In this document: positions 1 to 33,733 of the stretch, in pieces
Position numbering within the stretch: the first letter of the stretch is position 1
How the letters are laid out: every line of letters starts with the position of its first letter
Assembly (NCBI GenBank): GCA_020718905.1
Contig: DYRD01000021.1
Location: 1 to 33,733 of the forward strand
DNA length: 33,733 nt
Direction of reading: 5' to 3'
Source: Syntrophus aciditrophicus
Lineage (GTDB): Bacteria; Desulfobacterota; Syntrophia; Syntrophales; UBA8958
Translations under genes and position numbers: made by a program
Notes under the pieces: generated by a model
Seen by the model: only the letters and a program-made list of their open reading frames with translations
Databases searched by the model: none
What the model was told of the DNA's origin: nothing

Positions 1-843
1 GATCTTGTTCAGGAAACCCTCGTTTTTGTCGGCCCGGGCCTCGACGACCTTTCCTTCCTGAAATCTAAGGCGGATGCCCGTAAATTCCCTTCCCTGATAG
101 ATGGCAGGATAGGAAAAACGGACGATGCCATGGGCGGATCTCTCTACCGGTCCCGTGAAGATCTCGCCGTCGGGCATGTTGTGATGGCCGTCGCAGTTAA
201 TAAAGATCCGGTCCGTAATGTCCAGTTCCAGGTCTGTTTCCGGGCCTGTAATGCGGACGTGTCTTTTTCCTCTTAGCCTGGAGATAATCCGTTCTTGCTG
301 CTCCGAGAGGCGCTTCCAGAAACCGACGGGATCGTTCAGATCGGGCATGCAGGCGGAAAATACGAAATCTTCGAAGTCCCGTAGGCTCATCTCCGCGTCC
401 TGGGCGTAGGCCGGGGTGGGGAAAAGGGTCCCCACCCAGCGCAGCTTACCCTGAGCGGCCCGCTTGAGGAAAATGTCCAGGATCTCCCCGCGGGCCTGGG
501 TGCGCTGGACGATGCGGGCAGGGTCCACGGCACTCAGGTTTTTCGTGTTGAGGGTTCCGGAGATGGAGATGGAAGCGTCATAGGTCTCGACGGCCAATCT
601 GGTGGGAGGATGGATAAATGTCAGTTGTTCTTCGTCACCGTGACGGTAAATAATCTCCTCCAGGTCGGAAAAGCCGAGCAGAGGCAGGGGATGTCCTCCG
701 GCCAGCAATATCTGGGCATAAACCTCCTTGAAGAGGAGCTCTGTCTCCGGCGTTCCGTTCAGAAATACCTTGTCTCCTTTTTTTATCTGCCCGGAGTAGT
801 TCACGAGCAGATGGGCCAGTTTTGTTAGGCGGGGGTCGATCAT
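1..843 (-). CDS. M29-family (thermophilic type) aminopeptidase, C-terminus cut by the window edge
   Basis: The frame is open from an ATG at 843 to base 1, giving 281 codons without a stop; the rest lies left of the window. It begins MIDPRLTKLAHLLVNYSGQI, typical of M29 (AmpS/PepS) metallo-aminopeptidases, which trim N-terminal residues in the cytoplasm using a two-metal centre. The stretch NCDGHHNMPDGEIFTGPVE matches the family's N-M-P-D-G-E-[IV]-F-T-x-P signature, whose Glu is the first metal ligand. The remaining ligands would lie beyond the edge. An AGGAAAGG ribosome site precedes the ATG. It starts 18 bases after the hydF stop, so it is probably co-transcribed with the hydrogenase genes, though no functional link is evident from the sequence. 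Confidence 0.85.
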   Translation of the reverse strand, partial: MIDPRLTKLAHLLVNYSGQIKKGDKVFLNGTPETELLFKEVYAQILLAGGHPLPLLGFSDLEEIIYRHGDEEQLTFIHPPTRLAVETYDASISISGTLNTKNLSAVDPARIVQRTQARGEILDIFLKRAAQGKLRWVGTLFPTPAYAQDAEMSLRDFEDFVFSACMPDLNDPVGFWKRLSEQQERIISRLRGKRHVRITGPETDLELDITDRIFINCDGHHNMPDGEIFTGPVERSAHGIVRFSYPAIYQGREFTGIRLRFQEGKVVEARADKNEGFLNKI

Positions 844-861
844 AAAATTTACCTTTCCTGT

Positions 862-2118
862 TTATTCTTCTGACATTCTTTCCTGCTCCCGCATCAGGGC
901 CGTCAGGGCGGCGGGGAAGGGGGCCAGTACCCGACGGATCACTCCCTGGGTGTAGGAGATGGCCAGACCGTAGTTGGTTATCGGCGTCCTCACCTCCCGG
1001 GCGCGTTCGATGCGGGAAAGCATTTCACGGCGATTGAGCGTACAGGCGCCGCAGTGAATTATCAATCGGTAACTGCTTAGATCGAGGGGGAAGTCGCGGC
1101 CCGCCACGACCTCAATATCCAACTCGCCGCCCACATACTGGCGCAGCCAGCGGGGGATCTTGATCCGGCCGATGTCGTCCTGGAGAGGGTGATGAGTGCA
1201 GGCCTCGGCAATGAGGATCCGGTCGCCCGGTTTCAATGATTCGATTGCCGCGACCCCTGCTGCTGCCGCATTCAGGTCGCCTTTCTGGCGGGCGAAGAGG
1301 ATGGAAAAAGTAGTGCAGGGTATCTCCGGTGGGACGTCGGCGGTAACCTTGAGGATCGCCTGAGAATCCGTAACCACCAGATCGGGGGGGCTGGTCAAAC
1401 GTTTAAGCAGGGCCGCCAGCTCCCGCTCCTTTACAATCAGAGCGGCGGCGTCATTGTCCAGGGTGTCCCTGATTGTTTGCACCTGGGGAAGGATGAGGCG
1501 TCCCTGGGGGGCCTGAAGATCAATGGGTGTCACCAGCACGACCAGGCCTCCGGGCGGCAATAGATCGCCGACCAACGAAGGCGAAGTAGCTCCTGCCCCC
1601 GGGGCAATTTTCCGGAGGTGTTCCTTGATGGCGGTTAAGGCCTTTTCTCTTCCCGTCCGGCGCTGGGCGGAAAGGCTGACCACCGGCAAACCCATCCTGG
1701 CGAAGCGCTCCAGGAATTCCAGCGTGGGAGCGGCCAGATCGATCTTGTTGATGCATACCAGGACAGCTATCTTGCGAGCGGCGGCTTCCCTGAGGATATC
1801 TTCCTCGTAGGCCGTCCATATCTGGGGCTCCACGACGAGGAGAATGATGTCTGCCCTCAGCAGGACCTGTTCCGTCTTGGCAAGGCGCTGGGCGGCCAGG
1901 GCGGAGACGTCGCCCATTCCCGCCGTGTCGAGAAACAATACGGGTCCGATGGGCAGGAGTTCACATGCCTTCTCCACCACATCCGTCGTTGTCCCCGCCA
2001 GAGGGGAGGTGATGGCGATGTCCTGCCCGGCCAGAAAGTTCAACAGCGTCGATTTTCCCACGTTAGTCCGGCCAAAGATAGCGATATGGATGCGGTTTCC
2101 CTTCGGTGTTTCCATCAT
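862..2118 (-). CDS. hydF: HydF, GTPase scaffold for [FeFe]-hydrogenase maturation
   Basis: HydF is the scaffold on which HydE and HydG assemble the di-iron subcluster before transfer to apo-HydA. The 418-residue protein is of normal family length. Its N-terminal GTPase domain shows the P-loop GRTNVGKS (16-23), DTAG (64-67) and NKID (124-127). The C-terminal [4Fe-4S] domain keeps the HydF pattern C-x-H (C307, H309) followed 46 residues later by HCGAC (355-359). The start overlaps the aspA stop (ATGA), so the two are translationally coupled. It lies three genes downstream of hydB and two downstream of hydA. hydE and hydG are not in the window and may lie beyond the left edge or elsewhere. Identification is secure from the combined GTPase and cysteine motifs. 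Confidence 0.97.
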   Translation of the reverse strand: MMETPKGNRIHIAIFGRTNVGKSTLLNFLAGQDIAITSPLAGTTTDVVEKACELLPIGPVLFLDTAGMGDVSALAAQRLAKTEQVLLRADIILLVVEPQIWTAYEEDILREAAARKIAVLVCINKIDLAAPTLEFLERFARMGLPVVSLSAQRRTGREKALTAIKEHLRKIAPGAGATSPSLVGDLLPPGGLVVLVTPIDLQAPQGRLILPQVQTIRDTLDNDAAALIVKERELAALLKRLTSPPDLVVTDSQAILKVTADVPPEIPCTTFSILFARQKGDLNAAAAGVAAIESLKPGDRILIAEACTHHPLQDDIGRIKIPRWLRQYVGGELDIEVVAGRDFPLDLSSYRLIIHCGACTLNRREMLSRIERAREVRTPITNYGLAISYTQGVIRRVLAPFPAALTALMREQERMSEE

Positions 2119-3527
2119 GGCTTGAGGTCTCCCTGCGCCGGGCGGCGCCCCAGGGCCGTCAGCCGGAAAGGAGAAAGGGCCTCTTCAATGAATTCCTGCC
2201 CGAGCCTTGCGGCGAGAAATTCCCGGAATGATAATTTCGGTCGGGAAGACAGACCTTGCCCTTCCTGGAATTCTTTCACGATGGCCGCCGCCTCTGCATA
2301 GGAAAGGGAGGGCAGGAGGGCCGTGATGAGCATGGAACTGTGATCGGCGTATTCCCGGCAAACCTCCTCATTGGCCGTGACGGTCTGCAGATGGTCGGCC
2401 AGCAGGAGGTTGATCCTTTTGAGCAGTCCGAGGGATTCGAGGAGGGCGAAGGACAAAAGGGGCAGGAACTCATTGATCTGCCACGTTCCCCGGCTGGCGG
2501 CGTCGGCGATAATGAAATCGTTGGCTATGACCTTCATACCCGTCTGGATGGCCGCTTCCATCAGTACCGGGTTGACCTTGCCGGGCATGAGGGATGAGCC
2601 CGCCTGCAAGGGGGGGAGGGCGATTTCCCCGGTGAAGTGAAGGAGTCGCAGGTCATTGGCGATCTTGACGAGACTTACGGCCTGGGCCTTCAGGATGCCC
2701 GCAACCTCGACGAAGGCATCCGCATTCGCTGTTTCCCCCATGATGTTCTCTCCCCGGGCGAGACCCAGACCGGTAACCTCCCGGAGTTTTTCGATGACGA
2801 GAAAGATATAGTCCCGGGGGGCGGCAAGGCCCGTACCGACGGCTGTTCCACCCAGATTGACTACCCGGAGCCGCTCCTCGCATTTGAAGGTCCGCCAGCG
2901 ATCCCGGGAGACGGCCTCGGCGAAGGCGGAAAACTCCGCCCCCAGGGTGATCGGTATGGCTTCCTGGAGTTCCGTCCTGCCGATCTTGACGATCCGGGCG
3001 AATTCCCTTTCTTTGCCCTGAAACACCCCCTGGAGGCGGGCCGTCTCCTCGCTCAGTTCCCGGAGACCGTAAATAGCGGCAATCCGGATCGCTGTGGGGA
3101 AGACATCGTTGGTCGATTGATGCATGTTCACGTCCCGGAGAGGGTGGACATGCTCGTAGGCCCCCCGGGGAAGTCCAAGCATTTCGAGGGCCCGGTTGGC
3201 AATGACCTCGTTGATATTCATATTGACGGACGTGCCTGCCCCTCCCTGGAGGGCGTCCAGGGGAAACTGGTCAGACAGGCGGCCGGCCGCAATTTCCGAG
3301 CAGGCGGCCAGAATGGCGGCGGCTTTTTCTTTAGATAGATAGGCGAGCTCCGTATTTGCAAGGCAGCAGGCCTGCTTGACCAGGGCCAAAGCCCTCACCA
3401 GGGAGAGAGATACGGGATAGCCGCTGATGGGGAAATTATGGCGGGCCCGCTCCGTATGGATGCCCCAATAAACATTGTCGGGAAGCTCTTTTTTACCGAG
3501 AAAATCTTCTTCGCTTCGCATCGGCAT
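2115..3527 (-). CDS. aspA: Aspartate ammonia-lyase (aspartase), hydrogenase-cluster type
   Basis: Aspartase converts L-aspartate to fumarate and ammonia. The frame has the superfamily signature GSSLMPGKVNP (about residues 310-320 of a 470-residue product), plus GTSVNMNINEVIANRA, DVNMHQSTND and TELQEAIPITLGAEF, all aspartase-like rather than fumarase-specific. The frame stays open to a TTG at 3596, but the family start (M-R-x-E-x-D-F-L-G) is matched by ATG at 3527 or 3521; the 3527 start gives 470 aa, the usual length. The gene sits between hydA and hydF and overlaps hydF by four bases. In several anaerobes aspartase genes accompany hydEFG. A role in supplying ammonia for the azadithiolate bridge of the H-cluster is an inference. 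General aspartate catabolism is the alternative. Confidence 0.92.
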   Translation of the reverse strand: MPMRSEEDFLGKKELPDNVYWGIHTERARHNFPISGYPVSLSLVRALALVKQACCLANTELAYLSKEKAAAILAACSEIAAGRLSDQFPLDALQGGAGTSVNMNINEVIANRALEMLGLPRGAYEHVHPLRDVNMHQSTNDVFPTAIRIAAIYGLRELSEETARLQGVFQGKEREFARIVKIGRTELQEAIPITLGAEFSAFAEAVSRDRWRTFKCEERLRVVNLGGTAVGTGLAAPRDYIFLVIEKLREVTGLGLARGENIMGETANADAFVEVAGILKAQAVSLVKIANDLRLLHFTGEIALPPLQAGSSLMPGKVNPVLMEAAIQTGMKVIANDFIIADAASRGTWQINEFLPLLSFALLESLGLLKRINLLLADHLQTVTANEEVCREYADHSSMLITALLPSLSYAEAAAIVKEFQEGQGLSSRPKLSFREFLAARLGQEFIEEALSPFRLTALGRRPAQGDLKP

Positions 3528-3578
3528 GGGTCTGCAGCTCAAGATGAAGAATGGAAAACTATTGGCTTGGCACGGAAA

Positions 3579-3610
3579 GGGAGGGACGCTTGCCAAAAGA
3601 CATCCCTCCC
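3579..3610 (-). other. Intergenic stem-loop between hydA and aspA
   Basis: An 8-bp perfect inverted repeat, GGGAGGGA at 3579-3586 and TCCCTCCC at 3603-3610, with a 16-base loop lies just after the hydA stop in the minus-strand operon. It has no T-tract, so it is not an intrinsic terminator. It might stabilise the 3' end of the hydA message. Functional meaning is unproven. Confidence 0.35.
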
Positions 3611-3626
3611 CCTCCGTGGTTAAAGA

Positions 3627-5510
3627 TTAACGTTTTTCTTCCGGACTCAGGGGGTCTTTCTCCGCCCCTTCGCAGGCCTGATGGACAAGTTCGGACCCGC
3701 GGGTTACGACGTGCCCATGCAATAGCTCGTGAGACTTGTGTCCTTCTGGTCTCTTGGGCAGTGGGTGCGGAGCGTCCGTCCCTCTGGCCAGGTAGTGAGT
3801 ATGAAGGAGTTCATGGGATTTATGACCCAGGGGCTCCTTGAGGAAGACATCGTAAATCTTCGTAATCGACGGATTCTCGTGGGACTGGCGATATTTCTGG
3901 ACGCCTCCGTCATCCTTGTACAGGGCTGCCGAGCGGAGCGTCCGGATTTCATTGGTGGTGGGGATAGGTTCTCCGCCGCCGGCGATGCAACCGCCGGGGC
4001 AGCACATGACCTCGATGAAGGCATAATTGGCCTTCCCTTCCCGGATGAGGTCCATAATCTTTCTCGCGTTGCCGAGGCCATGGGCTATGGCCACGGATAC
4101 ATCTCCGAGGGGGCCAACTTTCAGGGTTGCCTCTTTAACCCCCTCCAGACCCCGGACGGGGATAATGTTCAGATTCGGTAGGTTTTCTCCCGTGACCACG
4201 GCGTAAACGGTGCGCAGGGCTGCTTCCATGACACCGCCGGTGGCCCCGAAGATAGTGCCGGCTCCCGTGTATTCGCCCATGGGGGCGTCGTGAGCCTCAT
4301 CGGCCAGATTGAGGAAATCGATGCCCCCTTCCTTGATCATGCGGGCCAGCTCCCGTGTTGTCAGGACGTAATCTACATCACGATAGCCACTGCTGTTCAT
4401 CTCCGGCCGTTGGGCCTCGAATTTCTTGGCTGTGCAGGGCATAATTGAGACCACGACGATATCCTTGGGATCAATACCGGCTGTCTGGGCGTAGTATGTC
4501 TTGGCCATGGCCCCGAACATCTGCTGGGGTGATTTGCAGGTGGAGAGATGATCGAGGAGATCGGGGTAGAAGTGCTCGCAGAACTTGATCCACCCGGGGC
4601 TGCAGGAGGTGATCATAGGCAGCTTGCCACCCTCTTTTACCCGCTTGAGGAGTTCATTTCCTTCTTCGATGATCGTCAAATCGGCTGCAAAATTGGTGTC
4701 GAAAACCTTGTCAAAACCAAGTTTACGCAAGGCGGCAATCATCTTGCCCGTTACGAGGGAGCCGGGCGGTAGCCCGAATTCTTCTCCCAGGGCCGCCCGT
4801 ATGGCCGGCGCTTCCTGGACGACGACATGTTTGGATGGGTTCTGCAATTCTTTCCAGACGGCGTCCACGTCGTCCTTTTCATAAATGGCGCCCACGGGAC
4901 AGGCCATAATGCATTGACCGCAGGCGATGCAGTTCGATTCGATGAGGGGCATATCAAAGGCCGGTACGACCTTGACGTCGCCGCCCCGCCAGGCCGGAGT
5001 CAGGACGCTGACAGTCTGGACCTGTTCACATACGGTGACGCACCGGTGACAATTGATACATTTCCGGTTGTCCCGAACGAGGGAGGGACTGGAGCTGTCG
5101 ATTCCCCCCGTTTCGGGGAAATAAGTGCGCTCGAAACGGACCTCTTTGACGCCCACCTGTTCGGCTACACGCTGCAATTCACAGTTGCCGTTGCGGATAC
5201 AGTAGTTGCATTCCTGGGGATGATCGGCCAGCAGCAGCTCCACGACCATCCGGCGGGCCGTGCGGACCCGGCCGGTATTGGTATGAATTACCATTCCTTC
5301 GGTTACGGGATAGACGCAGGAGGCGATGAGGTTCCGCTGTCCTTCCACTTCGACCAGGCACACCCGGCAGGCCCCGGGGGTATGGCCGATTTCAAACCAG
5401 GCGCAGAGAGTCGGAATTGTGAAGCCCGCCTTTTGAGCGGCGGCGAAGATGGTCGCCCCCGGTTCCACTTCCACATTTATATTATTGACTTTAACTGTGA
5501 TAAGAGACAT
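3627..5510 (-). CDS. hydA: HydA, catalytic subunit of multimeric [FeFe] hydrogenase
   Basis: Group A [FeFe] hydrogenase large subunit, 627 aa, carrying the H-cluster and a relay of FeS clusters. In order: NuoG-like [2Fe-2S] domain (C36, C48, C51, C65); His-Cys3 [4Fe-4S] site (H97, C101, C104, C110); 2x[4Fe-4S] ferredoxin domain (C151-C161 and C194-C204); H-cluster domain with P1 TSCSPGW (301-307), P2 MPCTAKKFE (357-365) and P3 E-V-M-C-C-P-G-G-C (500-508) followed by GGGEP. P1 has Ser where many enzymes have a second Cys. The family's C-terminal tail GHKSHELLHTHY (562-573) appears a second time at 590-600, extending the protein. A GGAGGT site precedes the ATG. It follows hydB by 26 bases and should form one complex with HydB, the HndB-like subunit and HydC in the cytoplasm. 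Confidence 0.97.
   Translation of the reverse strand: MSLITVKVNNINVEVEPGATIFAAAQKAGFTIPTLCAWFEIGHTPGACRVCLVEVEGQRNLIASCVYPVTEGMVIHTNTGRVRTARRMVVELLLADHPQECNYCIRNGNCELQRVAEQVGVKEVRFERTYFPETGGIDSSSPSLVRDNRKCINCHRCVTVCEQVQTVSVLTPAWRGGDVKVVPAFDMPLIESNCIACGQCIMACPVGAIYEKDDVDAVWKELQNPSKHVVVQEAPAIRAALGEEFGLPPGSLVTGKMIAALRKLGFDKVFDTNFAADLTIIEEGNELLKRVKEGGKLPMITSCSPGWIKFCEHFYPDLLDHLSTCKSPQQMFGAMAKTYYAQTAGIDPKDIVVVSIMPCTAKKFEAQRPEMNSSGYRDVDYVLTTRELARMIKEGGIDFLNLADEAHDAPMGEYTGAGTIFGATGGVMEAALRTVYAVVTGENLPNLNIIPVRGLEGVKEATLKVGPLGDVSVAIAHGLGNARKIMDLIREGKANYAFIEVMCCPGGCIAGGGEPIPTTNEIRTLRSAALYKDDGGVQKYRQSHENPSITKIYDVFLKEPLGHKSHELLHTHYLARGTDAPHPLPKRPEGHKSHELLHGHVVTRGSELVHQACEGAEKDPLSPEEKR
3696..3827 (-). repeat. 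Coding repeat: duplicated C-terminal tail of HydA
   Basis: Residues 562-577 (3780-3827) and 590-605 (3696-3743) of HydA repeat the 16-residue unit beginning GHKSHELLH, 28 residues apart, with 12 of 16 positions identical. Over the nine identical leading residues, eight codons differ synonymously between copies (for example GGT/GGA, CAT/CAC, AAA/AAG). The duplication is therefore old and the peptide has been held by selection. Confidence 0.85.
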
Positions 5511-5536
5511 TTATACCTCCATATATTTAGATCTAC

Positions 5537-8500
5537 TTACACCTCGGCGTCACACCGGAGGCAACGGGTTGCCTCTTTGACGGCGTCTTCCATGGAGAAG
5601 CCAAGTTCCACTTCCACAAAACTAGTTTTTCGCTCCGGTCCGTGCAACTCCGGCATTTTGACCTGGGGCGCTTCCTCGCCTTCCTCATCGATGATAAGCG
5701 GAATATCGATCTTTTCTTCCGCCGGCTCTTCATATGCCGGTTCGCCAGCGGCGAGTCTGATTGCGGCGTCCATGTCCCGGGCCGCCTGATGACCCGCAGC
5801 GATGGCCCCTATTACCGTATCGGGTCCCGATACGGCGTCACCGCCGGCGTAGAATCTGGCGGCTGTTGTCTGGGACTTGCTGCCCTTTGCCAGATCGAAG
5901 CAATCCCACTTATTCACGGACACTCCGCTGTCCTTGGGGACAAAGGTCAGATCCGGGACCTGCCCGATAGCGGCAATAATGGCGTCCACGGCGAGGGTGA
6001 AGGTTGATCCGGGAATGGCCACCGGCTTTCTTCTGCCACTGCGGTCAAACTCGCCGAGCTTCATTCGCTCACAGGTGATGCCAGAGACCTTGCCGCCTTT
6101 GGCATCGATCTTCAGGGGGGCGACGAGGTATTCGATCTTGATCCCTTCGTCTTCCGCAGCGATGATCTCTTCGCTGGCAGCGGGCATATCCTTCCGTTCC
6201 CGGCGATAGAGAATAGTGACGTCCGCCCCGAGACGGAGAGCAACCCGGGCGGCGTCAATGGCCGAATTCCCGCCGCCGATTACGGCGACCTTCGAGCCCA
6301 GGGTCTTTTCACCTTTAACCCAGGCTTCTTCATGGACGTTGAAATCCCTCAGGAACTCCACTCCCCCATGGACGCCGGAGAGGTCTTCCCCTGCCACGCC
6401 CATCTTCTGGCTCTTGTGAGCTCCGGGGGCCAGGTAGACATAATCGAAATCCTTGCTGACAGTTGCGAAAGGCAGATCCCGTCCTACGCGGATGTTGCAT
6501 TTGATCTCCACTCCGAGGGCGGTCACGGCGGCGATTTCGTTGGCCAGGATCTTACGGGGGAGGCGGTACGCGGGAATCGCCCAGCGGAGCATGCCCCCCG
6601 GCTCGGAAAGCTCCTCGAAAACCGTTACCTTGTATCCGCGCAAGGCCAGATCCCGGGCCGCCGTTAAACCGGCAGGGCCGGCGCCGCCGACGGCGATCTT
6701 TTCTTTCCGGGTTACGGCGACGGGTGCGATCTTTGGTCGCGGGGCGTTGTCGCTGATGAAGCGTTTAAGGAATTTGATGGCAATCGGTTCGTCCATTTTG
6801 CCACGTCGGCACTTAGTCTGGCATTTGTGATCGCATACCCGTCCGCAGACCGATGGGAATGGGTTAGTGTGCAGCAGCACCTTATAGGCGTCTTCCATAC
6901 GGTTGGCCCTAATCAGGGCGATGTAGGAAGGAATATCCATCTCGATGGGACAGGTATGCTGGCAGGGAGACTTGAAAAGGGCGGTGCAGACCGCCGCTTC
7001 GCAACGGTGGTTCCGGATGTGATCCTCATACTCTTTCCGGAAGTAACGGATGGTGCTCAGGACCGGATTTGGTGCCGTCTGGCCCAAACCGCAAAGAGAT
7101 GCGTCCTTGATTATGGGGGCCATCTCTTCCAGTAGTTCGATGTCCCCTTCCGAGCCCTTGCCCAGAGTAATGTTTGTCAGGATCTGGAGCATCCGCTTGG
7201 TACCTTCCCGGCAGGGGGTACATTTACCGCAGGACTCATCCTGGCAAAAATCCATGAAGAACCGGGCCATGTCCACGGCGCAGTTGTCTTCGTTCATGAC
7301 GATCAGGCCCCCCGATCCCATGATGGCCCCTAATTCGGCTACCTTTTCATAGTCCACCGAGGCGTTGAGATGCTCAATGGGAATACAGCCCCCCGAGGGG
7401 CCTCCCAACTGGGCGGCTTTGAATTTCTTGCCTTTGGGGATGCCGCCGCCGATATCATAGACGATGGTTCCGAGGGTGGTCCCCATGGGAACTTCCACGA
7501 GGCCGACGTTATTGACGTCTCCCGTGAGGGCGAAGACTTTTGTTCCCTTGCTCTTTTCCGTGCCGACGCCGGCATACCAGGAGCCGCCCCGGAGGATGAT
7601 CTGGCCGATATTGGCGAGGGTTTCCACGTTATTGAGGACGGATGGCCGCTGCCAGAGACCGGCGATGGCGGGGAAGGGCGGACGGGGGCGGGGCATCCCT
7701 CTTTTTCCTTCGATGGAGGTCATCAAGGCGGTTTCCTCGCCGCAGACAAAGGCCCCGGCTCCTTGATAGATTTCCAGGTCAAAGTCAAAACCCGTACCCA
7801 GGATATTGCTGCCCAGGAGTCCCATTTCCTTGGCCTGGTCAATGGCGATATTCATACGGCTGATGGCCAGGGGATATTCGGCGCGGCAGTAGATGTACCC
7901 GTGATGGGAACCGATGGCCTTGGCGGCGATGACCATGCCCTCGAGGACGGCATGGGGATCCGCTTCCAGGACGCTCCGGTCCATGAAGGCCCCGGGGTCC
8001 CCTTCGTCGGCGTTACACAGTACGTACTTGATCTCCCCCGGAGAGGCGGCGGCAAACTTCCATTTCAGCCCCGTGGGGAAGCCGGCGCCTCCCCGACCGC
8101 GCAGACCCGAGGTGAGGACTTCCTGGACGATGTCTTCGGCGCTCAGTTCGGTCAGGGCCTTGGCCATCCCCTGGTAGCCGTCCCGGGCGATGTATTCTTC
8201 AATTTTCTCCGGATCGATGAGCCCCCTGTTCCTGAGCACCCGCAGCTCCTGAAGGGCGAAGAAGGGGATTTCCTGCATCGTCGGAATAACCTCTTCCGTG
8301 GTGGGTTCCCGGTAAAGCAGCCGCTCGAGAATGCGGCCCTTGATCAGGTGTTCTTCCACAAGTTCAGGGATGTCCTCGGCTTTGATCAGCATATAGATGA
8401 CGCCTTCCGGATAGACAACCATGATCGGGCCCATGGCGCAGAAGCCGTTACACCCCGTTTCGACGATCTTAATCTCTTCGGAGAGCTTTCTTTTGGCCAG

Positions 8501-8593
8501 CTCTGCCACCAATGCCTTTTTGACATTAAGACTTCCGGAGGCATGGCAGCCGGTGCCGCCACAAATCAGTAAGTGTGATCGGAATACCTTCAT
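5537..8593 (-). CDS. hydB: HydB: NuoF-like flavoprotein fused to a GltD/NfnB-like NADPH-FAD module
   Basis: A 1018-residue fusion. Residues 1-95 are a thioredoxin-like [2Fe-2S] domain (C11, C16, C48, C52). Residues about 105-530 are NuoF: FMN/NADH elements GLRGRGGAGFPTGLKW (163-178) and NADEGDPGAFMDR (194-206), GAGAFVCGEETAL (278-290), and a [4Fe-4S] site ESCGKCTPC (C455, C458, C461) plus C501. Where Hyd/Hnd homologues usually carry a C-terminal ferredoxin, this protein continues at about 530 into a GltD-like half: N-terminal cysteines (C544, C548, C583, C587, C591, C595), FAD motif GAGPAG (637-642), NAD(P)H motif VIGGGNSAIDAARVALRLGA (771-790) and a closing GD-x(6)-T-V motif (918-927). A GAGGAGG site precedes the start. 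Such fusions are recalled from NADP-linked bifurcating hydrogenases and related transhydrogenases; NADP(H) use here is inferred. Confidence 0.95.
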   Translation of the reverse strand: MKVFRSHLLICGGTGCHASGSLNVKKALVAELAKRKLSEEIKIVETGCNGFCAMGPIMVVYPEGVIYMLIKAEDIPELVEEHLIKGRILERLLYREPTTEEVIPTMQEIPFFALQELRVLRNRGLIDPEKIEEYIARDGYQGMAKALTELSAEDIVQEVLTSGLRGRGGAGFPTGLKWKFAAASPGEIKYVLCNADEGDPGAFMDRSVLEADPHAVLEGMVIAAKAIGSHHGYIYCRAEYPLAISRMNIAIDQAKEMGLLGSNILGTGFDFDLEIYQGAGAFVCGEETALMTSIEGKRGMPRPRPPFPAIAGLWQRPSVLNNVETLANIGQIILRGGSWYAGVGTEKSKGTKVFALTGDVNNVGLVEVPMGTTLGTIVYDIGGGIPKGKKFKAAQLGGPSGGCIPIEHLNASVDYEKVAELGAIMGSGGLIVMNEDNCAVDMARFFMDFCQDESCGKCTPCREGTKRMLQILTNITLGKGSEGDIELLEEMAPIIKDASLCGLGQTAPNPVLSTIRYFRKEYEDHIRNHRCEAAVCTALFKSPCQHTCPIEMDIPSYIALIRANRMEDAYKVLLHTNPFPSVCGRVCDHKCQTKCRRGKMDEPIAIKFLKRFISDNAPRPKIAPVAVTRKEKIAVGGAGPAGLTAARDLALRGYKVTVFEELSEPGGMLRWAIPAYRLPRKILANEIAAVTALGVEIKCNIRVGRDLPFATVSKDFDYVYLAPGAHKSQKMGVAGEDLSGVHGGVEFLRDFNVHEEAWVKGEKTLGSKVAVIGGGNSAIDAARVALRLGADVTILYRRERKDMPAASEEIIAAEDEGIKIEYLVAPLKIDAKGGKVSGITCERMKLGEFDRSGRRKPVAIPGSTFTLAVDAIIAAIGQVPDLTFVPKDSGVSVNKWDCFDLAKGSKSQTTAARFYAGGDAVSGPDTVIGAIAAGHQAARDMDAAIRLAAGEPAYEEPAEEKIDIPLIIDEEGEEAPQVKMPELHGPERKTSFVEVELGFSMEDAVKEATRCLRCDAEV

Positions 8594-8611
8594 TAAGTTT
8601 ATATCCTCCTC

Positions 8612-8995
8612 TTATTTTTGTGTTTCCGAGCCCCGGGCCAGTACGAAGGGATTCTGAATTTCTCCTTCCAGGACGTGCCGCTTGAAGACCTGGCGCATTT
8701 TGTTTGGATTCATGTATTCGTATTTGATCGGTTCCTGGTTGAGTATTTCTACGGTAACCAGGGGTTCCCTGCTGCAGAGACCCATACAGCCCGAGGTGGT
8801 AACGGCCACATCCGTTACCCCGGCTTCTTCAATTTCTTTCAACAGGGAGTCCATAACTTCCTTGGCCCCCGAAGCGATGCCGCAGGTTCCCATGTGCACG
8901 GTGACCTTTACCCGCAGATGACCGTCCCGCAGGGCCGTCTCCGCATGGACCCGCTCCTTGATCTTCTTTAAATCTTCAATCGTGATCTTTGCCAT
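8612..8995 (-). CDS. HndB-like thioredoxin-fold [2Fe-2S] ferredoxin subunit
   Basis: A 127-residue protein resembling the HndB subunit of the Desulfovibrio fructosovorans hydrogenase, a small electron-transfer component between NuoE-like and NuoF-like subunits. The thioredoxin-like [2Fe-2S] fold is suggested by GTCGIASGA (C38) and SGCMGLC (C70, C74). The first half-site has only one cysteine where the C-x4-C pattern of typical members has two (Gly at 43). From memory, the C-G-I-A-x-G-A form is common in HndB homologues, but cluster ligation by three Cys is not something the sequence can settle. It lies between hydC (19 bases upstream) and hydB (18 bases downstream). A GAGG ribosome site precedes the ATG. 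Confidence 0.88.
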   Translation of the reverse strand: MAKITIEDLKKIKERVHAETALRDGHLRVKVTVHMGTCGIASGAKEVMDSLLKEIEEAGVTDVAVTTSGCMGLCSREPLVTVEILNQEPIKYEYMNPNKMRQVFKRHVLEGEIQNPFVLARGSETQK

Positions 8996-9014
8996 AAGGT
9001 ATCCTCACTTTTTA

Positions 9015-9509
9015 TCAGTTGTATGCATTTAAGATATCTTTGACTTTTCCGGGTTTTACCCGTCCGTGAACGTCATTGTCCACAACAACGACCGGTCCGA
9101 GGCCGCAGGCCCCCAGGCAACGGACCGACTCATAGGTAAACTTGCGGTCGGGAGTCGTCTCACCTTTCTTGACGCCGAAATTTTTTTCAATGGCGTCCGC
9201 AAGGGCCTTGCCCCCCCGTACATAACAGGCGGTGCCGAGACAGACGCGGACCGTATGCCTTCCCCGGGGGGTCATCGTGAAAAAAGAATAAAAGGTCACG
9301 ACGCCGTAAACTCGACTTAAGGGAAGGTTCAAACCCTTGGCGATCCTTTTCTGGACGGAGACCGGCAAGAATTCAAGGGCTACCTGGGCCTCCTCGAGAA
9401 CAGGAATCAGACCGCCTGGTTTTCCTTGGTACTTGGCGATGATTCCATCCAATTCGGCTATCTTTTCCGCTGAAAATTCATTTAACAATTCGTCATTATC
9501 CGCTTTCAT
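9015..9509 (-). CDS. hydC: HydC, NuoE-like [2Fe-2S] subunit of the hydrogenase
   Basis: A 164-residue NuoE/HndA-type protein. The N-terminal helical bundle is followed by YGVVTFYSFF (68-77) and the thioredoxin-like [2Fe-2S] domain with C90-x4-C95 (CLGTAC) and C131-x3-C135 (CLGAC), the complete set of ligands. In bifurcating hydrogenases this subunit binds the NuoF-like flavoprotein and its cluster takes part in gating electrons around the FMN. An AGGAGG site lies nine bases before the ATG. It is the first structural gene after the regulators and is followed by the HndB-like gene, hydB and hydA, giving the same subunit order as hndABCD. Confidence 0.96.
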   Translation of the reverse strand: MKADNDELLNEFSAEKIAELDGIIAKYQGKPGGLIPVLEEAQVALEFLPVSVQKRIAKGLNLPLSRVYGVVTFYSFFTMTPRGRHTVRVCLGTACYVRGGKALADAIEKNFGVKKGETTPDRKFTYESVRCLGACGLGPVVVVDNDVHGRVKPGKVKDILNAYN

Positions 9510-9542
9510 GAATTACTTCCTCCTTCATATGTAAAGCGATGC

Positions 9543-10091
9543 TTACGCTTCCGATCCAATTTCGTTCATGCCTTCCGCAATGTGGCTTCTAATGTATCTA
9601 AGGACTTCCACATGGTTGATGGGGACGTCCTCGATCTCTTTTCTTATCTCTTCCGTACTGAGCACATAGGTTTTCTCACCGCGCTCATGGCAATAGCTAA
9701 AATCAATATCCGGATTGCCGGCGATCAGGGTAACCATAGCCCCGGCGACGTCGCCCAGGGGCTGGCGGTCGAGGTGGCGGAGTCCAAAGGTTACCTTGAG
9801 CCGTGTCCCTTTGCCTGGTTCCGAATTCAGGATCAATCCGCCTCCCGTGCTTGCTGCTGCCTGGGCCAGCATCGGCAGTCCCAGCCCCACCCGGCGGACC
9901 TTCTTGGTCGTGTAGAATGGATCAAGGGCTTTGGTTAGGGTTTCCCTGTCCATGCCGGCGCCGTCGTCGGTGATTGCCAGGGTGAGGAGATCACGGCCGG
10001 GGTCCTCATCTACATGAATATTCACATGCCTGGCCCCGGCACGGGTGGAATTCTCGGCGATATCAAGAATATGTAAGGCTATCTCTAGCAT
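9543..10091 (-). CDS. Stand-alone GHKL/HATPase domain protein, hydrogenase-linked
   Basis: The product is a histidine-kinase-type ATPase without the phosphoacceptor His domain or any sensor domain. It shows an N-box ENSTRAGA, G1 DDGAGM, an F-box DPFYTTK and G2 GLGLPM, followed by a C-terminal extension of about 75 residues containing a lone Cys (FSYCHERG). The chosen ATG at 10091 gives the family-like start MLEIALHILDIAENS. A GTG at 10100 overlapping the PHP stop is possible. It lies between the PHP gene and hydC. This kind of ATPase recurs just upstream of Hyd operons in Firmicutes (from memory). Its partner and phosphorylation target are unknown. It could act as an anti-anti-sigma type switch or a kinase acting on another protein. 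Confidence 0.85.
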   Translation of the reverse strand: MLEIALHILDIAENSTRAGARHVNIHVDEDPGRDLLTLAITDDGAGMDRETLTKALDPFYTTKKVRRVGLGLPMLAQAAASTGGGLILNSEPGKGTRLKVTFGLRHLDRQPLGDVAGAMVTLIAGNPDIDFSYCHERGEKTYVLSTEEIRKEIEDVPINHVEVLRYIRSHIAEGMNEIGSEA

Positions 10092-10092
10092 G

Positions 10093-10833
10093 TCAGACAC
10101 CGTTGATCACATGTCTGCCCGCCTCGCCGCGGAGGGCCATGCCAAGTTCCTGAATATTTCCCGCCTCTATCCATAACTCAATATAAGTCTTGCCGATATC
10201 ACGAAGGAAATGAGTGTCCGAGGAAGTAATAAAGGGATAGCCCCTAAGTTCGGGAAATGTTTCTCTGGCCCTGGACAGACCAAGTCTGGGAGTGACCTCC
10301 AGGGCGTCAAAGGCGAAAGAGGGATCAACGAATCCCAACTGCCCGACAACGCTGAAGCTTTCCCTGTCGATATGGGAGGCGATGGCGAGTCCCCCCAGCC
10401 GATGGATATGGTCAATGACTTCCTGGAGAGACAAAACCGTCGCCCCGATGAGGAGGCGCGGATTGAATCCTTCAACTTCGTCCTTTTCATTGACGATGGC
10501 CTGACAACCGAAAATATTCTCGTCGTTTTCACCTGGCAGGTGATCGTAGATAACCTTCTGGAATTGCTTCAGAAGGAAAATATTATCAAAGAGCGCCAGC
10601 GTGTGGACTTCCTCTCTGCTGGAGACCTCCATACCCGGAAGCACCGTCAGGGGATATCCGGATGCCGCCCGCTGAACGGAGGCGGCATTTTCTGATGAAT
10701 TATGGTCACATATACCGATGATATCAAGCTGCTCTTCACGGACCTTCTCCACAATGGCCCGGGGGTACATATCCAGTTCCGCACATGGCGAAAGGCAGGT
10801 ATGAATGTGAAGGTCACAACGAAACGCCTTCAT
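10093..10833 (-). CDS. PHP-domain metal-dependent phosphoesterase
   Basis: A 246-residue PHP protein. Metal-ligand motifs are complete: DLHIHT (H9, H11), CDHNS (D43, H44), E69 in GMEVSS, H77, ASHIDRE (H154) and SSDTHF (D206, H208). PHP enzymes hydrolyse phosphoesters such as histidinol phosphate, nucleotides or oligonucleotides; the substrate here cannot be told. It overlaps the GTG alternative start of the HATPase gene and lies 15 bases downstream of a strong terminator hairpin that follows the DRTGG gene. The ribosome site is weak (AGG, about 12 bases upstream). Its position ahead of hydC suggests a regulatory or small-molecule signalling role in the hydrogenase locus, which is inference. 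Confidence 0.9.
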   Translation of the reverse strand: MKAFRCDLHIHTCLSPCAELDMYPRAIVEKVREEQLDIIGICDHNSSENAASVQRAASGYPLTVLPGMEVSSREEVHTLALFDNIFLLKQFQKVIYDHLPGENDENIFGCQAIVNEKDEVEGFNPRLLIGATVLSLQEVIDHIHRLGGLAIASHIDRESFSVVGQLGFVDPSFAFDALEVTPRLGLSRARETFPELRGYPFITSSDTHFLRDIGKTYIELWIEAGNIQELGMALRGEAGRHVINGV

Positions 10834-10847
10834 CAGGGGTTGAACCT

Positions 10848-10877
10848 AAAAAAAAGACCATGATGTCATGGTCTTTT
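10848..10877 (-). terminator. Intrinsic terminator inside the hydrogenase locus
   Basis: On the minus strand, immediately after the DRTGG stop codon, arms AAAAGACCATGA (complement of 10866-10877) and TCATGGTCTTTT (complement of 10852-10863) form an 11-12 bp stem with a tiny loop. It is followed by an uninterrupted eight-T run (10848-10855). This is a textbook rho-independent terminator. It separates the three distal regulators from PHP-HATPase-hydCBA, with no room for a promoter before the PHP start at 10833. Readthrough, or a promoter inside the upstream gene, would be needed. Confidence 0.85.
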
Positions 10878-11236
10878 CATGCGGAAGGGTCTGGCCCCTT
10901 CTTTCCTGCGATCATGTTGTATACCCTGCCGATAACTTCAAAACCTGGCATATCCGTAACCATAATCGGGACGCCTTCCTTCCGGGCCTTATCCAGCGTA
11001 TCGGCAGCCGGTTGGCAACCCTGAATGAGGATGATTCCGGCATGGTCCTTAAGGCTGGCCACGGCAATTATGTTCTGATGAATCTGCCGGGTGATCCAGA
11101 GATCCCCTTCTTTGCTGTTGGCCATGACATCGCTCAAGAGGTCGCCGACGTATCCCCCCCTAACCTCGGCAGCGAGTCTTTCCTCACCGGAGACAACCCT
11201 TAAGTCCAGCGCCCTGACAATGTCATCTAAATGCAT
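10877..11236 (-). CDS. DRTGG-domain protein (second copy)
   Basis: A 119-residue single-domain protein. It resembles the DRTGG domain, a small alpha/beta ligand-binding-type domain found between CBS domains or in phosphotransacetylase N-termini, as judged by RVVSGEERLAAEVRGGYVGDLLSDVMAN and the following strand-rich pattern ending in an IIL-x-GC stretch. The ligand is unknown. A related gene (11695-12069) lies two genes upstream, with an RsbW-like ATPase between them, so the pair sandwiches the ATPase. No strong ribosome site is visible, and it begins 11 bases after the ATPase gene's inferred intact stop (one base after the frameshifted stop), suggesting translational coupling. An intrinsic terminator overlaps its stop codon. 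Confidence 0.8.
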   Translation of the reverse strand: MHLDDIVRALDLRVVSGEERLAAEVRGGYVGDLLSDVMANSKEGDLWITRQIHQNIIAVASLKDHAGIILIQGCQPAADTLDKARKEGVPIMVTDMPGFEVIGRVYNMIAGKKGPDPSA

Positions 11237-11247
11237 GCTAAATTAAA

Positions 11248-11738
11248 CTAAATGCCATCAAAATCTTTATCGATACTAATAACCATCTTGAGATGGGTGC
11301 CTTTGCCGATCTCCGAGGTGATACGAAAGAAATCGGAAAAATTCTTGATGTTACAAAGTCCCATCCCATCCCGGCCCCGAAACCCATTTCCCTAATCTTG
11401 TCCGTCGCCGTCGAATAACCTTCCTGCATAGCCAGTTCGATATCAACGATGCCCTGCCCCTCATCAATCGCTTCGATCGTGACGTGTTCCGGCGTTACCC
11501 GGAGGAGGATCTTGCCGCTTCTTGCATAGGAACAGATATTGATCTCTGATTCGTAAGTAACTAAGGCGGCCCGTCTGACGACCTCCTTGGAAATTTTCAT
11601 CCTTTTCAGCAGGGCCTTGATCTGGCTGGAGACATGCCCAGCATTTTCGTAAGTTCCGCCCTCTACGGGAAAGGAATTTTCATAGATGGCGGTTTCACGA
11701 GAAAGCACGTTCGTCGTCAACCCTTTCCATACAGCCAA
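11248..11738 (-). pseudogene. RsbW-like anti-sigma factor / serine kinase ATPase, frameshifted by a 5-bp duplication
   Basis: The frame encodes an anti-sigma regulatory factor-type HATPase: TYESEINICSYA (N-box), AIDEGQGI (G1) and EMGFGAGMG (G2). After G2 the product becomes nonsense and ends at 11238. Removing one copy of a tandem CCCAT (11360-11364, 11365-11369) restores the expected ending: G-L-C-N-I-K-N-F-S-D-F-F-R-I-T, then SEIGKGTHLKMVISIDKDF, with a stop at 11248-11250. The gene is thus intact except for this 5-bp duplication. The start is uncertain: TTG at 11738 has an AAAGG site and GTG at 11708 is an alternative; both overlap the upstream DRTGG gene. RsbW-type proteins bind sigma factors or phosphorylate STAS proteins; no partner is visible here. 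Sequencing error, strain-level mutation or phase variation are all possible. Confidence 0.85.
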
Positions 11739-12069
11739 CGATACCTTTTGCGTACAGCTTTCCGGCGGTTTCGAAAAGGATATATTTAGTGGTCAGCACC
11801 GGTATCAGGAACTCTTCCGCAAGGCGGAGCGTTTCCGGTGATGGTCGTTTTCCTCGTACCATAATAATAGCGGCGATATCGAGAACATCAGACGTCCGGA
11901 TGACCTGAGGGTTCGTCAGACCGGTCAGCAACAGACTCCCCGCCTTGGCAAAGGCCAGGACATCACTCATGAGATCGGCTCCGAAGGCCGTCTTTATCTC
12001 TTTGTCCAACTGATCGTGGCCGACGAGAACTTCTGCATCCAGTAGCTCTTTTATCTCCCGAAGCGTCAC
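11695..12069 (-). CDS. DRTGG-domain protein (first copy, head of the hydrogenase locus)
   Basis: A 124-residue DRTGG-type protein starting at GTG 12069 with an AGGAG site six bases ahead. It aligns along its length with the second DRTGG protein: V-L-V-G-x(3)-L-D-x-E-I-x(3)-F-G-A-D-L-M-S-D-V-L-A-F-A-K corresponds to the partner's V-V-S-G ... V-G-D-L-L-S-D-V-M-A-N-S-K. No catalytic motif is evident. It is the first gene of the minus-strand hydrogenase cluster and overlaps the RsbW-like gene, so it is probably co-translated with it. Comparable DRTGG/ATPase/DRTGG/PHP/ATPase strings precede Hyd genes in Firmicutes (from memory), hinting at a conserved signalling unit, possibly sensing a nucleotide or redox cofactor. 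Confidence 0.8.
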   Translation of the reverse strand: MTLREIKELLDAEVLVGHDQLDKEIKTAFGADLMSDVLAFAKAGSLLLTGLTNPQVIRTSDVLDIAAIIMVRGKRPSPETLRLAEEFLIPVLTTKYILFETAGKLYAKGIVGCMERVDDERAFS

Positions 12070-12198
12070 CTTGCTCTCCTTTGAAAGAAAATATGTTAAA
12101 AATCAATACTCTAACTCGTTCCCTGAAATCCGCATCCGCTTACCACAAGGAAAGGGGGGATGTCAATAAAATTGTCCCCAGGGGGAAAATAATTGCCC

Positions 12199-12225
12199 TT
12201 GATCTTGGTCCAATCGTGGTATAGC
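12199..12225 (+). promoter_or_regulatory. Weak sigma-70-like promoter candidate ahead of the panC leader
   Basis: TTGATC (12199-12204) and TATAGC (12220-12225) resemble -35 and -10 boxes but are only 15 bases apart. It lies in the 215-base gap (12070-12284) between the divergent hydrogenase locus and the panC leader. I saw no convincing promoter for the minus-strand operon in that gap. Confidence 0.25.
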
Positions 12226-12284
12226 TGCGAGAGCTGCAAGCGAGGAGTGATGGTTTTCTTTGTGAACGATATTATGGAATTTTT

Positions 12285-12476
12285 ATGGAACTTATGTTAA
12301 TAATAAACCGATCTTTTTATGAAGAAAGGTTTTTTACCTATATCGATAAACGCTTTGAAGACGCGTTGGGATATGCCCTCCATGACTTGATCGACAAACC
12401 ATCGATAATAATTGCGTTATTTGCCAGTGAGAAAAGCCGCGTAAAAAATCTTGACGACTTTTTGAAGTTCTGTTAG
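12285..12476 (+). CDS. Possible small hypothetical protein in the panC leader
   Basis: An open frame of 63 codons starting MELMLIINRSFYEERFFTYI and ending in NLDDFLKFC. I do not recognise it. There is no good ribosome site before the ATG at 12285, and a 16-codon frame (12250-12300) with a GAGGAG site overlaps its start. Charged and aromatic residues are well mixed, so it could be a real small soluble protein, but it may equally be untranslated leader. The following terminator at 12552-12582 would end any transcript carrying it. Confidence 0.3.
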   Translation: MELMLIINRSFYEERFFTYIDKRFEDALGYALHDLIDKPSIIIALFASEKSRVKNLDDFLKFC

Positions 12477-12511
12477 GGGGAAAAAACCGCTTGGATCCCT
12501 TGGGGGACTGG

Positions 12512-12562
12512 GACGGAAGGTTAGGGGAATGTAACAGGGACGAAATTCCAGGCCTCCCGTCA
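12512..12562 (+). promoter_or_regulatory. Possible antiterminator pairing in the panC leader
   Basis: GACGGAAGG (12512-12520) can pair with CCTCCCGTC (12554-12562) with one mismatch. The latter is most of the 5' arm of the terminator at 12552-12582, so the two structures exclude each other, as in attenuators and riboswitches. No known riboswitch class was recognised in the leader. This is an inference from complementarity alone. Confidence 0.3.
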
Positions 12563-12582
12563 GTGACGGCGAGGCTTTTTTT
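12552..12582 (+). terminator. Intrinsic terminator 19 bases before panC
   Basis: GCCTCCCGTC (12552-12561) pairs with GACGG-C-GAGGC (12565-12575) across a 3-base loop with one bulged C. Seven Ts follow (12576-12582). It is very strong in form and sits just ahead of the panC ATG, so it either ends an upstream small transcript or acts as an attenuator for panC-panD. Confidence 0.85.
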
Positions 12583-12601
12583 GTTTAAGTGGGATGCGCC
12601 C

Positions 12602-13459
12602 ATGAAGATTATCGAGACGGTCAAGGAAATGCAGTATTATGCCGAGTCCCTGAGAATCACGGGAAAGAAGATCGTCTTTGTGCCGACCATGGGCTACTTT
12701 CATGAGGGCCACCTCGATTTAATGAGGGTCGGCCGGAAGCGAGGGGATTGTCTGGTCATCAGTATCTATGTGAATCCGACCCAGTTTGGGCCCAACGAAG
12801 ACCTGGCCAAGTATCCCCGTGATTTTGAAAGAGACCGGAAAATGGCGGCGAGGGTGGGTGTGGATGTCATCTTCTCCCCCCCCAACGAAGAGATGTATCC
12901 AGACAACTACCAGACCTATGTAAATGTGGAAGGGGTTACGGACAACCTTTGCGGACTATCCCGGTCCGGGCATTTCCGGGGTGTTACCACGGTGTGCTGC
13001 AAGCTTTTTCACATGGTCAAACCTCATGTCACCATTTTCGGCAAGAAAGATTTTCAACAATTGGCCGCCATCAATAGGATGGTCAGCGATCTCAATATGG
13101 ATCTGGAGGTCGTCGCCATGGAGACGACGCGGGAAACGGACGGTCTGGCCATGAGTTCCCGGAATATTTATCTCAAGCCCGAGGAGCGGGAATCGGCCTT
13201 GAGCCTCAGCCGTTCCCTGAAAATGGCGAAGGAAATGTATGACCGGGGGGAAAGGGATGCCGGGGTAATCCTTGACAAGGTTCGGACATTTATCGAGAAT
13301 CATCCCCATGCCCGGATCGATTACGTCCAGATCTGTGATACCAAGACCATGAAGGACGTTGAAAGGTTGGACAGCGAGACCGGTATCGTCCTGGCCGTGA
13401 GGGTGGGGACGGCCCGCTTGATAGATAATTACGTCTTCGGAGCTCCTCTGGAGATATGA
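12602..13459 (+). CDS. panC: Pantothenate synthetase (pantoate-beta-alanine ligase)
   Basis: PanC joins pantoate and beta-alanine with ATP to make pantothenate, the precursor of coenzyme A. The ATG at 12602 gives 285 aa, the usual length, starting MKIIETVKEM. Diagnostic motifs: PTMGYFHEGHLDLM (the family P-T-M-G-[AY]-L-H-x-G-H), SIYVNPTQFGPNEDLAKYPR, and FGKKDFQQLAAINRMV (the F-G-x-K-D-x-Q-Q-L motif), followed by RETDGLAMSSRN. The usual G-A-L-H is G-Y-F-H here, a mild variation. panD follows after 17 bases, so beta-alanine production and use are linked. panB is not in the window. Confidence 0.97.
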   Translation: MKIIETVKEMQYYAESLRITGKKIVFVPTMGYFHEGHLDLMRVGRKRGDCLVISIYVNPTQFGPNEDLAKYPRDFERDRKMAARVGVDVIFSPPNEEMYPDNYQTYVNVEGVTDNLCGLSRSGHFRGVTTVCCKLFHMVKPHVTIFGKKDFQQLAAINRMVSDLNMDLEVVAMETTRETDGLAMSSRNIYLKPEERESALSLSRSLKMAKEMYDRGERDAGVILDKVRTFIENHPHARIDYVQICDTKTMKDVERLDSETGIVLAVRVGTARLIDNYVFGAPLEI

Positions 13460-13476
13460 AAAAGGAGTAGAAGTCT

Positions 13477-13833
13477 ATGGAGAGGTTCATGCTGAAATCA
13501 AAACTACATCGAGCCGTCGTAACGGACGCGGATCTCCATTATGAGGGGAGCATTTCCATTGATGAAGGCCTGCTGGAAGCGGCGGACATCATTCCCTACG
13601 AAAAGGTCGCCATTTATAATGTGACCAATGGCGAACGTTTTACCACGTATGCGATCAAAGCCGCCCGGGGATCGGGAACCTTCTGCCTGAACGGCGCCGC
13701 GGCCCATAAGGCCTCCAAGGGAGACGTGATCATTGTTGCGACTTATGTTACCGCCGCGGCTTCAGAGCTCAAGGACTGGTCTCCTAAATGCGTTCTCCTC
13801 GACGGCAATAACAAAATCAAAAAAACAAGCTGA
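13477..13833 (+). CDS. panD: Aspartate 1-decarboxylase proenzyme
   Basis: PanD makes beta-alanine from L-aspartate using a pyruvoyl group formed by self-cleavage. At 118 aa it has the typical length and start (M-L-K-S-K-L-H-R-A, positions 5-13). The cleavage site G24-S25 is in YEGSISID, and the catalytic/processing environment [10 protein letters not shown] and [19 protein letters not shown] is intact. A GGAG site lies before the ATG. It is downstream of panC in one operon. Aspartate is also the substrate of the aspA product encoded in the divergent hydrogenase locus, but there is no sign of a regulatory tie. Confidence 0.97.
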
Positions 13834-13872
13834 AACGCAGCTCTCAAGAACCGATTTAATTCAATATGATAC

Positions 13873-13898
13873 GGACAAGGCTGGTAGATGCCTTGCCC
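13873..13898 (+). other. Hairpin between panD and the DUF502 gene
   Basis: GGACAAGGC (13873-13881) and GCCTTGCCC (13890-13898) form a nine-pair stem with one A-C mismatch and an eight-base loop. Only a weak T-rich stretch follows, so it may be a leaky terminator or mRNA-processing hairpin rather than an efficient stop. Confidence 0.35.
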
Positions 13899-13926
13899 GT
13901 TTGTCTGTCCCGGAGATCATCAGAAA

Positions 13927-14559
13927 ATGAGAAAGAAAATCAGGCAGATATTTATTGCCGGACTGGCGGCCACGATTCCCATCGGTCTGAGCTTATATGT
14001 CCTCTTCTTTCTCATCGCCCTCATGGATAACCTCCTGAGGATCATCCCCACCCGTTTTCATCCCGATACCCTGTTGCAGTTCCACATCCCCGGCCTCGGC
14101 TTCATTTTCGTCATTGGGCTGATTTTTATCGCCGGCATGCTGATGAAGAGTTATGTCGGGAACAGGATTGTCAACCTTGGCGAAACCATCTTTCACAAGA
14201 TACCCGTAATCCGGAGTGTGTATGACGGGGCCAAACAGGTTGTGGACAGATTGGTTGTCAATAAAAACCGTAGTTTCAAGAAGGTCGTCCTCATGGAATT
14301 TCCCCGCCCCGGTGTTTACACCGTCGGTTTTGTTACCGGTCCGGCAAATGATCGGATCTGGTGCCATGTCGGCCAGCCCTGTACCAACGTCTTTGTTCCC
14401 ACCACCCCCAACCCCACCTCGGGATATCTGCTGGTTATTCCTGATCGGGATCTCATCGAAGTCAACATGACCGTAGAAGAGGCCCTTACCTATGTCATTT
14501 CCTGCGGGATCGTTCAACCCCAAGTTCTCAAAATGAAATTTGATCTAAAAAGTCATTGA
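13927..14559 (+). CDS. DUF502 family membrane protein
   Basis: A 210-residue protein from the ATG at 13927 (MRKKIRQIFIAG). It has two hydrophobic segments near residues 8-33 and 52-76, then a cytoplasmic or periplasmic domain. Family hallmarks are GLAATIPIGLSLYVL, the turn IPVIRSVYDGAKQV, VVLMEFPRPGVYTVGFVTG and FVPTTPNPTSGYLLVIP. The last is the best-known DUF502 signature. The function of the family is not established. The frame is open upstream, but the earlier in-frame codons give no membrane-family residues and the GGAG before the ATG is 11 bases away. It lies between panD and metK with no clear functional tie. Confidence 0.9.
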   Translation: MRKKIRQIFIAGLAATIPIGLSLYVLFFLIALMDNLLRIIPTRFHPDTLLQFHIPGLGFIFVIGLIFIAGMLMKSYVGNRIVNLGETIFHKIPVIRSVYDGAKQVVDRLVVNKNRSFKKVVLMEFPRPGVYTVGFVTGPANDRIWCHVGQPCTNVFVPTTPNPTSGYLLVIPDRDLIEVNMTVEEALTYVISCGIVQPQVLKMKFDLKSH

Positions 14560-14619
14560 AGTCATTCAGAGGGTTGTGTTATTAGCCGGAAAGATAATGC
14601 CACAAAAGGAGCGGGCCCC

Positions 14620-15798
14620 ATGTATATCACGTCGGAGAGCGTCAAGGTCGGACACCCGGATATGGTATGTGATGCCATCGCAGCCAATATTATTGCCGAG
14701 ATCCTGTCGGAAGAAAAGAAGATAGGCATGACCATCGATGATATGCCTCATTGCGGGCTGGAGGTCTTTCTTGGCAAGGGTCTCTGTGTAGTCGGCGGTG
14801 AGGTTACCACGCGCAGCTATGTGGATATCGATAAGGTAATAAGGAAAACGGTCCTTTCGCTTGGATACAGAGACTCCGCCGTCGGTCTCAACGGCAGTTC
14901 GCCGGGGATTCTCAATGCCATGATTCCCCAGTCCCCGGACATCAATATGGGGACGCGGGCCGGACTGGGAAAATATCATGAAATCGGCGCCGGTGATCAG
15001 GGCATTATTTACGGCTTTGCCTGTGATGAGACGCCGGAGTTCTTGCCCCTTCCCTATGTGTTGGGAAACCGTCTGATGCGGGCTTTTGAATATTGCGGTA
15101 ATCCCGTTTTCGCTCCCGACGGAAAAGGTCAGGTGACCGTGGAATACGACGAAAAGATGGCGCCGGTCCGCGTCGCGACAGTCCTCATGTCCAATGCCGT
15201 CGATTATCTTCAGGTTCCCGATACGTTCCGCAGCACCATCGAACACGTCGCCCGCGATATTGCCATGGAGGCCCTGCAAGATCAAGTGGATGATAAAACG
15301 CTTTTTCTCTTCAACCCGACCGGTGAATGGCAGGCGATCAATTCCTGCAGCGCCGCCGATTCGGGAGTGACGGGCAGGAAGCTGGTCGTGCAACTCTATG
15401 GAGGTTATCCGGGGGCCCAGATCGGCGGCGGGGCGGTTGTGAACAAGACGCCGGGAAAAGTCGATTGTTCCGCGACTTTTGGTACTCGCTACGTAGCGAA
15501 AAATATCGTTGCCGCCGGACTGGCAAAGAGGTGCGCCATCCAGGTCGCTTACGCCATCGGGATCGCCGCACCCATTTCAATTTACGTCAATACCTTCGGA
15601 ACGGGACAGGTCGGAGATGATGACTTGGGAAAAATGATTGGCGAGATCTTTGATCTTACCACCCGGGGGATGATTGAGAATTTCGATTTACTCGACAGCA
15701 GAACGTATAAGAAGATCTCCCGGACCCTGTTTATGGATGATTATCCCTGGGAGAAAACAGATAAGGTGGAGGCCATGAAGGCTGGGGCCGGCCGTTAA
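14620..15798 (+). CDS. metK: S-adenosylmethionine synthetase (methionine adenosyltransferase), divergent form
   Basis: The enzyme makes S-adenosylmethionine from methionine and ATP. At 392 aa it is of normal length. The residues matching E. coli MetK catalytic groups are kept: H12 and D14 in GHPD, D126 in GAGDQG (123-128), D167 and K169 in DGKGQVT, D247, R253 and K254 (TGRK), K276, K280 and D282. The surrounding signatures are not: GHPDK is GHPDM, the FxxGGPxxD loop reads [10 protein letters not shown], and the usual GGGAFSxKD is GGGAVVNKT (269-277). An AAAAGGAG site precedes the ATG. ahcY follows almost directly, completing SAM synthesis and SAH recycling. Activity is likely but not certain. 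Confidence 0.88.
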
Positions 15799-15817
15799 GA
15801 TGAAACAAGGAGGATTT

Positions 15818-17242
15818 GTGGATTACAAAAAGATTGATCTATCAGTACCATACAAAGTCGCCGACATCGGTCTGGCCGACTGGGGACGCAAGGAAATGGA
15901 ATTGGCGGAAAATGAAATGCCCGGCCTGATGGCGGTCCGCAAAAAATACGGTCCCAAGAAACCCCTCCAGGGGAAAAAGATCATGGGCAGCCTGCACATG
16001 ACCATTCAGACGGCGATGCTCATCGAGACCCTCAAGGAACTGGGGGCGGATCTCCGCTGGGCCTCCTGCAATATCTTTTCGACCCAGGATCACGCCACCG
16101 CGGCTATTGCCAAAGCGGGTACGGCGGCCGTATTCGCCTGGAAGGGAGAGACCTTGGAGGAGTATTGGTGGTGCACGGAACAGGCGGTCACCTGGCCCGA
16201 CGGGTCGGGTCCCGAATTGCTCGTCGATGACGGCGGCGATGCCACGCTCTTGATCCATCAGGGCGTTAAGATTGAAAAGAATCCGGATCTCCTTAAGGAT
16301 ATCCCCGAGAACAAGGAATTTCGCATCATCATGGAGCGTCTTGCCCAGGGATATAAAAAGGACAAGCAGCGCTGGCAAAGGGTTGCGGCCCAAGTGATCG
16401 GTGTTTCCGAGGAAACAACGACGGGGGTGCACCGTTTATATCAGATGCAAAAAAACGGGGAACTCCTGTTTCCCGCCATCAATGTCAATGATTCGGTGAC
16501 AAAATCCAAATTCGACAACCTCTACGGCTGTCGCGAATCCCTTGTTGACGGTATCAAGAGGGCGACGGACGTCATGGTGGCGGGCAAGCTCGTGGTGATC
16601 TGCGGCTACGGCGATGTCGGCAAGGGATCGGCCCAGTCGATGAGAGGATTTGGCGCCCGGGTGGTCGTTACGGAAATCGATCCCATCTGCGCCCTCCAGG
16701 CGGCCATGGAAGGTTATGAAGTGGTAACCCTCGAAGATGTCGTAGCCAAGGCGGACATTTTTGTGACGGCAACGGGTTGTTGCGAGGTCATTTCCGGCGA
16801 CCACATGGAAAAGATGAAAGACGAAGCGATCATCTGCAATATCGGGCACTTTGATAGCGAGATCGCCATGCACTACCTGGAGAACAGCAACCAGTGCCGG
16901 AAACAAACGATCAAGCCCCAGGTGGATAAGTGGACCCTCGCCTCGGGCCGGTCGATCATTGTGCTGGCGGAAGGGCGGCTCGTCAATCTTGGTTGCGCCA
17001 CGGGCCATCCGAGTTTTGTCATGAGCAACAGCTTCACGAACCAGTGCCTGGCCCAGATAGAATTGGTGAAGAACAAGTATGAGCCGGGGGTGTACATTCT
17101 GCCCAAGATCCTCGACGAAGAGGTGGCGAGACTCCATTTGGGCCGGCTGGGAGCCCGGCTGACCAAGTTGACGAAAGCGCAGGCGGATTATCTCGGCATT
17201 GCCGCCAAAGGTCCCTTCAAGCCGGAGCAGTACCGCTACTAA
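15818..17242 (+). CDS. ahcY: Adenosylhomocysteinase (S-adenosylhomocysteine hydrolase)
   Basis: AhcY hydrolyses S-adenosylhomocysteine to adenosine and homocysteine with a bound NAD. The GTG start at 15818 has an ideal AGGAGG four bases ahead and gives 474 aa beginning [19 protein letters not shown]; an ATG at 15800, two codons ahead of that AGGAGG, would add six residues. Substrate and NAD motifs are complete: [10 protein letters not shown] (57-66), [38 protein letters not shown] and the NAD-binding [10 protein letters not shown] (263-272). The C-terminus KPEQYRY is conserved in the family. It belongs with metK. Adenosine released here could feed the adenosine deaminase encoded at 23499, though that protein appears secreted. 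Confidence 0.98.
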
Positions 17243-17277
17243 CAACCACGCCCGCAGCGGGCTCAATACAAAATATA

Positions 17278-17322
17278 AATCCCCCCATCCCCCTTTTGCA
17301 AAGAGGGATGGGGGGATTTTTT
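17278..17322 (+). terminator. Strong intrinsic terminator after ahcY
   Basis: AATCCCCCCATCCC (17278-17291) pairs perfectly over 14 bp with GGGATGGGGGGATT (17305-17318). CTTT (17293-17296) and AAAG (17300-17303) extend the stem inside the loop. Six Ts follow (17317-17322). The AT-rich sequence before the stem may let it work in both directions. Similar C-run/G-run palindromes occur repeatedly in many deltaproteobacterial genomes, so it may also be a dispersed repeat copy. Confidence 0.9.
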
Positions 17323-17400
17323 ATATTGAATGGGAAAGATTATTTGCGGAGTAAAAGAATAAAGTGCAACCAAAGATAAAATATTGTATACTAGTAAGGC

Positions 17401-17616
17401 ATGAAGATCAGCGTCGATCTTCGATCAAAGGGCCGATCCCGTTTCGAGTGGGCACCGAGGAGGTCGAGAATGACCGTGGTCGAGTCGAGGGGCAGCAGGG
17501 GTGTGTCGGCCCCCTATACCCATGCCAAGAACCAGAGACTGCTGATACGGATGGTCATCGCGAACGACGAGCGCGTTGTAGAGCTCAGGGTCTGCAAAGG
17601 ATGGGGCTATGAGTAA
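17401..17616 (+). CDS. Possible small ORF ahead of the hexokinase gene
   Basis: A 71-codon frame beginning MKISVDLRSKGRSRFEWAPR, rich in Arg and Ser, which overlaps the hexokinase start by eight bases (ATGAGTAA). I do not recognise it. It has only a weak AAGG site before the ATG, a TATACT hexamer at 17387-17392 without a -35 partner, and composition not clearly like a folded protein. It could be a small co-translated protein or just untranslated leader of the hexokinase message. Confidence 0.2.
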   Translation: MKISVDLRSKGRSRFEWAPRRSRMTVVESRGSRGVSAPYTHAKNQRLLIRMVIANDERVVELRVCKGWGYE

Positions 17617-18973
17617 AGACAACTTGAATGCTCTTGATGGTTTTATTTCTCACCTTGACAGTATCTTTTCCGTAACCAGTTACGATGCTCGGGAGATCAT
17701 CGCTACTTTCCACCTGGAAATGGGCTCTGGACTGGCAGGAACGAAAAGTTCCCACAAAATGATCCCTTCTTTTGTCGGCCCGCCAAGGGGAAAGGAAAAA
17801 GGGAGGTATCTTGTCCTTGATCTGGGTGGAACGAACATCAGGGTCCTGGCCGTGGAGCTTGATGGAAAAGGAAATACAACCCTTTCCGCAGGCAGTAGAT
17901 TTGTCATTCCTCAGGAGATGATGTGCGGTACAGGTGACGAACTATTTGATTACATAACAGATTGTATCCAGGTATTTTATGGTCAGCATTGTGTCGGCAG
18001 GCAACGGACCTACGATCTTGCCTTTACCTTCTCTTTTCCCGTAGAACAACGCTCGCTTGTTTCGGGAAAACTCATCGGCTGGACAAAAAAATTCACTGCC
18101 TATGGCGTGGTGGGCAAAGATGTCGTGGTGTTGCTCTCCGAGGCGCTGCAGCGCAAAGAGATGGGATTTATAAACGTGGTGGCATTGGCCAATGATACCG
18201 TGGGAACGCTTGTGGCCAAATGTTATTCTGATCCTTCCTGTGATATGGGCGTCATCCTTGGTACGGGAACAAACGCCTGCTATCGGGAAAAGGCTGCCCG
18301 TATCCTGAAGTCTCCAGGGCTTGCCCCTTTAGGAGAGATGATCATTAATATTGAGTGGGGGGACTTCAGTCAACTTAAGATGAATATTTATGATCAGGAC
18401 CTGAACCGCGCCTCCCATAACGTTGACAAACAGCAGTTGGAAAAGATGGTTTCGGGGATGTACCTGGGTGAAATCGCCAGACGGGTTATCGTTGAGATGA
18501 TGACTCAGGGACTGCTTTTCAGGGAGGCAAGTCCGTCTGCTTTTTCAAAGGAATACATGCTGCACACGGAGCACCTGTCTTTGGTAGCCAGGGGATATGA
18601 CTTTTTCGCAGACTTTGGTCTCCGGGATGTTTCGGAAGTGGACAGAAGTACGATCCGGGAACTATGCCGCATTATTTCCACCCGATCTGCCAAGATAGCC
18701 GGCGCGGCAATTGCCGCAGTCGTTGCCTGGATGTATGTAAATATTGAGTCTTATCATACCATTGCGATTGATGGGGCCCTCTTTGAAAAATATCCGGGAT
18801 ATCAAGATCATATAGAGGGAATCCTGCGTGAATTGTTTGGAGAGCGCGCCAAAAGAATAAAACTCGCGCTTGTCAGGGATGGGTCGGGAATTGGTTCCGC
18901 CATTATCGGCGCCATAGCGGTATCTGACCGCCCAAGTGGCAGCGGGCATGATTCCGGTAGGCATCGAAGCTGA
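17609..18973 (+). CDS. Eukaryotic-type hexokinase
   Basis: Hexokinase phosphorylates hexoses with ATP. This 454-residue protein belongs to the family typical of fungi and animals rather than to the usual bacterial ROK or Glk glucokinases. Motifs in order: LDLGGTNIRV phosphate loop (70-79), FTFSFPVEQ (139-147), the sugar loop LIGWTKKF (155-162), ANDTVGT with catalytic D196 (194-200), GVILGTGTNACY (214-225), NIEWGDF with the sugar-binding Glu (247-253) and SGMYLGE (282-288). Both the small and large hexokinase domains are present and the length matches a single yeast-type unit. An AAAGGA site precedes the ATG. The next gene is a broken sugar transporter. Horizontal origin is inferred from family distribution; a phylogeny would be decisive. 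Confidence 0.92.
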   Translation: MSKDNLNALDGFISHLDSIFSVTSYDAREIIATFHLEMGSGLAGTKSSHKMIPSFVGPPRGKEKGRYLVLDLGGTNIRVLAVELDGKGNTTLSAGSRFVIPQEMMCGTGDELFDYITDCIQVFYGQHCVGRQRTYDLAFTFSFPVEQRSLVSGKLIGWTKKFTAYGVVGKDVVVLLSEALQRKEMGFINVVALANDTVGTLVAKCYSDPSCDMGVILGTGTNACYREKAARILKSPGLAPLGEMIINIEWGDFSQLKMNIYDQDLNRASHNVDKQQLEKMVSGMYLGEIARRVIVEMMTQGLLFREASPSAFSKEYMLHTEHLSLVARGYDFFADFGLRDVSEVDRSTIRELCRIISTRSAKIAGAAIAAVVAWMYVNIESYHTIAIDGALFEKYPGYQDHIEGILRELFGERAKRIKLALVRDGSGIGSAIIGAIAVSDRPSGSGHDSGRHRS

Positions 18974-18993
18974 ATTTGCCAAGGGAGGAAGAT

Positions 18994-20277
18994 ATGATCT
19001 CAGGCTACAAGCCCATTGTTTTTTATATCTGTGGAACGGCGGCACTGGGCGGTTTGCTCTTTGGCTTGGACCAGGGATTTATCGCCAATTCCCTGCCGAC
19101 GATCCGGAAGGTCTACGGCCTCGACATTAAGGGCGCGGAACATTACTCAGCCATTATGGCAACGGGTGGTGTAATCGGCGCCCTTCTCTCCGGAATCTTT
19201 GCGAGGTATCTGGGCCGAAAAAGGAGCCTGGTGCTGTCTGGTTTTATCTTTTGTGCTGCTTCCCTTGTCTCGGCAATCCTTCCCCCCCTGGCGGTTTTGT
19301 TCACCTGACCATTGGTATCTTTCTAATTTCGGCAACCAATGTCTTTATTGCCAAGTGGATTGCGAACCCCCAAACAGCGCTTCCCCTCATGTTTGCCGTC
19401 ATTGTTTTGTTTGCCGGTCTCATGTTTGCAGGTAGTATCTTTCTGCCTGAGAGTCCACGGTGGCTCATGCTCAGAGGAAGAAAAGATCAGGCAATGGAGG
19501 TTCTCCAAAAAACTCTCAATACTCCTGAGGATGTCCAACTTGAAATCAAAGATATCGAGGGTGCCTTGGGCAACCAAGGCACTCAGGTGGGCATCTTGTT
19601 TAAAGGCTATTTTATCAAGATTTTGTTGGTCGGAATTCTCCTCCAGATGTTCCAGCAGCTTGTGGGAATCAATTTGATGATTTACTATGCCCCGACCATT
19701 TTCGGATATGCAGGATTGACCGGTATTATCGCGATGATGACCGTGCCGACGGTCAATGTGCTTTTCACCTTTCCCGCTATTCGGCTCGTAGAAAAATGGG
19801 GCCGCAAGAAACTCTTGTACATTGGCGCCCTATGCATGTTCGTAAGCATGGTTGCCGCAGGTGTAGCTTTTACCATGATCGGCAATCAGCCTGACCCGGC
19901 AATGCTTGAACCAGCTCCCAAGTTCATCCTTATTTGCAGCGGTAATCTTCTATATCTTCGGCTTTGCCGTATCATGGGGACCGGTGGCTTGGCTTGTATG
20001 TTCGGAAATATTTCCCTTGCAGGGTCGTGAACTGGGGATGATGGTGACAACTATGGTGAACTGGACCTTTGCGGGGTTATTGATGGATAACGTCCTCACC
20101 TTCATGCAGATTCACGGGAACGCTTCAATCTTTTTCCTTTTTTCTTTCTTTTGCGTCCTGGCTGTCGTCTTCGTCGCGGCTTTTGTTCCGGAGACAAAGG
20201 GAGTGACTCTCGAGCAGATTGAGGTAAATCTCAGGTCCGGGAAAAAGATGAGATCTTTGGGAGATGTGCCACGATGA
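18994..20277 (+). pseudogene. MFS sugar transporter (sugar-porter family), deleted and frameshifted
   Basis: The remains of a 12-helix sugar:proton symporter or facilitator. ATG 18994 (MISGYKPIVFY) follows a GGGAGG site. TM1-TM3 with GRKRSL read normally to LPPLAVLF, then a stop at 19306. Another frame resumes at LTIGIFLISATNVF (TM5), so TM4 and its flanks, about 40-60 residues including the conserved R-x-x-x-G helix, are missing. FLPESPRWLML, QQLVGINLMIYYAPTIF and VEKWGRKK follow. The loop AGLTG/IIAMM is a few residues short. A second frameshift near 19930 returns to the first frame for SWGPVAWLVCSEIFPLQGRE and the C-terminal VPETKGVTLEQIE. Lying directly after hexokinase, it was probably its uptake partner. 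Loss of TM4 makes function very unlikely. Confidence 0.9.
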
Positions 20278-20353
20278 TGCCCAATGTATGAGCAAGATCA
20301 GCCTCATTAACAAAAATAACAAGCAAATATTACCCTACGAATTAGGGGGCGAA

Positions 20354-21436
20354 TCAGGTGTTGACCCGCCGGATCATGTAATACGCCGCCACGCTGAAAA
20401 GCAGGTTGGGAATCCATGCCGCCAGGAGGGGGTAGAGGGTTCCCGACCTGCCCAGGGAGAGGGAGAAAGCAAACACCAGCCAGTATGAAAACCCGATGAT
20501 GACCCCGGCGCCGATGCTTTGCGCCACGCCACCGCTCCGCTCCGAACGCAGGGAAAAGCTGATCCCGATTACGAGGAGGATGATGCTGACGAAGCTGAAG
20601 GCCAGTTTTCCGTGGAGATCCACCAGGTAGCGGGTGGCGTCATAGCCTTGGGATTGCAGTTTGCGAATATACGGATAAAGTTCAAAGAATCCCATTTTGT
20701 CGGCTTCCTTTTGGACCTTCTTGAAGTCTGCCGGTTTTTCCGGAATATTAATTACTTGAGAAGCTACCTTATCCAGCTTGGGAACTCCGCCCCCGTCTTT
20801 CATCGAGGCGATGAGCACATTCTGAAAAATCCATTTCCCTTCCTGCCACTGCGCCTTTTCCGCATCAATTCTTTGGAGAAGACGGAATTTTGGATCCAGA
20901 TAGTAAATCGTTATTCCATGGAGGGCGTTGTTTTGCACATCAAGCATGCGGAAATTATAAATGGCCCGATTGCCCCGGTACCAGATCTCATTCTGTTTGA
21001 ATATCCCCATTGATTCCTGCTTCTGGACCTCTACGAGGCGGACGTGTTCGGCCTGCTGGAAGGCCCGGGGCGTAATGAGCTCACTGAACAGGAAAAGGGC
21101 GATACTGACGACGATACAAATGAGCAACAGGGGGAAAGCGAGGCGGTAAAAACTCACCCCGTTGGCCTTGATGGCCACGATCTCGTTATTTTTTGACAGG
21201 GTGCCGAAGGTCATGAGGGTTGCGAGGAGGATGACCGCCGGGGTCGTCTGAGAAACGATCGTGGGGATCATGAAAAAGAAGTGGGAAGCCATCTGGACAA
21301 TGGTGGTGTTATTACTCATAAACATGCGGATCTTGCCAAAAAAGTCGATGATGAGATAAATCGAAATGATGGACAGGAGAATGAGGAAGAACAATTTCAG
21401 GTATTCCTTGATAATATAACGGTCCAGGATCTTCAT
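20354..21436 (-). CDS. lptG: LptG, LPS export ABC transporter permease
   Basis: LptG pairs with LptF in the inner-membrane LptB2FG complex, which extracts lipopolysaccharide and passes it to LptC/LptA. The 360-residue protein has three N-terminal hydrophobic segments (about 12-32, 52-75, 95-118), a periplasmic beta-jellyroll region (about 125-270, including IWYRGNRAIYNFRML) and three C-terminal helices ending in ...AAYYMIRRVNT. The cytoplasmic stretch ATLMTFGTLSKNNEIVAIKANGVS is the classic family motif (coupling helix region), and GISFSLRSERSGG is the other. It starts ten bases after the lptF stop. The gene converges on the broken transporter. The genes for LptB, LptC and LptA are not in the window. 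Confidence 0.95.
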   Translation of the reverse strand: MKILDRYIIKEYLKLFFLILLSIISIYLIIDFFGKIRMFMSNNTTIVQMASHFFFMIPTIVSQTTPAVILLATLMTFGTLSKNNEIVAIKANGVSFYRLAFPLLLICIVVSIALFLFSELITPRAFQQAEHVRLVEVQKQESMGIFKQNEIWYRGNRAIYNFRMLDVQNNALHGITIYYLDPKFRLLQRIDAEKAQWQEGKWIFQNVLIASMKDGGGVPKLDKVASQVINIPEKPADFKKVQKEADKMGFFELYPYIRKLQSQGYDATRYLVDLHGKLAFSFVSIILLVIGISFSLRSERSGGVAQSIGAGVIIGFSYWLVFAFSLSLGRSGTLYPLLAAWIPNLLFSVAAYYMIRRVNT

Positions 21437-21446
21437 AGTTGCATGA

Positions 21447-22586
21447 TCATTTGGTTTTCTTGAAAAGGTTCGGCCAGCGGGGTTTTTCTTCCGCCGTCCG
21501 GAAAAATAGATATATTCCCGCGATTCCCAGGAGGATATTCGGGGTCCACGTGCCGATAAAAGGCGTTAGCTGTCCCGTTTCGGCGAGGGCTTCCCCTCCT
21601 AGGCGGATGAGATAGTAGATGAGGACCACTACGAGGCCGATGGAAAATCCCCAGAATTTAGCCGTGCGGTGCTTCCGGATGCCGAGGGGGATGCCGAGGA
21701 GGCAGAAAACCACCGTCGAGACGGGAATGGACAGCTTCTTGTGGATTTCGATGGCCAATTCCCGCAGATCCGTACCCTTGATCGTTTTATCCTGCATGCG
21801 CTTGATAATTTCCACGGTGGTCATTTCCGTACTGGCCTTGGTCTTGGCCTTCTCTTCCGTTATCGCCGCGCCCATATCCAGTTTGATGTCATAGCGGGCA
21901 AAGTCCATCTTACGATAATTCTTAAGATCCCGGTCCACACCGTGAGTGGCTCCATCCTCCAGGCACAGCGTGACGGTCATGACATTGGGGTTGGCGACCA
22001 GATAGCCCCTGGCGGCGATGATGGAAGACTGATCTTCTTGGTCGCGAGTGTCGGAGATGAGCACCCCTTCCATATAATCTCCGCTGACGGGTATCTTGTC
22101 GGCGTAAAGAAGGATCCCCTTGAAGTCATCGTTGAAAACCTTTTCCTTGATGCCGGCACTGGCCTTTTGCCTGGCAACGCTGAAAAGGAGGAGCTTGGTG
22201 GCGTAGTTGCCCTCGGGGACGAGAAAATAGCTCGTTACCGCCGTCAGAAAAAAGGTCGCAACGGTGGCCAGGAGGATGGGTTTGGAGATCTCGTAGAGGC
22301 TCATTCCCGACGCCTTCATGACGATTAGTTCATTATCGCTGGAAAGGCGTCCGAGGCCCATCATGATGGCTACAAAGAGGGAGATGGGAATGGTGAACAG
22401 GAGAAAGGAGGGCATCAGGTAAATGATCATCAACAGGATGTCGAATACGCGGATACCCTTGTTGACCATGAGATCCATGAGTTGGAGGATCTTCCCCATG
22501 AGGAGGACAAAGGTCAGAATGAAGAGGATCATGAAAAAAGGGAAGACGATCTCTTTCAGGATGTAGCGATGGATGATCTTTTTCAT
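21447..22586 (-). CDS. lptF: LptF, LPS export ABC transporter permease
   Basis: The partner permease of LptG, 379 aa. It has the same layout: N-terminal helices, the coupling-region motif MMGLGRLSSDNELIVMKASGMS, a periplasmic jellyroll region (about 120-270) and C-terminal helices with STVVFCLLGIPLGIRKHRTAKFWGFSIGL, where LptF-type proteins carry G-I-P-L-G-x-x-x-R. Order lptF-lptG is the usual one. It begins 15 bases after the stop of the crotonase-family gene, with an AGAGG site close to the ATG. LptF and LptG together are strong evidence for an LPS-bearing outer membrane. Confidence 0.96.
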   Translation of the reverse strand: MKKIIHRYILKEIVFPFFMILFILTFVLLMGKILQLMDLMVNKGIRVFDILLMIIYLMPSFLLFTIPISLFVAIMMGLGRLSSDNELIVMKASGMSLYEISKPILLATVATFFLTAVTSYFLVPEGNYATKLLLFSVARQKASAGIKEKVFNDDFKGILLYADKIPVSGDYMEGVLISDTRDQEDQSSIIAARGYLVANPNVMTVTLCLEDGATHGVDRDLKNYRKMDFARYDIKLDMGAAITEEKAKTKASTEMTTVEIIKRMQDKTIKGTDLRELAIEIHKKLSIPVSTVVFCLLGIPLGIRKHRTAKFWGFSIGLVVVLIYYLIRLGGEALAETGQLTPFIGTWTPNILLGIAGIYLFFRTAEEKPRWPNLFKKTK

Positions 22587-22601
22587 GATCCTCTCTATAG
22601 T

Positions 22602-23318
22602 TTACATCATTAATTTCAGCGGTTCGATGTATTCGGGGTCTTCCTTGTCCATGATCTCGACGATGTGTTGGTGCATGCGCCTTTTCATCTCTCCGAAAAC
22701 GGGGCGCTTTTTCTTGAAGGTCTTGGCGAAGGCCACGGATTCTTTCATCAGTTCATCATGATCGGCACAGGCTTTGGTAACGATGTTGTGCGCTTCCAGT
22801 TCCTTGGCGTCCATGCGCCTGCCGCTGAATACCGCCTCTTCGAACTTGTAATAAGGCAGGGCCTTTTTCAGGAGGGCGAACATGCCCGGCAGGAAGGGGA
22901 TGCTGATATCGACTTCGGGAAAGCAGAAGAAGCCCTTGTCCGATTTCATGAAGCGAAAATCACAGGCGCAGGCCATGATGCTGCCGTCGCCGAAAGCATG
23001 ACCGCCGATCGCGGCGACGACGGGCATGGGGAAGAGAAGGATTTTCTTGAAGATTTTGTTCAGTCCGTACATAAAGTCCTTGATGGCCTGAAAATCCTTC
23101 TTGTTGAAAACATCCAGCAGCCAGGGCAGGTCGATTCCCTGGGACCAGTTCTTGGGGTCGTTGGAGGCAATAACGACCGCCGAGATTTCCTCATCTGCCT
23201 CAATCTCGTCGAAGGCTTTTAAAATGGCTTCGATAAACAGCGGGTTATGCCTGTTTTCACCGTTAGTCATCGTAAGGATTGCGACGTTTTCGTCTTTTGT
23301 CCATTCCAGTATCGCCAT
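22602..23318 (-). CDS. Enoyl-CoA hydratase/isomerase family protein, probably delta3-delta2-enoyl-CoA isomerase-like
   Basis: A 238-residue crotonase-fold protein acting on acyl-CoA. Oxyanion-hole elements are WSQGIDLPWL (58-67) and AAIGGHAFGDGS (102-113). The first catalytic Glu of enoyl-CoA hydratases (the G-C-E-L position) is replaced: the segment reads GHAFGDGSIMACACD. The second, E135 in FPEVDISIPF, is kept. One retained Glu in an F-P-E-V-D-[IL] setting resembles delta3,delta2-enoyl-CoA isomerases, so double-bond shifting is more likely than hydration; substrate unknown. A GGAGG site lies eight bases before the ATG. It heads the operon with lptF and lptG, which have no obvious metabolic link. 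Confidence 0.82.
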   Translation of the reverse strand: MAILEWTKDENVAILTMTNGENRHNPLFIEAILKAFDEIEADEEISAVVIASNDPKNWSQGIDLPWLLDVFNKKDFQAIKDFMYGLNKIFKKILLFPMPVVAAIGGHAFGDGSIMACACDFRFMKSDKGFFCFPEVDISIPFLPGMFALLKKALPYYKFEEAVFSGRRMDAKELEAHNIVTKACADHDELMKESVAFAKTFKKKRPVFGEMKRRMHQHIVEIMDKEDPEYIEPLKLMM

Positions 23319-23399
23319 AGCATATTCCTCCCTGAGGTAGTTTTTGGTAGCCGGCCATTGCCCATTCCCGAGCCTGGAAGTCAGTTAGCACAATAGACT

Positions 23400-23477
23400 T
23401 GATATTTCAATCAGCTAAAATGGCGATAATCCATTTGACAATTTCCGCCCCCCAAGGATAAAAAGTTGGCCATGAAA
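23400..23477 (+). repeat. Upstream element, copy A (promoter-like), before the adenosine deaminase gene
   Basis: This 78-base stretch matches 30596-30671 almost throughout, including the shared core GATAATCCATTTGACAATTT. TTGACA (23435-23440) with an 18-base spacer to TAAAAA (23459-23464) is a plausible sigma-70 promoter. TTGATATTTCAA (23399-23410) is palindromic. A four-codon frame (ATG at 23472) lies just after. The gap 23319-23498 is the divergent promoter region with the crotonase gene. Confidence 0.65.
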
Positions 23478-23498
23478 GTTCTGTGAAAGGAATATCCG

Positions 23499-25050
23499 AT
23501 GAAGATTAAAACACTTGTGATGTTGATTTGCTTGCTGTCTTTCGGGGTCGCCGATGCGCGCGAAATGAAAGCCAAAAAAACAGCCCCCCCGAGCAACTAT
23601 GGGACAACGAACCAGTATTACTCCCAGTTGATCTCGGGGGGGACCCCCGACGTCGCAGAGCTTAATCTGTTTGCAAACATGCTGCCTAAAGGCGGCGATA
23701 TCCATCATCATTACTCGGGAGCGATCTATGCAGAGACTTATCTGGATTGGGTCGGGGAAAAAAATTACTGCATTTACCGTGAAAGCGATGGGCAACTGAA
23801 GGCGCAGAAGTATCGTATCGAGATCAAGCCTGCCGCCGAGCTTGCCGAAGGGGCCGTCAAAATATGCATCAGCGCCGATGCGGTTCGCAGGGACAATGCC
23901 TTCTACCGGGAATTACTCATGCGCTGGTCTGACAAAGACTTCAGCAACCACTATCACGAGCAACCCGCGCCGGATCAGCAGTTTTTCGACACCTTCGCTT
24001 TTTTCGGCCCCGTTTCGAACGCCGCCTTCCAGGACGGTTTGCAGTCCCTCAAAGACCGCGCCAAGGCCGAGAATGTCCAGTATATAGAGACGATGCTGAA
24101 AAAGCCTCCCGACATCGCCAACCCTCACCTGGCTAAATTAATCAACGACCTGAAAACGGAAGCCACGGAGGACGATACGGAGGCGGTCTTGAGTGAATGT
24201 GCCGACTTTATGGATGGGGATGCCGCTGCCAAGGCGAAGATCGACGACTATGTCAAAAGTTTGGAAGAGGTTGCCGCGGGCATCTATGACGCCGCGTTCA
24301 AGCTCCGCTTCCAGGCCTATGTGTCGCGCAACAACGCTCCCGCAAAGGTATTCTCCGGTTTGTATGCCGCCTTTGCCGCCGCAAAATCCAGTAATCTTAT
24401 CGTTGGTGTCAACATTGTCGGTCCGGAGAACGGTCATGTTGCCATGCGCGACTACTCACTCCATATGCAGATGTTTCGTTTTTTGAATCAGCGCTTTCCA
24501 GGGGTTAAGCTCTCCCTCCATGCCGGCGAGCTGGTATTGGGGATGGTTCCCCCCGAGGGTTTGAAGAGCCATGTCCGTGAAGCCGTGGAGATAGCTATGG
24601 CGGACCGGATCGGGCATGGTGTGGATTATTGCGCATGAGACGGATCCCGACGAGCTGCTGGAAGTACTGAAGGAGCGCAAGGTCGCCATCGAGGTGACTC
24701 TGACCAGCAACGCTTTTATCCTCGGGGTGAAAAACGAGGCTCATCCCGTACAGATGTATCGGTATCATAACGTGCCCTTCGTAATTTCCACCGACGATCC
24801 CGGCGTGTCCCGCAGCAGTTTGAGCAACGAATACCTTTTATTTATGGTCCGGTATCGCCCCTCCTATGACGAACTGAAAAAAGTGGCCTACAACAGTATC
24901 CGCTATTCTTTTTTGAGTGAGAGTGAAAAGGTCGAAGAGATCAAATCACTGGATAAACGCTATGCCAATTTCGAAGCCAGGATAGCAAAAATGGCGGGTT
25001 ACGGGCGGGCAGGCAGCTCCCCTGGCGCGCGCAGGAGCCGTGGCCGTTAA
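23499..25050 (+). pseudogene. Secreted ADGF-like adenosine deaminase, interrupted by a one-base insertion
   Basis: The frame starts with an AAAGGA site and a signal peptide (MKIKTLVMLICLLSFGVADA, then REM). A metallo-deaminase with all family ligands is spread over two frames: DIHHHYSGA (67-75), LSLHAGEL, DRIGHGVD, and in the second frame IAHETDPDELL and STDDPGVSRSSLSNEY. The break is at 24627: deleting one T in GTGGATTATTGCG joins GHGVD directly to IAHETD. The joined product would be 516 aa, close to the secreted ADGF/ADA2 type, longer than cytosolic Add. It would turn periplasmic or external adenosine into inosine. A single-base error or a real mutation cannot be told apart here. Confidence 0.85.
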
Positions 25051-25098
25051 GCTGATCCTGTCAATGGACCGATAAGTCGATCAGCCGGTATAAACGCT

Positions 25099-25323
25099 TC
25101 ATTTCCGGTTAATCAGCCAGAGGATCAGAGAAAGGATCACACTGGCGACGATGCTCGTCGCGAGGGGGAAATAGAAGGTAAACTTTTCTCCCTTGTAGAA
25201 AAGATCTCCCGGGAGCTTGCCTACCCAGGGGATCTTTCCCCCGATAATCATCAACAGGCCGACACCGGCGACGACGAGGCCGATGATCAGAAATATCTTG
25301 CCGAACTGAGAGAAATCATTCAT
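25099..25323 (-). CDS. DUF2905 family small membrane protein
   Basis: A 74-residue protein with two hydrophobic helices (about 10-28 and 50-70) joined by GGKIPWVGKLPGDLFYKGEKFTFY, the signature of DUF2905. The function of the family is unknown. It converges on the adenosine deaminase gene and lies upstream-adjacent to nothing functionally related. The usual length of the family is about 65-75 residues, so it is complete. Confidence 0.88.
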   Translation of the reverse strand: MNDFSQFGKIFLIIGLVVAGVGLLMIIGGKIPWVGKLPGDLFYKGEKFTFYFPLATSIVASVILSLILWLINRK

Positions 25324-25390
25324 TGGTGCATTACCTCGGGTCAGTGATAACCTCGGGAATCTTCTTATTGGCCAACCAGATGATAACGCG

Positions 25391-27205
25391 CTATTTCAAC
25401 CGTTCCATATTCTTACAGGCCTGGGAGTCTTTCAGCTTTTCACAGAGGTACTGGTATTCGGATTTTGCCTTTCCGGGCAAGCCCATCTCCTCGTAGATGG
25501 CCCCCCGGCGGTTAACAATGTGGGCGGCAAGCATCCTCCAGAGGCATCCCTCCGCCTCGCTTCGGGTCAGCTTCAGTAATTTTTCATCTCCTCCCCCCTG
25601 GATGGCCTGGTAATCGTCATCCGTCAGCAGGTCTTTAGCATGGCGAAGATGCTGATCCAGTATCGCTTTCGCTTCTTTCAACTCCTCCAGGGCCGAATCG
25701 TACTGTTTCTCGAAGGCCGCGGCTTTGAACAAATAGACCCTTACTAAAATCAGGGCATTTTCGCCCTCCGGCCTGCCTGAATTAAGCAAACGGATGGCCT
25801 CGGAATAGTCCCGGAGTTTGTTTTCCCGGCGATCATCCAGATCGGCCCTCAGAATATAATCCTCCGCCTTCCCTTTTTTCCGGGAGATTTTGATGTTCAG
25901 CCCCTTCAGGGTCTCTTCTTTTTTCCTTTCATCCACAAATGCGGATGCGGGATAAATCTTCTTAATCAGCTTTGCCACTTCGCTTTTCTGCATCGCGTCA
26001 TCTGCATCTTTGACATCTTTTTCCTTCCCCGCGTATATCTTTTTTGATTCCGCCATGTCTTTTTTCCAGAACTCAGTTTTGCCCATGTCACTATAAAGGT
26101 TTGCCCGGTTCTCGTAATACCCCCCGAGCTCGCTGCAGTCAGCTTCCCGGCAGAGAACGATGGCCCGTGATATATCACTGATGGCCTTGTCGTCGTCTTC
26201 GCTGTAATAATTAGATCTTTTCGCGTAATATTCCGGATTGTCCGGTTTAAGGGAGATAGCGAAATTGATATCGTTGAATATCTGCTCAGCATACTTTTTT
26301 TTGATCTCACTGAGGACCGCAACACTTGCTTGCCGTGCCTGGGCAATCTGCCCCTGGATCTTCTTGAGGCGGTTGTAAACATCCGCCCTCATTGCATAAG
26401 CTTCGGCGTGGCCTTTATAGAGGGAAATGGCCTTGTTCAGATCGGATAAGGCCTTTTGCAGATTTTCCTGTTGCACCGTGCACTCCGACGGCCCCTTGCT
26501 CAAAAGCATAGCGCAGTCATCGCTACTGAAGCTTTTGGCGAGATCGGCCCTTCTGATATAGGCCGCGACAAGGGCCGGATTCAATTCAATAGCCTGATCG
26601 TACGCCTTCATGGCCATTTCACCGCCCCCTAGTTCGGCCGCTTTCTCCAGCCAGAGGTTTGCTTTGAAACGTTTCTCCTCATTGGTGATCTCCGCCAGGA
26701 CCTGCTTTTTCTCTTCACCGTGGGCCTCGGTCAAGCGTTTTTTGAGGGCTTCCATTTCCCCGGACTGGCGGTCATAATCGGCTTTCAATCGGTTATAGGC
26801 GTCGAGGACCCCTTTGTCATCTCGTACTTTTTTGAGATTGGCCGCCACTTCCTCCGTGGTTATGACCGCCGTGATCTGCACCTGAAACTTGATGGCGTCC
26901 AGATCGCCGACCACGGATTTCTTCCTGCCGAGGACGGTTATCTTCATGGCATGATTGGCGACGACTTCCACCACATCCTTGGCAAGGGTCAGGTTCTCTA
27001 TTTGCGAGTAGCTCTTCACAAAGACCCCCGCCTCCTCTGCGGCATTCCGGGCGGCCTGTTTCATGGCCCTTTCTTCCGCGATGGCCATGGTCTCTCCCGC
27101 CCCCATGGTATATTCCCCCTCGGCAATAATTTCTCTCGTTTCACAACTCCCCCTGGCCGGGAAAAGGGACAGCAAGATCATCAGGCAAAGAATAAGATAC
27201 TTCAT
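25391..27205 (-). CDS. Exported TPR-repeat protein with an N-terminal FlgT/LPP20-like domain
   Basis: From ATG 27205, with GGAG six bases ahead, the product is 604 aa; the frame also opens to a TTG at 27295 but the signal peptide MKYLILCLMILLSLFPARGS fixes the start. Mature residues to about 110 (EGEYTMGAGETMAIAEERAMKQAARNAAEEAGVF...) resemble the small alpha/beta domain seen in FlgT and LPP20-type proteins, called from pattern only. A coiled-coil-like stretch of charged residues (about 130-180) follows, then several tetratricopeptide units, e.g. around AYDQAIELNPALVAAYIRRADLA and DLNKAISLYKGHAEAYAMRADVY. No catalytic motif is seen; a periplasmic scaffold role is inferred. Confidence 0.8.
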   Translation of the reverse strand: MKYLILCLMILLSLFPARGSCETREIIAEGEYTMGAGETMAIAEERAMKQAARNAAEEAGVFVKSYSQIENLTLAKDVVEVVANHAMKITVLGRKKSVVGDLDAIKFQVQITAVITTEEVAANLKKVRDDKGVLDAYNRLKADYDRQSGEMEALKKRLTEAHGEEKKQVLAEITNEEKRFKANLWLEKAAELGGGEMAMKAYDQAIELNPALVAAYIRRADLAKSFSSDDCAMLLSKGPSECTVQQENLQKALSDLNKAISLYKGHAEAYAMRADVYNRLKKIQGQIAQARQASVAVLSEIKKKYAEQIFNDINFAISLKPDNPEYYAKRSNYYSEDDDKAISDISRAIVLCREADCSELGGYYENRANLYSDMGKTEFWKKDMAESKKIYAGKEKDVKDADDAMQKSEVAKLIKKIYPASAFVDERKKEETLKGLNIKISRKKGKAEDYILRADLDDRRENKLRDYSEAIRLLNSGRPEGENALILVRVYLFKAAAFEKQYDSALEELKEAKAILDQHLRHAKDLLTDDDYQAIQGGGDEKLLKLTRSEAEGCLWRMLAAHIVNRRGAIYEEMGLPGKAKSEYQYLCEKLKDSQACKNMERLK

Positions 27206-27560
27206 GTTTTGCTCCGCATTATAAAAAATATCAATTCGCCCATAGATCCTCCGGTAAATAACCTGTTTGGCATGTGGCCAGCAGCGGCGGATCAATAAGG
27301 TTTACTCCCATTGAAATAGGTCGTTGCCATAATTGGTCCCTCATATGTGAGAAAATGTGCGGCATAATGGCGCTAAATAGCTATAAAGTCAAGAAATTAT
27401 TGATGTATGTCTGGGGGTGTGGTTGTTGTTGATGTGAAACGGACATGGGGGACAGTAGTCACAGAAAGGGGTGAGGATTAAGGGGCAGATCCCTCCCCGC
27501 CCCAGCCCTCCCCCTGCCGGGGAGGGAGGTAGTAGTTCAAGTCCCTTCCATGCATGGGGA
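27206..27560. other. 355-base intergenic region with a GC-rich palindrome
   Basis: No gene is supported. The stretch 27301-27480 is unremarkable and carries the upstream region of the TPR gene. It contains GGGGGACAGTAGTCACAG (27449-27466), faintly like ends of small REP-associated elements but too short to call. The GC-rich palindrome at 27491-27526 is described separately. Confidence 0.5.
27491..27526. repeat. GC-rich palindromic repeat next to buk
   Basis: CCCTCCCC (27506-27513) and GGGGAGGG (27519-27526) form a perfect 8-bp stem with a 5-base loop, preceded by a second CCCTCCCC (27491-27498). No T-tract follows on either strand, so it is not an intrinsic terminator. Palindromes of this form are common dispersed repeats in many bacteria. 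Confidence 0.6.
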
Positions 27561-28630
27561 TCAGTATTTTTTTATTGTCTCTTCCCCCTCCAGGACCCGC
27601 AGACCGCCGGCCGCCAAGGCCGCCACTTCATCCTCTCCGGGATAAACGGCAACGGGGGCGAGGAACCGGACCCGCGCTGCGATCAGCCCGGTCAGCATTT
27701 CCGAATGGGCGATCCCGCCGGTGAGAACGATCCCGTCAAGTTCTCCATTCAGCACTACGGCCATCGCCCCGATGTCCTTGGCGACCTGATAGGCCACGGC
27801 GGTAAAGACGATTCGAGCCTTTTCGTCCCCCCTCTTTATCCTTTCCTCGACCTGCTGGACATCCGTCGTGCCCAGGTAGGCCGCCAGGCCGCCCTGTCCC
27901 ACCAGCCGACCCTGGAGCTGTTTTTTATCGAGGTTCCCGGAAAAGGCGAGGTTGATAAGATCCATCGTAGGCAAGGAGCCGGCCCGTTCCGGGGTGAGCG
28001 GCCCCTCGCCGAGGCCGTGGGTGCAGTCGATGACCCGCCCCTGCCGATGGGCGCCGATGGTGATCCCGCCCCCGAGGTGGGCCACGACGACGTTAATGTC
28101 CTCGTATCTTTTCCCCAGGGCGGCGGCGAAACGCCGCGCCGCGATCTTCTGGTTCAAGGCATGAAAAGCGCTTTTGCGCTCAATCTCCGGAAGCCCCGAT
28201 ACCCTCGCCAGAGGTTCGAATTCATCGGTGCTGGGCGAGTCGATGACGATGGCCGGCATGCCGAATTGCTTGGCAATGCTCAGCGCCATGGCCGGACCCA
28301 GGCCGACGGGTGTTTTCCGTACTTTCCCGCCAACAGCTCGGCGCACATGCTTTCGTCTATCCGATAGGCCCCGGCGGGGGCCGGTTTTCCCAAGCCGCCC
28401 CGGCTGACGACCATGTCGATCTCTTTGAGATTGATCATGTTTTTCTTCAGTAATTTCATCACGTCCATTTCCCGCAGGGGGAGCTGCTCGGCAAGGGTTG
28501 CATAGTCGGCCAGATCTTCACTGCCGTAACGGATGTTTTCCAGGGCTTCGGGGGCAGCGCCCCCGAAGGAGGCAACCTTGGTAGAGGTGGAGCCCACATT
28601 GATGACGAGGAGACAATGCTGCTTAACCAT
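27561..28630 (-). pseudogene. buk: Butyrate kinase, interrupted by a one-base frameshift
   Basis: Butyrate kinase makes butyrate and ATP from butyryl-phosphate, or the reverse. The N-terminal frame (28630 downward) has the ASKHA phosphate loop LLVINVGSTSTKVASF and GAYRIDESMCAELL. The second frame starts at GLGPAMALSIAKQFG and contains VVAHLGGGITIGAH, GEGPLTPERAGSLP and LTGGIAHSE. They join if one base is restored near 28303-28308 (HPS-GLGPAMA); the joined length, 356 aa, is exactly typical. It overlaps the ptb1 end by eight bases and has a GGAGGGG site. The rest of the gene is undamaged, so sequencing error is a serious possibility. Confidence 0.88.
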
Positions 28631-29524
28631 TGGCCCCTCCGTTCCGGCAGGCGAGGCAGGCCAGGGCGATTTCCGTCAGCCGGTTTTCAGCGGCGACGAT
28701 GGGTAGGTTCAGGATCACCGGCTTGGAAGCTCCCATAACCAGGCCCGCCGTCTGCATCTTTCCGAAGAAAACAAGGGCCTCGGCCAGCAGTTGCCCCGTG
28801 TCGATTTCGGGGACGAGATAAATATCCACGTTGCCCGTCACGACGCTTTGGAGCCCTTTCCGCCCGGCGGCCACCTGGCTCAGGGCGCAGTCGATATCGA
28901 GAGGCCCTTCCACAATGGCCTTGCCGAATTGCCGGCGCTCTCCCATCTTGGCGAGAATCGCCGCGTCGAGGGTGGAAGGAATGCCGGGATTGACCTGTTC
29001 GATGGCCGCCAGGACCGCCACTTTCGGCGCTTCGATGCCGAGGAGGCGGGCGAGTTGCAGGGCGTTCATGAGGAGCTGCTGTTTTTCGACCAAGGTCGGA
29101 TTGCTATTGATAAAGGTATCCGTTACGAGGATCAGTTTTTCCCGCTTTAAGAGAGAAAAGATGGAAACATAGCTTGGGACCCCGCCTTTGGGCAATAGCC
29201 CTTGCTCCTTGTCACGGAGGGCCTCGAGAAGCTCCCGGGGGGGCGGCGCCGCCCTGCATGAGGATGTCGCCCCTGCCGTCGCGGACGATGGCAACCGCCC
29301 GTCTCATAATCCTCCCGGAGTTCGTATTTTCCCACGGCAAGCGGGGACCCGCCGACCAGGGCTGCCAGCGAGCTGCCGGCGCCAACAAGGATCGGGATGA
29401 TCAACCCGGCGGAGGAAGCTGCGGCCAGGAGGGAAATGTCCGTCGCGGACGGGGAGGGGATGACAAGCTTCTTTGGCCTGTTTAGCTTTGCCGCTGCCAG
29501 TATCTCTTTGAAAGAGATCACCAT
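28623..29524 (-). pseudogene. ptb: Phosphate butyryltransferase (ptb1), two frameshifts
   Basis: Ptb swaps the CoA of an acyl-CoA for phosphate, feeding the kinase. The start is MVISFKEILAAAK, with a GGAGG site eight bases ahead. The first frame fails after YETGG. The middle segment A-V-A-I-V-R-D-G-R-G-D-I-L-M-Q-G-G is in another frame, and P-R-E-L-L-E-A-L-R-D-K onwards is in the third. Each change fits one extra base: in the CCC at 29298-29300 and in the seven-G run at 29237-29243. Corrected, the gene has 299 residues, the usual length. Later motifs are intact: VNPGIPSTLDAAILAKM, EGPLDIDCALS, NVDIYLVPEIDTGQLLAE and AGLVMGASKPV. It sits one base after ptb2 and overlaps buk. Confidence 0.86.
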
Positions 29525-29525
29525 C

Positions 29526-30446
29526 TCACTGCACCTCCTTTTTCATGCGATCGGCAAGGACGACGCTCATGGCGATCTGTTGGACGATGTTGTCGTTGAA
29601 GTCGGACCGGGCGGGAATGCAGACCGGCCCCCGGGAAGTGGCGACCAGCGAACTCCGGGTAACGTCGAGAAAGAAGTCGAGCTTGCAGATGATGTTGCCC
29701 GTGTCGAGACAGGGAACGAGGAGGATATGGGGCATTTCCGCGCCGCTGATGCTGCCGTAAGCCACCCGGCGGTCCCGACCGCCCAGGAAGATGTCCGCAA
29801 ATGAAGTCGCCGGAACGATTTCGCAGGCCCCGAAATCTCCGGCATCGCCTGCCTTTTGCAATGCTTCGTAATCTTCGTATGAGGCCAGTTTCCCGCCGAC
29901 TTCCCGCTGGCCGGACAGAACGGCGATCTTCGGACGGGGGTAGCCCAGGAGGTGATACACAAAGACGGCGTTTTTGATGATTTCCCCCTTGGCCTTGAGG
30001 TCCGGCTTGATGTTGACGCCCGTATCGGTAAAAACGACGAGGTGATCGATCCCGGGGACCTCCCAGAAAGTCACGACGCTCACCGTCATGTCCGAACCGG
30101 CCTTTGCCTCCTCGCGGATGATGGAGCGGTAGATATAGGAGGTCGGGATTTGCCCCTTGCCGGCGATGGGTGCCGCGCCGGAAAAAAGCATTCTGATCCC
30201 GAGATCGGAAATGCCCTGGAGCTCGTCGCCGGAGATTTTTTGGAACGGACTGATATCGAAGGCAACCTTTTCCGCCGCTTCCGCGATCTTTTGGGCGTTG
30301 CCGATGAGGACGGGTTCGATATAGCCAAGTTCCGAGCTTTTCTTGACCGCCAGCATGAACTCTTCATCTTCGGGAGCCAGGACGGCCATCTTCTTCGGTC
30401 CTTTCTCCCGCGCCAGCCTGGCAAAATCGCTTAATGATCTGATCAT
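29526..30446 (-). CDS. Phosphate acyltransferase of the Ptb family (ptb2), divergent and intact
   Basis: A 306-residue protein of the phosphate acetyl/butyryltransferase fold. It aligns with ptb1 along its length: KKMAVLAPEDEEFMLAV at the start, VVTFWEVPGIDHLVVFTDTGVNIKPDL, RPKIAVLSGQREVGGKLAS and HILLVPCLDTGNIICKLDFFLDV near the end. The C-terminal A-G-[IL]-V-x-G-[AT]-K/R-V-P-[IV] signature is altered (SSLVATSRGPVCIP), and the V-N-x-x-I-P-S-T segment is absent (G-Q-R-E-V-G-G-K). The active-site-like features may therefore be changed, and a different acyl substrate or a non-catalytic role is possible. It leads the minus-strand operon ptb2-ptb1-buk. A GGA ribosome site is present. Confidence 0.8.
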   Translation of the reverse strand: MIRSLSDFARLAREKGPKKMAVLAPEDEEFMLAVKKSSELGYIEPVLIGNAQKIAEAAEKVAFDISPFQKISGDELQGISDLGIRMLFSGAAPIAGKGQIPTSYIYRSIIREEAKAGSDMTVSVVTFWEVPGIDHLVVFTDTGVNIKPDLKAKGEIIKNAVFVYHLLGYPRPKIAVLSGQREVGGKLASYEDYEALQKAGDAGDFGACEIVPATSFADIFLGGRDRRVAYGSISGAEMPHILLVPCLDTGNIICKLDFFLDVTRSSLVATSRGPVCIPARSDFNDNIVQQIAMSVVLADRMKKEVQ

Positions 30447-30595
30447 TGCCGCATCCTTTCCGGTATCTTAATTTAGCGGATATATTCACTTGTGCGGCAG
30501 TGTATGATAGGTTTTTTAAAATGTAAAATATATTATTCATCTCAGTTTGATATTTTTTAAGAATAAATATGATTAAGAGATCAAAGAAATAAGCG

Positions 30596-30671
30596 TGATA
30601 TATCAATCATCTGGGCGACGATAATCCATTTGACAATTTATGCTCGCAAGGGTTAGAAGTCTCACATGAAA
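30596..30671 (+). repeat. Upstream element, copy B (promoter-like), before the glycosyltransferase gene
   Basis: This copy matches 23400-23477 and ends at the glycosyltransferase ATG (30666). It has TTGACA (30630-30635), an 18-base spacer and TAGAAG (30654-30659), with ATG only six bases beyond. If it works as a promoter, the transcript would be leaderless or nearly so. TGATATATCA (30596-30605) is palindromic. The rest of the gap from 30447 is AT-rich without other features. Confidence 0.6.
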
Positions 30672-32129
30672 ATCAACTGGGAACGGACGACCCTTATCTT
30701 TGTGGGTATTTTAACCCTGCTGCGCCTGGCCGTGGCCCCCACCTTCGGATTAGGGGTCGATGAGGCCCATTATTTCCTTTATGCCTACTTCCTCGATTGG
30801 AGTTATGTGGATCATCCGCCCCTGGTCGGGTGGACTCACTGGCCTCTCTACGCCCTGTTCGGAACAAACGAATTCCTTGTCCGCCTGCCGGCGATTCTCC
30901 TTTTTGCGGGGGTTTCCTTATTTGTTTACCGCTTTACCCTTTCCTTTTCCGAATCGGGATCGATCTCCTTTCTGTCCGTCGTCGCCGTCAACAGCCCATT
31001 TATTCTCAATGCCATGGGCATCATGCTCCTGCCGGACTGTTTCCTCCTGCTCCTCGTATTTCCCCTTATGACCACGATCAGGAAGATATCGGAAAGGGGA
31101 GAGATCCGGCATTTTGTCTGTCTCGGCCTGCTGCTCGGTCTGGCCGGTCTGGCCAAATATACGGCTGTTTTGTTTGTTCCTCCCCTCCTGATCTTCCTGA
31201 TCATGAAGAAGCGCTACAACCGGATCTTTTCCCCGGGGATGTTCCTGGCGGCGGGTATTGCACTGTTGATGATCAGCCCCGTTCTGTACTGGAATATGCA
31301 AAATGACTACATCAGCTTCCGCTACCAGGGCGGCCATGTGCTGGCTGCTACCAGCCCGATGGTCAAGTCTTTTTTGGTTTCCATCCTGACCCAGTTCGGG
31401 GCCTATAGCCCGTTCCTCTTTCTCATGGCCTTTTACGGTTTGTACAAGGGCTGGAAATCTACGGATGACCGTATCCGCCTCTCCGTGCTCTTCGGCGTCT
31501 TTATTTTATTCTTCTTTTTTTATTCCTCTCTCTATGAGCGTACCCTGCCTCATTGGCCGAGTCTTTTTTATCTCCTCTTCATCCCCATTGGCGCCTATTA
31601 CCTCCTCTCGTCAGGGAGCAGCAGAAAACGAAAATATTTTTATTTTTCAGTTGGTTTTAGTTTAACCATTACCCTTTTTCTCTACGCGGCCCTTCCGGCC
31701 AAGTGGTTCACCTTTCCCGATTATAAATCTCCCTTCCGGGATATTGTCGGTTTTGAGACGATTGCGAGGGAAGGGGATGCGCTGCTGCGCCGGGGACCAA
31801 CCGGAAGGGACGCCGTGCCACCGCCCCGCCGGGCTCTCGCCGTAACTAACTGGACCATGGGCAGCCGGATGCTCTATTACAACCTTCCCTACGGTCACGA
31901 GGTATATGTCACGGACGACCGGAAGGATCAGTTCGATGTCTGGCAGCAGACGGCGCCAAAGGGATATGACCTGCTCTTTGTGAATACGCATTTTCATCAA
32001 ATGGATGTCTCCCGGAATTACCGGTGCGACGCCTCGGAGCCGGTAAAGAAGATTGACATCATCCTGAACGGAGGCAAGGTCGATACAATTGAGTATGTCT
32101 GGTGCCGGAATTATCAGGGACCGAGATAA
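30666..32129 (+). CDS. GT39/ArnT-like integral membrane glycosyltransferase
   Basis: A 487-residue GT-C type protein that should move a sugar from a polyprenyl-phosphate carrier to a lipid or protein in the periplasm. The first extracytoplasmic loop carries the catalytic D-E pair (GVDEAHYFLYAYFLDW, D32-E33) and YVDHPPLVGW (48-57), the hallmark of the ArnT/PMT-like family. About ten hydrophobic helices lie between residues 10 and 350, followed by a soluble C-terminal domain of about 130 residues. No ribosome site is obvious. The next gene, 43 bases on, is a PAP2 phosphatase, which fits lipid-carrier or lipid A work. The acceptor cannot be told from sequence. Confidence 0.87.
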   Translation: MKINWERTTLIFVGILTLLRLAVAPTFGLGVDEAHYFLYAYFLDWSYVDHPPLVGWTHWPLYALFGTNEFLVRLPAILLFAGVSLFVYRFTLSFSESGSISFLSVVAVNSPFILNAMGIMLLPDCFLLLLVFPLMTTIRKISERGEIRHFVCLGLLLGLAGLAKYTAVLFVPPLLIFLIMKKRYNRIFSPGMFLAAGIALLMISPVLYWNMQNDYISFRYQGGHVLAATSPMVKSFLVSILTQFGAYSPFLFLMAFYGLYKGWKSTDDRIRLSVLFGVFILFFFFYSSLYERTLPHWPSLFYLLFIPIGAYYLLSSGSSRKRKYFYFSVGFSLTITLFLYAALPAKWFTFPDYKSPFRDIVGFETIAREGDALLRRGPTGRDAVPPPRRALAVTNWTMGSRMLYYNLPYGHEVYVTDDRKDQFDVWQQTAPKGYDLLFVNTHFHQMDVSRNYRCDASEPVKKIDIILNGGKVDTIEYVWCRNYQGPR

Positions 32130-32172
32130 CCGGGATGGGATAATTATTCAGAATAAATTTTAGGTGTAGCTT

Positions 32173-32829
32173 ATGATTGCCGGAGGTCCGGAAAAACATA
32201 ACGATTTGTCAGGCAAAGAGATATTGATCTTCACGCTGTTTATCTTTGCGGCGATGGGGGGCAGTTTTTTTTACGTTGATCTTCCCGTCGCCGTCGCCAG
32301 CAGAGCTCTCGATATGGAAATCGTGAGCGTCTTTCAGGTCATCACCCGCCTGGGAAATGCGGCCTGGTATCTTATCCCCGTGGCCCTTCTTTTCTTGCTC
32401 TTTCATTATGCCTGGAAGCGGGAACAATGGGCTCGTTGGTCTCTCTTTGTCTTTTCCGCTGTTGCCGTCTCCGGCCTCACCACCGACCTGGTCAAATGGC
32501 TTGCCGGCCGCTGGCGTCCCAAGGCGCATCTCCAGGATCAGCTTTATGGCTTCGATTATTTCGGGATTGGCTATGAGGCCACTTCCTTTCCCTCCGGCCA
32601 TACGACGACCATCTGGGCTTTTTGCATGACCATGACGATGCTTTTTCCCCGTTACCGCCTCGTCTGGTATGTCCTGGCAATCCTGGTCAGCATCAGTCGG
32701 GTTATCGTAGGCGCCCATTATTTGAGCGATGTCTTCGCCGGGGTCTATGTGGCCGTGATAACTGTGTATTTGCTCAAGGCACAACGGTATTTTCGCCTCG
32801 AACCCCTAACCGGCGAGGGGATGTCTTAA
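32173..32829 (+). CDS. PAP2-family lipid phosphatase
   Basis: A 218-residue membrane protein of the type 2 phosphatidic acid phosphatase family. All three catalytic motifs are present: K-x6-R-P (K108 to R115-P116), PSGH (140-143) and S-R-x3-G-x-H-x3-D (S175 to D186). Five or six hydrophobic helices flank them. Members dephosphorylate undecaprenyl pyrophosphate, phosphatidic acid derivatives or lipid A. Co-location with the ArnT-like glycosyltransferase suggests a role in the same lipid pathway, such as carrier recycling or lipid A remodelling, which is an inference. Ribosome site weak. Confidence 0.93.
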   Translation: MIAGGPEKHNDLSGKEILIFTLFIFAAMGGSFFYVDLPVAVASRALDMEIVSVFQVITRLGNAAWYLIPVALLFLLFHYAWKREQWARWSLFVFSAVAVSGLTTDLVKWLAGRWRPKAHLQDQLYGFDYFGIGYEATSFPSGHTTTIWAFCMTMTMLFPRYRLVWYVLAILVSISRVIVGAHYLSDVFAGVYVAVITVYLLKAQRYFRLEPLTGEGMS

Positions 32830-33200
32830 AGATTTAGGAGAGATTATTGAATACCATTGCATCGGGCACCGTCGCAGCCTCCCTGCCTATCACGATCAGG
32901 TCCTGGAACTACGGGGAGGAGGGGACTGGCGGCTTCTGCCCACGACGGAATTCCAGGTCGCATCGGCCCATTAGGTGGAGGTATTTATATCTCTGCCGCG
33001 TTAGATAGAAAATGCCCTCACGAGGAGGTACGGAGGAGATACGACCGATTAGATCGTCCCTTGCTTTGAAAGCAGGGCGTTGGGATAAGGGAGAAGGACG
33101 ATAAACATGATGTTGATGGGGCTCAGGAAGAGAACTACCGTATCCATCTGCCGCACATAATCTTAACAAGCGGGCATCTTTCCGATTATCTTTTTTCCAA
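32830..33200. other. 371-base intergenic region, possibly a degraded coding fragment
   Basis: No gene is supported. One plus-strand frame reads sensibly as EYHCIGHRRSLPAYHDQVLE, then LRGGGDWRLLPTTEFQVASA, but meets TAG three times within about 100 bases and matches nothing I recognise. It might be a decayed gene end. A small hairpin lies near 33057-33078. Confidence 0.35.
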
Positions 33201-33733
33201 TTATCCTTTTTGCAGTTCCCGTTCCCTGGTGACGCAGTAAACGCCACGCCCTTCGAGGGCCGGGGCGAAGCAGAGATTGTCCGATATGCATTCCGCCTTA
33301 CGGAGATCGCCTTCCTGCCAGCGCCGGATCAGCCCCGGTTCCCGGATGAAGGGGCGGCTCATGGAGATGTAATCGGCAGTGCCGTCGGCAACGAGAAGGT
33401 CGGAGACCTCAAAAGACCGGTTGCCCCCGACGAGAATCAGGGGCAGATTAACAGCCTCCCGCAGCTTTTGCGCCTCTTCCCGGAAATATGCCTCCCTTTC
33501 GGGAGCGTTGATCCGTGAGCGGCTGGGTGAGAGTTTGCCGCTGACGATGGTCCCGCCGCTCAGCTCCACGGCGTCCACCCCTGCCGCCGCCAATAATCTT
33601 ACTGCCATGGCGGCATCATCGGCAGTCAGGCCGTTTTCGATAAAATCCCGGCCGTTGATCTGGATCAGGAGGGGGAAGTCATTCCCCACCATATCCCGGA
33701 TGGCATGACAGATTTCCCGGTGGATACGGGAAC
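33201..33733 (-). CDS. Old Yellow Enzyme / NADH:flavin oxidoreductase, N-terminal part beyond the window
   Basis: The frame is open from the right edge (S-R-I-H-R-E-I-C-H-A-I-R-D-M-V-G-N-D-F-P) to the stop at 33201; only about the last 177 residues are present. The pattern R-x-x-V-G-x-D-F-P-L-x-I-x-I-x-x-x-D, GVDAVELSGG, PLILVGGNRSF and DYISMSRPFIREPGLIRRW is the C-terminal half of the FMN barrel in the family that includes 2,4-dienoyl-CoA reductases and ene-reductases. The tail reads ECISDNLCFAPALEGRGVYC, resembling the C-x2-C-N-x-C region that binds [4Fe-4S] in dienoyl-CoA reductases, with one Cys replaced by Asp. The substrate is not determinable. Confidence 0.88.
   Translation of the reverse strand, partial: SRIHREICHAIRDMVGNDFPLLIQINGRDFIENGLTADDAAMAVRLLAAAGVDAVELSGGTIVSGKLSPSRSRINAPEREAYFREEAQKLREAVNLPLILVGGNRSFEVSDLLVADGTADYISMSRPFIREPGLIRRWQEGDLRKAECISDNLCFAPALEGRGVYCVTRERELQKG

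Follow-up and report, generated by a model that had tools for sequence, protein, structure and literature searches.

A five-gene module encoding two DRTGG proteins, an RsbW/SpoIIAB-like Ser/Thr kinase, a PHP-domain metallophosphoesterase and a GHKL ATPase tracks the NADH-oxidising HydC/HydB pair, not the hydrogenase. The copy analysed here comes from a stretch of 33,733 nucleotides of Syntrophus aciditrophicus DNA (contig DYRD01000021.1), referred to below as the window. We tentatively propose that the module may be a regulatory switch, in which the kinase, DRTGG partners, a PHP phosphatase and an exchangeable input would adjust the NAD(H)-linked HydBC enzyme.

The module and its association with HydBC enzymes

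The five open reading frames follow the order given in the first-pass annotation, all on the minus strand, with outer limits at exactly 9543-12069. HydC, a 2Fe-2S protein, HydB and HydA lie downstream on the same strand (Table 1). Gaps from DRTGG1 through HydA are, in gene order, -44, 1, 43, -8, 33, 19, 18 and 26 nt. HydA of group A6, a NuoF-like HydB and a NuoE-like HydC in one operon identify the enzyme as HydABC. The hairpin at the DRTGG2 stop codon has a counterpart in six congeners.

Table 1. Features of the module and of the downstream operon in the window
Feature	Position	Strand	Score
DRTGG1, 124-aa stand-alone DRTGG protein	11695..12069	-	Pfam PF07085 42.8 bits
RsbW/SpoIIAB-like Ser/Thr kinase gene, frameshifted	11238..11738	-	HATPase_c_2 match 22.3, below cut-off 27.4
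DRTGG2, 119-aa stand-alone DRTGG protein	10877..11236	-	Pfam PF07085 30.7 bits
Terminator-like hairpin over DRTGG2 stop codon, then T run	10851..10878	-	-15.2 kcal/mol, z -3.8
PHP-domain metallophosphoesterase	10093..10833	-	Pfam PHP PF02811 26.8, cut-off 26.4
GHKL ATPase (HATPase_c) without DHp domain, 185 aa	9543..10100	-	HATPase_c 52.5
HydC (NuoE-like), first structural gene	9015..9509	-	
2Fe-2S ferredoxin-like protein	8612..8995	-	
HydB, NuoF-like NADH-oxidising subunit fused to GltD-like domain	5537..8593	-	
HydA, NADH-dependent [FeFe] hydrogenase, group A6	3627..5510	-	NF040763 898 bits, cut-off 765

Across 80 Syntrophales genomes, PHP and RsbW-like genes are found together in 57, PHP alone in one, RsbW alone in none and neither in 22 (Fisher p 8e-19, phylogeny ignored), and 51 of 58 RsbW genes lie at most 2.5 kb from PHP. 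The exact order and strand of the window are kept in 72 of 88 unique, Syntrophales-centred loci with sufficient upstream sequence. The neighbourhood survey that the first-pass annotation had suggested thus finds the five genes co-occurring beyond chance, forming a conserved unit ahead of hydrogenase genes. Distance-matrix correlations among the module genes are moderate (0.26-0.64), which suggests a module made up of two parts (DRTGG1-RsbW and DRTGG2-PHP-ATPase) more than a single fixed block. A DRTGG2-PHP fusion at L137, hinted at by the ORF span, was not reported by the domain scan and is not claimed.

Relatives of the module are found in gut Bacteroidota, Clostridia and spirochaetes. The statement of the first-pass annotation that the same string precedes Hyd operons in Firmicutes holds in part. 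Its evidence is one Subdoligranulum record (L163) and published gene lists, which, in the accessible parts of the papers, show a comparable string in Halanaerobium (PMC4237134) and in Clostridium thermocellum and others (PMC3561251); however, a sensory hydrogenase lies inside that string and the HATPase gene within the Hyd operon.

The label 'hydrogenase-linked' proved too narrow. A HydB orthologue (at least 70% identity) and PHP occur together in 55 of the 80 genomes, HydB alone in 6, PHP alone in 3 and neither in 16. The catalytic subunit beside module and HydB is FeFe HydA at 27 loci, FdhA at 19, NiFe at 3 and FeFe plus NiFe at one. In congeners whose HydB is 92-93% identical, a selenocysteine formate dehydrogenase takes the place of HydA. 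These FdhA and NiFe versions rule out a purely hydrogenase-linked operon. Since the module also fronts formate dehydrogenases, its probable role is to adjust the way in which anaerobes get rid of NADH-borne electrons; the hydrogenase may, as first suggested, be controlled directly.

Association with HydB regardless of the catalytic subunit would also be expected if the module served assembly or quality control. Here the last ATPase, MutL/Hsp90-like, would act as a chaperone, driven by ATP, of HydBC-type flavin/iron-sulphur subunits, with DRTGG adaptors and a PHP enzyme hydrolysing a nucleotide by-product, and no signalling would take place. In favour are the MutL-like fold of the ATPase, its lack of a DHp domain and its position: in Subdoligranulum and spirochaetes it is the module gene located within the HydC-Fd-HydB operon. 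We nevertheless regard this explanation as unlikely, as it leaves the SpoIIAB-like kinase and the sensor fusions described below unaccounted for and is at odds with several loci. At L252 and L253, HydC/HydB and FdhA occur in the absence of the module, and in L251 a decayed module stands beside intact HydC, Fd, HydB and HydA; these three loci argue against an essential role and indicate that the module is dispensable for the enzyme. Conversely, stand-alone modules with no HydC/HydB nearby are present in Parabacteroides L162, L136, L137, L142 and many spirochaetes, so HydBC cannot be the sole target. Among spirochaete genomes, HydA is encoded in 21 of the 22 that bear the module, but 12 of the 20 lacking a match have it too.

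Protein families and the exchangeable input

Intact relatives of the RsbW-like gene encode the SpoIIAB-type pair of catalytic Glu and Mg-binding Asn, four residues apart, and both G1 and G2 boxes (DxGxGI and GFGAGMG). Residues E43, N47, D72, G74, G76, G103 and G105 are invariant. The family matches the SpoIIAB profile with E 2e-10, and this anti-sigma factor is its closest relative. The module thus shares a homologous kinase domain and its catalytic residues with Rsb/SpoIIAB partner-switching systems (RsbW or SpoIIAB, STAS partner, PP2C), but DRTGG and PHP proteins stand in place of STAS, PP2C and sigma. Pfam scans of the module, the Hyd operon and the other ORFs of the window detected no partner STAS or PP2C phosphatase, and the module itself showed neither a STAS protein nor a sigma factor or receiver. 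On other contigs, the same genome encodes canonical STAS and SpoIIE proteins.

The kinship with an anti-sigma factor, together with these STAS and SpoIIE proteins, would suit a partner switch at the level of transcription, acting on a sigma factor or repressor (e.g. Rex) encoded elsewhere and setting expression of the Hyd/Fdh operon. In L217 the module has the gene of a Rex-like, NADH-sensing repressor as its neighbour, and the tail of one HATPase (L136) weakly matches a winged-helix-type domain. On the other hand, the module holds no sigma or STAS gene, most versions lack a DNA-binding domain, and no Rex-type operator precedes the operon: the operator search in the window gave a single one-mismatch match, away from the operon and below the shuffle mean of 2.1. 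We consider such transcriptional control improbable.

Both DRTGG proteins score above the PF07085 cut-off (25.2 bits), although the literal DR...TGG motif is not conserved in alignments of the module's DRTGG proteins. DRTGG2 forms its own subfamily in the alignment (DLLSDV, WITRQxHQNIVAVASLK). The AlphaFold model of DRTGG1 (pLDDT 92.5) best matches the DRTGG structure 2ioj (Z 17.2). A STAS-like fold was considered, and no STAS entry is among the matches listed; a STAS-like role of DRTGG1 is thus an analogy only. The DRTGG fold is shared with the CBS-DRTGG region of family II pyrophosphatase (3l2b, 3l31; Z 14.7), where CBS and DRTGG also occur together, as in CBS-RsbW beside DRTGG genes. However, that region is an insert in an enzyme, whereas in the module DRTGG is free-standing and CBS is fused to the kinase.

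In PHP, the presumed metal ligands H9, H11, D43, H44, E69, H77, H154, D206 and H208 are invariant in 26 sequences. Its closest relatives, though distant, are nucleotide-acting PHP enzymes (5'-3' exoribonuclease). This kinship and the likeness of DRTGG1 to the pyrophosphatase region, solved with AMP and Ap4A (PMC7226116), would be consistent with a nucleotide-metabolite module in which DRTGG and CBS read an adenylate or Ap4A-type signal that PHP makes or destroys, the RsbW-like protein being a pseudo-kinase scaffold. Strict conservation of the kinase catalytic residues in intact family members and loss of the literal DRTGG motif make this quite unlikely.

We considered and rejected a histidine-kinase reading of the last ATPase. 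No DHp (HisKA) match was found in its 185 aa and the closest solved folds are MutL/PMS2 (Z 13.1, rmsd 3.1, 132 residues), so that it models as a MutL-type ATPase rather than a histidine kinase. It differs from the MutL N-terminal GHKL ATPase in its size, in its own conserved C-terminal motif (H-x-DRQPLGD) and in the lack of a mismatch-repair context.

The claim that the module has no sensor is true of the window's version; elsewhere, input domains are present. At eleven loci the module includes HydS, a sensory hydrogenase of group D (M2e), with one-ORF RsbW-HydS fusions at L225 and L248 and HydS-DRTGG1 fusions at L093, L094 and L102. A CBS pair is fused to RsbW at 31 other loci; the CBS-RsbW fusion was counted in 34 ORFs. 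HydS and CBS-RsbW are mutually exclusive by locus, none having both. Sequence evidence supports an exchangeable input located on the kinase. Lineage and sensor type are partly confounded in this pattern. HydS is absent from the window and its own genome, where matches comprise only the operon HydA and ferredoxin-type proteins.

A possible kinase switch and its state in this genome

The steps of the proposed switch follow from the protein families. The RsbW/SpoIIAB-type kinase would phosphorylate, or be held by, both DRTGG proteins, which would occupy the STAS position of Rsb systems. The PHP enzyme, replacing the PP2C phosphatase, would remove the phosphate, and the MutL-like ATPase would pass the state on to the HydC/HydB pair. 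In some lineages HydS, fused to kinase or DRTGG1, would supply the input, presumably H2; in others the kinase-fused CBS pair would do so, presumably with adenylate. With no input domain left in the window's lineage, the signal would need another way in, via a DRTGG ligand or via the enzyme. We counted for this reading the genome-level and positional co-occurrence, the one-ORF fusions, HydS/CBS exclusivity, the conserved kinase residues, the invariant PHP ligands, the MutL-like ATPase, the HydB/PHP co-occurrence, the variable catalytic subunit, the dispensability of the module for the enzyme and the Rex-like neighbour in L217. The targets of the kinase and the output of the switch are putative.

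A frameshift in the RsbW-like gene went unnoticed in the first-pass annotation. As assembled, the gene contains a 5-bp tandem duplication, TGGGATGGGA (TGGGA doubled), at 11359-11368, which is missing from five congeners; the RsbW-like genes of relatives are intact. The frame shifts inside the G2 box (GFGAGMG, then LCNIKN...), and the true C-terminus of ~40 residues lies in another frame, down to ~11248. The E/N pair and G1 box are thus present and the G2 box is out of frame. The score under the HATPase_c_2 cut-off is at least partly due to this break. With a disrupted kinase gene, this genome may hold the switch in a fixed state or have lost it; that the gene is disrupted here counts against the switch reading.

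Relation to known sensory hydrogenases

Loci of putative sensory [FeFe] hydrogenases of group D (M2e), HydS, lie upstream of bifurcating HydABC: TamHydS (PMC8163306), Cthe_0335 with Cthe_0340-0342 (PMC3561251) and Halsa_1862-1871 (PMC4237134). In the accessible parts of these papers, HydS, a kinase-like ATPase, PHP and HydC/HydB/HydA occur together, and our HydS-bearing relatives are arranged alike; the operon and genome of the window differ in lacking HydS. That HydS lies next to kinases ahead of bifurcating hydrogenases had been noted in 2012 and 2020. The same parts mention the kinase next to HydS, and not the DRTGG pair, the CBS alternative, the fusions or the formate dehydrogenase and NiFe versions. 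In the open literature we found neither an account of the full module nor, as the first-pass annotation had supposed, a mechanism for the string.

Group C PAS-HydS systems (R. albus HydS, T. saccharolyticum HfsB; PMC5707799) follow a similar logic of H2 sensor and kinase/phosphatase, but have PAS and a SpoIIE-type phosphatase where the module has DRTGG and PHP. L057 carries group C and group D HydS kinds within a few kb. The part of PMC8163306 available to us treats as open how a group-D sensory hydrogenase relays its signal when it has no PAS domain, and earlier ideas on this were challenged by a 2026 study (PMC13104023). Rather doubtful, taken as a whole, is the broader proposal of an undescribed architecture, with an RsbW-type kinase, DRTGG for STAS, PHP for PP2C and HydS (H2) or CBS (adenylate) inputs, which would gate NADH-linked hydrogenases and formate dehydrogenases and supply group-D sensory hydrogenases with the output path that is still missing for them. 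The natural RsbW-HydS and HydS-DRTGG1 fusions name likely next components of the group-D HydS relay. Should the module indeed set the HydBC enzyme, it would give syntrophs a point at which H2 and formate transfer is controlled.

Conservation and integrity of the five-gene module

The ORFs and domains of the window confirm the arrangement claimed in the first-pass annotation. DRTGG1, an RsbW-like kinase, DRTGG2, a PHP phosphoesterase and a GHKL ATPase follow one another in the same direction as the structural genes HydC, a 2Fe-2S protein, HydB and HydA, which lie downstream with small gaps only. A search of the window's own genome (3.0 Mb, 319 contigs) found no small DRTGG gene besides DRTGG1 and DRTGG2; a third DRTGG match is inside a 708-aa ORF, which is probably phosphate acetyltransferase, judging from its length. 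The same annotation presented the RsbW-like ATPase without remark of damage, but comparison with five congeners reveals a frameshift. A tandem duplication, TGGGATGGGA (TGGGA twice), gives a 5-base excess over the congeners, whose RsbW gene is intact. The ATP-lid box GFGAGMGL is where the frame shifts; the true C-terminus, LCNIKNFSDFFRITSEIGKGTHLKMVISIDKDFDGI, is encoded in another frame. Either the kinase was lost in the window's lineage or the assembly is in error at this site.

Coordinates of features in the window and in loci of other genomes (HydS, sensory hydrogenase; FdhA, formate dehydrogenase)
Sequence	Position	Strand	Feature
Window	862-3596	as HydA	HydF maturase and aspartate ammonia-lyase-like gene, after HydA; mutual overlap 4 nt
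Window	5537-8593		HydB, 1018 aa, fused to GltD-like NAD(P)H-binding half
Window	12069 down to 9543	minus	five-gene module
Window	10851-10878		terminator-like hairpin over DRTGG2 stop codon
Window	11359-11368	minus	5-bp tandem duplication in RsbW-like gene
Window	23499-24638		long ORF, no Pfam match at 1e-8
Window	25391-27295		long ORF, no Pfam match at 1e-8
L057	11107-17575		PAS-type HydS and SpoIIE phosphatase, few kb from DRTGG1-RsbW-M2e HydS-DRTGG2 cassette
L136	2456-3535		module's ATPase with long tail; weak winged-helix-type match in tail
L217	11142-11834		Rex-like redox repressor gene adjoining DRTGG1; Hyd operon divergent in this genome
L223 (spirochaete phylum)	9726-11816		MCP-domain protein inserted between RsbW and DRTGG2
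L231 (spirochaete phylum)	11178-12032		HAD hydrolase gene between DRTGG1 and RsbW
L242 (spirochaete phylum)	6641-7672		HAD hydrolase gene between DRTGG1 and RsbW
L251	865-8730 and upstream		single HydB, then both HydA and TGA-split FdhA; decayed module in front

Two independent searches over the same 80 relatives, with a PHP protein query and an RsbW profile, found both genes in 57 genomes, neither in 22, RsbW only in none and PHP only in one (G018, on a 3.2-kb contig). RsbW lies within 2.5 kb of PHP for 51 of 58 RsbW genes. The co-occurrence of PHP and RsbW, two members of the conserved unit claimed earlier, is beyond chance (p = 8e-19, which overstates independence since the genomes are related). 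Among the unique Syntrophales-centred loci whose upstream sequence is long enough (88), 72 keep all five genes in order and strand. Within 6 kb of PHP, all 88 have the ATPase, 87 have DRTGG2, 83 DRTGG1 and 82 RsbW. Of 39 loci outside the Syntrophales group, mostly from spirochaetes, 35 keep DRTGG2, 33 RsbW and 24 DRTGG1, and 17 have the ATPase nearby. Because loci were picked by the PHP gene, all these locus counts are conditional on it. PHP was detected in 56 of 296 spirochaete-phylum genomes. Smithella-type loci L148, L149, L152 and L153 carry a tandem duplicate of DRTGG1.

The terminator-like hairpin is strong (-15.2 kcal/mol, z -3.8) and has counterparts in six congeners; it may mark a boundary between two transcription units. 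DRTGG1-RsbW-HydS-DRTGG2 is divergent from PHP-ATPase-Hyd in three loci (L154, L057, L059). L163 instead has DRTGG1-RsbW-HydS-DRTGG2-PHP pointing away from HydC-ATPase-Fd-HydB-HydA. Together with distance correlations between module genes, the hairpin and these divergent arrangements suggest that the module may consist of two transcription halves.

Enzymes accompanying the module

The module tracks the NADH-oxidising HydC/HydB pair, not the hydrogenase. The description 'hydrogenase-linked' is too narrow. Of the loci with HydB near the module, 27 continue with [FeFe] HydA as the next catalytic subunit, 19 with FdhA and 3 with NiFe hydrogenase; one locus has FeFe + NiFe, 21 have no directly adjoining catalytic subunit (a few with HydA somewhat further on) and 19 reach the contig end. 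Within the window's genus, HydB of G001, G003 and G007 is 92-93% identical to the window's, and their loci (L088, L082, L036) run on into FdhA, where a single in-frame TGA parts an N-terminal iron-sulphur segment from the long ORF that follows. L091 has the same layout and, with TGA read as selenocysteine, encodes a formate dehydrogenase that matches molybdopterin oxidoreductase at 310 bits.

With HydB orthologues defined by at least 70% identity, 55 of the 80 relatives have both HydB and PHP, 6 have HydB without PHP, 3 have PHP without HydB and 16 lack both. Among the HydB-alone genomes, one (L251) has PHP and ATPase fragments beside intact HydC-Fd-HydB-HydA plus FdhA, two (L252, L253) have no module and three have HydB at or near a contig end. 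Because the module is in fragments in L251 and absent from L252 and L253, it looks dispensable for the HydBC enzyme. Stand-alone modules are found in Parabacteroides distasonis, where its six genes precede TPR and gyrA; in L136, beside dnaA/dnaN; and in L142, and similarly L137, next to a fusion of acyl-CoA mutase with corrinoid adenosyltransferase.

Exchangeable input domains and a candidate mechanism

The claim that the module has no sensor domain stands for the window's version and, mostly, for the Syntrophales type; it does not extend elsewhere. M2e/group-D-like HydS is present in 11 loci, between RsbW and DRTGG2 or adjoining them. Most have SCPA at the first cluster motif of the H-domain (second cysteine missing), together with a C-terminal Cx2Cx4Cx16C cluster site. 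HydS forms one ORF with RsbW in L225 and L248 and with DRTGG1 in L093, L094 and L102. An N-terminal CBS pair is fused to RsbW in 31 loci (34 ORFs), mostly of spirochaetes, and no locus among all those surveyed has both HydS and CBS-RsbW. Judged from these architectures, the sensor part appears exchangeable, and alternative input domains fused to one kinase are the strongest hint of direction, from input to RsbW.

Earlier studies (Carere et al. 2012, PMC3561251; Land et al. 2020, PMC8163306) noted that group-D HydS is placed upstream of bifurcating hydrogenases, near kinases, and PMC4237134 lists the genes of a Halanaerobium operon one by one, without interpretation. Within the C. thermocellum operon, Cthe_0339 carries the annotation histidine kinase (PMC3990059); by its position it would be the MutL-like ATPase. 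A search of the openly accessible literature yielded no account of the DRTGG pair, of CBS as the alternative, of the fusions or of the version with formate dehydrogenase.

RsbW relatives are alignable with SpoIIAB and share its Glu/Asn pair. The predicted model of DRTGG1 has a true DRTGG fold. PHP retains its presumed metal ligands and is closest, distantly, to nucleotide-acting PHP enzymes. The model of the last ATPase resembles the N-terminal domain of MutL; a conserved HxDRQPLGD segment follows its ATPase core, and no DHp domain was found in it. Chaperone, transcriptional and nucleotide-metabolite readings of the module are each less probable alternatives. The likeliest mechanism, proposed tentatively from the observed anatomy, is a kinase/phosphatase switch: an input domain would act on RsbW and RsbW on the DRTGG proteins, PHP would serve as the reset, and the MutL-like ATPase would be the effector at HydBC.
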